A stretch of DNA of 64,000 nucleotides from Ceratorhiza oryzae-sativae (taxonomy: Eukaryota > Basidiomycota > Agaricomycetes > Cantharellales > Ceratobasidiaceae), in the NCBI GenBank assembly GCA_030998015.1, contig JARWMV010000016.1:124001-188000 (forward strand), read 5' to 3'. The notes beneath the pieces were generated by a model. The model did not search any database. It had not been told where the DNA came from and saw only the letters and a program-made list of their open reading frames with translations. Shown here piece after piece: positions 1-64,000 of the stretch. The first letter of the stretch is position 1. Every line of letters begins with the position of its first letter. A program made the position numbers and the translations under genes.

Positions 1-1606
1 CCACCTCACCACCCTCATTACATCCATCCTCAGCCACTTGCAGTTGCCCCGAGGCCTGTGGAAGTTCCCCGTGCTACCATCGTCGAGGTTACGGAAAGAG
101 CTCCTCAACCTGACCAACCCCCTCCACCACCAGAGCGTCCTGTATCCCAGAGGTCCTTGGCACCTTCACGACACACCACCAGCTTGAAACAGACTGTTGC
201 TCAAAAGCCTTACCCGAACTCGAAGCCGGCAGAGCTCAGAAGGGTCAGTGGGAGCACTCAATCCGTTCAAGCGTTGACTCTTGGCGTGGGGCAAGAGCCC
301 AAGGTCGCTTCGACTTTCAACTTGATTGAAACATCAATTCTAGCGCCAGGGGCGTCTCGTGCACATCGGACAGACCTTGTTCGGAGTGCCACTGTCCCTA
401 GTCGATCGGAGGCTGGTGGACCTGTTGTTAGGTGCGATCATCATAGAAATTCTGAACAGCTTGTTCCGCGCGTGGAGTCACCTGGACGGGCACCCACTAC
501 AAGACATTCAGTGATTGGAATCCAGCCTTTCGTGCGTGATACAGTAGGACAAGACAATGACGAAAACGAGGACCAAGTTCAGGTCGACGAGGACGCGGAT
601 GGTGAACAGTGTGAGGACGATGGGGATGGAGAAAAAGAGGAGGAGGAGGAGGAAGGAAAACATTTTTCTACTCTTTCTGACGAGGATTTAGCGGTGCGTC
701 GATCAAATTTGTGGGCTAGTGCGACAACTCACGCCCGTCTTAGTTTGTGAGTGGCTACGTGGGCCACCATCCAGGAGTAGAGCTAAAAATACTCTGCGAG
801 AAACTTTTGTTACGGCGGCAAGTCTCGGTTTCTCCATGCCAGCTCCTTCGACAGATGTTTGACAATCGGGTTGATTTAAAGCAAATGGCAAGTGTGGCAC
901 ATACCACAAGCTGACCTCTTTTGATAATCATAATCTAGGACGAGGGATGGCCCAAGGAGGATCACCTGGTGCGCCGCAGGTATGCCTATACGATCGGGAG
1001 GTATCCCTACTGTGAGATTGTTTTTATCGCACAATTTAACTTGGATGTCTCCTACGGATGGGCCATTCCCGGTCGCGTTCGTCGAAGTTCATCTCGCTCT
1101 CACAAGTAGGTTCAAACTAGTAGCATCATCATAGTCGCGAAACTGATAGAATTCTAGCTTCACTATTTCATTTGCTATATCTAGCAACGGAATCTTGACC
1201 TCGACCGCGTCTGAAAAGGTTGGACGCCCGACCTACGGGAACGTCATACGCCGCACCATGGAACAAGAGAACAGATTGTTGTTCGTCCTGAGTAAATATC
1301 AAGTTGAGGACTTTGACCAACTCAAACTCATGTTCAAGAACCGGTGCGACGGATATCTCAGAACTCGAGAATTGAGCTAACCCGTTGAGCAGGAGTATGA
1401 AATATGTCTTTATACCTGTTCAATGTCCCGATTATGATGTGGTCAAGCTGGCTAGAGCATGGGTTGAACAAGAGGTTCAAGAACAAGAGACGGAGCTTGG
1501 AGCGGTAAAAGACGTTGCGGCAGCGAAAGATATCGTCAAGCATGCCATCAAGTCGATCACGAGGGAGCAAGCAAAACAGTGGTTCAAAAAGTGCCACTAT
1601 ATCTAG
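1..1606 (+). CDS. DDE-transposase-derived gene 1, catalytically dead (5' end outside window)
   Basis: The window opens inside this gene. I read exons 1-718, 781-893, 939-1105, 1185-1343 and 1393-1606; intron phases agree at every junction and no stop interrupts the frame before TAG at 1604. The first exon is Pro-rich (PPHHPHY; PPPPPERP) and ends in a Glu run. The 781-893 exon resembles the second helix-turn-helix of fungal Tc1/mariner-like transposases. The 939 exon (IGRYPYCEIVFIAQFN) aligns with the usual 'QLVFVDES' strand, and the last exon ends ITREQAKQWFKKCHYI, like the 'ITPEDARGWFRHCGY' tail of that family. The three catalytic acids are gone: VFIAQ for VFVDE, FVLSK for VLDN, and CPDYDVVK for SPDYNPIE. 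Its layout matches the next gene, so the two look like tandem paralogues. Function unknown; an exapted DNA-binding protein is inference. Exon borders are my reading of splice sites. Confidence 0.6.
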
Positions 1607-1831
1607 GGTTCCGATATCTCGTTCGAGGCGACACTAGGTTCATCTAATGTCTTGATTATGTATACTTTATTTTTGATTCTGTTGCATAGGATAAGGCATA
1701 GTAATGGACAGCGATTTGTAAATGAAATTGAAATCAAATGGAAGGTGCGGGATCTATCTCTATTTGGACCGAGCCTCACTCGACGTCATCTGACCCCTGA
1801 GTGTTCACCAAGACGATCAAACCCGACGACC

Positions 1832-3356
1832 ATGGCAGGTCAGCAACCAGTTCCTCAGCATTCGACCTGCCCTGACCTTCCGCACATCATCATGCGGATG
1901 GTAGCCCTTGGATATCACCCATACACGATCGCTGCGTGCACTGGTTTCTCCGAATTCTCGATTCACGAGACAATAATGGCATTTCACGCGGCTGGATACA
2001 CTATATCTCAGCCTCCTGTCCCGCCCCATTATCTTTGGCCGCCTCCACCATCTGGACATTACGGAGTCTGCCCGTATCAGCTAGTGGCACCGGCACCATC
2101 ACCTGGATCCACCCCATCGTGTGCTTGGCCACCAATGAACCCCTATCCTCGTCCTTTGAATGAGTCGCAGAATCCTCCCGTTCCAGCTCAGCCAATACCT
2201 GCGCTCTTGCCGCGTGTCAAATGGGCGCCCGTCAAACGTTCGAGTTTGGGAGATTTGGATTACGTGCTTGTGCCTGGGAGATATGGGATGCCTTGGGTCT
2301 CGAACCCTGCGCAGCCGGATGGTACTATTGTGGAGAAGAGTTCTGATGATGGAGCCTTAGCTGTGTCGGTGATCGACTTGGATGATATTTCGGTTAATGC
2401 GTCGACTTTTTCAACAGTTATTTCTGCGAATGATATCAAGGCAGGTCGATATATTACAGTATAATTGCCCATGGGTTGATGTTTCTCTTAGGCTCTTGTG
2501 AACTATGTCCAAATGTGTCCCAACGCAACGCTGGGTGACTTGCATGGAGTTTTGAACCAACGTCTTGTCCGTGTGGCCAAGTTCAAGCTGTATAGGACTC
2601 TGCACCAAGCAGGTGTCAAAGTCATCAAAGTCGGTCTGATATCCAACTCGTGGGACTTGAACTGAGGAGTATCTAGGACAACCCAAACGAGGCAAACGAG
2701 CAAGAGCACGAGGAATATGCGGTTCGCGTTGGAGAGTTTGAGCCCGAGCAGCTTGTATTCGTTGGACAGTTTGCGTGCCATCTTCAGTATGGATGGTCGT
2801 ATTTAGGGCGAAGCCGTCGTACCAAGACTCAGCGGTATGCACCCGAAATAGATACGTCGCGTTCAATTGACAAGTCGACACAGGTTCATCGTGTGCTTTA
2901 TGCTTTCGATCGAGGGCATTATTGGAGTTCGTATCTGGAGTGAATCTATGGATGAGAATGTGGTTGAGGCGTTTGTGGAATATGGGCTTCAGTGGATGCA
3001 GGTGTTTCCATCTTCGAGGTCGGTGCTCGCCTTGGATCGCGGAGCCGTATCGGACGAGGGTCGGGTTCTCAGGGGTATCGACGCGTGGTATGCACTGGAT
3101 TCAATCACGCACGTTGGATCGTGGGACTCACTTAGGGATCAGCGGGATCAGGCATCTATTCGTGCCAGCTGCTTCTGCCGATTACAATCCGACCAGACAG
3201 GCAATAGTGCAGATCAACGAGAATGTTGCGAATGTCAGGATCAAGTTGGGTGAGGCGGAGGGCAAGGACCAGGCGGAGGGGATTTTGCACCAGGAGGTAT
3301 TTAATGTTCAAAAGGAGCAGGTGGAAGTGTGGTTTCGCGAGTGTGGGTGTACATAG
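1832..3356 (+). CDS. DDE-transposase-derived gene 2, catalytically dead
   Basis: Exons 1832-2458, 2492-2629, 2677-2834, 2884-3074 and 3136-3356 join into 445 codons with matching phases and no internal stop. ATG 1832 starts MAGQQPVPQ. Residues about 15-55 (LPHIIMRMVALGYHPYTIAA, then GFSEFSIHETI) resemble the first transposase HTH. A Pro-rich linker follows, then a second HTH (ALVNYVQMCPNATLGDLHGV) and a DDE-fold region (EFEPEQLVFVGQFAC; FVEYGLQWMQVFPSSRSVLA). The tail EQVEVWFRECGCT is the family's C-terminus. The first catalytic Asp is Gly/Gln (VFVGQ) and the last acid is Arg (ADYNPTR); the middle Asp (LALDRG) remains. It lies 225 bp after gene 1 on the same strand. No terminal inverted repeats were found around the pair, so it does not look like a mobile copy. 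The 33-nt intron at 2459-2491 is the weakest junction. Confidence 0.62.
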
Positions 3357-3583
3357 TGCTGGTTCTCTTTTGGAATAGTAGAGTTGGGCGGATTAAGTGA
3401 AGGCGGCATCACCTGACAGCTGATGAGAGATAAGATAACGATATCGGCCGCGGCTGCCGAGGGGATACGTCAGTCGAAGTTTGGTGTTGTATAGATCTAG
3501 GACTCCACTCCCGATCTCCGCCAAACTTGTTTCTTCTCTTTCGACCACAACCACCACTTAGTTTTTTGTATTTTTTTGTGAAT

Positions 3584-4476
3584 ATGTTCTCTGCTGTTGG
3601 TGCTGCCCGCGCTGCTATGAGGCAGCGTGCGATTGTCGCCGCCGTCCCGAAGAGAGGATATCATGAGAAGGTCATTTCACATTATGAGAAGCCGAGGAAC
3701 GTGAGTTGGTCATGTCTGGACGATGGGGGCATCAGCACTGACGTGGCCCAGGTTGGCTCGATGAACAAGTCGGACGCTGATGTCGGTACTGGGTTGGTTG
3801 GGGCACCTGCGTAAGTAGGGCTCTCTCCACGAACCCGACTGGCTGGCTGATGTGCGACATGTTCCAGGTGCGGCGACGTGATGAAGCTTCAAATCCGTGT
3901 CGACGAGCAGTGAGTACCAAGTTTTCATTTTCGCTCTTGGTCATGTTCTCGGTATGCGGAAATGCTTTGCACATGGCTCCATCCGCATGCCCGACTTCCT
4001 AAACCTCGCTCCGAAAGCTGACCAAACGATCGCCCAGTGGGATCATTTCGGACGTCAAATTCAAAACGTTTGGATGCGGCTCGGCCATTGCGTCGTCGTC
4101 GTACATGACCGAACGAGTCAAGGGCCTGAGCCTGGAAGAGGCCGGGCAGATCAAGAATACAGAAATTGCGCGCGAGCTGAGCTTGCCGCCTGTCAAACTT
4201 CATTGTTCGAGTGAGTCTCTTTCTCCGACGTGTGGATAGCTTGGGGATGACGAGCGGGGGACCTAGTGCTCGCCGAGGATGCTATCCGGTCTGCGATTCG
4301 TGATTATCGGACCAAACGATCCAAGATGGTGAATCCGCAAAAGTCTGGTAAGCGGATCACGTCATCTGGGTTTCCCATGTCATGGCTGACAACGGATCAT
4401 TGCAGGCTTTATTGATGTTTCTCAAAGCGCGGCGACGGGTGAGACTGTTGCGACTGCGCATCCGGGTCAGGCCTGA
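3584..4476 (+). CDS. ISU1: Mitochondrial iron-sulfur cluster assembly scaffold (ISCU/IscU family)
   Basis: Six exons (3584-3700, 3752-3810, 3868-3909, 4038-4210, 4267-4347, 4406-4476) total 543 nt, giving 180 residues. The N-terminus (MFSAVGAARAAMRQRAIVAA) is basic and amphipathic, as expected of a mitochondrial presequence. The scaffold core follows: YHEKVISHYEKPRN, DVGTGLVGAPACGDVMKL, TFGCGSAIASSS and LPPVKLHCSMLAEDAI. The three conserved Cys are in PACGD, FGCGS and LHCSM, and LPPVK is the Hsp70 (Ssq1) docking motif. In the known pathway Nfs1-Isd11 delivers sulfur to this scaffold, where [2Fe-2S] clusters are built and then handed on with Ssq1/Jac1. The last exon adds about 30 Ser/Ala/Thr-rich residues beyond the usual end. 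All introns are GT-AG and about 50-130 nt. This is the safest gene identification in the window. Confidence 0.96.
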
Positions 4477-5535
4477 GGTTAGCCGAGTGGACTTTGTGTG
4501 CGTGTTTCGGTAGCCGGGATTGTATTTTCCCTGCCTAGGATTGTGTTGATATCGTGGAGGCTATTCGTTTGATGACTTGCATTTATGTTTTTCTCTCGTT
4601 TCTCGTTCTTTCTTTGATTCGGCAATTGTGATAGTAACATGATGATGCAATGCAATGCAATTCAATGAGGTGGCTCTGAGCAAATTATATTTGTGCATGC
4701 GATGGCGAGTGGGGCTTGATGGGTGTCTGGTATCTGATGGTGAGTTGGGAATGTTGGGCGTTCGATTGCGCTGGTTCCAGAACTCAATGAGATTGAACCG
4801 AATTGCATAAAATTTGACGGCGCTTGCTGAGGGATTCGCAGGCGATGGGCGGGTGTCAGGGTGTTGGAAGGTGCGGCAATCAACACAGACATTGACAAAC
4901 ACGTCCAGCTCAGCGCCGGAACACCCCTGGGCGACAACTCGAGTTGCAGCCAAGTGAGTAGTGGAGCGAGCGGTGGGGGGTTCATTCAGTGACTGGCATT
5001 ATGCAATTCAGGGTCCAATAAGCGTTGACGGTGTGTGTGGATCGCCTGGTGTCCGACTCACTCCCGACGCCGACAGCACCTAATATCGTTCGGGATTTAT
5101 TTTGATCCCTTGTCTCGCTAGGCAATATCGTCCTGCTTGACGACACTCTCTCGACTATCATTCTACGGTACGTCTCGTTGGCTGTGTTGGGCGGTGGCAA
5201 CCGTGTTCCGGATCGCTTACTCGTGTGGTTTTGTCCGTGTGCCCGTCTGGTAGCGGTCGTCTGCCCTCTTGTGACACCATTTTCGATTGATTTTGACGAC
5301 GACTGGTTGTCGCCCACCCGCAAGGTACGAGGCTGTTCTCGCTCCTTCGAGCATCCACTCACGCTCCCATCGCCAATCCCAGGTCAATCCCAACGTATTG
5401 GTAAGCTACTCCAGGACCGACGCGCGTACGCTCTTCAGCGATGATTAACCTCGAACCTCCACTTTTTGCACTAAGCGCTCGCCTGGACGTATATCAAGCC
5501 CCCTCTCTGTCTGAGCTTCGAGCATCGCCTCTGAC
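4477..5535. other. Intergenic: 3' region of ISU1 and upstream region of the next gene
   Basis: No convincing coding region. Minus-strand open frames at 4561-5362 have no recognisable motif and overlap one another. The stretch likely holds the ISU1 3' UTR and the promoter and 5' UTR of the gene starting at 5536; pyrimidine-rich tracts near 5450-5530 suit a fungal promoter or 5' UTR. Confidence 0.5.
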
Positions 5536-7052
5536 ATGGCCGAGCTGGAACCCCGTTTCCCTGGGTTTGTGCCGATGCCCCCGCCGTTTATGCGCGAGGG
5601 ACACAACGCGGACGAGCCGATCATGATTGGTTCGTCGGACGACGAGGGCGAGGGTGATGGGCGCCCGGTTGGTCCCGGACGGGCAACGATTGCGGAGCAG
5701 CGGGCAAGGCTACATCATAATCGGACGGGTAAGTGGTATTCATGTTCGTGTCGCAAGAGTGCTGCGATCGCATAGCTGGATGCTCGTTGAGCATCCATCT
5801 ATTCGGACCGCCCACTCTCCCCGTTTTGGACAATGCGTTTGGCTGGATTTGGGTAAATTGGGGTCGGCCGGGTTGGATGACGTGGGGCTTGGTGCTTTGC
5901 GATGCTCGTTTCACCCTTCTTGGATCTAACATTGTTCTGCGTGCCACAGGTACGCCGATCCCACGCATACTCGAGCACGGTCTCCGCATCATGTCTCCAC
6001 CCCCACCTCTGCCAGTACACCACCCTCCATGGATCCGTCGACCGGACTGGCCGCATCCGGGCCAACACCCTCAATCAATCCACGAACGGCTGGCAAACCT
6101 GGGTGTCGTACGCTCGCCCGAGGCATGGCGTCGGCTCTTGGGCCACGAACACGTCGGGCGGATTCTCGGCTTCATATTCCCCGGCTTGGCGGACCAACCG
6201 CAGCGGCAGCAAGAGCAGCCACAACAGGTCGAATACGACGTGCGCATGACCCACTCGCGTGCGAAGCCCAGGCTTGGGTTCACGTTTGATTTTGCGCCCG
6301 ACGAGGAGGAGGAAGGCGGCGGTGCGGCCGAGTCGACGACTAAGGCCGGACCGGTGCGCACGAGGACGACGATTGTGATTCCGGATTCGCCACCAGTCGA
6401 GCCTGTGGATCGCAAGGGCAAGGGACGCGCCAGGACTCCGCCCGAGGTGGCAGAGGTGCTGGATCTCGAGTCGGGCGAGTGGGCCGAGTCGGTGTCGGGT
6501 CCGAGCACGTCGGCGTCGGCGTCGACGTCGTCGCCCACACCTCGCAAGCGCCGCGCGGTCGAGACGATTGAGATTTTGTCGGATGACGACGAGGGAAGCG
6601 GAGACGAGTTGGTTCCGGTCCAAGGGTCGATTCTGGTGTGTGCGTCGTGTCGGCGACCGTTGCGGATGGGAGGCGGCCGGCTGTGGGCTCTTCGGTGTGG
6701 GCATATGATCGATTCGCGGTGTTATCGACGGTTGGGCGAGCGCCCCATTGTTCAAGAAGAGGCGCCTATTCCGGCGGTTGTAGCTCCAGTCGCTGAGCCT
6801 GCAGCTTTGAGAGCGACAAAGCGCCGTCGGGTTAGTGGAGGAGGGGGGAGAAAGGGAAAGGGAAAACCCAAGGCCAGGCCAGAGCCGGTAGCCGCTCCAA
6901 CAGTGGTCGAGCCGTATCAGGCCGAGACGCTCGAGTGGACGTGTCCGGTGCATCGGTGTGGGCGCGCACATTGGAGCGAGCGGATGGTGACGGCTGGAAA
7001 GAGCGCCTGGCAGCCGATGAAGGAGACTGGAGCGATCGGGGTGTTTGTGTGA
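5536..7052 (+). CDS. Ser/Pro-rich protein with RING-like zinc finger
   Basis: Two exons (5536-5728 and 5950-7052) join in phase to 431 residues; the 221-nt intron has GTAAGT and CACAG borders. The N-terminal half is disordered, Pro-rich and acidic (IMIGSSDDEGEGDG; DFAPDEEEEGGG). The middle contains IEILSDDDEGS, a SUMO-interaction-like acidic hydrophobic patch. The C-terminal part has a spread Cys/His array: CASCRRPLRMGGG, LRCGHMIDSRCYRRL, then a basic linker (RKGKGKPKAR) and WTCPVHRCGRAHWSE. The spacing resembles a RING finger with a long insertion between metal ligands. An E3 ubiquitin or SUMO-targeted ligase role is inference. Basic runs (PRKRRAVE; TKRRRVSGG) could be nuclear localisation signals. 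G+C is high and codon choice strongly biased, as in host core genes. Confidence 0.75.
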
Positions 7053-7340
7053 TCCTCCTGTGCGTCTCTCCTTTTTACTTTTATATCTTGGAGCGGAGAG
7101 TGCGGTAATTTTTTTTATGAACGTGAAGGAATAGTCTGTTTATTATTCATTTCTGTGATCCCAGCCTCGACTGCATTTGTGTAAAACAAGTATAATTTAT
7201 GCTCGAGTCAACTCGTCTTTTTATTACCGAGATTGGTCTTTTGTTTGTCACTTGTGGAATTCTAGGAAATCGAAGGCGCCTGGCCGACTTGCGCCACATG
7301 CGATGGGCCTTCTTATCTTTGGTTCTCGACTACTACACGC

Positions 7341-9835
7341 ATGGCATGCAGCTCGCTTGGGTATTTAGAGCGTGTCCAGGATGCGGTCCAAGCCAGTCTG
7401 CCCAGCATGCGAGGCGCCGTTCAGCTGTTGGCCGGCGCTGCGGGCGTGGCTGCCCAGCTCGCCCAACTCGACAGCGTGCCCGGCCTGCCGAGTCCTGCCC
7501 AACTCGCTTCGGCGCTTGCTTCTGGCCCTCCCGCGGGCGCTCGGCTCACACCCCGCGTTCCGCTCTCGACAAACGACAACGTCTCGGTCCCGCTTCATTC
7601 GGTTCAGCTCTTGCATCCGCCGCCTGTCGCTGGATCTGCAGCATGTACCGTCCAGTTGCTGAGCTATGCTTTTGGCGACGGAAGCTATGATCGTCCGGCG
7701 GTCGTTCCGTATTCCCCGCCGGTTGGGTGTGGAGACGCTGGCTGGGGGAGTGTCGTTGGCAATTTGACGGTTTATTCGTGAGTTTCCTTGGTCTTGTGTC
7801 GGGAAGGGGCGGATTGAACTAGGCAGTAGGAATGGGACGCAGTATGATCGGTTGAGCGTGAGTCGTCTGTATCGCATGGTCGAATAAGATTCATTTTAGC
7901 TTGGACAATCAGTCGGTCTATCTCGACCATGTCGAAAGTGAGTCGACATTCAGATCAACTCGGTGTGTAATATTGACCCGAGGCGAATGCATCAAGTCTG
8001 GCGCCACTCGAGTGCCGAGCCTGCCAAGACTGGAACCGTATGGACTGCGCTCAAGGATCTGACGCCTTATTCTGCGCTGCTCACAAAGAACGGGACACTG
8101 TTGATGGACTTTAGTAATATCGTGTCCAAGGATTTGTGGGTGTCTTTCTCTTGCGTGATTGGGGTGGGGCTCGAGTTGTTTCATGACAGGGGCTTGGATG
8201 GAGTGTTTTATGTTACGTTGACGGCGACGTTTTACGCTGGTCCTACGCCGAGCATTGACGTTCCCCCAGCCAAGATGGTGCTTCCGCTGAGCAATCTTTC
8301 GCCCAACCACGCCAATTATTTCTCGATCTCGGATAGTGCGGTTGGTGGGACCACACCTATCAGCGTTCCGGCCAACACGGCCGAGGCTGTAGTCGAGGTG
8401 TATTGCAGTGGGAACGGAGCAGAAGAGTTTTGGTACCTGAGTACGTGTATTTGTTTTCGCATGGCGAGGACAGGCTGAGAGGGCATCGTCTGTAAAGATA
8501 CGCCAGACGAGATTGTCGATTATTTCTCGCCAGATGCGGGGCTGGCGGCAAAGGGGCCGTTTAGAGAAGTTCAGGTGCTGGTGGATGGAAAATTGGCTGG
8601 GGTCGTTTGGCCGTTTCCGGTGATCTACACGGGTCAGCATCGGGTTTGCTCAGTCGTGCGAGTTCTCATCTGTGAATTTAGGAGGCATCACGCCTACGAA
8701 TTGGCGCCCTCTGACGTCGTATGGGGCGTACAACCAGCCGAGCTATTTTGTAAGTTGAGGCGTTTGCCCATCTGTCCCTTTTAACTCGGGATACTAGGTC
8801 GATATTACACCATTTCTACCTACGCTGACCGACTCGAAACCTCATAACATTACTCTCGCCGTCGCAGGACAGGGTCTCTCACCTCTGCGTTCGATCAACT
8901 CGAACTGGTTCGTCTCTGGCAACGTCCGTCTCACGACCGGGCCTACTTTAGCGCGCACGACGGGCACAATCAAGTCCTATTCGGCCGATCCGTTTGTTAG
9001 TCCGACCGTTCAAGGTTCAGCCAGTGATGGAAACAATACGATGCAAGCTACTATCCGTGCCGCCAGGAAGATCCATGTCGAATCCGAGTTGGTTGTGGGT
9101 GGAAAGAAGAAGAGTGTAGTGTTTGAGCAGGAGTTGAAGTACGAGAATGGGCAGAGGTATCAGAATGACGGATGGGTTCAGGTGAGGTTTTGGGCTGCTT
9201 CTTTGAGATTCGAGTGTTGATGGATGGTATGATCTAGTGGGGCACGCAGTTGACGGCTGGGTATACGAAATCGTCGGTCAACGGCAAGGTCGCGCTGCTT
9301 GATACATTTTTGTATCCGCTCTCGGTCTTTTCAAACTATACACTGTATTCTATGCAATTTGGTAGGCGCCTTGTGATTGTTCGCTATCTTTACACTCATT
9401 ATCGCGCTATCCAGGCGCGTATGGCTCGGCCATCAACCAAACGTTTACTCGCGCACTCCTTCCACCGTCAGGACGAGCCCATACCATTCTTTGGACCAGC
9501 CAAGCCCAGGGCTGGGTCGGAATGGACGACGCTCCAGGCTTGAGGCATGCTATCAACGGCACGGGCGAGACGATCCAGTCATTTGCGTATGGAGATATAG
9601 GTGGGGAGGTGAGTTTCTAGATCTTCGAATAAAATGAGAGGAGAATCCTGATCTGGGAAACGCATAGACGTATTTGAGAAAAAGCCACGCAAAGAATGAC
9701 TGGTGGGCGGAGGATGTTGTCTGGGGCAGTTTGGCAAAGAGAAATCCGCCCGTTCCGAAAAAGGACATTTTACCTAGTGGTGGGACTGGGTTTAAGAGGA
9801 ACTTGGGAGGCAGGTTTCGTCAGATTGGCCTCTAG
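7341..9835 (+). CDS. Peptide-N4-asparagine amidase A-like protein (PNGase A family)
   Basis: Multi-exon gene. Readable exon segments carry the PNGase A family pattern in order: RVPLSTNDNVSVPLHSVQLL, SYAFGDGSYDRP, NGTQYDRLS, YLDHVEIWRHSSAEPAKTGT, GLDGVFYVTLTATFYAG, LPLSNLSPNHANYFSIS, EVYCSGNGAEEFWYL, KGPFREVQVLVDGKLAGVVW, GGITPTNWRPL and DITPFLPTLTDSKPHNITL. It ends FRQIGL-TAG at 9833-9835. PNGase A-type enzymes cleave intact N-glycans from glycopeptides and act in the secretory pathway or outside the cell. I could not see a signal peptide after the ATG at 7341, so an upstream first exon is likely and the start is uncertain. About nine introns of 45-60 nt separate the blocks, and no disabling lesion was found. 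The copia element starts 65 bp after the stop codon. Confidence 0.82.
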
Positions 9836-9899
9836 GTATGCTGTGTACGCCTGATTCATCTATGTGTTTGACTAGTCAACTGTGAGGTCAAATTCGTTT

Positions 9900-10187
9900 T
9901 GTTGAATTTACAATCATATGCGTGTATGTATGCGCATATTTGTTTCTGTTTCCTATCCCCCTCTCTTATATTGTGCGCGAGTTTCGCGGGAAACCTCCTT
10001 TTCCTTAGTTCTCTACCTTCGTAGTCGAGCTAAGGTATTGTAGTTTTCATCTCTACTCCTGTATTCTATTCACACTGTACTCTGTAGTACGATTTGTATC
10101 TTAGGTACAGTATATATAGTTCTCTACCTTCGTAGTCGAGCTAAGTACGATTTGTATCTTAGCCACAAGTTACCTCCCTGCGTGAGA
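9900..10187 (+). repeat. 5' LTR of the copia element
   Basis: 288 bp. A TATA box (TATATATAG) lies at about 10111-10119. Two blocks occur twice inside the LTR: a hairpin block, with outer arms CTTAG/CTAAG around inner CTAC-CTTC-GTAG, at about 10006-10035 and 10118-10146; and GTACGATTTGTATCTTAG at about 10088 and 10145. The second hairpin lies between the TATA box and the expected transcription start. Confidence 0.95.
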
Positions 10188-10200
10188 GGTTATGAGCCCC
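10188..10200 (+). promoter_or_regulatory. Primer-binding site, half-tRNA initiator-Met type
   Basis: GGTTATGAGCCCC directly follows the 5' LTR. It is the reverse complement of the anticodon stem-loop of eukaryotic initiator tRNA-Met (GGGCTCATAACC), not of a tRNA 3' end. Drosophila copia uses such an internal, cleaved tRNA-iMet primer. The gag-pol ATG (10192-10194) is inside this site. Confidence 0.75.
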
Positions 10201-13200
10201 GCAGCCTCTACTAGTACGAAACCAGAGAGCCCCGTCGACCCAGTAACAGTCCCGCTCCCAATGTCGTCGAGCAAACCGAGCTACCTCAGCAAGAAATCGT
10301 TCGACATCCCCGCTCTGAAGAGCGACGGATCGAACTACACGGCATGGAAGTTCCGTCAGCAAATGATCCTACGCCTACGAGGCTTAGAGGATATCGTTCT
10401 CGGAGTTGAGAATCCCCCGACTGAACTCACCGATGCTGATGCCAAGGACAAAGCCAAGGCCAGCGAATATACCGAATCCCTGGCCAAGTGGCTGAAGCGA
10501 GACCACGAAGCGTTCGCCCAGATCTCGTTGGCGATGGAAGACGAAGCGCTGGCCGATGTAGTTGAAGCGACGTCGTCCCAGGATGCGTGGACGCGGGTCG
10601 TCGAGCGGTGGGAAGGGAAAGGAGCCCAGTCGATATCCTTCCTGTACCACCAACTAGTCAATACGAAGATCGAGGAGGATCATGACATTACCGCGGGTAT
10701 AAATTCCCTCTGTACGATCGCTTCGAAGATGAAAACGCTAGGGGAACCAGTCAGCGACTCTATGCTCGCGCAAGTCATGATGAATGCGTTACCTCCGTCG
10801 TACGCCGTCGTCAGCATGGTCATTCAGACGTCGAACCAATCGGGTTCGATTACCTCCGACTTGGTTATAAAGGCTGCGTTAGCCGAAGAAGAGCGTCGCA
10901 AGAAGGGTCTTGGACTCACCGCGATGTTCACGAGCATTGCCAAGGGCAAAGCTACGACGTCGAAGGCGAAGGAGCAGCCCTCGAGACAGAGCGCTAAGAC
11001 CTGCTCCAATTGCGGCAAGCCCGGACACTTAAGGGCTAAATGCTGGGCGAAAGGAGGTGGCGCAGAGGGCCAAGGTCCGTTTCAAAAGCGGCAGTCGCCG
11101 AAGGACAAGGGCAAAGGAAAAGACAAGGACAAGGACAAGTCCAGCGATACGAAGCCGAAAGCCGAGTCAGCGCAGATCGCGACGACATTCGTAGCTACGG
11201 ACGACATACCAGTTATGCCGACGCTATATGCGCTACCCATAGTCGATGAAGAGACAGCCGCGCACTATTGGCTGATCGACTCAGGGGCATCTCGTCACAT
11301 GACCCCTCAGCGCGAATGGTTTTCGATTTACCGGTCCCTTGTACCTCCGGTCCCGGTTCGAGTCGGCGACGGAACCAAGATATATGCGGTCGGCATTGGC
11401 CGGATCCTAGTCACGCTTCGTAATCGTAAGGGTCATGAGACCAATGCATACATGGAATCAGTGCTGCACGTACCCGATCTAAACGCGAGCCTGATGTCGG
11501 TGACCCAGCTCAATGAGAAGCACACGAACGTTTTATTCCAGAGGGGTATCGGCACGATTATGATCAGTCAGGACGGTCGAGGCGACGAAATAGGATGGGC
11601 GAAGCAGTCAGGGCAACTCTACAAGGTTCAAGCGAAAATTACACACACCGATTCTACCGCGCATACGGCCTTCGTAGAGCCAGACAGCAAAAATAACGAT
11701 AGCGATTTACATGCCCAAGAATTCGTCGCATATACCGCGAGTACAGTCGCGCGAGCAGACCTACCTACCTGGCACCGCCGATTTGGTCACCTAAACTACG
11801 AATATGTGCTAGATATGGTGAGGAAAGGCGCGGTTGAAGGGATGGATATAGTGGGAAACCGCTCACCTCCCAAGTCGAAATGCGGCCCATGCCTCCAGGG
11901 GAAGCATACACGCGCACCTTTTCCACCGTCCCAATCTCGTACCTCTGAGGTACTCGAGCTTATGCACAGCGATCTACACGGCCCCTTACCTGTTCAAGCG
12001 ATCGGAGGATTCCGATATTTCGCCGTAACGATTGATGATAAGTCCCGCAAGGTATTCGTGCATTTATTGCGCAACAAGAGCGATTACGTGGGTCAATTCA
12101 AGGACCTCAAAGCGTCAATCGAGAATCTTACGGGAAGGCGAATTAAACACTTACGGACAGATGGTGGTGGCGAGTACGGGTCAAACGCCTTCGAGGCTTT
12201 CTTGCGAGCGGAAGGAATCCAGCACCAAAAGACCGAAGCAGATTTGTCGGCCAGTAATGGCGTAGCCGAGCGAGCAATACGTACCCTAAACGATTGTCAG
12301 CGCGCGATGCGATTCGACGCGCATTTACCCGAGAAATATTGGGGTTACGCAATCTTACATGCGGCTCACCTGTGGAACGTAACGCCGAAGAAACGCCTAG
12401 ATGGCCGAACGCCGAGCAAAGCATTTAGCGGCAAGATCCCAAATGTATTGGGATTACGTACGTTTGGATGCAAGGCCTGGGCTCGTGTGCCAGACAATAT
12501 GCGCACGAAACTCCAAGCGCGCTCAATCGAGTGCATATACCTCGGATTCGCTCCTAATAGGAAGGCGCACGTGCTTGCTCAGCGCGGTACCGGTCGCATA
12601 ATCACCTCACATGATGTAGTCTTTGACGAAGGGCTGGACAATCGGCAGCGCGTGGTTATCAAGGATCATGATGAAAGCCCAACCGATGACGATGAGAATA
12701 AATCGGATGAATTACCACCCATTCAGATAGAAATTCACTCACCCGAATCATCCGATAAACCACTCGAATCGTCAGAACCCGCGCATATACCCAATGAACC
12801 AGAAGCCTTACCTTCCGAGAGCCCGGACTTGGAGCCTGAAGATCAGGAAATAGTTGTTTTACAGCCAGATCCGCCGCTGGTGCGTCGATCCACGTGCGAA
12901 CGAAGAGCACCAGAACGGTATGGAGCGCAAGTGGGCGCCTTAGCGCATACAGACGGACGAGAGGACGAAGAGGCACTTACTGCGATAATAGAATCGCCGC
13001 CTCAGACGTTCGAGGATGCCATGCGTCGTCCAGACGCGAATCTATGGCTTGAAGCGATGACAGAAGAGCTGAAATCGATTGAGCAGCACGAAGTATGGAC
13101 GCTCGTGAGCCGTCCTATCGACAAAAATGTCGTTAAATGCCGATGGGTTTTCGACTACAAGCGTGGAGCTGATGGCGAGATCATTCGCTACAAGGCTCGA

Positions 13201-14526
13201 TTAGTCGCGAAGGGCTTTTCTCAGCGCCCTGGAGTCGATTTTGTCGAAATTTCATCACCCGTCACTGCTGCTGACTCCTTACGGACACTCTTAAGCATCG
13301 TAGCCGCTCTAGACCTCGAGCTTCACCAAATCGACGTTAAAACAGCCTTTTTACATGGGGATCTCGACGAGGAGATTTATATGGAGCAACCTCCAGGCTT
13401 TGTCGAAGGCCTGGAATCTGTCTGGAAGCTCAACAAGGCGATTTACGGTCTCAAACAGGCGGCACGAGCCTTCTATATGCGTCTCAAGAAAATCCTTGAA
13501 GATATAGGATTTAAACGATGCAATACGGATCACTCTGTATTCTGGCTACGCGATGGTGACAAAGTAGCGATTATACTTAGCCATGTGGACGATATGCTAC
13601 TCGCTGGATCGTCTACAGAAATCCTCAATAAGGTTAAGGCTAAAATCGCTGAATCACTTGAAATCGTTGATCTAGGCGAGGCCAAAATGTTCGTAGGCAT
13701 CGAAATTGAGCGCGATCGCAGCGCTGGAACTCTCAAGATCTCTCAGCGCCGTTATATCAACGATATTCTTGCTCGCTTCAATATGTCCGACTGTAAACCA
13801 TGCGAAACTCCGATGGCCGAATCTCCCAATCTACCAAAGCTCGAAGCGCCATCGATCGATCGGAACCGCTACCAGCAGCTGATCGGGTCTCTTATGTATG
13901 CTATGATTTCTACCCGACCCGACATCGCATATGCTACTGGTATACTCGCGCAACACGCGATGAATCCTGGCGAAGAACACTGGAACTCCGGCAAACGAGT
14001 TCTCCGCTATCTCAAAGGTACTATGGACTTAGGCATTGTCTATAATCGCTTTCGCGATTTAAATCTGCTTGGATATGTCGACGCTGATTATGCCGGCGAT
14101 AAGCATACAAGCCGTTCGACTACCGGCTGGGCTTTCCTACATGCCGGTGGCGTAATTGCTTACTCATCCCGAAAGCAGCCGACAATTTCCTTATCCAGTA
14201 CCGAAGCCGAATATGTCGCCGATGCTAGTGCCGGACGCGAACTTTTATGGATTCGTCAATTTTTATCCGAACTTGGTTTTCTCTCTGAGGGCGCTACTCC
14301 CTTATTCTCGGACAACCAGTCTGCTATGGCCCTAGCTAAGAATCCCGTCAATCATCAGACAACAAAGCATATACGCGTCAAGTATCATTTTATTCGCGAA
14401 GTGATCGCTCTGAAAGAACTCGACCTGCAATATATACCTACAGAGAAACAGCTCGCGGATGCGCTTACTAAGCCCCTAGGACGCCTCAAGTTTACTCGCT
14501 TTGTGTCTGCGATGGGAATGGCGTGA
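10192..14526 (+). CDS. Copia gag-pol polyprotein
   Basis: One uninterrupted 1444-residue ORF in the Ty1/copia order gag-protease-integrase-RT-RNase H. Gag holds a CCHC knuckle near residue 270 (CSNCGKPGHLRAKC). The aspartic protease site is LIDSGASRHMT near 361. The GAG-pre-integrase motif is WHRRFGHLNYEYVLDMV. The integrase core shows HSDLHGPLP, LRTDGGGEYGS and ASNGVAERAIRTLN. RT begins VKCRWVFDYKRGADGEI and its active site is SHVDDMLLAG near 1132. RNase H has YVDADYAGDKHTSRSTTG and SLSSTEAEYVA. The polyprotein would be cut by its own protease and packaged with its RNA in virus-like particles. There is no frameshift or stop between gag and pol. ATG 10192 lies in the primer-binding site; the next in-frame ATG (10261, MSSSKPSY) is an alternative start. 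The element appears competent. Confidence 0.97.
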   Translation: MSPAASTSTKPESPVDPVTVPLPMSSSKPSYLSKKSFDIPALKSDGSNYTAWKFRQQMILRLRGLEDIVLGVENPPTELTDADAKDKAKASEYTESLAKWLKRDHEAFAQISLAMEDEALADVVEATSSQDAWTRVVERWEGKGAQSISFLYHQLVNTKIEEDHDITAGINSLCTIASKMKTLGEPVSDSMLAQVMMNALPPSYAVVSMVIQTSNQSGSITSDLVIKAALAEEERRKKGLGLTAMFTSIAKGKATTSKAKEQPSRQSAKTCSNCGKPGHLRAKCWAKGGGAEGQGPFQKRQSPKDKGKGKDKDKDKSSDTKPKAESAQIATTFVATDDIPVMPTLYALPIVDEETAAHYWLIDSGASRHMTPQREWFSIYRSLVPPVPVRVGDGTKIYAVGIGRILVTLRNRKGHETNAYMESVLHVPDLNASLMSVTQLNEKHTNVLFQRGIGTIMISQDGRGDEIGWAKQSGQLYKVQAKITHTDSTAHTAFVEPDSKNNDSDLHAQEFVAYTASTVARADLPTWHRRFGHLNYEYVLDMVRKGAVEGMDIVGNRSPPKSKCGPCLQGKHTRAPFPPSQSRTSEVLELMHSDLHGPLPVQAIGGFRYFAVTIDDKSRKVFVHLLRNKSDYVGQFKDLKASIENLTGRRIKHLRTDGGGEYGSNAFEAFLRAEGIQHQKTEADLSASNGVAERAIRTLNDCQRAMRFDAHLPEKYWGYAILHAAHLWNVTPKKRLDGRTPSKAFSGKIPNVLGLRTFGCKAWARVPDNMRTKLQARSIECIYLGFAPNRKAHVLAQRGTGRIITSHDVVFDEGLDNRQRVVIKDHDESPTDDDENKSDELPPIQIEIHSPESSDKPLESSEPAHIPNEPEALPSESPDLEPEDQEIVVLQPDPPLVRRSTCERRAPERYGAQVGALAHTDGREDEEALTAIIESPPQTFEDAMRRPDANLWLEAMTEELKSIEQHEVWTLVSRPIDKNVVKCRWVFDYKRGADGEIIRYKARLVAKGFSQRPGVDFVEISSPVTAADSLRTLLSIVAALDLELHQIDVKTAFLHGDLDEEIYMEQPPGFVEGLESVWKLNKAIYGLKQAARAFYMRLKKILEDIGFKRCNTDHSVFWLRDGDKVAIILSHVDDMLLAGSSTEILNKVKAKIAESLEIVDLGEAKMFVGIEIERDRSAGTLKISQRRYINDILARFNMSDCKPCETPMAESPNLPKLEAPSIDRNRYQQLIGSLMYAMISTRPDIAYATGILAQHAMNPGEEHWNSGKRVLRYLKGTMDLGIVYNRFRDLNLLGYVDADYAGDKHTSRSTTGWAFLHAGGVIAYSSRKQPTISLSSTEAEYVADASAGRELLWIRQFLSELGFLSEGATPLFSDNQSAMALAKNPVNHQTTKHIRVKYHFIREVIALKELDLQYIPTEKQLADALTKPLGRLKFTRFVSAMGMA

Positions 14527-14578
14527 AATTCTATTCTTTTCTTTTATCCGCACATTCACGCATAGGATTGAGTGGGCG

Positions 14579-14866
14579 TGTTGAATTTACAATCATATGC
14601 ATGTATGTATGCGCATATTTGTTTCTGTTTCCTATCCCCCTCTCTTATATTGTGCGCGAGTTTCGCGGGAAACCTCCTTTTCCTTAGTTCTCTACCTTCG
14701 TAGTCGAGCTAAGGTATTGTAGTTTTCATCTCTACTCCTGTATTCTATTCACACTGTACTCTGTAGTACGATTTGTATCTTAGGTACAGTATATATAGTT
14801 CTCTACCTTCGTAGTCGAGCTAAGTACGATTTGTATCTTAGCCACAAGTTACCTCCCTGCGTGAGA
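14579..14866 (+). repeat. 3' LTR of the copia element
   Basis: 288 bp, matching the 5' LTR at 287 positions, followed by TSD CGTTT. Same duplicated hairpin blocks and TATA box. Confidence 0.95.
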
Positions 14867-14871
14867 CGTTT

Positions 14872-16665
14872 GCCCACCCAAAAGCTCTTGGGCTATGTTT
14901 ACAACGTCCATATTTGACCTCCATCACATCGGTTGCTCTCACCCGCCTTGGTCGTTTCGGATTGCGTGTCTTCCCGATGTATGCGGCGCATAGCAACCAT
15001 AAATAGCACAAAAGGTTGTATGTGAGTGTTGGATCACTATATATGTGCCGCCCTGAGTACGACTTCGGCGGCCGTTCCGTGGTTACACTCAACATGGTCT
15101 ATGTTTGGCCGCCTGCATCAGAGTACATACTTAATTGTTACTCGTAGCCCGTTGTAGGCTTTGAAACGGGTGGTGCGAAACCACAGCGCGCTAGATGTAA
15201 TACGCAATTTGTCTGGATGCCTCGTTGAATACCCGTGGAGGCTGAGTGCTACTGCGTCCCCATGAGGTCGACGTTCCTTTGATGATTTGGTTTCCGTGCC
15301 TGAAATAAAGTAAGGGGTTTTGAGAAGCCCACCAGAATCTCCGCACAACCCAAACCCCCGAGATTTGCCGGAATAAATGCACACCGCCAGAGCATATATG
15401 CACTGAACCCCCCTCCTACCAGTTCTGTCTCATGACACCGGGCCATGCTGAACCCCCACCTAGCGAATGATGTGAGATGACAAGTACCCAAACCGTTCGG
15501 CTCGATGCGAGGATTTCGTCATTGCAGCCCAGGTTGACTGATTCCACCGAACAAGAGAACTAGCTGAAACCTCGTCCAAAGAGACAAACGTGATTGGCTG
15601 CAAGTAAGACCTCATCCGATGGAATACATAAACTTGCGCCTTTGAGCGCAAACCGCTACTTATGAGGGTAGCTATCTCGGTTATAGCGATACCGGCCAAA
15701 GGCGAATGGTAGCCCAGAGAGCCCAATTGCGCGGTGAAAGGAGTGCTCGTAAATCGAGCAAACGTATCAGCAGACGACCCAAGATGAAGTTGGGACATAA
15801 ACTCTTTCCACCCGTTCGCCAAGTCGGTCGCTGGGATGAAAAAAAAAAAAGAGCGCAACAACTCTGGCGTGTGGGGAACCGAACAGGCACTCGGATTCTC
15901 ATGTGTTTGTGCGCATGTGTGGTCACATTCATCTTCTTACGCCGTCAAAATTTCTCGCTTCAGCAAGTAATGAATCGTTTCTAACAGACTCACGGCTCCG
16001 GCGACCTTCGTTGACAATAGGCCCATTCCGAGAGAGGATAATCAGCGCGATATCGAAGAACCAGAAGCTTGGCCGGATCAAATTGACAAGGTCCGCCACC
16101 AAACATAACCGCGTTCCGCGGCTGCCTTCACCAATCACCATGATATAGGATTTGAACATCGAAACAATTGTTGCTACACCACACACTGGACCTCTTGCTC
16201 TTATGAACAGCAAAGCTTGGACTGAGACGAGCGGCCATTTGGACCTGAGTGATCGAGCGGAGCCGACGTATTTGGCGTCAGCCACGACAATCGGATAGCG
16301 ACAGTCTTCAGCCTTCTGAGTGAGTATCCTTCGGTCTGGATTACTTATCTGCCCGAGGCTGCGAGCCGCCATCGGGCATACTTGACCTATCCGCCGCCAC
16401 AAACGCCCATTCTGACTCCCGCGCGGCTAAATCTGCACCGGCGGAGATTCAGGAGGTGGGTTTGAGTATATGCAGCCCGATGGCGCACGATTTCCGTTGT
16501 CCGGTAGGTTCATCAAAAAGAAAAGCCGGAGAGGTACTTGGTGTGAGTTCGCGCGTATACTAACCGTTTGATTATTCGTTGACGGGGGTCAAGCTGACGA
16601 TTTACCCGGTTAACCGCGCGCTATATCGTGCGGCATATACCTATGCAAGGCTAAAGGGAGCCTCG
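14872..16665. other. Long upstream region of ABC transporter copy A; no gene seen
   Basis: No supportable gene. From about 15400 onward this DNA is a diverged partner of 24770-25900 upstream of transporter copy B (for example the shared run around 'gaggatttcgtcattgcagccca' at 15509-15530 and 24890-24908, and the shared 'gctaaagggagcct' before the start). It therefore belongs to the tandem duplication but is much less similar than the coding part. The stretch 14872-15400 has no detected partner. Short minus-strand open frames here lack motifs. Confidence 0.55.
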
Positions 16666-16673
16666 TATAAATA
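16666..16673 (+). promoter_or_regulatory. TATA box of ABC transporter copy A
   Basis: TATAAATA lies 77 bp before the ATG in a block conserved with copy B (GGGAGCCT, then TATAAATACAGGAC). The C/T-rich leader after it suits a fungal transcription start. Confidence 0.55.
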
Positions 16674-16742
16674 CAGGACCATGCTCAGAGGCTCACCCAA
16701 CGGCCCCGGTTCTTGCTCTCATACACCTCCTGTAATCGTATG

Positions 16743-19700
16743 ATGGATTCCAAACCGGTCGCAGAGATGCACCCGTCTCACGCGGGCTCTGTCCCCCCCG
16801 ACTTTTTCGATTCTGAAGGATGCGTAGCTCTCAATCGCACTCTGTCACACATGAGCCAACAGGAGCGGGCCGACACTACTTCAATGCGCCACCGCTCCCA
16901 CAGCCAGAGTGTTGCTCATACAGAAGTTGGGTCCGTCTTGGGCACTTTAGTTGGGAACCAAGACGAAGAGGGCAAATTTGATCTCTCTAAGTATATTCGG
17001 CATATGCTGGAAAGTATGGACAAGGAGGGGATCAAAAAGCGTGACCTTGGAGTTGGGTTTATGGTACGTCCATCGTGAACTTATTCGGTCACTATAATTG
17101 AGTAAACCCCTTAGAATCTGACGGTGCGGGGTCTTGGCGCCGCAGCCAAGTACCAGCCTACTATTTTCTCCATTCTTTCTCCCAAGACATGGCTGAATAA
17201 TCTACACGAGTTGCGCCATCCCCCTGTCAAGGATATCCTCTCCGATTTCACAGGCACAGTACGTAGCGGAGAGATGCTACGTGAGTGTTTGTCTGTTGAA
17301 ACTGCTCATACCATGCTCACCACGGATGTAGTGGTCCTCGGTTCTCCGGGAAGCGGTTGCTCCACCTTGCTCAAAGTACTGGCCAATCATCGTGACGGCT
17401 ACTACGAGGTCGTGGGCGATGTATCGTACGATGGGATTACTCCAGGCTACCTTGCAAAGCATTACCGAGGAGGCAGGCTACAGTTTAATACAATCTTTTC
17501 CTCTTGCTGATCAATGGTTAGATGTCGCCTATTGTCCCGAAGACGATATCCATTTCCCGTCTCTATCTGTCAAGAACACTATCACCGTGGCAGCCAAGAT
17601 GCGTACTCCGCAAGCCCGAATTAATCAGATGACACGGCCAGAATTTGTAGAAGGTGCGTCGATCAACGTTATTCAAAGGCTGAACATAAACGGTTTCTCT
17701 AGGCATTACGCAAACGCTGGCTACCGTTTTCGGTCTTCGGCATACGTATGATACACCCGTGGGAGACGAGATGATCCGGGGTGTCAGCGGAGGAGAGAAG
17801 AAGCGTGTCAGTATTGCGGAGACGATGGCCGCGCGAGCACGCATATGCTGTTGGGACAAGTAAGCAATCAGGATTACGTATTTGGGTGTGGGTAATAACG
17901 CCTTTGCTAGCTCTACCCGTGGTCTCGACGCCAGCACCGCCCTCGAGTTCGTTCGCGCACTCAGAATTGCAACCGACATTGGCCATTCCACCACCGTCGT
18001 CAGCATATACCAAGCTGGCGAGTCCCTCTATCGACTTTTCGACAAAGTATGCGTCATCTATGCTGGTAGACAAATCTACTATGGTCCTGCGGACGATGCC
18101 CGCCAGTACTTCATCGATATGGGCTGGGAACCTGCCGATCGCCAGACCACCGCTGACTTCCTTGTCGCTGTGACTGACCCTCTCGCACGTACCTCCCGTA
18201 TCGGTTGGGAGAACCGGGTCCCTCGAACCGCGGAGGAGTTTGCCGCTCGTTGGGCCGAAAGTGCACAAGGTCGAGCCAACCACGCCAACGCCGAACAGTA
18301 TATGCAAGCTCCCAAGGACCAGTTGGCGCACTACAAGGAAAGCGCTCGTGCTGAACGAGCGACTACGATGAGCCAGGACAGTGCATATACCGTTTCGGTG
18401 TGGATGCAAGTCGGGGGTATCATGTTGCGTCGTATCCAGATCCTTCGTGGCAGCATGGCCGCTCAAGTCATTACGATTGTTGTATTCGTCGCGCAAGCCC
18501 TCATTATGGGTAGCCTGTTCCTGAATATGCCCGTTGCAACCAGTGCCTACTTTTCTAGGGGTGGTGTTCTGTTCTTTTCGGTTCTCTTCGGAGCACTGAG
18601 TTCGGCGGTGAGTTGTCTTGTCCACAGAGCTGTGGAGCACAGCTAATTTAATTACAGGCCGAGATTCCGGAACTTTACTCGCAGAGACCGATCGTCGTTC
18701 GGCACCAGAAAGCAGCCATGTGTGAGTGTGTTTTCCCTTCGTTTTATTGCCCATATTGAAGATTCGCGTAGATCATCCGTTTGTCGAAACGTTGGCGCTT
18801 ACTGTGGTGGATATCCCTATCACTTTCTTTACTCAATTGATATTTGCTGTTGTGTTATACTTTATGACTGGTAGGTGTCCCCGGTTGGCATGCATTGCCA
18901 GTTGATAACAGTTTCCCCAGGCTTACAGAGGGAGGCTTCCAAGTTTTTCATCTTCGTCCTAATAACTTGCCTCATAACTCTGACCATGAAGGCATTTTTC
19001 CGAGCGCTCGCTGCAAGCTTTGCGCAGGAGTCTACTGCACAAGCTCTCTCCGGTGTTGGTACACTGGCGCTGGTTCTCTATACTGGTTATACCGTTCCTC
19101 GACCATCCATGTAAGCCTTGCGTGCACCACTGCCTTTTCGCACATTAACAGACATGATACAATAAGGATTGGAGCACTCAAGTGGATCACCTACATCAAT
19201 CCTATCCGATACGGGTTCGAGGCCTTGGTCGTGAACGAGTTCCATGGTTTGCATGGCCAATGTTCCCAATTTGTTCCCTCGGGTGCTGGATACGAAAATA
19301 TCGGACTTACAAACCAAGTCTGTACCACGGTTGGTGCGGTGCCCGGACAGTCGTTCGTCGACGGGGATACGTATGTCGAGAAATCTTATGGCTATTTGTA
19401 CGGCAATCTTTGGCGTAACTTGTGAGTCTCTATTTTCATTTATCGCTCTATATTCTTACTGTATCCTATTTAGCGGCATCGTCGTTGCCTTTTGGATCGG
19501 GATCTTGGTTTGGTTGTTGGTTGCGACAGAGTGGTCGAATCATGCTCCGGGGGGTGCGACTCAGCTTGTCTTCAAGCAAAACGCGAATATCCCCACAATC
19601 ACTGAACGTAAGGGCGCGGAGGATACCGAGTCTGGACCCTCACCGGTCGATGCTCCTGTTACGGAGAAGGGTCGTCAGGATTTCAAGGCGACGCACAAGA

Positions 19701-22508
19701 CACATCCTATGGTCAACTCAGTGTTCTCCTGGGACCATATGAATTACGACATATCGCTACCTGGTGGGAATGCTCGTCGCCTTCTAGATGACGTTTCCGG
19801 ATATGTTGCGCCAGGAAAGATGGTGCGTGGTTATACAAGTCGATACGTCGCATCTTTTATTGAGATAACCTCTCAGACCGCGCTCATGGGCGAGAGTGGT
19901 GCCGGCAAGACTACGCTTCTTAACGCCCTTGCCGAACGAGTAAACACTGGTGTGATCACAGGCGACAGATTCGTCAATGGCCAGCCGCTTCCCAAGGATT
20001 TCGCATCACAAACCGGATACTGCCAACAGATGGACATACATCTTGCGAGCACCAGTGCGTCATTTTAACACCTGTCATGAGCATATTTAATGATATTTGG
20101 TGTAGCCGTGAGAGAGGCCTTGATGTTCTCTGCTGAGCTTCGTCAACCCGCGTCTGTGCCCATCGAGGAAAAGCGGGCTTAGTGAGTACCGCTGGCGTGA
20201 TACCTGTGCGGAAAATTAACCCTTTTGAAAAGCGTCGAAGAAGTTATTAAGATGTGTGCCATGGAATCCTACGCCGACGCGATCGTTGGTATTGTCGGCG
20301 AGGGGCTAAATGTTGAACAACGCAAACGACTTACGATTGGGGTAGAGCTCGCTGCAAAGCCAGACTTATTGCTCTTCTTGGACGAGGTAAGTTGGACTCC
20401 CACTCCTCACATTACGTCAGGTTCACATTTTGGCTAGCCGACCTCGGGGCTCGATTCTCAATCGGCATGGGCGATTGTCAAATTCCTGCGTTCTCTCGCT
20501 GATCGCGGCCAGGCTATCTTGTGCACGTGAGTACCAAAGTTTGTCCGATGCAGGCTCGGGCTGATTGTATGCGCTAGGATCCACCAACCTTCCGCCGAGC
20601 TATTCCAATCCTTTGATCGCCTGCTCTTGCTTCGTAAAGGAGGTCAGACTTGCTACTTTGGCAACCTCGGGCACAACTCGAGCGATATGATTAGTACGAT
20701 ATTGCCGCTATACTAAAACTCATGCTACGTGCTCTAACCGCCATCCTTTAGCGTACTTTGAGAGGAATGGAGCCCGTAAATGTCAGCCAGAAGAGAATCC
20801 TGCCGAGTACATGCTCGACGTCATTGGGTACGTTAAATGTGTGAATTTGTTCTTCTTTCTGACCGTTTCGCGACAGTGCTGGTGCAACGGCTAAGAGTAG
20901 CATCGACTGGCACGCCGCATGGAAGCGAGCTCCAGAGTCAGCGTCTCTAGAGCAGGAACTCCAGGAAATACACCAGCGCGGCCGTGAGAAGAACTCTGAG
21001 GGACGCGGAGATCAGCCAGAGTTTGCCACCGGAATGATGAACCAGCTTTCTTCGTTGCTTCGTAGATCCTTCCGAGTGAGTATTCTCGGGTTATACGTAC
21101 AATCGTTCCAGCTAACGTTCTTGAAAAGCACTACATTCGCAGTCCCACATACATCATGAGCAAGCTCGCACTGAACGTTCTAGCCGGGCTATTCATAGGG
21201 TTCACGTTCTATAAGTCTCCGAGCTCCATCCAGGGTTCTCAAAATAAACTCTTTGCGGTCTTCATGGGTATGTTTTCGTCATGACAGGATCAAAGCAAAC
21301 ATATAACCAGTCCCCTTCTATACAGCTGTCGTCTTGATTAATTCACTCAGCAGCCAGCTTCAAGTCGAGTTCATCAACTTCAGGAATATTTACGAGTATC
21401 GTGAGAAGCAGAGCAAGATGTACTCTTGGATCCCTCTTGTCACTTCTAGCTTGGTAAGCACCTCCCAGCGACTGGTAGCATTTGACCCATTGCCTAATGC
21501 AATTGACTGAATTTCAGCTTGTCGAGCTTCCATTCAATATCTTCGGCTCGGCGTTGTTTTATTTCTGCTGGTACTGGACAGTTGGATTCCCAAGCAGCTC
21601 GGATCGCGCGGGATACATGGTATGTATAAAACAATAATGTGTGGCAGCGCCAACTAATTACTCCTGCAGTGGTTGATGATGTGTATCTGTTTCCCGCTCT
21701 ATTACACGACATTCTCGCAGGCTGTAGTTGCAATGGCACCTAATGCGATGATCGGTGGCATCTTGTTCAGTTTCTTGTTCTCCTTCACGCTCACCTTGTG
21801 AGTTCTCTCGTACTTTCTCTCCACGGTTGGGTTTACCAAATGTGTATCAGCAATGGCGTTTTGCAACCCTATTCGCAGCTTATTCATTTCTGGAAGTGGA
21901 TGTGTAAGTTCAGACCAATTGGCCTTAAATCTGTATTTCTGACGTTCGTTGCCAGACCGTCTATCTCCTTTCACCTACCTTGTCGAAGGCATGGTGGTCG
22001 ACGGCATAGGTGGCACAGCGGTCCAGTAGGTTTTTTTTAGCCCCAAGAAATTGCTCTTACTTACATTCATTTGAAGATGTTCGTCGACCGAGATCCAAAC
22101 CTTGGTCCCTCCATTCGGCCAAACTTGCAACCAGTTTATGGGCGAATACATCTCTCGCGCAGGTGGATACCTCCTCAACGGCAATGACACGTCAAGTTGT
22201 CAATTCTGCCCCCAGAGCGAGGCCGATACTTATTTGTAAGTCGTTTGGCTCTCTTGTTTTCGTCTCTCGTCTTAATGATCGTTTTGTAGGGCTTCGCTTA
22301 ACATGTCCTTCTCGCACCGCTGGCGTGATATTGGGATTATGTTTGCATTTACCGTAAGTATCTATATCCAACTCCGTGCTCATACTAAGCGGTACACGAA
22401 CAGATTTTCAATGCGTTTTTGATCTATGCATGCACATACCTATTCCGCATTCGCCGCACTGCTCCATTCAGTCGCCTGCGTGCCAAGCTGTTCAAGGTTG
22501 AAGGGTGA
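16743..22508 (+). CDS. PDR-type ABC transporter, copy A (ABCG full transporter)
   Basis: About twenty short introns. Order NBD1-TMD1-NBD2-TMD2, as in fungal pleiotropic drug resistance pumps of the plasma membrane. NBD1: [15 protein letters not shown] (fungal degenerate Walker A with Cys in place of Lys), [14 protein letters not shown] signature and CWDNSTRGLD. TMD1 includes [20 protein letters not shown] and [12 protein letters not shown] Cys-bearing loop ([13 protein letters not shown]) follows. NBD2: [19 protein letters not shown], signature [15 protein letters not shown] and [18 protein letters not shown]2 includes [17 protein letters not shown], and the tail is [20 protein letters not shown]. 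Every junction I checked restores the frame. Oddity: the intron at 17473-17521 has a GC donor where copy B has GT. ATG 16743 is chosen by homology to copy B; ATG 16740 directly precedes it. Substrate unknown. Confidence 0.93.
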
Positions 22509-22691
22509 ACCTCATTTGCACCGCTAGCCAGGGGCCATCGTTGATTTTTTGAATTCTTTGATAACTCACATTCTTTTTGTTGGATTCCGAATCACTTGGA
22601 ATTGCACAATTTTGCTATTACAAGATGCATATATTTAGTTGATTATCAAGCGTGTGGGTATGGAAAATTGCAACACTATTGACACACCCAT

Positions 22692-22981
22692 TCTCACGCA
22701 GGGAGGTATCTCGTGGCTAAGATACAAATCGTACTTAGCTCAACTACGAAGGTAGAGAACTAGCATATACTGTACCTAAGATACAAATCGTACTACAGAG
22801 TACAGTAAGAATAAAATACATGAAAAGAAAAGTAAATACGATACCTTAGCTCAACTACGAAGGTAGAGAACTAAGGAAGGAGAGGGGGTTCCCGCGAACT
22901 CGCGCATGATATCAGAGAGGGGGGATACGAAACAGAAACAAATATGCGCATACATGCACGCATATGATTGTAAATTCAACA
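22692..22981 (-). repeat. Solo LTR B of the intact-copia lineage
   Basis: 290 bp, reverse orientation, flanked by TSD CCCAT (22687-22691 and 22982-22986). It has the same ends (TGTTGAATTTAC to GCGTGAGA) and the same duplicated hairpin layout as the 9900-14866 element, with a different hairpin base shared by both copies. Confidence 0.93.
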
Positions 22982-23466
22982 CCCATGTCGTGCACCACCG
23001 TCCTTGGCCATCACAAAGATTCCCTGCCTGATTAACCATACGTTAAAATGATTGGTGCGCTTGTGTATGTAGCCTTGGGCACCCGACCAGACTTGACATA
23101 CCCGGTGCAACACCTTGCTCAATTTACGTCTTGTTACGGTCCTGAACATGTGAAGGCTCTCAAGCGAGTAATTCGATACGCTGCTGGGACAGCAGGCCGA
23201 TCAATTAAATACTACGGCCTTGCAGATGAGGGTAAGATTATGGAGGTCGGATACGTTGACGCCAATTGGGCACTTGATATACTAGACCGGCACCACGTGT
23301 CCGGTATGGTCTTTTCGCTTGCATCGGGACCAATCGCTTGGAGCTCAAACAAGCAAGCGACTGTATCGATTTCTTTTATGGAAGCTGAGTATATGGCCAT
23401 GGCATATGGCACACGACATGCACTATGGCTGCGCATGTCTTTTTCCGAGCTTGGATTTGAGCGCAC

Positions 23467-23746
23467 TGTTGGAATACAATCTTAGTTCGTGTGTATATGC
23501 GGAATATTTGTATCTGTTTGCGCTTTTCCCCTTTTATATGCTCCACAGAAAATTTTCTTTCTCCTTAGTTCTCTACTCTCGTAGTTGAGCTAAGGTATAG
23601 TTTTTGTTTCATTTCTCTTACTCCTGTCGTTTACTCGTGCCTGTAGTACAATTATTACTAGGTACAGTCAATACATAGTTCTCTACTCTCGTAGTTGAGC
23701 TAAGTACAATTATTACTAGCTTGCCCGGAAACCTCCCTGCGTAAGA
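23467..23746 (+). repeat. Solo LTR C, diverged relative of the intact copia LTR
   Basis: 280 bp, forward, flanked by TSD CGCAC (23462-23466 and 23747-23751). Starts TGTTGGAATACAAT and ends GCGTAAGA. It carries two copies of its own hairpin version (CTACTCTCGTAGTTGAG) and two copies of AGTACAATTATTACTAG, placed as in the intact LTR. Confidence 0.92.
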
Positions 23747-24006
23747 CGCACGAACGCTACACCAGTGCTAACCGACTCTCGATTGGCAATCGCACTCACT
23801 CAAGACTTACAATTTCATGGTAGATCAAAGCATATCGATATCCGACATCACTTTATTCGCGAGCAAAGTGAGAACAGCGAAATCGCGACTCCGCATGTAG
23901 CCGGCATTGACAACCTTGTGGATGGCTTCATAAAGCCTTTACCAGCGCCTAATTTTAATCGCAATTTCACAGTTTTAATGTCCTCGTCATATGTTTGAGG
24001 GGGAGT

Positions 24007-24416
24007 GTTGTTTGTGCACACGATATGACAATGAGCAATGAAATGTGCTTCGCGCATTTCACGCCTTTTCCATTGTACGATGCTTTGCATGTATGCATTG
24101 CTATCTATTATTGTATTACACCGATGAGCGAGTAGCGCCTATATACTGTATAAAGAGCAAAGCTCTTTCCCATTTAATCTATCCCGTCTGTGAACCCCAT
24201 ATATATTACTCTAACTGCGCATACACTCTTCATAGTTTGTTCCTTTTTTACCGTTACTCCGATTGCCCACACTTGCTTGTATGCTCATGGTCTGTTTATT
24301 TGATATCGCATTAGTCTTACGGTCTATATTATATACTTGCCTTACGCCAGGGCATGCAGTTTCCCATCTTATTCAAAACAGGTTTTTCTCACCATTTGCT
24401 CGATTCAGCCCATCTG
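24007..24416 (+). repeat. Probable 3' LTR start of the copia relic
   Basis: Follows the relic's polypurine tract and begins TGTTGTTTGTGCACAC. Its far end was not located and may continue past solo LTR D, which is inserted at 24422. No other copy is in the window, so the call rests on position and the TGTTG start. Confidence 0.5.
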
Positions 24417-24421
24417 CATCG

Positions 24422-24697
24422 TCTCACGCAGGGAGGTTTCAGGGGAGCTAGATACGAATGTACATTGCTCAACTACAAAGGTACAGAACTTTATATTCAC
24501 TTTACTTCAATACGAATGCAATAAGAGGGACAGTGAGAAAATAAACACATGAGAAAGAGAAAGCTATGCCTTAGCTCAACTACAAAGTTAGAGAACTAAG
24601 GCAGAAATTTTTCATAGGGGGGAGGCATGGTATCAGAAGTGAGTACACAAATACAAACACACCGCATACATGAACGGATATGATTGTAGATTCAACA
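24422..24697 (-). repeat. Solo LTR D, oldest member of the same LTR lineage
   Basis: 276 bp, reverse, flanked by TSD CATCG (24417-24421 and 24698-24702). On the minus strand it starts TGTTGAATCTACAATCATAT and ends CCCTGCGTGAGA. Both hairpin blocks are present but differ from each other, unlike in LTRs A-C. Confidence 0.9.
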
Positions 24698-24702
24698 CAT
24701 CG

Positions 24703-25979
24703 CTCATCTGTCTATTTTCGTCGCCCTGACCTCCCCCTCGACATCGTCCCCTCGGCGCTTAACTGGCCCCCTCCAGTCTAACACCCCTCTCCTCCGAGTT
24801 TTGTCTCTTGTCATCTGAATACGCTGAGCAACCACGTAACAGATGATTTGATATGGCGGTTAGCCCAGGAGATGAGCAGGAGCCGCGTGTTTCGTCATCG
24901 CAGCCCAAACCGGGTATTTACAGAACTTCGAACAAGAGAAGCAGATATATGATCAAGCCGAAACCTCCTCCAAAGACGCGAACGCGACGTACTGTAAGTG
25001 GTACCTGATCCGAGGGAATAAAAAAGCTTGGGCTTATGAGGGCCACCCGCCACTCATAGGGGTGCTTATCTCAGCCAGAAAGATATCGGCCATAGGCCAA
25101 TGGCAACCCCCGAACTTCATTCCCTCGTAAAGGAGCGCCCGCAAGTCGAGCATTAATGTCGGCAGGTGATTCAGCGTTTAGTTGGGACATCAAGCTTCTG
25201 ACTCGCGGCTCCAGGTTCCATGCCTGACAACAGGCTCACTACAAACGGGGACAACCAGTGTAATAATAAAAGAACCGGAAGTTCAGCCGGATCAAATTGG
25301 TAAGTAGCGGCGCGGCCAAACGTATCCACGTTCCGTGGCCCCCTTCACTAGTCACCATGGCGTGGGATTTGAACATTGAAAAAACCATTGCTATATTACA
25401 GGCCGGATTTGTTGCTCTTATGAACAACAACACTGGGACTGAGGCGAGTGGCTATTTGGCCCTGGACGTTCAGACGAAGCCGACGGACGTATTTGACGTC
25501 AGTCACGACAATCGGGTAGTGGCGGTCTTCAGCCTCGTTAGTCAATATCAGGCGGTATGGATTGCTTATCTGGCCGAGGCTCCGAGCTGAGGTAAGGCAC
25601 ATTTCAAATAGTCGCTGGCACGGGCGCCTGTTCTGGATCCCGCGCCGCCGAGCCCGCGCTACTCAAGTTCAGGTAGCTGCTGCAGAATGTCCAAAGGATC
25701 GGCCTGAGAATACACATCCCGCGGGAGCACGATTTTTGTTTTCTGGTAGGTTCAACAAAAACCGAAATTCGCGGAGGCATTTGATTCGCGCGTATGATGA
25801 CAGTTTGATTATTTGATGACGGAGTTCAAATGGGTGATATTCTCAGTTAACCGCGCGGTATGCCGCGCTCCGTGAACCTGTGCGGGGCTAAAGGGAGCCT
25901 GGCATAAATACAGGACTGCGCTCAGAGGTTCACCCAACAGTCCCAGGTTTTACTCTCGTACACATCCTATAATCGAATA
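24703..25979. other. Upstream region of ABC transporter copy B; no gene seen
   Basis: From about 24770 on it is a diverged duplicate of 15400-16740. A plus-strand open frame at 25297-25590 is not conserved as an ORF in the copy-A partner, so I read it as chance. ATAAATA at 25904-25910 is the counterpart of the copy A TATA box. Confidence 0.55.
25904..25910 (+). promoter_or_regulatory. TATA-like box of ABC transporter copy B
   Basis: ATAAATA (preceded by C instead of T in copy A) lies 70 bp before the ATG at 25980, in the block conserved between the two copies. Confidence 0.45.
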
Positions 25980-28900
25980 ATGGATTCTAAACCGGCGCTA
26001 CAGCGGCGCCCCTCTCACGCCGACTCTGTCCCCCCCGACTTTTTCGATTCTGAAGGATGCGTGGCTCTTAATCGTACTCTGTCGCACATGAGCCAGCAGG
26101 AGCAGGCCGACACCACTTCAATGCGTCGCCGCTCCCACAGCCAAAGTGCTGCTCATACAGAAGTTGGGTCTGTCTTGGGCACTTTGGTGGAGAACCAAGC
26201 CGAAGAGGGCAAATTTGATCTTTCCGAGCGTATTCGACATGTCCTTGAAAGTATGGACAACGAGGGGATTAAGAAACGTGACCTTGGGGTTGGGTTCATG
26301 GTACGTCCATCGTGGACCTGTTCTGCTGTCGATACTGAGAATGCGCTTAGGACCTGACGGTTCGGGGTCTCGGCGCCGCAGCCAAGTATCAGCCTACTGT
26401 TTTCTCCCTTCTTTCTCCCAGGACATGGCTGAATAATCTACACGAGTTGCGCCATCCCCCTGTCAAGGATATCCTCTCCGATTTCACAGGCACAGTACGT
26501 AGCGGAGAGATGCTACGTGAGTGTTTGTCTGTTGAAACTGCTCATACCATGCTCACCACGGATGTAGTGGTCCTCGGTTCTCCGGGAAGCGGTTGCTCCA
26601 CCTTGCTCAAAGTACTGGCCAATCATCGTGACGGCTACTACGAGGTCGTGGGCGATGTATCGTACGATGGGATTACTCCAGGCTACCTTGCAAAGCATTA
26701 CCGAGGAGGTAGGTCACGGCTTCATACAACCTTTTCCTCTTGCTGATCAGTTGTTAGATGTCGCCTATTCTCCCGAGGACGATATCCATTTCCCGTCTCT
26801 ATCCGTCAAGAACACACTCACTGTGGCAGCCAAGATGCGTACTCCGCAAGCTCGAATTAATCAGATGACACGGCCAGAATTTGTAGAAGGTGCGTCGATC
26901 AATGTTATTCAACGGCTGAACCTAAACAGCTTCTCTAGGCATTACGCAAACGCTGGCTACCGTTTTCGGTCTTCGGCATACGTATGATACACCTGTGGGA
27001 GACGAGACGATCCGGGGTGTCAGCGGAGGAGAGAAGAAGCGTGTCAGTATTGCGGAGATGATGGCCACGCGAGCACGAATATGCTGTTGGGACAAGTAAG
27101 CAATCAGGATTACGTATTTGGGTTATTGGTAATAACGCCTTTGCTAGCTCTACCCGTGGTCTCGACGCCAGCACCGCCCTCGAGTTCGTTCGCGCACTCA
27201 GAATTGCAACCGACATTGGCCATTCCACCACCGTCGTCAGCATATACCAAGCTGGCGAGTCCCTCTATCGACTTTTCGACAAAGTATGCGTCATCTATGC
27301 TGGTAGACAAATCTACTATGGTCCTGCGGACGATGCCCGCCAGTACTTCATCGATATGGGCTGGGAACCTGCCGATCGCCAGACCACCGCTGACTTCCTC
27401 GTCGCTGTGACTGACCCTCTCGCACGTACCCCCCGTGTCGGCTGGGAGAACCGGGTCCCTCGAACCGCGGAGGAGTTTGCCGCTCGTTGGGCCGAAAGTG
27501 CACAAGGTCGAGCCAACCACGCCAACGCCGAACAGTATATGCAAGCTCCCAAGGACCAGTTGGCGCACTACAAGGAAAGCGCTCGTGCTGAACGAGCGAC
27601 TACGATGAGCCAGGACAGTGCATATACCGTTTCGGTGTGGATGCAAGTCCGGGGTATCATGTTGCGTCGTATCCAGATCCTTCGTGGCAGCATGGCCGCT
27701 CAGGTCATCATGGTTGTTGTGTTCCTCGCCCAAGCGCTCGTAATGGGCAGCCTGTTCCTGAATATGCCCGTTGCAACCAGTGCCTACTTTTCTAGAGGGG
27801 GTGTTCTGTTCTTTTCGATCCTCTTCGGAGCGCTGAGTTCGACGGTGAGTTGTCTTGTCCACAGAGTTGTGGAGCCCAGCTAATTTAATTACAGGCCGAG
27901 ATTCCAGCACTTTATTCACAGAGACCCATCGTCGCTCGGCACCAAAAGGCAGCCATGTGTGAGTGCGTTTTGCCTTCGTTTTATCGCCCGTATTGAAGAA
28001 TTGCATAGATCACCCTTTTGTCGAAGCGTTGGCGCTTACTGTGGTGGATATCCCTATTTCTTTCTTTACTCAAGTGATATTTTCTATTGTGTTATATTTT
28101 ATGACTGGTAAGGTGCACATGGACTTCCGTTGAATGTTACTAACAGCTCTTTCAGGCTTGCAGAGGGATGCTTCCAAATTTTTTACCTTCCTCCTAATCA
28201 CTTTCACCATTACTCTCACCATGAAGGCATTTTTCCGAGCGCTTGCTGCGAGCTTCGCTCAGGAGTCTACCGCACAAGCTATCTCCGGTATTGGTACACT
28301 CGCGCTGGTTCTCTACACTGGTTATACTATTCCTCGACCATCCATGTAAGCCTTGCGTGCACCACTGCCTCTTCGGATATTGACATACAATGGTACAATA
28401 AGGATTGGAGCACTCAAGTGGATCACCTACATCAATCCTATCCGATACGGGTTCGAGGCCTTGGTCGTGAACGAGTTCCATGGTTTGCATGGCCAATGTT
28501 CCCAATTTGTTCCCTCAGGTGCTGGATACGAAAATATCGGACTTACGAACCAAGTCTGTACCACGGTTGGTGCGGTGCCCGGACAGTCTTTCGTCGACGG
28601 GGACAGGTTTGTTGAGAAATCCTACGGCTACTCGTACGGCAATTTATGGCGTAACTTGTGAGTCTCTGTTCTCATTTATCGCTATATATTCTTACTGTAT
28701 CCTATTCAGCGGCATCGTCGTTGCCTTTTGGATCGGGTTCTTGGTTTGGTTCTTCGTCGCGACAGAGCAGTCTAGTCACGCCTCGGGCGGAGCTACTCAG
28801 CTTGTCTTCAAGCAAAACGCGACTCTTCCCACAATCGGCGACAGTAACAATGCCAAGGATACCGAGTGTGGACCTTCGTCTGCCAATGCTGCTGTCGCTG

Positions 28901-31742
28901 AGAAGGGTCATGCGGATTCCAAAGAGGCACAGAACGCACTCCCCAAGGCCAATTCCGTATTCTCCTGGTATCATATGAACTACGACATTTCTCTGCCCGG
29001 TGGGAACAATCGTCGCCTCCTCGACGATGTTTCTGGATATGTTGCGCCAGGGAAGATGGTATGTGGTGATGGTTATCCTAGTCCATTCGAAACTTTGTTC
29101 ACCGGTGTAATGGTTTAGACCGCGCTCATGGGAGAAAGTGGTGCCGGAAAGACTACACTTCTCAACACCCTTGCCGAGCGAGTAAACACCGGTGTGATCA
29201 CAGGCGACAGATTCGTCAATGGCCAGCCGCTTCCCAAGGATTTCGCATCACAAACCGGATACTGCCAACAGATGGACATACATCTTGCGAGCACCAGTGC
29301 GTCATTTTAACACCTGTCATGAGCATATTTAGTGATATTTGGTGTAGCCGTGAGAGAGGCCTTGATGTTCTCTGCTGAGCTTCGTCAACCCGCGTCTGTG
29401 CCCATCGAGGAAAAGCGGGCTTAGTGAGTACCGCTGGCGTGATACCTGTGCGGAAAATTAACCCTTTTGAAAAGTGTCGAAGAAGTTATTAAGATGTGTG
29501 CCATGGAATCCTACGCCGATGCGATCGTTGGTATTGTCGGCGAGGGGCTAAATGTTGAACAACGCAAACGGCTGACGATCGGAGTGGAACTTGCCGCAAA
29601 GCCGGACTTGTTGCTCTTCTTGGACGAGGTAAGTTGGACTCCCACTCCTCACATTACGTCAGGTTCACATTTTGGCTAGCCGACCTCGGGGCTCGATTCT
29701 CAATCGGCATGGGCGATTGTCAAATTCCTGCGTTCTCTCGCTAATCGCGGCCAGGCTATCTTGTGCACGTGAGTACCAAAGTTCGTCCGATGCAGGCTCG
29801 GGCTGATTGTATGCGCTAGGATCCACCAACCTTCCGCCGAGCTATTCCAATCCTTTGATCGCCTGCTCTTGCTTCGTAAAGGAGGTCAGACTTGCTACTT
29901 TGGCAACCTCGGGCACAACTCGAGCGATATGATTGGTACGCTATCGCCGCTATACTGAAACTCATGCTACGTGCTCTAACCGCCATCCTTTAGCGTACTT
30001 TGAGAGGAATGGAGCCCGTAAATGTCAGCCAGAAGAGAATCCTGCCGAGTACATGCTCGACGTCATTGGGTACGTTAAATGTGTGAATTTGTTCTTCTTT
30101 CTGACCGTTTCGCGACAGTGCTGGTGCAACGGCTAAGAGTAGCATCGACTGGCACGCCGCATGGAAGCGAGCTCCAGAGTCAGCGTCTCTAGAGCAGGAA
30201 CTCCAGGAAATACACCAGCGCGGCCGTGAGAAGAACTCTGCGGGGCGCGGAGATCGGCCAGAGTTTGCCACTGGAATGATGAACCAACTTTCTTCTCTGC
30301 TTCGTAGATCCTTCCGAGTGAGTATTCTCGGGTTATACGTACAATCGTTCCAGCTAACGTTCTTGAAAAGCACTACATTCGCAGTCCCACATACATCATG
30401 AGCAAGCTCGCACTGAATATTCTGGCCGGGCTATTCATAGGGTTCACGTTCTATAAGTCTCCGAGCTCCATCCAGGGTTCTCAAAATAAACTCTTTGCGG
30501 TCTTCATGGGTATGTTTTCGTCATGACAGGATCAAAGCAAACATATAACCAGTCCCCTGCTGTGCAGCTGTCGTCTTGACCAATTCACTCAGCAGCCAGC
30601 TTCAAGTCGAGTTCATCAACTTCAGGAATATTTACGAGTATCGTGAGAAGCAGAGCAAGATGTACTCTTGGATCCCTCTTGTCACTTCTAGCTTGGTAAG
30701 CACCTCCCAGCGACTGGTAGCATTTGACCCATTGCCTAATGCAATTGACTGAATTTCAGCTTGTCGAGCTTCCATTCAATATCTTTGGCTCGGCACTGTT
30801 CTACTTCTGCTGGTACTGGACTGTTGGCTTCCCGGGCAGTTCGGATCGCGCGGGATACATGGTGTGTGATGAAGAGTCGCATTTCATAGCGCCGACTAAT
30901 TACTTCCACAGTGGTTGATGATGTGCATCTGCTTCCCACTCTATTACACGACCTTCTCACAAGCTGTGGTTGCCATGGCACCTGATGCCATGATTGCAGG
31001 TGTCTTGTTCAGTTTCTTGTTCTCGTTTGTGCTCTCCTTGTGAGCTCTATCGCCCTTTGTTCTGCGCTTGAGCTGACCAAATCCGTAACAGCAATGGTGT
31101 CATGCAACCCTACTCGCAGCTTATTCATTTCTGGAAGTGGATGTGTAAGTTCAGACGAATTGTCTTTAAATCTGTATTTCTGACGTTCGTTGCCAGACCG
31201 TCTATCTCCTTTCACCTACCTTGTCGAAGGCATGGTGGTCGACGGCATTGGTGGCACAGCGGTCCAGTAGGTTTTTTTAGCCCCAAGAAATTGCTCTTAC
31301 TTACATTCATTTGAAGATGTTCGTCGACCGAGATCCAAACTTTGGTCCCTCCATTCGGCCAAACTTGCAACCAGTTTATGGGCGAATACATCTCTCGCGC
31401 AGGTGGATACCTCCTCAACGGCAATGACACGTCAAGTTGTCAATTCTGCCCCCAGAGCGCGGCCGATACTTATTTGTAAGTCGTTTGGCTCTCTTGTTTT
31501 CGTCTCTCGTCTTAATGATCGTTTTGTAGGGCTTCGCTTAACATGTCCTTCTCGCACCGCTGGCGTGATATTGGGATTATGTTTGCATTTACCGTAAGTA
31601 TCTATATCCAACTCCGTGCTCATACTAAGCGGTACACGAACAGATTTTCAATGCGTTTTTGATCTATGCATGCACATACCTATTCCGCATTCGCCGCACT
31701 GCTCCATTCAGTCGCCTGCGTGCCAAGCTGTTCAAGGCTTAA
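25980..31742 (+). CDS. PDR-type ABC transporter, copy B (tandem duplicate of copy A)
   Basis: Same exon-intron plan and domain order as copy A. NBD1 has [29 protein letters not shown] and CWDN; NBD2 has [34 protein letters not shown] and [15 protein letters not shown]. It ends [11 protein letters not shown] at 31740-31742. The N-terminus differs ([16 protein letters not shown]) and the segment before NBD2 is clearly diverged ([18 protein letters not shown] against [18 protein letters not shown]). Long stretches, introns included, are nearly identical to copy A, for example 26440-26708 against 17205-17472 and most of 31290-31735 against 22050-22495. All borders I checked are GT-AG, including 26709-26757 where copy A has GC-AG. 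No disabling change was seen, so both copies look usable. Separate promoters suggest separate control. Confidence 0.93.
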
Positions 31743-32094
31743 AGGTCAAACCTTGTCCGAGTTGCACACCATCGACTCCGGTTAATTTCGACCCGTTTCA
31801 TAATTCACACTCTTTTAAATTCTCTTGGACATTTCTTTTCAATATTTCTCCTCAAGCCGGTGTATTCCGTATTACCAAACCCTAGAGCAATGAATATCAC
31901 CTGAGCATATAATAGCCTTATCACTTGGTCCGCCATTTGAGGGCGGAAGTGTGAGGTGCGCGTAGCGCACAAACACATAAACGGCACAGCCACGCGCCTG
32001 TGCCCTCTCTCTCTCTCTCACATGCTCTCTAAGCGGACATTGTTATCATTTCATTTCATATCTAGACACTACACTGTCATTCCTCGTATATATA
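31743..32094. other. 3' region of ABC copy B up to the Tc1 element
   Basis: No gene seen. AT-rich DNA with a short CT run (TCTCTCTCTCTC near 32007-32018). The Tc1 element begins at a TA dinucleotide at 32093-32094. Confidence 0.5.
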
Positions 32095-32306
32095 CAGTTC
32101 GGGACAAAACTGCTCGCAGCAATCGAAGTTCTGACTTTGAACGCTAATAGCTTGAGACTTAGCACACGAGACCGCATGTATTTAGTACCGTTCGATAGCT
32201 ATACATCTGAGCTACAAAATTAATATATATGTAACATGTTTCATCATGTGGTCTCAGAGATAACCTTAAGACAAAACAGAAGGTACATGCGAGCAGTTTT
32301 GTCCCC
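32095..32306 (+). repeat. Left 212-bp inverted repeat of the Tc1 element
   Basis: Tip GGGACAAAACTGCTCGC at about 32101-32117; inverted inner copy GCGAGCAGTTTTGTCCCC at about 32289-32306. Confidence 0.9.
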
Positions 32307-32441
32307 AGTTTCATAATCTGCATGTTTTCCCTACCTGTTTGAAACTACTCAGTCTTGCAATCTGGAGTGTTTTTGGCAGCCTATGTATAGCATATATAGC
32401 GCATATAGCCTCGAGATCAATAACAAACCAGTCATCTAGGT

Positions 32442-33461
32442 ATGCCCCCTCCACTCACTCAGGATCAAATCGACTCCGTGCTTTCACTACTTGATTCTGG
32501 GCATAAACATTCTCAAATTTGAGCTGGACTGACAATTTCATCTGCATCTATTACAAAAATATGTGCTAGGTATTGCCCAGACCTCTGCAAATCAAAGGGT
32601 GGGCGTCCTTGCAAGCTGAATCCAACAGCAATTCGCCATGCTGTTTGACTTGTAACCAACCATAACTCAGTCTCCACCCGCGAGGCCACCCAATTGCTCT
32701 GCAATCTTATGGGACAGTCCATACATTGTAAAACTGTCCGTCGCGCACTGAAGGGGGCAGGTTTAAGGCCAGTCAAGGGCACTAAAAAACCAAGGCATAC
32801 CCCACAGCAGATCCATGATCGGATTGCATTTGCTGAGGCACACAAAGACTGGACAATGGAGGACTGGAAACAGGTATTATGGTCAGATGAGACAAAAATC
32901 AATCGGTTAGGGTCAGATGGGATTCACTGGACATGGGCTCGCCAAGGGGAAACACTCACAGATCGGCAGATTGTTCCAACTGCAAATTTTGGTGGAGGAT
33001 CACTCATGTTTTGGGGGTGTATGGGATGGTCAGGAACTGGCTTTGGGTGTCGTTTGGAGTGCACCTTGAACAAGGAGTTATACCTGGAGATTTTAGGTGA
33101 TGAGCTTTCACGAAGCCTTGAGCTCTTGGGATTGGAGCCTGGAGAGGTGATTTTTCAGCAAGACAACGCCAGCTCCCATAAGGAAAATGTTTGCCTTAAC
33201 TGGTTCAATGATCACGAAATTGAGGTAATGGAGTGGCCAGCCAACTCTCCAGACCTCAACCCAATCGAAAACCTTTGGGCAGAGCTTAAATGGTGCCTAG
33301 GCAAGTACGAAGCCCCACCTGCAGGGATCCTGGAGTTATGGGATCGCGTCCAGGATGTCTGGAACCAATTTGGTGAAAACTACTGCCAAAAGCTTATAGA
33401 AAGCATGCCTAGGCGCATGGCTATGGTTTTGAAAAGGAAAGGAAAGGTGATTCCATATTAA
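32442..33461 (+). pseudogene. Tc1-family DD34E transposase with two nonsense codons
   Basis: The frame runs from ATG 32442 to TAA 33461 (339 codons before the stop) with TGA at 32520-32522 and 32646-32648. The part after the second stop is open for 271 codons. N-terminal HTH: TQDQIDSVLSLLDSGHKHSQ, then LTISSASITKICARY. Catalytic core: LWSDETKIN (D), FQQDNASSHKE (D), and SPDLNPIENLWAELK (E) with 34 residues between the second D and the E, the Tc1 DD34E spacing. Tc1 enzymes cut and paste at TA sites, which fits the flanks. Both stops could come from CGA arginine codons by one C-to-T change at a CpG. An ATG at 32694 could start a protein with all catalytic acids but no DNA-binding domain. Confidence 0.9.
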
Positions 33462-33489
33462 ATATCTCTGGACAGATATCTGGATTTTT

Positions 33490-33701
33490 GGGGACAAAAC
33501 TGCTCGTATGCACATCTTGTATTGTTTTGCTCATATGTATGCGGTTTCGCAATCAAGTATGCTTCATGTATATTTATTTTGTAGCTGAGATATAAGGCTA
33601 TCAAACGGTGCTAAATACATGTGGTCGCATGTGCCAGGTCTCAAGTTATTAGCATTCGAAGTCAGAACTTTGATCGCTGCAAGCGGTTTTGTCCTGAACT
33701 G
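33490..33701 (-). repeat. Right 212-bp inverted repeat of the Tc1 element
   Basis: Reverse partner of 32095-32306, roughly three quarters identical by eye, and of exactly the same length. Confidence 0.9.
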
Positions 33702-33703
33702 TA

Positions 33704-34752
33704 TATACAGCTCGCCATGTACGTAGTAAGCCAGAACTCCTCGAACCTGAGACAGTTGGCAAGTCATTGCTCAGCCCTAAGTCTCAACACTGCCTTCCCC
33801 CATCTCGCATTCGACTTCTTGGCCTACTGGCCTTACAGGAAGTTATGCAATTAAAAAAAACCGCCAGTCATGTAAATATTTCAAACATGACAACAGCAAC
33901 TTCATTAGCCAGATACGACTACTTTCAGTACCTGGGAACTGCCTTGCGTGGTCGACTCTGCCAAGCTTCTCCCTGATAGTCATGGGTTTAACTTCTGAAG
34001 CATGGCTGTACTACAGTGGAGTAATGTCAAATGCTGGTCTGTGGATACAACCATGGTGTGGTACACAAAAATCGATCTGTCATAATGCTGTATGGGCATC
34101 AATCAATTGAACTTATTGGGCTATCTGTTTCCCAACTTTTGCTCTCCCATGAAATGGGCCAATACATCAGTTGGACTGGCTTGTAGAATATTCTTGTACA
34201 TATTAGAATTCTCTTGAATTAATGAATTGTTGAGTCAAGTCTGTAATCAAGTCTGTTCACTATATGCGCCATATATGCACATCACAGTGTGAGCCTGATT
34301 TGGAAAATTTCAGGGTGTAGGTAGCAGTGCTTTTGACCTCTTACTGAACATCCCATTCTCTCTAAAGCTGAATGTCTCTACTCCATTTTAAACCATTTTC
34401 TATTATTTGTATCACATACAATAATTGATTTCTCTACAGCTCACAAGACTGCTGCTGTGTTGGGCTTTGACAATCAGCAACACTGACCTCTCCCTAAACA
34501 GTAACTTAATGGGCTGATAGTTGTCTGGTCATTTCCCAAATGATGTGCCACCCATGTGGTTGATGGGCTTTGTCTTGCATTGATGAGCACAAGTGATGTG
34601 GTCCCTTACAGTTTGAACACAACTGAAACCTCTGAAATGACTCAGTAGATTAGGAAGAATCTGATGGCTACTGTGGGTGCAATATGGCAACAAGCTGGTA
34701 GTTGTTATGGATCACTAACATTTTTCTATTATTTTAGTCTGCTTTGCCAACC
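33704..34752. other. AT-rich stretch without recognisable genes
   Basis: Only short open frames without motifs. Probably decayed repeat DNA, judging from its neighbours. Nothing specific can be supported. Confidence 0.45.
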
Positions 34753-34966
34753 TGTTATGGGTCAGGGTACACTGATATATCTAGAGCTTAAGCAAATGTA
34801 GATATGTTAGTATACGCTAATTGTACTCAATACTTCTTAGGCTAGAGTAAGAAGGCTCAAAGTAGTTGCAATGCAATCAAGTAACACTCAAGGTAGTCTT
34901 AATCTTTCACAGTGTAAACTGACTAATTTATAGGTATAAAGAGCAAGACTACTATGGTCAGGTTGC
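34753..34966 (+). repeat. LTR-like repeat, copy 1 (shared 214 bp)
   Basis: Starts TGTTATGGGTCAGGGTACAC and matches 36043-36256 along about 214 bp with few changes, then diverges. The TGTTA start and the duplication suggest LTR starts of one family. The rest of the unit (34967-35160) has no partner here. Confidence 0.7.
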
Positions 34967-35402
34967 TGACAATGACAAGTCAGGCAACAAGGAAAATAGT
35001 AAGAAAAGAAAGAACTTGTATTTGACGAGAGGTCAAGTTCTTGAGGAGTCCTCTGCGAACTTGACCTGGTTTATATACATGATACAAGCCACATCATAAC
35101 TAACAAGTCCATACAGTAAGTCATGACCAATAAGAGATAGAAGCAATAGAAGCAACTGCGGAACTGCAGAATTTCACATCAGAGTTGAAATACATCTTGG
35201 TTATTGGTCCAGAACATCCCCTGAATCACATGACACAGATATACCATAAAAGGCAAGTATGTTTTGAAAATGGTCTCATAAAATGTAGTAAATCAAGAAA
35301 ATATTATAGAGTGGATATATGCATGTCAGTTTGTGACACTCTTGTGAGTTGTCCATCATCCTCTTGTTCTTTACCTGATGGCATTGGTGGGAACTTCATG
35401 TT

Positions 35403-36042
35403 TCACAAGACTAGAATGGTTTGCTGTTCATGACTCCAGTAATACCAGGCTTTTATGCCTACATCAATACCAACAAAGGTATGCTTGTTTGATTTTGCAT
35501 CTAACTTCATGTTCTTCCCACTCTGATCAAGAACCCAGTGCAGCAACCCAAATTTGTGTAAAGCACTGAGGTCAGGCTTCTTGCTGTACATAAGTTCATA
35601 AGGGGTTTTATTTTCATCTAGAGCATGAATATAAGTGCAGTTTTTTAGGTAACACACATGGTGGAAGGCCTCCATCCATAGGCCCTTAGGGAGTTGGGCA
35701 GTGATTTGCATCACACACCCTCAATCAGCAATTGTTTGGTTCAGACACTCAGCAATGCTGTTCTGTGCTGATGAGTGAGGGGCAGTGGTTTTGTACAAAG
35801 TGCCTTGGGAGGCTATATGTGCTAGTAGGGGTGCATTTAGGTATTCTTGGCTGTTATTGAATCACACAGTGTATAGCTTCTGGTTGTGTAGATTAGCTAT
35901 AAAAGCTTCATAGTCTTTATATCAGTCTGTGACTTTGGTCTTGTCTTGCATAAAATATAATGTCATGAACCAAGTAGCTACATCTGTAAATGATACATAG
36001 TACTTGAAACCTCCAATTGTGGCTGTTGATGCAGGTCCCCAG
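35403..36042 (-). pseudogene. Decayed copia integrase fragment
   Basis: On the minus strand, starting next to 36042, the reading GPASTATIGGFKYYVSFTD matches the start of a copia integrase core. APHSSAQNSIAECLNQTI corresponds to the 'PQQNGVAERKNRT' motif. The open part 35714-35403 (LPKGLWMEAFHHVCYLKNC, KTPYELMYSKKPDLSALHKF) is the following region. Several in-frame TGA codons interrupt the first part, and the 'SDNGGEY' aspartate is lost (NNSQEYL). The fragment is cut at its 5' end by the LTR-like repeat at 36043. Confidence 0.8.
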
Positions 36043-36377
36043 TGTTACGGGTCAGGGTACACTTGAATATCTAGAGCTTAAGCAAATGTAGATATGTTAG
36101 TATACACTAATCATACTCAATACTTCTTAGACTAGAGTAAGAAGGCTCTAAGTAGTTGCAATGCGATCAAGTAACACTCAAGGTAGTCTTAATCTTTCAC
36201 AGTGTAAACTGACTAATTTATAGGTATAAAGAGCAAGACTACTATGGTCAGGTTCCCTTAGATATCTTAAATGTAGTTCAGCCCTAGTCGCTTGGACTAA
36301 CTGATACTGATCTTAATACTAGACTTAAGTGATAGCTTATAGGATAGATGGTGGGCTGCCTAATGCATGTACTTCCT
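36043..36377 (+). repeat. LTR-like repeat, copy 2, interrupted by the chromovirus
   Basis: Starts TGTTACGGGTCAGGGTACAC, matches copy 1 up to about 36256, and continues to 36377 where the chromovirus begins. The sequence resuming at 46782 should be its other half. It interrupts the copia integrase fragment, so it is the younger of the two. Confidence 0.65.
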
Positions 36378-36933
36378 TGTCGTGACCCTCTGGAGGCTCC
36401 CTTGTGGAGCACTTAAGTAGTGGCTGCGTTGACGGTTTGGTGCTATGCAGTATGTATTGAGTGTTCTAGTTACAGTGTTTGCTATGGTCTATGGTGGTTG
36501 ACGAGATAAAGCAAGCTGAGGCGTCCAGTCTTGCTTTATCCTCCTTATATATACCTGTGGCTGCGGTGGCTGCGGACGTATTATCTAAGCACACTCCGCA
36601 GTAGGTGTAGGTCATGTATAGTACTATGGGTTAGGTAATTGATTGTCTTAAGTTTGTGCGGCTCCGAATCTTATAGAGCCGCGTGAGGTCCGAGGGGTAG
36701 GCACTGAGGTCACGTGATCCAGCCGTAAGCGCTGAGATCACGTGACAACTCGCTCCTCGCTCCAAGTAACAATGGAGAGAAATGCTGGAGCGAGTTCAGG
36801 GTAACCACCGTAAGCGCCGGCTAAGCGCCGAGGTCACGTGACCTTGTTTATGGCTTGTTCCGCTTAGGAAAAATGCCATAAATCTGTAGAAATATTTGGT
36901 TGTTTTGTTATGTCCGTTTGACAGGTCATAACA
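36378..36933 (-). repeat. 3' LTR of the chromovirus (short form)
   Basis: 556 bp. Contains a hairpin with arms GCGGCTC/GAGCCGC (about 36659-36687), three GGTCACGTGA/GATCACGTGA palindromes, and a single copy of the tandem unit that is expanded in the other LTR. Confidence 0.92.
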
Positions 36934-36947
36934 TTATCCCCCCCTTT
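36934..36947 (-). promoter_or_regulatory. Polypurine tract of the chromovirus
   Basis: On the minus strand AAAGGGGGGGATAA directly precedes the 3' LTR (TGTTATGAC). This is the normal position of the plus-strand primer. Confidence 0.85.
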
Positions 36948-36998
36948 GGACATGTCTTGGGGGACCTCGAGACATGGTTTAGTTCCTTATGCAAAAGG

Positions 36999-37125
36999 AA
37001 TCTCATGCACCAAGGAGGTTAAGGGCGCTGGACTCGAACCAACGACCTTTCGGCTGATTCAGTATTGTTCGATGAGGTCAGGCTGAGTCAGGCTAGACCC
37101 CTTAACCTCTCCATTACATGAGATT
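36999..37125 (-). other. tRNA-like sequence with B box
   Basis: The minus strand contains GGTTCGAGTCC (37030-37040), a perfect RNA polymerase III B box, inside a good T-arm (GTTGG, TTCGAGT, CCAGC). GAGAGGTTAAGGGG upstream looks like an A box of a class II tRNA. Outer arms AATCTCATG/CATGAGATT and inner arms GGTTAAGGG/CCCTTAACC can pair. The acceptor stem is not spaced correctly for a working tRNA, so I read it as a tRNA-derived relic or SINE-like fragment. Confidence 0.35.
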
Positions 37126-37242
37126 GTTTTTCTTTTCTTTGTTGTGGAGGTTATTTAGGGGTGAGGATTTGTCTGCTTCTTCTCAGAAAGCCCCAACTGT
37201 TTGGATGGGCATAGCAGAAGTTGTACAGCACCATAAATTATT

Positions 37243-38529
37243 CTAAGGGAATACAAAGAATGGCTTTCCTCCTGCATACACCCATTCCACATTTCTTGAT
37301 ACCCATAGGTCCCCTTCTTCCCCCTCTATGTCCGACCAACATTTCATGATTGCCAACCGGCTATTTCCCAGAATGACTGTTGGCCGTACCTTCATCGATT
37401 TCACATGCGCATACCTGCCTGTGAAGTCCGCCTCGTACTGGCTCAGGGCCTTGAGCGAGTACTTCCCGTTCGACTGGACCATGTCATCCAGGATCCAAAT
37501 GTCGGCATCTTCCGACAAGTTGCCCATATTCCACACATTGCACATCCGGCTGTGGCAGCCCTTGGATCGTGCATATGCCGTTTTCCCCGTTCCAGTTTCT
37601 CCTTCTATCACCAGGATGCGATGGCGCACCCCTCTTCCCTTCTTCTCGACTTCCTCGGCAAACCATCTGTCTGCTCGGTCGATGTGCTCCTGGTCTTCCG
37701 GGACCTCTAACTCCACAGGGATTGCAGGCATGCAACCCCGGTCTTCCTTGTATGTGTACTCGGCATATGCTCGTACCGAGTTCCACGTCGTCACCATCTG
37801 GAGGGGGCGGAGGCGCTTGAACGCCTGGTAGTACTCCTGTTTTGTTGCTGAGGCAACAATCTCCGTCCCATCCTCCAAGTCTGCCTCCATCCTTGACCTT
37901 TTTCCGCCCTTTCCCTTTACCAAAATCTCCTCCAACCTTTCCAAGGTCAGGTCCCCTGCCATCAGGTCCTCTATCTCCTCGCCATTAGCTCCAACGTCCT
38001 TCCAAAGATAGTTGAAAGCATCCCTTGCTGGGTTGCCTCCTGGTCCGTCCTTGAGATCCTTCGGCAGGATGTTGGGGTGTTGCCCCTCGAAGTCCCAGAA
38101 CCGGGTGTTCTGGGTGTTCCAGCCGCCCTTCTGCTCCTGACTGATGGAGAGGGCGTGGACATGGAGGGGCCGGGCCGGGTCATAGTTCGGTTCCTCGGGG
38201 TTGTGGCGTTCCACCACCACCAAAGTCGCCCAATGATTTGGCCGTTGGCGGCAGAACGCCTCGTATCAGGCGACGAGCCCACTTGAGGGCTGATCGTGTA
38301 GCTTCGACCAGGTCAGCAGCACCGCCCTGGTCTGGACGCGGAACCAAGGGGCCGGCGCAGTTTCGGTCAGCTCTTCAGACCCTCGATCCGTCAGCATAGG
38401 CCGCATAGAAGCGGGTGAGGGGGCTCGGCTTGATACCGAGGGCGCTGGCGATGGCGACGCCGACCTCCGCCCTTCGCTTGATCTGCTTGGCTGGGGTGTT
38501 GCCGCGTTCGATCCATTTCCGCTTAGCAT
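37243..38529 (-). pseudogene. Geminivirus/genomovirus-type rolling-circle Rep, one in-frame TGA
   Basis: A single frame of 428 codons plus stop runs from ATG 38529 to 37243, interrupted only by TGA at 38266-38268. After a Ser/Pro-rich leader come the HUH endonuclease motifs: motif I FRVQTRAVLLTWS (residues about 63-75), motif II PLHVHALSIS (about 121-130), a geminivirus Rep sequence-like block RFWDFEGQHPNI, and motif III YLWKD (about 174). An SF3 helicase follows: Walker A EGETGTGKTAYA, Walker B DADIWILDDM and motif C PTVILGNSR. In CRESS-DNA viruses such proteins nick the origin with the motif III Tyr and unwind DNA. All catalytic motifs are present. The TGA falls between motifs I and II, so the 326-codon part from ATG 38223 lacks motif I. 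The context is inside a retrotransposon, so this is an endogenous copy, not an intact virus. Confidence 0.85.
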
Positions 38530-39071
38530 TGTTTACAGTTTTAGAGGTATTTGGGGACTGGGAAGAGAGCATGAGAGTGTGGGTTATCTCGGGCCTTGTG
38601 CTTGTCTATATAAGCTGCAAGGTCCGTTTTAATTGTCACATGACTCCGTCTTGCATTTGTTGTGATCACATGACCTTATTTTGGTGATGACGCATCTCCG
38701 AGGGGTGCCCTCCCATCCGTTCCTCTGCGTTGGCCTTGATCCTCGCTGTGCTCAGGGCCTCCGCTCCCCCACTTCGGTCGGTGCCCCCTCTCCGACCCCT
38801 CCGGTAGTTAGGGGATAGTGTATATTCATGTGACTAGGCTAGGTCATGTGATTCCTGTGTTTTGTTGTTTGTTTTCTGGCAGGTGGTCACGTGACTAGGC
38901 TAGGTCATGTGATTCCCGTGCTTTGTTGTTTTGTTTTCTGGCAGGTGGTCACGTGTCTGTTGGTGTCACCTGACCAGACCTTGTTTTGATGTTTGTGCAA
39001 GTTATTGTGTTGCACCATGATTTTTTAATGTTTGTGGTTTTGTTGTTTTCCTTCCTCATCCCATCTTTACT
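38530..39071. promoter_or_regulatory. Divergent intergenic region with repeats, between Rep and the Cys-rich ORF
   Basis: 542 bp separate the divergent starts. Two near-identical tandem blocks lie at about 38828-38957 (each: GTGACTAGGCTAGGTCATGT, then GATTCC, TTTGTTGT and GTTTTCTGGCAGGTGGTCAC). The octamers TCATGTGA and TCACGTGA recur several times. A GC-rich hairpin GGTCGG-(10 nt)-CCGACC is at 38776-38797. Iteron and origin functions are inference; no clear geminivirus nonanucleotide TAATATTAC was found. Confidence 0.5.
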
Positions 39072-39625
39072 ATGCGTGTTATTTCCCTTAACTACAATCC
39101 CCTTGACTGCACCTGCTGGTCTCTCCCTGAGGGGGGGTACTGCGCCTACTGTGATGCTGTGTGCGACGCCTCCCTTGAAGACTTCTATCGAGGTGTTGGG
39201 GACTGGTTCTTCTGTGGGGTGCCCGGTATGTGTGCTTGTTCTTCGTCGTTCTCATGTAGCTAACTTGTTCCGTAGAAGAGCGCATCCTCCTTGATGGTCG
39301 GGCCCATGAGGCCACCCTTGAGCGTGTCTGGGCACTCGTTGATCAGGACTACAAGTCCTTTGAGGAGCGGTCTCACCAGGCCGCTCTTGCCGAATTTTTT
39401 GAGGAGGGCTCGGCCCCCTTGTTCAACGAGGCCTCACCCTTTGCGGCTTCTGGTTCTGGGTGTTTCCAGAACTATATGGCCGATCTCCCAGGGGGGGAGG
39501 CCCCCTGGTTGTTGCCTGAGAACCGGGCTGGTGGTTCTGCGGCCCGTACTACTAGGAAGGATAAGAAGGCAAAAAAACCCTATACCCGGCCCCTCAAGGG
39601 CAAGAAAAAAATAGAAACATTTTGA
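39072..39625 (+). CDS. Cys-rich ORF with basic tail, divergent from Rep
   Basis: Two exons, 39072-39225 and 39276-39625, joined by a 50-nt intron (GTATGT and CCGTAG) in the correct phase, give 167 residues. The N-terminus has a Cys cluster (CTCW, then YCAYCDAVC), which may bind zinc. The middle is acidic (DQDYKSFEERSHQ; AEFFEEGSAP). The C-terminus is Lys-rich (KDKKAKKPYTRPLKGKKK). I do not recognise the family. It is the only plus-strand gene inside the minus-strand chromovirus and faces away from Rep across a shared repeat-bearing region, the layout of an ambisense ssDNA replicon. A basic tail would suit nucleic-acid or capsid-like binding, but that is speculation. No stop or frameshift is visible. 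Confidence 0.6.
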
Positions 39626-39695
39626 AATGTATTATTATATGATTATGAAAAATTATTCTTAAGACATTCCAAAAAACGTGTGATAGGCCCGATAA

Positions 39696-40514
39696 TCACA
39701 GGGGCTCCGGGGCCAGCAGGGGCACTTCCTCCAAGGCGCCCGCCAGCTCATCCTCCCATTTGGCCCAATCCGTTTGGACTCCCTCTTGGGCCAGGTCCGG
39801 GGTTGGTTCCTTTATCGTTACTCTCGGCTCCTCCTCCTTCACCACCAGGGACTCCAGGCTTGCCGTGAGGCTCGACATATCTGTGTCGTAACCGTGCAGG
39901 TTTGGGCATGCCTTCACCCAGTTACGGAAGTCGGCCAAGTTTGCTTCCTTCAACCTGATGGCAGTAAACATTTCATCAGTGGTAGTGGCCTCAAGCAGTC
40001 CCACATACAGTGCCGCCGGTGCCAGTTTCCACTGCTCCAACAGTGCCTTTGCCCGGCGCTCCACCTCCCAGTCCCCTCCGTCTGCCATTTGGCCTGTGGC
40101 CCTCCTCTGTTGCCTTGCTGCCTTGGTCACCACGTCGACTGTTGGTCCCACGATATTGTCGACGACATACATTGGTGTTCTTAACAAGGTGTTTCTTGTC
40201 GTTGGCTTCCGGCTTCCATGCCATGTCAGGACCCCTAACCTGGGATCCAGGTACTTGTCATCGTCAATCCAGTTCCTTTCATCCCTTAACTTCTTTGGGA
40301 TGTACACTAGGTTAGCCCCTGGCAACAGTCGTTCGGCGTACCTCTGGGCGTCTTCCACGCTGGAGCAGTACATCCCTGGTTTAGGACGATTTTCCCTGCC
40401 AGGGTAGGGTGCTGGCCGCCTGGAGGTGGGTGGCTGCCGAAGTGGGGCCACCTGATTTTCGGCAAGTGGGGTGTAACGGTTGGGATGTGCGATTGGGTGA
40501 GTGACGAAAGGCAT
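39696..40514 (-). CDS. Unrecognised ORF between pol and the Rep unit
   Basis: Open for 272 codons from MPFVTHPIAHPNRYTPLAEN; the frame continues upstream to ATG 40715, but that would overlap the pol 3' end (stop at 40603). The N-terminal third is Pro/Arg-rich. The middle (YCSSVEDAQRYAERLLPGAN; NWIDDDKYLDPRLGVLTWHG) looks folded. The C-terminus is acidic (VKEEEPRVTIKEPTPDLAQE; EDELAGALEEVPLLAPEPL). I find no known motif. It converges on the Cys-rich ORF, with about 70 bp between the stops, and lies downstream of the chromodomain on the pol strand, so it could belong to the retroelement or to the captured segment. It is intact although pol is broken. Confidence 0.55.
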   Translation of the reverse strand: MPFVTHPIAHPNRYTPLAENQVAPLRQPPTSRRPAPYPGRENRPKPGMYCSSVEDAQRYAERLLPGANLVYIPKKLRDERNWIDDDKYLDPRLGVLTWHGSRKPTTRNTLLRTPMYVVDNIVGPTVDVVTKAARQQRRATGQMADGGDWEVERRAKALLEQWKLAPAALYVGLLEATTTDEMFTAIRLKEANLADFRNWVKACPNLHGYDTDMSSLTASLESLVVKEEEPRVTIKEPTPDLAQEGVQTDWAKWEDELAGALEEVPLLAPEPL

Positions 40515-40602
40515 GCTTTTTGGGGTTTCGCAGGTGTGTTGTGGTGCAAGTGAGGTAGTAGAGCGGGCTCTGGCCTCTCCTGGGTATCCTGGATGGCTCC
40601 TT

Positions 40603-42540
40603 TTAAAGCTTTCCAGATCCTTGTTTGGTTCTCTTTGGCCTGCCTTTCGAGTCACCTGAGTGCTGACTTGTCTTGACTGGCATTGGTGCGTCTGGTAAGC
40701 GCCTTTGCAAGTCATTTAGAACCTCTTTCATGTCAGCAAACTTGCTGGCACGTTCCATTGTGTCTTCTATTGGGTCGTAGCCCTTCCATCTGATTTGGTA
40801 AAACAGCTCGCCATTCCGCCATTCATAATTTGCAATGTGGTCCACCTCGTATTCCTCCTCTCCTTTTTCCGTTATGATTGGTGGTGGTTTGGCCTGCCTT
40901 CTTCGGAAGTCTTTATCTTCTGTGAATGGCGAGAGGAGATTTACATGGAATACATTGTGTACACGTATGGTTTTAGGTAGGTCCAGGCGATATGCATGGG
41001 ATGAGATCTTTTCTGTGATTTCAAAGGGCCCCCCTTTTCGGTTGTCCAGTTTCTTGGAGGGTCTCTTGGACGAGAGGTTTGTTAGGAGCAGCCAAACCTT
41101 GTCTCCTACCTTGAATTCCCTCCCTTTCTTTTCCATTTGTTGGTGTAATTCCATTGAGGCTCTTGCCTCATCCCATACCTTTTCCATTTGATTACGCATG
41201 TTGTCTGCAGCGGGTGCCTCAGATGGTTCTTCTCCCTCTCGGACAACCCATCTTGGGTTTTTTCCATATACTGTTTCAAATGGGGTTTGTCCTGTTGTAG
41301 CATTTACGTGGTTGTTATGGCAGAATTCGGCAATGGGTAACCATTTTACCCAATCATCTTGTCTATAATTGCAGAAGGTTCTTAAGAACCCTTCTACCCA
41401 TTGATTTGTCCTTTCCGACAGACCATCTGTTTCTGGATGGAAAGCAGTGGAGAATCTGGGCTTTGTCCCAATTCCTTTGTATAGGGCTTTTAGGAATTGG
41501 CTGTTAAAGGTTGGCCCTCGGTCTGAGACAGTGGTTTCTGGGGTCCCGTGATGTCTCCATACTTCCCTTATGAATATTTCTGCCAGTTCTTCTGCATTGG
41601 TGCTCTCCAGACATGGTACAAAATGGGCCTGCCGGGAGAAGCGATCTACAACTGTCAAGATACTGTCGTACCCCTTTGAGACAGGTAATTTGACGATGAA
41701 ATCATATGCGACATCTGCCCATGGTTTCCATGGGATTGGTAAGGACTTCAGGGGAGTGCCTTGTTTGTGTCCTTTGCTTCTTTGACACGTTTCACAAGAT
41801 TCCACGTATCGGTTTACTTGGGCCTTCATTCCTGGCCAATAGTAATCCCTTGATAGTAATTCTAGTGTTCGGGCTTGTCCCTGATGACCTGCCACTGGGG
41901 CGTCATGGCACTCCTCAAGGAGACTCAACCTCAAGTCCTTGTCATCTGGGATGTAGAGCCTATCGTCATACCTTAATAGGCCCTCCTTCATTTCATACCG
42001 TCTAAATTCCTTCTGTACTGAGGGCGGTAGTTGTTCTTTATTTGCCACACTCAGCCTTAAGGATCTGATAGATTCGTCTTCTTCCTGAGCTTCTTTAAGC
42101 TCTTCCCAGAAATTCCCCTGTACTTCTGCCATGAAACCTATGAACCTTTCTTCTGGAATCATGATCTGTGGTTCCATAGGGGTATCCCCATGGTCGCTCC
42201 TTCTGGAAAGGGCATCTGGCTTCTGTGAGAGTTTCCCTGGTCTATACACAATCTGAAAATTGAAGGGTGCCAGAGTGAGATACCATCTGGCATGCCTTCT
42301 ATTCCACATCTGGGCATTTTGCCAGTACTGGAGGTTCCTATGGTCAGTGTATATCACAATAGGTTCCTCTGTCCCTTCTAAGTATAACCTCCAGTGCTCT
42401 AAGGACCTAACAATTGCAAGCAACTCCTTGTCGTAGGTGTCATAATTTTTCTCTGGTGGGGTGAAGCTCTTCGATAGGAAGGCAATTGGATGCAATCGGT
42501 TGTCATCACCCTTTTGGCTTAGTACCACCCCCATGGCCAC
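40603..42540 (-). pseudogene. Chromovirus pol, part 2: RNase H, integrase, chromodomain
   Basis: Continues pol after a frameshift at about 42540-42547. RNase H: AMGVVLSQKGDDNRLHPIAF, KELLAIVRSLEHWR and IYTDHRNLQYW. Integrase: an H-H-C-C finger (CHDAPVAGHQGQART, CETCQRSKGH), then a D-D-E core in DRFSRQAHFVPC, VSDRGPTFNSQF and SERTNQWVEGFLRTF. The C-terminus holds a chromodomain (YEVDHIANYEWRNGELFYQI, RWKGYDPIEDTMERAS), which defines chromoviruses and in known cases steers integration to marked chromatin. The tail is Lys/Arg-rich. Within this part no stop occurs, so integrase and chromodomain are structurally intact. Confidence 0.92.
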
Positions 42541-43480
42541 TCCTGAGGTCTGTTTCCAGTATGTATGGCCTGTTTGGGTTTGGGTGGATCAGGACCGGTT
42601 CTCTTGCTACTGCTTCTTTGATAGCTTCAAATGCTTCCTGTTGTTTTCTTTCCCACAGGAATTTGACATCTTTTTGGGTGAGATCTGTGAGGGGTTTGGC
42701 TAAGGTACTAAACTTCTCTATCCACCTTCTATAGAACCCCACGAAGCCTAGGAAGGCTTGGACTTCTTTTACTGTGTTAGGTTCTGGCCATTCTAGAACT
42801 GCCTTTACCTTTTCCTTTTCCATCGATATCCCTTCTGGGGATATGACAATTCCAATGAAGCTTACCTCCTTCACAAAGAACTGACACTTGTGTGGTTTGA
42901 GGAAGAGGTGGTTTTCCCTCATTCTTCTTAACACTTCCCTGACATGTTGTACGTGTTCTTCCCTGTTTCTGGAAAACACTAGTACATCGTCCATGTAGAT
43001 TACCACATAATCGTCTATTATATCACGGAACTTTTCCATCATGAACCTGGTAAAGGTTCTTGGTCCTTCTTTTACTCCGAATGGCATGACCAAGCATTCA
43101 AACTGGCCTTCTCCTGTCCTGAAAGCTGTTTTCCATTCGTCTCCCTCTTTTACCCTGATGTTGTTGAACCCCCATCGAACATCCATTTTTGAATAGATGG
43201 TTGCATCCTTCAGTCTCTCAATCAATTCTATTTGGATTGGAAGTGGAAACCTGTCTGGCTTGGTGATGTCATTCATCTTACGGTAGTCGACTACCAACCT
43301 AAGCCCTCCATCTGCTTTGTTCACATAGAAACAGGGTGCAGCTACAACTGACTGGCTGGGCCTTATTTTCCCGTTTCTTAGTTCCTCCTCTAGGTACTCC
43401 CTGAGCGCCTTTGTTTCTGCTGGTGACATACTGTACCTCTTTGCAGGCTTTGGCAGCTCCGCTCCCTCGATCAGGTCCAT
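42506..43480 (-). pseudogene. Chromovirus pol, part 1: reverse transcriptase
   Basis: Open for 324 codons. RT motifs in order: IRPSQSVVAAPCFYVNKADG, LRLVVDYRKMNDITKPDRFP, GFNNIRVKEGDEWKTAFRTG, MPFGVKEGPRTFTRFM, and the active site VVIYMDDVLVFS. The connection domain follows (LGFVGFYRRWIEKFSTLAKP). The frame is lost at the first RNase H motif: ETD is followed by LRSGHGGG instead of the usual DASG, as a net 2-nt loss would cause, and the other frame resumes at AMGVVLSQKG. Confidence 0.92.
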
Positions 43481-44029
43481 TTTGAAGTCTAGGTTACCTC
43501 GGTGGGGTGGAAGTTCTCGGAAACCTTCTTCCCCAAATAGGTCTTCAAAATCCCTAAATTCTTCTGGGATTTGTAGGCTTTCACTTGCTGCCCTTGCCTT
43601 GATTTCGTCTGGGTATGAGATGGTAAGGTCTTTCCAATCTATGATAGGTTCTGCTTCTTCAAGCCATTCTTTCCCTAGGACTATGTCTGGTCACCTAGGG
43701 TCATTACATAAAGGGAGCATTTTAGTGTCTTCCCTTCCACTTCGATGTTTAGTTCTGCCCTTTCTTCTATGGCATCCTTGATTTCATTTCCATCAATGGC
43801 CACAATTGATTTCTTGTGTTTGAGGGGAGTGGTTGGAATCCCTTTTTCCCTTGAATAGGCCTTATCGATGAAGTTGGTTGAAGATCCTGAGTCAATCAGC
43901 GTTTAGCTGGTTCCATGATTCCCTCTACCGTAGTGTATATTATTGATTGATTACTAGACTTCTTGAGGTAACATACATCTGCGGTAGGGGTTATATTGGG
44001 GTCCTCCAACATGGAAGTGGTAGGACCAA
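43481..44029 (-). pseudogene. Decayed protease region of the chromovirus
   Basis: Fragments in several minus-strand frames: a piece matching LIDSGSS-type protease sequence near 43890-43905, followed by TNFIDKAYSREKGIP, then DIVLGKEWLEEAEPIIDWKD leading into RT. Stops and frameshifts separate them, so no working aspartic protease is encoded. Confidence 0.7.
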
Positions 44030-44817
44030 TTAGTTTTCCGACTCAGAGCTGCTTTCTTCCTCAACTTGTCTGCTGGCCTTCCCTTGTATCTTAGCTTTGT
44101 CGTAGGTCCACTGGCCTCGGCACTCCTTCAGGACATGCCCTGATTTACCGCATTTGATACAGAGTCCTTCTTTCCTTCGCCTGTCCTTTTCACTGTTTGG
44201 TATCCTTACCATGTTGTTGGTTTGGGTATTCCCCTGTTTGCCGCTGGTCCCTAAAGGCTTGTTCCCCCTTGTTTGTATTTCGCTGGTGCCCAGGTTGAAT
44301 TTGATGAGTTGCTGGTCCTTGTATTCATTTTCTGGTTTGCAAACTGCATGTCATCCATTTTGCAGGCAAAGTCAATTAATTGATCTAAGGTATACGATGG
44401 ACCTTCAGCCTCATTTGCCAGTACTTCAATCCTTAAGATCTCTTGTCGTTATTTTGTTATTTCGGGTTTTAACCCTTCCCTGAATTGGTCCTTGAGGGCT
44501 TCCTGGTTCCAGTCTACCTCTTGGATCAGGATCCGGAATTGGGTAGCATAATCCAATGCACTCTTGGTCTGTGTTAATTTCCTTAGTTTCCAGATGGTCT
44601 TTTCCTTTATGACTGGGTCATTAAAAGCATCCAGGAATCCCTTCCTGAAATCCTTCCAGGATGCAAGAATACCTGTGTGTTCGCCTGCTAGTAGTTTCCG
44701 GCGGTAAGGTTGTGCCCAGTTTGCTGCTTCCCCATCCTCCATGTTCATTAGCACAGCAGATATCTTTTTTTGGTCATCAAAGGCTGATTCGTCATAGTCA
44801 GCAAAGAAAAGTTCCAT
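44030..44817 (-). pseudogene. Chromovirus gag, core and zinc knuckle
   Basis: The 44817-44449 part is a Retrotrans_gag core (MELFFADYDESAFDDQKKIS, ANWAQPYRRKLLAG, FRKGFLDAFNDPVIKE, FREGLKPEITK) ending at an in-frame TAA. The frame then continues (ILRIEVLANEAEGPSYTLDQ). The 44212-44030 part carries the CCHC knuckle CIKCGKSGHVLKEC. It is separated from the upstream gag ORF by a frameshift. Confidence 0.85.
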
Positions 44818-44946
44818 GCTGATTATGAAGTTCTCTGCTTCCTTCCCTTTTTTCCCATTAAATTTGCTGGGTCTCCCTAGTCTCGCCTCCTTAGGAGTGT
44901 GGTTTGCAGCAAGGGTAGGTTGGTTTGCTTGGGATGGAGGTTCTGT

Positions 44947-45873
44947 TCAGGGTCTTATTGTGGACTCAGCCTGGAAGGTTCTTCCCAGAAAAGGTGTTCG
45001 TACTGGGGAGGCTGAGGGGGATCGTGAGGGGCTTCCTATGACCACCCTAGTTCTTCCCCTGGTTTCTTCTGTCCTTTCCTTTGGCCTTCCTGCTTCAGTA
45101 GTTTTCCAGAGCTCATTTCCTAGATCGGTTACCCGTTGTTCTAGTGCGATTAGGATCTCCCCTGTGTTTTCGGTTTTCTTCTCTAAGCTTTCGAGCTTTC
45201 GCTCTTGCATTCCCAGTACCCGGTTTATTTCCATGGAGATGTCCTTTAATTCTTTTATCAGGCTCCCCATTTCTGCTTTTAGGTCGTCCTGGTTCTTTGC
45301 CACATAGAGGACATTTTTGTTGGACGTTTCCATAGACCTTACCATCCAGTCCACGTTTCCTTCTTGTCGGGTTAGTGATATTTGACACTGATTTATACCC
45401 GTGATTGCCTTTTCTAGTTCCCTATGATTATTGTCTCTAAGTTCCTTGAGCCCCGCCCTGATGGCCGTGGCAATGGTGTGAATAGGGTTGGCAGTGGCTA
45501 TGGTTCCGGGACCTGGCTGGGGTTGTGTCCTTGCCTCTTCCGCCAAGGCCGTGCCTTGTTCGTATATGGTTCGGGTCATATCTTCTACCTCATCCCTCTC
45601 TGGATTTGAGATATCTTCTGGGTCTGGATTTATCAGGTGAATTGGCGGTTGAGGACTGCGGAGTGGTATTCCCCCTATTTCCCCTCCCAGGATGGGGGCC
45701 CGAGTGGGGTTGGGTTGAGCCACTGGTCGTGGGTTCTGTGGCAACCCCCCTGGCATTCCTTGGAGGGTCTCATCTGGGTTACCTTCCGCCTCTGGGGAAG
45801 CAATGGGTTTGGGTGATTGTGGCCTACTATTTGCCACTCTGCTTTGAGATCGAGTTTGTGGTCTCTGTGACAT
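44947..45873 (-). CDS. Chromovirus gag N-terminal ORF
   Basis: 308 residues starting MSQRPQTRSQSRVANSRPQ, with a Pro-rich first half and a predicted coiled coil (about residues 165-255: GSLIKELKDISMEINRVLGM, ERKLESLEKKTENTGE). Coiled coils of this kind drive particle assembly in Gag proteins. It starts 122 bp after the 5' LTR and ends in a stop just before the gag core, probably through a frameshift. Confidence 0.75.
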   Translation of the reverse strand: MSQRPQTRSQSRVANSRPQSPKPIASPEAEGNPDETLQGMPGGLPQNPRPVAQPNPTRAPILGGEIGGIPLRSPQPPIHLINPDPEDISNPERDEVEDMTRTIYEQGTALAEEARTQPQPGPGTIATANPIHTIATAIRAGLKELRDNNHRELEKAITGINQCQISLTRQEGNVDWMVRSMETSNKNVLYVAKNQDDLKAEMGSLIKELKDISMEINRVLGMQERKLESLEKKTENTGEILIALEQRVTDLGNELWKTTEAGRPKERTEETRGRTRVVIGSPSRSPSASPVRTPFLGRTFQAESTIRP

Positions 45874-45980
45874 AGTTTCTTTGTGTTCTCTTATGTATCA
45901 CAGGAGTTAGCTGGTTTTCTCGTATACTCAGCCCTTAGTATCTGTGCAGTATACTTATGTTCGCCACTAGTTAAGTTAAG

Positions 45981-45992
45981 AGCTTGCTTTAT
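45981..45992 (-). promoter_or_regulatory. Self-priming (Tf1-type) primer-binding site
   Basis: On the minus strand ATAAAGCAAGCT lies 2 nt after the 5' LTR. It is the exact 12-nt complement of AGCTTGCTTTAT at 46134-46123 inside the same LTR, about 36 nt after the start of the LTR TATA box and so close to the expected mRNA 5' end. No tRNA 3'-end complement is seen. This matches self-primed elements, in which the first 11 or so mRNA bases act as primer. Confidence 0.7.
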
Positions 45993-45994
45993 AA

Positions 45995-46776
45995 TGTCGT
46001 GACCCTCTGGAGGCTCCCTTGTGGAGCACTTAAGTAGTGGCTGCGTTGACGGTTTGGTGCTATGCAGTATGTATTGAGTGTTCTAGTTACAGTGTTTGCT
46101 ATGGTCTATGGTGGTTGACGAGATAAAGCAAGCTGAGGCGTCCAGTCTTGCTTTATCCTCCTTATATATACCTGTGGCTGCGGTGGCTGCGGACGTATTA
46201 TCTAAGCACACTCCGCAGTAGGTGTAGGTTATGTACAGTACTATGGGTTAGGTAATTGATTGTCTTAAGTTTGTGTGGCTCCGAATCTTATAGAGCCACA
46301 CGAGGTCCGAGGGGTAGGCACTGAGGTCACGTGATCCAGCTGTAAGCGCTGAGATCACGTGACAACTCGCTCCTCGCTCCAAGTAACATGGGAGAGAAAT
46401 GCTGGAGCGAGTTCAGGGTAACAACCGTAAGCGCCGAGGTCACGTGACCCTTCTGTAAGCGCCGAGATCACGTGATAACTCGCTCCTCACTCCAAGTAAC
46501 AAGGGAGAGAAATGCTGGAGCGAGTTCAGGGTAACCACCGTAGGCGCTGAGGTCATGTGATCCTGCCGTAAGCGCCAAGATCACGTGACAACTCGCTCCT
46601 CGCTCCAAGTAACAATGGAGAGAAATGCTGGAGCGAGTTCAGGGTAACCACCGTAAGCGCCGGCTAAGCGCCGAGGTCACCTGACCTTGTTTATGGCTTG
46701 TTCCGCTTAGGAAAAATGCCATAAATCTGTAGAAATATTTGGTTGTTTTGTTATGTCCGTTTGACGGGTCATAACA
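45995..46776 (-). repeat. 5' LTR of the chromovirus (expanded form)
   Basis: 782 bp, 226 bp longer than the other LTR because the block GTAAGCGC - TCACGTGA - CTCGCTCCTCGCTCCAAG - GGAGAGAAATGCTGGAGCGA is repeated about three times (46340-46670). TATATATAAG (minus strand, 46170-46161) is the TATA box. Hairpin arms are GTGGCTC/GAGCCAC (about 46276-46304). Confidence 0.92.
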
Positions 46777-46781
46777 TTCCT

Positions 46782-48891
46782 CAGCTACAGGTACTTAGAT
46801 TTCCTCTAATAGCTGGTACTTAATGTCATGCTCAATCAGGCAATATTGTACCCTTATATATCTCTGTATATAAGATACAATGAATCAGACAGTATATAAC
46901 TAATATGGTACTTTATTCCTCAGTACTAGTTATATAAGAAATCACACACAGACAAGAGAAATAGAAAGAGAAAAAGAAACCAATAACCAGTCTGGGTTGA
47001 GTAGAGGAGGAGTGGTCTGGAAGGGCCTCAGAGGAGGTCCTTTTATACCCTGAGGAGGGCATTCCAGAGCCAAATAGATACATGCATGCCAGTGCGATCA
47101 TCAAAAGAGGGTACTGCTATACTTGGGGTACACCCTAGCCCAGTATAGGATAAAAGAGTAAAGACAGGGTGTGGATCAAAGGCATTGATGCATCTGAGAC
47201 CTGCTATTGGCTTGTAGATCATATTATCATAGTATATACATGTAATGAACAGAGGCTACATCTCAGTGAGTCATAAAGTGAGTCAGAGAAGCTTCTGGAT
47301 CAATTTGGGAAGCTCTCCTGACTCACTGGAGTCATTAGATCTTGATTGATGGTCCAGTAAGATTCTAATGATCTTCAGGCCATTCTGGCGCGAGGATCTG
47401 GTGGATTGCAACGATCTTTGGGCAGCAGATACTAGAGATGTCGTGCCAGACTCCAGCTGCCAGAATTGGCTGGAAATTCCGGCCCATTTCCGGCTATTTC
47501 CGGCGATGCCAGAGCCGGAAACAGAGCAGGAATCAACAAAACCTGTCGGACTCCATCTCTGAAACCGTCTGATTCCTGCTTCTGGCATTCCGGCATTCTG
47601 GCGTTCCGACATTCCGGCATTCCGACATTCTGGCATGCATTCTGGCATTCTGGCGTTCTGGCATCCAAGGTGTTCCGACAGTTCTGTCATTCCTGTTTGT
47701 GATCAGCAAACCTAGCTAATGATACTGCACTTCCCCACGGTTCAACATGACAAATCCTTAGTGTCATGCATATGCCGAGCTCTAATCAAGTATAACAACG
47801 TTTAGAAAATTGACGATAAATTGATTCGTATCACATGAACTCAAAAACCAAACAAACAAGCGTGTATAACCGTTATAAACAATACACGAAGGATACCAAA
47901 TGCACGCCCGATACAATGAAAGTAGTATGAGAATGGCACATACGCAGGCGACAAAGAACCATGTAACATAACAAAACTGTCCCTCGCGTTGTATCAGGTA
48001 CAGTTTGAGACATACACTTTTGTTGTACTCACCTGACAAGCCACCCAGGAATAACAGTAGCCGAGTCAGGTACTCAGCCTAACGAACGCAAATGGCTGAC
48101 AGCGCTCGGCAAGCGCACCGGTGTCTTGGCAGCATTCTGGGATGCCGGGGCCAAAAGGGTTGTGCAGACGGTGCAGAGGGACTCAAGGGGGCAGAGCTGG
48201 ACGAGAGAGTTGAGATGAGTAAGATGATAATTTACGATCGTGAAAATGTGACTTACCCAAGACCAAACAGACATTCGTGACTCTGGCGACGCGACATCCG
48301 CTAATGCGCCCGCCATAATGCAAGCTGTGTTCCGCAATTGAGAGCGGTTCCCGAATAATGTACCCTTCTCTCCCAAGATTCTGTATGTTGAATAATTGCG
48401 ACCCTCCATTCCTTGTGTTCGTTCCTGTATACAACTTAGCTTTACTCGTATAGCGAATCTCTTTGCACAATTCCAACTTGCTGTGACGTGCGCAGAAGAA
48501 CTGCGCGAGTAAAGCACCATGAACTCAGAGCTGCGGTGGCATGGATGAGGCCGCATGACAGAGTTTGAGCAGGTTTTTAAGCAAAAGCCATAGGCCCACC
48601 ACTCTAATAATGAGCCAGAGTAATGTCACTCAAGTGTAGGATATATGTACCAGTTTGAACCAAGAATGGTGTGTAGATATTGGAGTTCGCCGTCACCCGA
48701 CCGTGGTGGTTTCTGATAGGACGGACTTGATCACATGACCGTATTACACACAACACACACACTCAGGGAAAGTGGGATGTTTATCATGGGATTGTAGATC
48801 GACAGCAATATATTTTAAATCGTAGACAAGCAGACTAGTCGTGAGGTTTGTATAGAAAATAGGAAAATGTTCAGGGAGGTAGAAGACAACA
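46782..48891. other. Right flank of the chromovirus: LTR-like remainder, repeats, no clear gene
   Basis: 46782 to about 47280 probably continues the LTR-like sequence broken at 36377 (TATA-rich, with short polypurine runs near 46950-46980). 47400-47690 is the GGAAT-type repeat. 47700-48890 has short open frames on both strands (for example 48074-48556 minus) without motifs. Confidence 0.45.
47400..47690 (+). repeat. GGAAT/CCGGAAT dispersed repeat, copy 1
   Basis: After CTAGAGATGTCGTGCCAGA come many TTCCGGC and TTCTGGCATTCCGGCATT units. Copy 2 is inverted at 54100-54336. All frames read as short Met-Pro-Glu-Cys-type repeats, so it is not a gene. Confidence 0.7.
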
Positions 48892-51800
48892 TTAAGCAGC
48901 TGGAACTGCCTTTGCCTGTGCCCTTCCAGCACCGTTCTTTATTATCTTTGGTGTAACAAGGCAACCAGGCGGTACAAGTCCAGCCTTGTCATACGCACCA
49001 AGCGTAGCAGAGGCCTGGATTGTGTAGGAGCTGAGGCGGTGGCGATGTTTGCTTACCGTCGAACCCATGAACAAAAAAAGGCACTCAACGTCAACACTTG
49101 TAGCTGAACAAACATCAGTATTGTGTGAACACCCCTAGAGGCCACTCACCTGGCATGCTCAACACGTCTAATGCGAGCTGAGTAAATCCACTCCATTCAT
49201 TGCCAGCCACGCGTTGACTATGCCACCATGCCAGCGGGTTACAAAGAATCGGGTTCCCATTCGCATCTGGCAGAGGGGCCACAATTGGTGCTGTTGATTG
49301 TCAGTCAGATCGCGCAAGCACTAAAGATCAACGTCACTTACCGTTCACAAACTCACGAACAGGGCATCAAGAAGCCGTTTGACTGCCTTCTTGGCCAAAA
49401 AGATGCAACACAAACGACTATCATTTACGTTAACTAAATGAAATATAATAGAGTGGTTAAATCTTACTGAATATCCAAACTGAGACACAGCTGGAGTGGA
49501 AACGATCGAGTTTGCAGGTTGCCCATGCTGCTTGTAGAAGTCGTGATACACATTAACAAGCGCGTTAATAGCGTCTTCGATCCAGTCAGGCTGCCAATTG
49601 GACATTCGCAGATATTTTGCGCGCATAGAAGGATGGCAGACTGTAGAACGGCGACGGTTAGCCAATACAATTAAGACTCGGTAGCTCATGCGTACGAATA
49701 GAGAAGCGGTACGCATCGGAAGTATCAGTCTTGCTGTAATATTCGTTGAGCTTCTTGCGTGCACGATTGGCGGCATGCCGGGCATAGAGAGGGAGTGTGT
49801 TATCTTCGCACATTTGGCCGAACATGTAGTCAAGGGAGTCGAGATGGATGATAACATCAGCGAGCATGGGAACCTCGGCGCGCGACATGACGTCGGTAAC
49901 AACCTGGAAAGCCTACGAACGCTCTGAGCAAAGCGCAACGAATAGGATACATATGATACTCACATTGAAGAGCTGGTTCAAGTTTTCGATGTGCTCGAGA
50001 TCGTCTTCGTTGAAGCGATAGGCACGTGGGATGTTTACTTGAGGATCGGTTTGAACTTCAAGACTGCAAGCAAGATACACTTAGTCATGAGCGCCAGGAT
50101 AAAAGCAGTAACTGTTGACTTACATGGCTGGGAATGTGCGTTCACCATCCTGGGTCATGTTTCCTGTTGAATTCCAGCGTGTTCGAATGTCGCGTCGAAT
50201 GTTGTGTGTACCCTTGATTCCTAGCTTGTGGCAAGCCTTACGGAACACTTTCTTAGCGTAGGGGGAGTATCGAATCTTCTTCAAAAAGTAACCAAGCTGA
50301 TAGAGTTACTCCCAGGTTAAATAAAGCTTCACGACTACACGTAGATTCTACGTACTTTCTTCAGAATGAGGCCAGCACGCTTGGCCAAGCGCTCCTCATC
50401 AGATCCTGGGACAATTGGTGGTATGTTGTAATCGTCGACCTCCCGCCCAATGTCGCTTGCGAGGTCATTGTCTTCGTCATCACCGTTGAGAGCCCACAAC
50501 GAGGATTCGCTGTCTTGGTTGTAGTCCTCCAAGTCCTTGTTTTGTTATGCAGGGTAAGCAAGGTTTGATTGATGGAAACCCCCAGGCACACTCACCAACG
50601 TGTCACCATCTTCCTCCCCATCCTCATCCATTTCATCCTCGTCGTCCTCAAGTTCACTGTCGTCACACACTATTGCCTTGCGAAATGGCTTTGCCGCCTC
50701 CTGTACTTAGTATATAGCTGAGTGAATGCATCTGGGAGGACCAAACCGAGTACTTGCCTGAGCGCCAAGATTGAGCACGTGGCACAAACAATATACACGA
50801 GACTTGCGTCCCTTGTGGCGCTCGAGTTTGTACTTGGCCAGGCGATCAAGCATCGTGTTGTGATTTGAGGCGGCATCCCCAACCATGCCCCAGAACTGCT
50901 GGCTGAGTCAAAAATCCATTGATTCCATGTTGCATATACTCACCAAATTTTCGATGCCAAACTTGATCAACACCTTCCGCAGCTTTTTGGCCAGATTGTT
51001 GCCCGTGTGTGCATCACCATCGAAGCTATTTCAATTGTCAGTACATTTTATCCAGTAGGAACGTAAGCTACCTGACTTTAAGCACTCCAAAACGAAGCGC
51101 TTGATCTTCATAGTTGCAGCGACGACCTCTTGATGGAATATGACTATTCCCAGGTAGTCATATCCGTTGTCTGAAGAATAGAGATCGAGCGCAAGATGCA
51201 TGGTACCTTGAACGCTCTGATGTGACATAAGTGCATTTTCAGCACTAAGTATGATGTGCCTTACCGCCAAGTCACCCTTAATCTTGTTTTGCATCGCCTT
51301 GTACATCAATTTGATGTCGGCGCTGATTGTGGTTTGGTGAGGCTTGTGTCGACGCACGGTTGGATGCAGCAGATCATGAAGCTAGCACCGAGTGAAGTAA
51401 GTCTATGAACATAGAATAGATGGCACACTCACATGCGGATCGTTGAGAATGCTTAAGGGGCGCGAGCATCGAGCGACCCACAGCGCACAAAACTCGCGCA
51501 CGTCCCTTTCAGTCATGTTTTCGCCAGAACCACAGAAGCCATGGTCACCAAGCTCGGTATCCTGTTTAGTCGGTTTTCGGCAGTAACGTTCCTTATGCAA
51601 TAGGAATGCGGTAGTGTCTGATGCACCAACCTTGCGTGTGACCGTTTTCTTGCACCTGAGAGACCTTGTAAGTCCAAAGCCTGGTTTCAGTAGTTAGATA
51701 CGCACACAAGACATGTCCATATGTGTCGAGTAGGGGGTTTCCCACTGTCCCAGTCGATGACTGGGTCCGAAAACCCTGTGTATGCAGTGGACTTGGACGT

Positions 51801-52310
51801 GCTGATTCGACGAATTGTCTGAGCTGTATGTGAATAAGTAAACAGATCGCTCGAGAAGGATCGATGAACCGAGTTACTCACCAAGTTCCAATTCTGGATC
51901 ATTCTCCTGACGTTTCAATTTCGTTTTAGTCCGACGTGCAATGATGGGAACCGAACTAGTCTTGGAAATGTGGCCAGACTCGGATCGGGCGTCGGCCTCT
52001 GACTGCGTGCGCGTTGAGCCAGCTGGAGTCGATGCGCGTGTGCTAGATTCGTAAGGCGTGGGACGCCGATACTTTGTATTCCTATCAACTACGATCTGGT
52101 GTTCTTCTGGGGGTATGTAAATAATATAGTAAATGTGTTTGGGAGAATATACTTGCTGTCGAGTGGACTCGACTCGTCTCTCTGGCGTTTAGTACGAGGG
52201 GCTTTCACAATCAGTCGTGTTTGGGGCTCTGCGTAATTAGCAGGTTTAGTAAAGGAATACGGTGAATCAAAATGAATACCTATGGCAACTACTTCGTCGT
52301 CGGAGTCCAT
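48892..52310 (-). CDS. hAT-family transposase gene, multi-exon
   Basis: Read on the minus strand from ATG 52310 (MDSDDEVVAI) to TAA 48892. A BED-like finger occurs near 51690-51900 (PTRHIWTCLVCVSN). Core blocks: VREFCALWVARCSRPLSIL, KPHQTTISADIKLMYKAM, TMHLALDLYSSDNGYDYLGI, GMVGDAASNHNTMLDRLAKY, SRVYCLCHVLNLGAQA, EVPMLADVIIHLDSLDYMFG, NTLPLYARHAANRARKKLNE. The C-terminal dimerisation domain reads NPLAWWHSQRVAGNEWSGF, TQLALDVLSMPG, ATSVDVE and RHRLSSYTIQASATLGAYD. A long Asp/Glu-rich insert (about 50400-50680) sits between core blocks, as in other fungal hATs. About a dozen short introns. No stop was met in the exons I followed, so it may be functional. I did not find its terminal inverted repeats or 8-bp TSD, so a domesticated gene is possible. 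Confidence 0.8.
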
Positions 52311-54757
52311 CGTTAGTCCCACGTGATCGGGGAGTGGTGCAGCAACCAAGTTTGAGACAAGCTCAATCCACCGTTGTATGTCTAGACGGCGCAAGTCTGA
52401 TATGAACAGCATCGTCGGATGATTCGCTTTTATAGTGAATTTTTGGTCAAGTACTAGGCGGCGGGGGCACACCCAATGCGGGTAAACAGTCTGGTACGTG
52501 ACTCGGTAGTCTCCTGTTCTCGACCACACCACCCTGGCCTCCGCGTGTACGTATCGTTCGCCTATTCGCCCACGACTGCACTTAACCTATTTGGTTCAAG
52601 GTGAGCGCCATCCAACCATCAAAACGTCGTTGTTATCACTGATATTCACGCCCTAAACCGCCATCGCGCGGAGAATAGATACCGAGTACGTAGTCTCTCC
52701 ATCCCTCCAGTCGTGTTTCCGACACAGGTGTATATCTTGTGAGTCCTGTGTACATCTTTTGATAATTGACCACCGCCTTTACTAACCATATATCGTAGTC
52801 ATCCAGAATTTTGGGCCCACTCAACATATCACTAGTCGTGTCGCCGTTTGGTACCAAAGGGTTTGAGCACGGGTATGCTCTCTTTTTCATTTTTCCATTT
52901 TTTTTTTGTGTCAACTGACTCGAATAATGGCTTGGTTTATTCACAACCCTAGCGCAAATTTGATGAAGCCCGCCTTGCGGTTCACTTCGTCAGTACCTAG
53001 TACGTATCCTATGTGGTTATTGTGATTGGTTACGAGCTAACTCGCCCATTTTTTACAAACGATGAGAATAATAGCACCTGTGGGCGAGCCACGTTGGCTG
53101 GGGTACAAGGGTATGTATGGTCGTGTCGCGCTATGCAGGTACTAATTGGATGCGTGTATACCCCTTGGTGCGATCGCGTCTTGGCGATGGGTTCTGGACT
53201 TGTTGAACCGCTCTCGTCCAATGCAACAACTGCTCTTGGCCATGTGCGACTACTAGCCCTCCACCACAGCCCCAATCGTTTGTTGTGTTCCCCAAAATAC
53301 TGGTTCTCTCGTCAGCTAAGGTGAATCATCGCAAGGTATGTATTTTAGTTCAAACTAACTTCGACAAATACTCTCATGCCTACCTGGAAACAGCCTAGTG
53401 CTGACGGTACATGCCAATGTCCAGTGGCCTCATCACACACCCCTTCACCGATTGTCATATCCTCTCCAGTCCCCCGCCAGCCATGTCACCCCCAGGTCAC
53501 CTGGATACTCGACGCATGTTTATCCCAGCCCGGCTGAGCTTGCTGGACACATGCATGCCCCTTGTCTCGCTTCCAAGTACCACGTCTTGGCTGCTTATGA
53601 ATGGCTGCACCAACGCCGATCTATGCTTCAGTCGTGGGTGCTCAATATTGACATTATGTCGTACGTGGTAAGTACGATTGATCTTGGTTGTTGATCCAAT
53701 TACTGATATCTTAAACCGTAAACCAGCAACGAGCTTTTCGTCAGATTTCTTGCTTTCAATTTTTTTAGTTCCTTCTTCACATACGCACACACGCTCGCTC
53801 TCATGTTTCTTTCTAACATGTTGATTGTTGTTTTTCTTGCGCAAACACCCTTGCTCTCACGTTTCTTCTCTGTTTTGTGTTGTTTTTTCATATTCAGTTT
53901 GTTCAACAGCGATGTCAAAATATGACCTTGAATGAGTGATGGTTTGCTAGTAGCAATATATGATATGTTTTGCTTTCGATTCGGTGTGCTTAACAAATAG
54001 TTGGTCTACAACTTGAGTAATACTAGCTATTGTCTACCCTCAGGTCAGTGGTATTGTCGCTCTGGCTCCATGTGTTTCTGTCCTTATGTGTATTCCTACA
54101 AGGAGTATTCCAGCTTTCTGCATTCCTTCAAAGGATGGAAATCCTGCGTTCCGGCTTCCTGCATTCCGGCATATGCAGGAATGCAGGAATTCCGGCACAA
54201 GCCGGAATTCCATGCGGAATCCATCTTCCGGCACTCGGAGCCGGAGACAGAGCTGGAACTGGGTTTTTGGGCCGGAATCTGGCTGCCAGAGCAGGAATCC
54301 GGCATTTTTCTGGCATGACATCTCTAGCTTGCATTGCCTTGGCTGCCATTGCCACAGCCATTGCCTTGGCTGCAGTCCTGGAGACAGGCATGCCCAAATG
54401 GGGCTCCACCCTCTTGGTCTGAAACTGGAACCTTGTTTGGGTTTTGCATTCTATTTCAGATGACTTTGATTAGCCAGAGACTTGGACTTGTTATACTGTA
54501 GTTGCTTGTATCCATCAGACCTCATATCAGAGCAGGTAATCATAAAAGTAGTACTCATCAGCACACAGCATGATGCATCCAGGTTGTTTTGTGTCTGTTG
54601 GGATGACACGGGTTCAGGTTGAGTCAATTTGAGTTCGGAGCCGAAGCGTCTGACATAATCCGGGATCAAACAACAGAGTCAACCACAACCTTCAGAATGG
54701 TCAGCAGTCAAGTTTATCAACCTCCTCTATCATCCCCACAACAAGAGATCTTGAATA
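52311..54757. other. Upstream of hAT gene; repeats; no clear gene
   Basis: A minus-strand open frame 52944-52636 (RYTPVSETRLEGWRDYVLGI) could be a real exon but has no recognised family. The rest is AT-rich or simple-sequence DNA. 54100-54336 holds the second GGAAT-type repeat. Confidence 0.4.
54100..54336 (-). repeat. GGAAT/CCGGAAT dispersed repeat, copy 2
   Basis: Its reverse complement starts CTAGAGATGTCATGCCAGA, as copy 1 does, and continues with the same GCCGGA, CAGAGC and GGAATTCC blocks. It lies inverted relative to 47400-47690. Confidence 0.7.
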
Positions 54758-57019
54758 ATGTCCCTACATATTCGCTCTAAGACTGGCTGTCTGACTTGCA
54801 AAAACCGGTATGTGCCCCTCTGGTGGACAGTTTGCCGATACCCAGTGTGAAACCTATTCCAGACGTAAAAAATGTGACGAAAAGCGCCCGATATGTGACC
54901 GATGCACGAAAGCCAAGATGGAGTGCCTTGGATATTCGTACCTGGATAATCTTCCCGAGCGACGTCGGAGGTCAACAGCCCGGCCACAAGCTTCGCAGTT
55001 TGCCTCTGAGCCGTCAGATCATCCTCCGTCAATATTGCCATCCCCCCTTTTCGATTCTGCCATCTCCTCTTGCTCACACAACTCCTCGGCGTGCTCTCAA
55101 AACTCTGGATTGTTGCTCGATGCTGGACCATTTCGGCCATACTCCAGAACGGGCGGGAGTACAAACTTCGTTGCCCTCAACAACACACGAGAGCTCTCTT
55201 TGTTTCCTAGCACATCTTCTCTCTCTACGCGGCCAAGTACAGCTGAATATCATGGAGTACGCGGGGGACACACCCCACCAATCGATGCAAACCAGTGGTT
55301 CTCTGACGCTTTCGGAGGACTTGATCGCTCGCTACCAGCGTCTTCATCCAAGGTAGACCCCGGACCTGTTGAACTGCGAACTTTTGATGCTTCGCTTAGC
55401 AGCGAAATTAACTTTTTGCCTGGCGAGGGTTTTAGCAACCTACCTTCCGGGTCCTACGGCCGCCTCGTCCCAGCCATGTTAGAATTGCCTGCTGAGGTCA
55501 CTCTTGGAATGGATCCGAGTTTTCAAGATATGGAAAGGCTGTTCAGTAATCCCGATGATGATATCTATTCCAGCTCAAGCGACGATTCGGACAATGAGAT
55601 CACTCGAACCTCGGTTCACCGGATGTTAGCGCCGGACAAGAATCTAACAAGTAACACATTGCCATTTATCATAGACAATTGTGCGTTCCGATCTTGCACA
55701 AACTGATTTACCGTATCTAATTTTGGCACTGTCAGATGCTGAATGGATAGCAAGAAGCGTATTTGATCCGCTCAAGCTCGCTTACCAGGCGAAAGACTTT
55801 CTCTTGAGGCGCTTCACACGGACCGAGAATACACGCTCAGTCACTATTCTTAAAGCTAATGTTTTGCGAATATTCATAAGAAATCCCGCCTTCACTGTCG
55901 GCCACACCTCGGCTTTGCCGTTATTGGCTAATGTCGTACACGGTAGTATTACGGCAGCCAATTCTCAAGGACGATCCTCCAGCGTGGACCCGGCGGAAGT
56001 TTTGGACACTGTAGGAAGTGTAATGGAGGTATGCGAACGCCTAGTCACGCAGATAACTCGAATTGATAATTCTGGCTTTAGCTGATGTACATCTATGAAC
56101 TATCGAAACCTCTTGCTAGCATTCTGCGCCTGATAGAGGCTTCCGCTCCTGTTTATCGGTCCACTCGTCCAGAACCCCCTGGGGAACCTGTGAAACTCCG
56201 CTCACGTCTTCTCCATCCGGATATATCCATCCGCCATTTCCCGGCTATGGACATCTTATTCAGCGTCAGAACCGGCCGGCCAATGTACCTTCGATACGAT
56301 GTCGCTGACGAACCTCAGCCCAACGAAAATCCACCTGGGGATCGGGAAGCTGGATTGCTCTGGATGCACGGCATTCCCGATCAATTTATTATGATGTTGG
56401 CTAGGATTAATATGCTTCGAGAGGATTTCGGTACGGGCGTGGATCAAACCATCATTGACGAAATTCAAGCACAAGTAGAGTCCTTTAAGCCGATTATCGT
56501 TGGCCCTGACTCGTTGATGAACGTCATGGCAACAATAATTCAAGAATCGTGGAGGCACGTGATGCTAATCTATATTCTAATGGTAATTCTGATTGTCTTT
56601 ATATGTGCTCCTTTACTCAAATCTTCGAGTCAGGGGCTTAGAGGAGTAGACAGCACCGATCCTCGAGTTGTGCAGCAACTCAAAAAATTTGTCAAGCTAC
56701 TCAAGAACGCTAGATCTGGGCGTAAGCAGGATCTATTCTTGATGTGGCCGATGATCATCGTAAGTACAATGACACTCGATTAACATCCCTCTTAATATAT
56801 GCGGGTTTCCCAGGCCGGGGTGGCTGCGAGTCGACCAAAGGATCGAGAACTGATTCGAAAGCGTATGCTTACCTTGAGAGAGTGCTCGCAGCCAGGAAGC
56901 TGTGGGTTCGATTCAATGCAGATCATGTCGGAAATATGGGCTAGGTCCGGGGTTGAGATACGGCCGGCGGTATGGATGGACCTTCGGTTAGCGGCGCTCA
57001 AGGTGACTGGTATATGACA
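54758..57019 (+). CDS. Zn2Cys6 transcription factor with fungal-specific C-terminal domain
   Basis: Exon 1 (54758-54807) and exon 2 (from 54863) join to the binuclear zinc cluster SKTGCLTCKNRRKKCDEKRP followed by ICDRCTKAKMECLGY: six Cys with the expected C-x2-C-x6-C spacing and a basic recognition stretch. A long Ser/Pro-rich linker follows, with acidic patches that could activate (NPDDDIYSSSSDDSDNEI). The rest matches the fungal-specific TF domain 2 type: YAEWIARSVFDPLKLAYQAK, ELSKPLASILRLIEASAPVY, LLWMHGIPDQFIMMLARINM, STDPRVVQQLKKFVKLLKNA, and the end SGVEIRPAVWMDLRLAALKV. I read introns at about 54808-54862, 55680-55734, 56029-56082, 56582-56634 and 56760-56813, each restoring the frame. 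Typical role: DNA-binding regulator at CGG-type half-sites. No neighbouring pathway points to its targets. Confidence 0.93.
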
Positions 57020-58148
57020 TGTAGTGCAGAATGGCTTTAATTTGCATCTTTTGGCTGGACCAAACGGTAGTACCTGCATCACGAAGGCGTTTATTTTAGA
57101 CGTTCACGTGTATTATCATAATCCTCAACCAGTAAATGTCTATGCTTCGGGGATCCAACCTGTCGATACCAACAGATGAGAGGCCTTGCGCATTAAATCC
57201 AACGACACATAGCAATTTCACCTCTCAGGTTGAGTAGAATCTCTCGCGCAGGGGGGTTACAGAAGTTTGTTCTCCTATTTGATTTCCATGTATTCTTTAT
57301 CTGTGTGAGCACTTGGCTTGGTTCTCCCATGGATCCTGTGGCCCGCAAAGTAACTTTCGATATTCACGAAGTGCACGGCTCTCCATTCAAAAGCGAAGTT
57401 AGATCGGGAGTAACGTGAACTACCTAGTCGAGCTCCGCCTCTCGATGAGCTCCCTATTCGGTCCACCGTGGGAGTGAAAGGTCTCTAGGTATGCTGCTAC
57501 GCATTCTATATCAGTAACTAAATGGAAGGAATTTTAAACTTGCGAAGCAAGAAAAACACCCATTGATAACCAGAGTACATGCACCGCGTCCGCCGGAGGA
57601 GGGTCTCCTATAAGTATCATAACCCGCTCTTCGTCCCTTTTCTACATGAGAGTGGGCGCGCTTATTGTTGGGTTACTCAAGTCTGGCGTGAGCGAGACCC
57701 GCATCTTAATTATAATGCAATGTCCTTAGAAGGATGTTATACTATAACCGCATCAATACACCAGTTCTCCAATTGAAAATCGAAGCGACGATGGCTGCGC
57801 CGTGGCACTTCAACCACAAGCCTGACATCATTTGGAGCTGGGAGATGATTGTATGCTTCCCATTTTTCACGTGGTGAATGTATGAGGCCTGGGCCTAGAT
57901 ATAACGTGGCTGGACCATAGTCTCCTTCGTCTCCGTTCAGCTTTTTTCATCGCCACTTTCAAATGTCTCAGGAACTGCTCGAGTTTTCTGAATGCTTTGA
58001 CCTAGTATGTTTTGGTGTCTTCAGATTTCTGAAAGTAAGACTGATTGTTCGACCCGGAAGCTCAAAAGCCGCGGCTGTGCGTGTCAGACGTTGGTTCCGC
58101 CCCGTGACTAGTCGTTGACTGATACTATGCGCATCTAGGTCTCTACAG
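57020..58148. other. Intergenic; may hold 5' exons of the lectin gene
   Basis: Short plus-strand open frames (from ATG 57329, MDPVARKVTFDIHEVHGSPF; and 57579-57776) may be exons of the following gene, but I could not join them in phase. No repeat or RNA gene seen. Confidence 0.4.
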
Positions 58149-60257
58149 TAGCCATCTAGATGATAGCTCCGGTCCTCGGCGGTCAAATTTGCGAATAGCG
58201 CGCTTTGGAGCAGACCCGCCGTCTTGGCCAGAGTGGATGCATCAACTTGAAGAGGAAGCTGCGACCGAAACAAATGCGCAGACGGAGCGTGATTCCAACT
58301 ATATACATTTTGGCTGGCCCATCACATCTAAAATCGAATTTACACCTTGGATGGAGTCCAGAAAATCCAGATGTCCTCAACCGATCCAAGAGGGATCTTG
58401 GCTAACCAAGACCGTTTCGATTCGACGCCTCGTGGTTGACATTCCGCTTGAGGCTATTTCCCCAGTGCCAGAGTTTGTGGCTGATATGGAAGAAGCCCTC
58501 GGAACGTTTGCCGAATACGAGAGATTCCAAGGACTCAAAAGGGCTTTTGAGAAATGGTATGCCACGAAAAGCTCGCCCACCCACGTCAATATCGCTTTTA
58601 CTGAAGTTATCGTTATCCGATATTCAGGGGTGATGTTATAGCTTTGGTATCCACATATCCACATATACCCGATTGGGTAATGTTTTTACTTTGAATTATA
58701 GGGGTTCGAACTCGGCACTTCGGTGTCGATTACTGGCCCTTGTGATATCATTCAAGTAAGAAGTACGGCGAAACACCGCGTTCGTTAAACGAACCTTTCC
58801 GTAATAGTCTTTGGATGAGTCGGAAGGGCTCAGGTTCGGGGGTATATCCGCGTTTCCTAGCGTAAGAATGCGCATGCAGGTGAGAGAGACACATCTACTG
58901 GCAAGCGAAATCCAGGCCTTTCTAATAGAAATTATTGCAACTTTTAGGGCGGGGACACAGACGTAGCACATGACGACATCTCAGAGTGGCTTTCCAAACC
59001 AGGTATACACGGAAAATTCTATGCTGAGTTCCAACTGGTGTTAATCTTCGTAGTGGCTCCCAAGCAATGGGCGCAAATCAAGGTGACTCGAGTAGTTTCA
59101 ATCACCAGGTTGCTACCGCCGCCATTGCAATCCGAAATTGAAAGTCTATATAAACGACTCATATCCTATCGGCCCGAGCTCGATGACAAAACTACACCTT
59201 CGGGTGAACACATCGATGGCAACAAACACACGATGAAGACCATCAGCCACCTTATTATTAACGCAGAAGACATCATCCAGTCGGTCCTGGTCGTTTACTG
59301 GGACGGAACCCAGTCAGACCAATATGGTGATTCTTGCGGTAGCGAACACGTCTTCTCGCTGCAACCAGGTAAGATTATCTTCATAGGAAAGGCTCCGGCT
59401 CACGTTTGGATTTAGATGAGTTTATCGTCGAGGTAGCCGTGTGGTTGGATGACAAGCGCCTATGCGGCCTGCAGTTTGTCACGAGCGAGGGAAGATTATC
59501 CCAATGCTATGGTGGGTCTGAGGGACAGCCTACTATTTACAATAGCCCTGGTGGTGCCCTAGTGGCATTTTCAGCAGATATTTGCTATGATGATGATTTA
59601 CGGAAGGTTGTCGGTGGGATCCGAGTAAGCCAACATGTACCTCTCAGCTAGCCGCATAGAATGAGCTCATGCTGCGAAATAGACTATTTGGCGTCATGAC
59701 ATGGTTCATCCAGGGGCAACAACGGAACAATTCTGCTCATTGTACATAGGAGGGGCTGGCGGCAAACCATTTAACGACCGACGATTCTTGCACAACTCTG
59801 CGACTGCATATATATCCGGCTTCAGAATTCGGAGTGGTTGTCATGTAAATCGCATTCAGGTTGGTACAGGCATGCCACTGCTTTGATCTCATGTGACATC
59901 AGATACCTAGGCCACGTACAAGGGTTATGACCACCGAAAACCTTTTGTCTCACCATCTTGGCCACACGGTGGGGCTGGTGGCCTTGAAGAGACTTTTCAG
60001 CTGCAGCAAGGCGAATATATCACCGCCGTTTCGGGTCGGCACGATGGGACAAAAGTCATCCAGCTATGCTTCAAGACGAATCGAGGTACCTACAATCCAA
60101 AATCACAGGAGTAATTTGATTAACTGGGTGTTCTGTGAACATAGGCCGGACGAGTTCTAAATACGGCCAAACGAGCGGCAAGTCTTTCCTATGTAAAGCG
60201 CCTGTAAATGCGGACGGAAAACCCATGCGACTTCGTTACATTATTGGGAAAAGGTAG
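58149..60257 (+). CDS. Jacalin-like lectin-domain protein, multi-exon (5' end unresolved)
   Basis: The N-terminal part readable from 58149 (RIARFGADPPSWPEWMHQLE; HFGWPITSKIEFTPWM; EALGTFAEYERFQGLKRAFE) continues over an intron at about 58557. A later exon (APKQWAQIKVTRVVSITRLL) resembles the region before lectin domains in some fungal MACPF-jacalin proteins; that link is weak. Then come jacalin-type beta-prism segments: DEFIVEVAVWLDDKRLCGLQ, VTSEGRLSQCYGG, NSPGGALVAFSADI; a second set SLYIGGAGGKPFNDRRFL, NSATAYISGFRIRSG; and a third, GGAGGLEETFQLQQGEYITA with GRHDGTKVIQLCFKT. It ends RLRYIIGKR-TAG at 60255. Jacalin folds bind sugars. Introns near 59370-59416 and 60087-60143 restore the frame. 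One apparent intron (about 58677-58702) is only about 26 nt, so a small deletion or another splice choice is possible. Confidence 0.6.
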
Positions 60258-60833
60258 GGAGCATCGTACGTCCGGGTCGGGATGATACTGATGAGATAAT
60301 GACTCCAAGCTCGATGTATCTAAATGGGATCATGTTCATATGGGGGCCGGTTGAATACTAGAAGATACTATCCGACGGGAATCTCGGCACTTAAACAACT
60401 TTGGGGGGGAGATATATTCATTGTATACTTGTTCCGAACGTGTCACTCGACTGGTACTAAATGACGTGCATCACGAATGCAGCGAATGCAACCTTAGGGT
60501 AAATAAAATCAAGGAATTGGAACCTTCTAGATCTGTGATTTACCTCCGAAGATGAATTAAGTGCCAAGTCCACTAGAGTGCGAGCACTCAAGTCCGCTCG
60601 GGGATCTTAATGAGTAAGCGCATACAAAGGCAAAACACTTTACGCGTACAGACAATTAGATGAACTTCGTGGTCCAGAAAAACATAATAAATCGTTAGCT
60701 CTGGTAGTGGCGACAAATTAATCAGAGATAAACGGTCTGCAACGGTCCCTCGCTCTCGGTCACTACACTCCAAGAAACCTTTTCCTCCCGGCTCTATGCT
60801 CCCAAAATTTTAATGGTTTCCAGGTTCAAGCCC
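60258..60833. other. Intergenic between lectin gene and LINE; no gene seen
   Basis: No open frame with a motif. Probably the 3' region of the lectin gene. Confidence 0.5.
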
Positions 60834-60847
60834 AGTAGGTGCATATT

Positions 60848-62722
60848 TTTTTTATTTTTTTTTGGAATCCAGTTTATTCTGTCCGCTCAGCCCGAGGCTA
60901 TGTAGGACAGTTACAACGTTTTAGGTACAAAAAGGTGCTTTCTGCTCCGCCCCATCGTCGGCCCCTGAGCCCCCTTCTCTTCACTCCGAGCAATGCCCGA
61001 CAGACGAGCCTACGCCCCCCTGCCGTCCGGCCGACCTCGACCGTTTTAGTGCCCCAGAACGTCCCATCCCGTAATTAAGTTCTTCATACTTGACTTTAGA
61101 TAGCTCCTACTCTCTCTAGGTATCGAATTAGGTGTCGTGTTGTTTTCCCCGGTTGCAGGAGCGCTCTGAACGACCTCGATGCATCTCCTAATTCTCTTGT
61201 TCTTATCTTCCGAGCCTCACTGTGCGCTAGGCAAGTCATCAGTAGGTGGAATACAGTCTGTTTGCTCGTACCGCAGTTTGGACATATCGGGGAATCGACT
61301 TTCTTGAAACGTTCCAGGTAAACAGCCACTGGGAAGTGTTCGAGCCGAAGTTGCACCAAGATCGCGAATTCGCGTTGGCTGAGGGATTTGGCCGCCTCGA
61401 AGAACTTCAGTGACGGGTAGCTCGGGTCCAGGTTTTGTAGCTTTTCTTTCCTCGTGTCGTCAACCTCCTGTTTCCACCTCCGGAGTAGGGTTTCCCGAAA
61501 TACTCGTTTGGCCGCCGTGGGATTTGTCGGTACTCGTTCCCTCAGTTTCTTGGGGAGTGCTTCCGGTGCGCTTCTGCCTCCCTGGCCTGCATCTCTGGCC
61601 GCCTCGTCCGCCTTCTCGTTTCCATCCACCCCTTCGTGTCCCGGTATCCATCTCGCCTCGATTTGTATTTGACCATGTTTTCTAAAAACCCTGTGTAAAA
61701 TAGTGTTTAGGTCAGCGAACATATTCGATAGCTGTTTGGTCTTCCCCGCTACCAGCGTGCGCAGCACCGCTTGGTTGTCCATGAAAATCACCGCATCCTC
61801 CATTGGCCAGCTCTCCGTTTCCAGTAAGCGCAGGCCCAGCTGCAGCCCTACTATTTCCGCCTCGTACACCTCGTGCTCCTCGTCTGACCCCAGATACACC
61901 TTAAGTGTTCGATCTTCCGCCCCTTCTCTAACCAGCACTGCTGCTGCTCCCACCCCGCCGTCTTTCATCGACCCATCGGTGAATATTTTGATGTCAGCCG
62001 CCGTCGTCTTTTCAAAGTCGATAGCTTCTTCTCGCGACTCAGCAATTGTGACTCGTAGTTTCTTGAGCGCCTTCTGGAGGTCGCTGCTCCGAGCTTTCGC
62101 AGCGTACTCTGTTACATTCACTTCAGTGGTTGCAAACAATATCTGTAGTGGAGAGCGATGCTCAGCTGGTAGGTGTTTCCCTTCCTTGTCTACAAGCTGT
62201 CGGAGTGGGTGGCTTTTTGGGACCGAGGCCAGTCGCACCGCTGCCCGGTGGCAGGCTCTCTGGAGCTCGAGTTTTATTGGTAGGATCCCAGCGTGCGCAT
62301 CAAGGGCGTCGGTTGGTGAGGTTCGCAGTGTGCCCGTGATATTGAGTGCTGAGATGCGTTGGATCGACTGTAATTTCTTCGTGAAGCCCGCTGCGCCTAG
62401 GTCTCGTGTATCCATTTCATTCCTGCGAACATGCTCCCACCACACGTCAGCTGCGTATGTCACTTTTGGTAGGAATACCGCTTGGTGTAGGCGTCGTGCA
62501 GCTTCTGGCTTCAGTCCGTGTCGCGTCCTGGACACCCTCCTCAAGAGGTTGACCCAGGTGGATCCAGTCTGTAGTACCCCTGCCCTCTGTTCGCTCCACC
62601 TCAGCTCCTCGTCAAAGATCACCCCTAGGAAGCGGTGTGACTTGACTGGTTCAATCAGTACCCCTCCTATGCGCACCGGCCCTGACTTCTTCTCCTTGCT
62701 CCTCGTGAATCCAACTAGCGCT
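60848..62722 (-). mobile_element. 5'-truncated LINE (non-LTR retrotransposon)
   Basis: Flanked by a 14-bp direct repeat AGTAGGTGCATATT (60834-60847 and 62723-62736). On the plus strand a T-rich run begins right after the left repeat, which is an A-rich tail on the element's minus strand. The 5' end (62722) stops inside the RT-side coding region, the usual result of incomplete target-primed reverse transcription. Confidence 0.93.
61096..62722 (-). pseudogene. LINE ORF2 fragment: RT thumb, RNase H and C-terminal zinc knuckle
   Basis: Open from the truncated 5' end through ATG 62676 to the stop at 61096. The first part (SHRFLGVIFDEELRWSEQ; RLHQAVFLPKVTYAADVWWE) is the region after the RT palm of I/Tad-like LINEs. 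RNase H then shows its acidic residues in IFTDGSMKDGGVGAAAV, YEAEIVGLQLGLRLLE, VIFMDNQAVLRTLV and WIPGHEGVDGNEKADEAA. Near the C-terminus a C-C-H-C knuckle (CPNCGTSKQTVFHLLMTC) is present. RT active site and endonuclease are missing, so the copy cannot move by itself. No stop or frameshift interrupts the remaining 541 codons, which means the insertion is young. Confidence 0.92.
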
Positions 62723-62970
62723 GAGTAGGTGCATATTGTTTCTTGTAAAACCTCCGCTTATTGATTCATAAAAATAGACATAAACCACGAGCGGAAGCTA
62801 GTGTCGGTACATGTGAAATCGACATTGACGATAGTCTAATGCATACACTATAAATTAACAAATGACAAATATCAATACTACCAAAGTTTCCAGGGCAATG
62901 ATGAAAGTCTTGAACCATAAAGCCGAGCTACATATTAAACACAGTAAGAATCTGGGACAAGAGCGGCCAT

Positions 62971-64000
62971 TTAGGCACGCAACTCATTCCCCGAGACACG
63001 CTCGCCAAGTGGATCACTGGTTCTCAATATCGATGCTATGAAAGTGAACTGCTCTAGATTATAGCTCATTATCATTTCTTCAACCTCGTTGTGAGATTCT
63101 ATCACGTTCCTGATCACATGGATGACCCGAAGGTCAGAGAATCTCGGCCAATCTTCGAAAATCTAGTTAGCACGTGATAATGCCCAGCTGTCTAAGTATG
63201 CTTCTGAGCGCTAACCAGATGCTGATAGCACCGGTAGCTCCTGCCAGTTCGGATCTAGTGAGTGCTCGGAAGTTTACTTAGACTTGTGGAGCTAGTATAT
63301 ACTAACTAGATTTTCGGTGTTTGGCCGGGAAGGTTGCCTCTCCAGTCATCGCAGTCCCCTTTGTAGTTGACAGGCTTTTGATGTAAACATGTTGCGTATA
63401 CTGACAAATCGGACAAACGGCGAGGCTAATGGTATGGAGTGTCGGGGAGGCGTGAAGACATCGATGGGAACGTTTATATGTAGAGTACGGAAGGCGGATA
63501 GAGTACCGAGGCCTAGGCGAAGATCATAGGAGCCTGGCACAAGCGCCCCAGCTAGCAGTTCCAAGGACCCAACCGTCAAGCGTTCAAGAGAAACCGTTTT
63601 TAAGTTCGGCAAGGAGACGTTCTGAAGAAATGGTTTATGAAACCTGGATTTACGAATATGAATGCTTGTAAGTCCTAGAATCCCCAAGTTCGGGCATGAG
63701 TTGAGAATGCGGGTCAGTTCTTCAACGTATATGGCTGACAAATTATGGTCGATTCGGAGGAGCTCTCAGGTGCCTTTGGATGCAGCACTCCCCAGATCAA
63801 TGAGAAACGACCTTGGTCTCAGGATGCGCAGCGGCCGAAGGAACTATTTGATAGCATCAGAGCCGATAGTTTCATATAAATCTGCAGGTATTAGAGGGGA
63901 ATCGATTCCGCCATTTGCCAGAGCGGAGCGTTCAGTCGCAGATCCTGGTGTGTTGTGTTCCAGCCAGCACCTTTTGATTCCATGAATGTTCTCTGCGTTC
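62971..64000 (-). CDS. F-box/LRR-like protein, 3' part (gene runs off the window)
   Basis: The minus-strand reading enters at the window end and contains leucine-rich segments typical of Agaricomycete F-box-like proteins: LSAIYVEELTRILNSCPNLG, LGLTSIHIRKSRF, LPNLKTVSLERLTVGSLELL and SAFRTLHINVPIDVF. The terminal exon (about 63165-62971: WPRFSDLRVIHVIRNVIESH, YNLEQFTFIASILRTSDPLG) ends at TAA 62971. The F-box itself would lie beyond 64000. Such proteins recruit substrates to SCF ubiquitin ligases when an F-box is present; here that is inference. Introns near 63175-63220 and 63250-63345 are likely but were not resolved exactly. Confidence 0.6.

Follow-up and report, generated by a model that had tools for sequence, protein, structure and literature searches.

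LTR retrotransposons pick up extra genes, and retroelements of another kind carry Rep genes. Penelope-like elements have a reverse transcriptase of a different class and lack LTRs and integrase. Among them, the giant Terminons of rotifers have Rep proteins among their accessory genes; they are endonuclease-deficient, telomeric and up to 40 kb long, and circular intermediates have been suggested for them (Terminon passages of the review PMC6431247). According to parts of PMC5408684, LTR retrotransposons of bdelloid rotifers likewise have an additional enzymatic gene behind pol, a captured ORF3; the products listed for it are GDSL esterases, DEDDy exonucleases and env-like proteins, and those parts do not mention a rolling-circle Rep. 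A fungal multi-copy element, the geminivirus-like transposon of Tuber melanosporum, encodes a geminivirus-like Rep, of which 42 genes or remnants are counted, but carries transposase ORFs and terminal inverted repeats of 37 bp, and no LTRs or reverse transcriptase are described in the relevant passages of PMC3198968. Tf2-like chromoviruses of Rhizoctonia/Ceratobasidium have the order PR-RT-RH-IN-chromodomain, a polypurine tract and 5-bp target duplications, all of which the element described here shares, while adding ORF3, an antisense spliced ORF4 and a Rep gene downstream of pol. In the titles and abstracts of the literature searched, we found no LTR retrotransposon with a CRESS-type Rep, nor any reported to combine a selected initiator of this type with an antisense, intron-bearing gene.

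Layout of the element and its recurrence

The window analyzed here, a stretch of 64,000 nucleotides from Ceratorhiza oryzae-sativae, carries on its minus strand a Ty3/gypsy chromovirus with 5' LTR, gag, pol with chromodomain, ORF3, antisense spliced ORF4, promoter region, Rep, polypurine tract and 3' LTR. As the initial annotation had stated, the element is bounded by TTCCT on both outer sides (46779–46783 at its 5' end, 36373–36377 at its 3' end), and an intact polypurine tract (AAAGGGGGGGATAA; 36936–36949, minus strand) adjoins the 3' LTR (36378–36935). Compared with the 3' LTR, the 5' LTR (784 bp; 45995–46778) contains two additional ~113-bp tandem units, and the pair differs by 9 substitutions across 558 aligned sites. 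Downstream of the 5' LTR follow a gag region with several broken frames (43900–45897; CCHC zinc knuckle recognized by eye in the frame 44030–44350), a protease-like piece (43681–43902; DSGS motif, also by eye), a reverse transcriptase piece (42506–43690; Pfam RVT_1, 3.7e-34) and a piece with RNase H, integrase and chromodomain (40603–42588; Pfam RT_RNaseH, Integrase_H2C2, SH3_Tf2-1 and Chromo). Paired LTRs, polypurine tract, 5-bp target duplication and the RT-RNase H-integrase-chromodomain order of a Ty3/gypsy chromovirus are thus all present in this copy; LTRs and a Ty3/gypsy pol place it outside the Terminon class, which has a Penelope-like reverse transcriptase and no LTRs.

About 3.6 kb separate the end of the chromodomain-bearing pol (40603) from the tract. 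This interval, which had been described as encoding a Rep, is present and contains more than that gene. ORF3 (272 aa; about 39696–40514, minus strand) has no Pfam family and lies at the same place in other copies. ORF4 runs antisense to the element on the plus strand, with a Cys-rich exon 1 (39072–39225), a predicted 50-bp GT...AG intron (39226–39275) and an exon 2 with a basic C terminus (39276–39625) that yielded no significant Pfam or PHROG family. A divergent intergenic region of 0.54 kb (38530–39071) separates ORF4 from the Rep gene (37243–38529, minus strand; ATG at 38529, stop at 37245). This region contains six TCAYRTGA sites, some of them within ~61-bp direct repeats (38826–38958), and, towards Rep, a TATATA-type box. 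The window Rep is broken by a single in-frame TGA at 38266–38268, between motif I and motif II. Across the family, the Rep frame reaches at least 425 aa in 12 of 46 loci with a readable Rep core, or 11 of 42 after dropping second reads of one place. As for a target duplication at the inner borders, which the initial annotation had proposed to look for, no exact direct or inverted 9-mer links 36936–37300 with 40300–40760. The lack of an exact inverted 9-mer there, together with the lack of any Pfam transposase family among the extra genes, sets the block apart from a Tuber-type DNA transposon.

The same arrangement recurs across the genome. We obtained 226 candidate Rep places, of which 119 were scored (identity 81–100%). 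ORF3 lies upstream on the same strand at 100 of the 119, in 91 cases at 1.0–2.6 kb, and ORF3-to-RT distances cluster at ~2.02 kb. All 20 loci read for their flanks (the best-scoring ones, L001–L020) show an LTR on one side and the intergenic region with ORF4 on the other. At 18 of the 119 places neither ORF3 nor RT appears in the tables; three of these (L025, L029 and L030) do show ORF3 on reading. Overall, dozens of sites share one order of chromodomain-bearing pol, ORF3, antisense ORF4, Rep and 3' LTR. Perfect 5-bp target duplications were found outside the LTRs of six of ten elements tested (TTCCT, GGTAG, AATCA, AATGT, TAACA and CTGAA); three had no matching duplication and one had a 15-bp one. 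A conserved subfamily with ~7 kb extra between RT and ORF3 was considered and rejected: separate nested insertions are likelier, because the gap in C238 and C232 lies between RT and integrase, whereas in C241 integrase directly follows RT.

These data bear on two readings that the initial annotation had set side by side. That a circular ssDNA replicon integrated once, into the window copy alone, has nothing in its favor beyond the window itself and is refuted by the recurrence of the pol-ORF3-Rep-LTR order at dozens of loci, leaving it a practically negligible probability. The other reading, in which Rep belongs to the retroelement family and is copied by way of RNA, is supported by the recurring order, the LTR-type target duplications and a retained antisense intron; the RNA step would follow from the structure of the elements. 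The Rep block moves together with the retroelement. We consider it probable that an LTR retrotransposon family of the Ty3/gypsy chromovirus type captured a CRESS-DNA-virus-type replication gene along with a promoter region and kept them as working parts.

Identity of the Rep-like protein

Using motif definitions from parts of PMC11052389 and PMC10821283, we found motifs I, II (HxH), GRS, III (YxxK) and Walker A, B and C in order in the window copy (including FLTWSK, LHVHA, RFWDFEGNHPNIL, DAFHYLWK and GETGTGKT), motif I reading LTW, not LTY. For comparison, one genomovirus in a table of PMC10821283 has LLTYAQ, THYHA, RAFDVDGYHPNIL, KMFDYATK and GPTRTGKT. The claim of a Rep with HUH and SF3 motifs therefore holds for the full motif series, with the two reservations that the window copy is interrupted by the TGA and that the profile check it called for ended below every Pfam cut-off. 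The complete ordered series occurs in 13 of 49 Rep homologues (12 of the 28 with at least 380 aa), in none of 120 pol proteins and in none of 20,000 shuffles.

Profile and structure searches gave weaker signals. All geminivirus-Rep matches in Pfam were sub-threshold: PF08283 reached at best 15.0 of 24 bits and matched 8 of 24 members, and PF00799 matched one of 24 (E 0.23). Rep members match ten Pfam families, both geminivirus Rep domains among them; more members match two irrelevant P-loop families than match these domains. Genome-wide, PF00799 gave no match, the controls likewise giving none, and PF08283 pointed to three other weak places and to no Rep. Helitrons encode a RepHel protein with an SF1 helicase; here no Helitron family was matched in Pfam, and the helicase motifs fit SF3. 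Structure models of Rep were poor (pLDDT 35 and 44), and a low-confidence model can mislead; with one of them, genomovirus Reps rank 1, 2, 4, 5 and 10 among viral structures (E 0.017–0.18), and with the other 4, 14, 18, 20 and 25 (all E >0.01). A search of the PDB with the Rep profile returned no match up to E 5, and Foldseek and VIA-align, run against the PDB with a weak model, produced nothing Rep-like among the matches listed. Viral contigs searched with the Rep alignment gave 13 pattern matches and no relative, and two contigs matched the window GRS motif; tblastn against plasmids and phages returned one and two weak records, respectively, and NCBIfam and PHROGs nothing useful.

The sub-threshold profiles and the PDB results are what one would cite for another P-loop protein with a chance likeness to the motifs. 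We regard this as very improbable given the ordered series in homologues and its absence from pol proteins and shuffles, the placing of genomovirus Reps at ranks 1–10 and 4–25 among viral structures for the two weak models (all E >0.01) and the presence of both geminivirus domains among the matched families. The motif series and the weak structure matches instead mark the Rep as genomovirus-like, with Pfam profiles below cut-off.

Selection and the intergenic region

Rep, ORF3 and ORF4 are under purifying selection. The dN/dS ratio is 0.23 for Rep (shifted frames 0.97 and 0.82), 0.23 for ORF3 (1.02 and 1.33) and 0.19 for spliced ORF4 (2.05 and 0.98), compared with 0.15 for the C-terminal part of pol (where shifted-frame pairs numbered six in one frame and none in the other); between two subfamilies, Rep shows dN 0.037 and dS 0.576, a ratio of 0.06. 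In 36 of 36 copies the ORF4 intron is retained, with ATG, GT and AG all conserved, as expected if RNA of the opposite sense is copied. The Rep residues His-x-His, Tyr and Lys of the nuclease, the Walker A Gly/Gly/Lys and the motif C Asn are unchanged in 41 of 41 copies. With all three genes under purifying selection, the word passenger, as used in the initial annotation, is too weak. In favor of a neutral hitch-hiker, inserted by chance in one ancestor and merely copied along, is the decay of single copies (Rep is interrupted by stops at dozens of the 119 places). With ratios of 0.06–0.23 in three extra genes against 0.8–2 in shifted frames, and with every ORF4 splice site kept, neutral cargo was rejected, and we give it hardly any weight. 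That Rep-bearing copies number in the dozens and that selection has preserved the protein speak for a hybrid mobile element and against a chance insertion.

Might the block instead be a replicon akin to a DNA virus or plasmid, riding in the chromovirus and able to leave it as a separate circle of ~3.6 kb? Two genes, one of them Rep, do diverge from a repeat-bearing intergenic region, an ambisense layout also seen in genomoviruses (layout descriptions in PMC10821283 and PMC11052389), which share the Rep motif series including GRS. Unlike Genomoviridae, the present block is chromosomal, has moved with LTRs and has no recognized capsid gene. In addition, neither NANTATTAC nor TAATATTAC nor TAATATTAT occurs on either strand of the element. 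The pattern TAWWDHWAN is a looser version of the nonanucleotide; it has no match in the intergenic region, which is also free of perfect hairpins (stem of 8 bp or more, loop of 7–25). The element has 13 distinct perfect hairpins, 11 of them in the LTRs, and no nonanucleotide lies in their loops (perfect stems only), so that the stem-loop nonanucleotide of an integrated genomovirus was not found in the element. Since no exact 9-mer repeat joins the inner borders, ORF4 exon 2 has no Pfam family and an LTR accompanies each of the 20 best-scoring Rep loci, we judge such a vehicle-borne replicon improbable.

The density of TCAYRTGA sites per kb is 11.1 for the intergenic region, 5.4–7.7 for the LTRs and 0.13 for the rest of the window, with none in coding parts; in older copies the sites are absent from the stretch read upstream of Rep. 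They could be ordinary CACGTG transcription-factor sites. Between the polypurine tract and Rep, ARAGORN in its standard modes and Rfam found no tRNA gene; a candidate from the ARAGORN mitochondrial mode (~37213–37275) was given no weight and rejected.

Possible roles of Rep

Returning to a chromovirus that has captured a Rep gene, we envisage that a full-length sense RNA, from LTR to LTR, would be reverse-transcribed and integrated, the extra block being copied alongside gag and pol, as the structure suggests. The ORF4 intron would survive since its splice sites are on the opposite strand from the one packaged, and Rep and ORF4 would be made from a divergent internal promoter. Rep might then nick, join or unwind extrachromosomal DNA of the element itself, in the form of circles with one or two LTRs, and so raise the amount of integration-ready DNA. 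Candidate sites for its recognition are the LTR hairpins and the TCAYRTGA sites in both the LTRs and the internal region. Such action on extrachromosomal DNA is, in our tentative view, the most likely role of Rep.

It is somewhat unlikely, yet deserves weighing, that Rep is kept because it influences the host, through silencing or control of the cell cycle (proposed roles of geminivirus Reps), or because it affects how the element is transcribed, and not for replicating element DNA. The TCAYRTGA sites shared by LTRs and intergenic region and the failure to find a virus-type nick site would suit a regulator, and one of the titles cited by PMC6338049 names a geminivirus Rep as a suppressor of transcriptional gene silencing. 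A protein that only regulates could do without the nuclease residues and the Walker A Gly and Lys, all of them conserved in the 41 copies, an argument weakened by the second Walker B Asp, kept in only 73% of Rep copies, and by the Walker A Thr, kept in 83%.

Extending the proposed action on extrachromosomal DNA, a more speculative and rather doubtful scheme would couple RNA copying with Rep-driven rolling-circle amplification of circular DNA before integration, perhaps from LTR hairpins and with ORF3 and antisense ORF4 as helpers; if true, it would join the life cycles of a Class I retroelement and a CRESS DNA replicon in one element. The element would naturally link reverse-transcribing elements with Rep-encoding DNA replicons and offers a way to test whether retroelements can replicate their own circular DNA by the rolling-circle mode, as a passage of PMC6431247 suggests for Terminons.

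The proteins of the window are nearest to those of Ceratobasidium. The pol of the element is 75% identical to the nearest proteins of Ceratobasidium AG-Ba, which also has Rep relatives; R. solani pol relatives are 41–55% identical (120 of 1048 matches listed). The 49 Rep relatives include no R. solani protein; the named ones are all from Ceratobasidium, including five AG-Ba proteins of 429 aa with 73–76% identity. Many 'hypothetical proteins' of Ceratobasidium genomes may be parts of a mobile element.

Structure of the element and identity of its Rep

The element runs from 46778 to 36378 on the minus strand. Its assignment to the chromoviruses in the initial annotation was borne out by Pfam matches to reverse transcriptase (RT), RNase H, integrase, a Tf2-type SH3 domain and a chromodomain in chromovirus order, and the claimed TTCCT flanks and intact polypurine tract were both confirmed, together with both LTRs. 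Gag is present as several broken minus-strand reading frames, in one of which a CCHC knuckle was recognised by eye. Between the chromodomain stop (40603, minus strand) and the polypurine tract, where non-retroviral DNA encoding a Rep had been proposed, we found the Rep and, in addition, ORF3, a plus-strand gene (ORF4) and an intergenic region. At the inner borders of this block, where a check had been proposed at the outset, the border zones have no exact direct or inverted 9-mer in common (1.1 expected by shuffling), and hence there is no trace of how the block entered the element. A single in-frame TGA, lying past motif I and before motif II, interrupts the window Rep; in two other copies (L003 and L019) the frame stays open for 428 aa and has no intron. 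In both of these, a putative second frame, read from ATG, overlaps the Rep start (L003 1194–1472, 92 aa; L019 2240–2827, 195 aa). A tRNA-like B box was noticed by eye at 37021–37110, between the polypurine tract and Rep; ARAGORN in its standard modes and Rfam gave no tRNA gene there.

The full HUH and SF3 motif series with a geminivirus-type block, as first read from the window, was found in order. In the Rep protein P0001 the motifs are FLTWSK, LHVHA, RFWDFEGNHPNIL, DAFHYLWK, GETGTGKTAYAR, ILDDM and VILGN; a table excerpted from PMC10821283 lists, for one genomovirus, LLTYAQ, THYHA, RAFDVDGYHPNILRGI, KMFDYATK, GPTRTGKTSWAR, AVFDDI and WCNN. The strict ordered pattern occurs in 13 of 49 Rep homologues and in 12 of the 28 with at least 380 aa (many gene models are truncated or have other starts), and in none of 120 pol proteins or 20,000 shuffles. 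Failure in a profile search had been named as a possible refutation, and here the result was divided: the motif series held, but the Pfam geminivirus Rep domains stayed below cut-off, PF08283 matching eight of the 24 family members searched (best E = 0.026) and PF00799 one of 24 (E = 0.23), and two irrelevant P-loop families matched more often (19/24 and 13/24). Two AlphaFold models of Rep were poor (pLDDT 35.1 and 44.3). Against viral structures, genomovirus Reps stood at ranks 1, 2, 4, 5 and 10 for the better model (E = 0.017–0.18) and at ranks 4, 14, 18, 20 and 25 for the worse one (E = 0.038–0.33), none of them reaching E = 0.001; among the matches listed from the solved-structure library there was no genomovirus Rep. 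Mainly by its motif series, Rep is very probably genomovirus-like.

Copy number, mobility and mosaic copies

A genome search scored at least 119 Rep places among 226 first-look candidates (81–100% identity; the halves at C238:1633496 and C238:1634159 counted as one place), at least 141 ORF3 stretches among 232 candidates (a few being halves of one gene) and at least 108 matches to an RT piece, from 105 scored among 1029 candidates; distance counts used 103 RT matches, after five short fragments were dropped. In 100 of the 119 scored Rep places a same-strand ORF3 stands no more than 9 kb upstream (at 1.0–2.6 kb in 91), and RT lies within 9 kb of 59, 51 of these at 4.0–4.8 kb. Upstream of the 141 scored ORF3 stretches, RT occurs within 9 kb in 90, mostly about 2.02 kb away. 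For 18 of the 119 scored Rep places the tables hold neither ORF3 nor RT; three of these (L025, L029 and L030) contained ORF3 and ORF4 on reading. In all 20 best-scoring Rep loci (L001–L020) an LTR follows the Rep stop at about 240–310 bp, with ORF4 and the intergenic region flanking Rep on the opposite side. At 30 loci spanning the pol/ORF3 junction, ORF3 was present in all (partly by query construction) and ORF4 in 28. The spacing tables and locus reading thus bear out the same pol–Rep order in further chromovirus copies of this genome, and the Rep-bearing chromovirus is a family.

The Rep-carrying element spreads in the manner of an LTR retrotransposon. Of ten elements whose outer flanks were read, six have perfect 5-bp duplications: the window element (C16, TTCCT) and those on contigs C18 (GGTAG), C68 (AATCA), C10 (AATGT), C234 (TAACA) and C8 (CTGAA). 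At C10 the boundary between LTR and Rep could be read, as could ORF3, but Rep itself is absent from the scored places. The C19 element (C19:83047–92889) has a 15-bp repeat, CAATGTAACCAAGAA, on both sides instead of 5 bp, and the remaining three (C13, C44 and C5) have flanks without a matching duplication. A lone LTR on C235 is flanked by TGTAA.

Across L001–L050, copies are mosaics: the modules Rep, intergenic region, ORF4, ORF3 and pol differ in their divergence, and the switches fall close to the Rep start and in the interval separating ORF3 from pol. In L016–L018, Rep is about 90% identical to the window copy, but the intergenic region, ORF4, ORF3 and pol are 94–100% identical; in L003 and L009, Rep is 96% identical, and ORF4 and ORF3 87–88% (the comparison also covered the same places through L029, L030, L022, L048 and L044). 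Template switching between co-packaged RNAs would produce such mosaics. Among the 30 junction loci, L025, L029, L030 and L033 have one deletion in common: they have lost RT and much of gag (window equivalent ~41417–45069, junction 41416|45070) and retain ORF3 and ORF4. At C186, C143 and C164 their Rep is free of stops; at the fourth place, C3, it carries a TGA. These copies are an amplified non-autonomous derivative.

ORF4 is antisense to the element. In sense RNA the spliceosome does not recognise an intron on this strand, which should hence outlast copying through RNA, and the splice sites are intact in all 36 copies read. Together, the retained predicted ORF4 intron and the intronless Rep fit RNA copying, short of proving it.

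Selection on the extra genes and their relatives

Median pairwise dN/dS values (Nei–Gojobori, pairs with dS > 0.03) were computed after removing four loci that repeat a place and copies covering <80% of the gene. Rep gave 0.23 (41 copies, 815 of 820 pairs; shifted frames 0.97 and 0.82), ORF3 0.23 (29 copies, 311 of 406 pairs; 1.02 and 1.33) and the C-terminal part of pol 0.15 (24 copies; 80 of 276 pairs in frame, but six in one shifted frame and none in the other, too few for that control). The spliced plus-strand frame of ORF4 has dN/dS 0.19 (shifted frames 2.05 and 0.98). Between two subfamilies of six and five copies (30 pairs), Rep has dN 0.037 and dS 0.576, a ratio of 0.06. Because pairwise values combine old and recent branches, these ratios give orientation and do not replace a branch test; they indicate that Rep, ORF3 and ORF4 are under selection. 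In all 41 Rep copies both motif II His, the motif III Tyr and Lys, the Walker A Gly/Gly/Lys and the motif C Asn are invariant; 73% of copies retain the second Walker B Asp and 83% the Walker A Thr, and mean site conservation is 0.916. The ATG, GT and AG of ORF4 are kept in 36 of 36 copies (46 loci minus 10 overlapping). In seven of these the spliced frame falls below 157 aa or other ends differ; some ORF4 copies are broken too.

A search reaching only relatives with shared short words returned 49 Rep relatives at E = 0.01 or better, none with a Pfam domain. Those with an organism name are all Ceratobasidium (AG-Ba, 394, 395, 428 and UAMH 11750), and the rest are jgi and lgn records. Several AG-Ba Rep clusters have many members (38, 17 and 13), as a mobile element would show. 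The nearest AG-Ba Rep is 76% identical and the nearest AG-Ba pol 75%, as if the two had separated in step. Among the matches listed, pol relatives from R. solani are 41–55% identical, and no R. solani protein is among the 49 Rep relatives. ORF3 has one full AG-Ba relative (42%). In nine AG-Ba chromovirus pol models (P0055, P0065, P0067, P0069, P0073, P0074, P0085, P0087 and P0159) the stretch after the chromodomain is 24–28% like ORF3, eight of them reaching E = 0.002 or lower when a small local set was searched, and ORF3 is therefore probably the older addition. Neither Rep nor ORF3 is tabulated near two 70%-identical pol places of this genome (C238:1008341 and C20:289766); the tables may miss a diverged Rep. 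The tail of P0028, an AG-Ba Rep model (residues ~369–452), weakly resembles the basic ORF4 C terminus (26% across 88 columns; E = 5e-4 as a pair, 0.36 when 170 proteins are searched), which hints at an ORF4-like gene near Rep in AG-Ba too.

Candidate sites, role of Rep and neighbouring features

In the window copy, TCAYRTGA reaches 11.1 per kb in the intergenic region and 5.4 and 7.7 in the LTRs, against 0.13 in the rest of the window, and is absent from the element's coding parts. These sites are candidate iterons for Rep binding or, alternatively, ordinary CACGTG factor sites. The plus-strand stretch TATATAAG in the intergenic region is invariant in ten of ten copies. Older copies (15 of 15 among L054–L074) have no TCAYRTGA in the 158–219 bases read upstream of Rep, and 12 of the 15 match the intergenic region only at 77–83% over a short stretch, which speaks for turnover of the putative promoter region. 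The element has 13 distinct perfect hairpins (stem ≥8 bp, loop 7–25): 11 lie in the LTRs (36505–36882 and 46122–46725) and none in the intergenic region. An origin, if one exists, is therefore better sought in the LTR; some LTR stems consist of two TCACGTGA sites. NANTATTAC, TAATATTAC and TAATATTAT do not occur in the element. Our first-ranked, tentative reading is that extrachromosomal DNA of the element may be the target of Rep. A regulatory or anti-silencing role ranks second and is somewhat less likely; a separately launched replicon, ranked third, would be improbable.

The nearest precedents are Terminons, Penelope-like retroelements with Rep genes (PMC6431247), and a geminivirus-like DNA transposon in Tuber (PMC3198968); PMC6338049, PMC5408684, PMC11052389 and PMC7468197 were also consulted. 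No LTR element with a Rep appeared in the titles and abstracts found, a coverage without most subscription papers.

Elsewhere in the window, 16094–22331 and 25311–31571 form a direct duplication (~9.24-kb spacing, 75–99% identical in pieces), and a Tc1/mariner-type transposase (DDE_3, HTH_Tnp_Tc3_2) lies between 40-bp inverted repeats at 32268–33528. Two 292-bp direct repeats (9900–10191 and 14579–14870), 99% identical and 4.7 kb apart, are possibly the LTRs of another short element.
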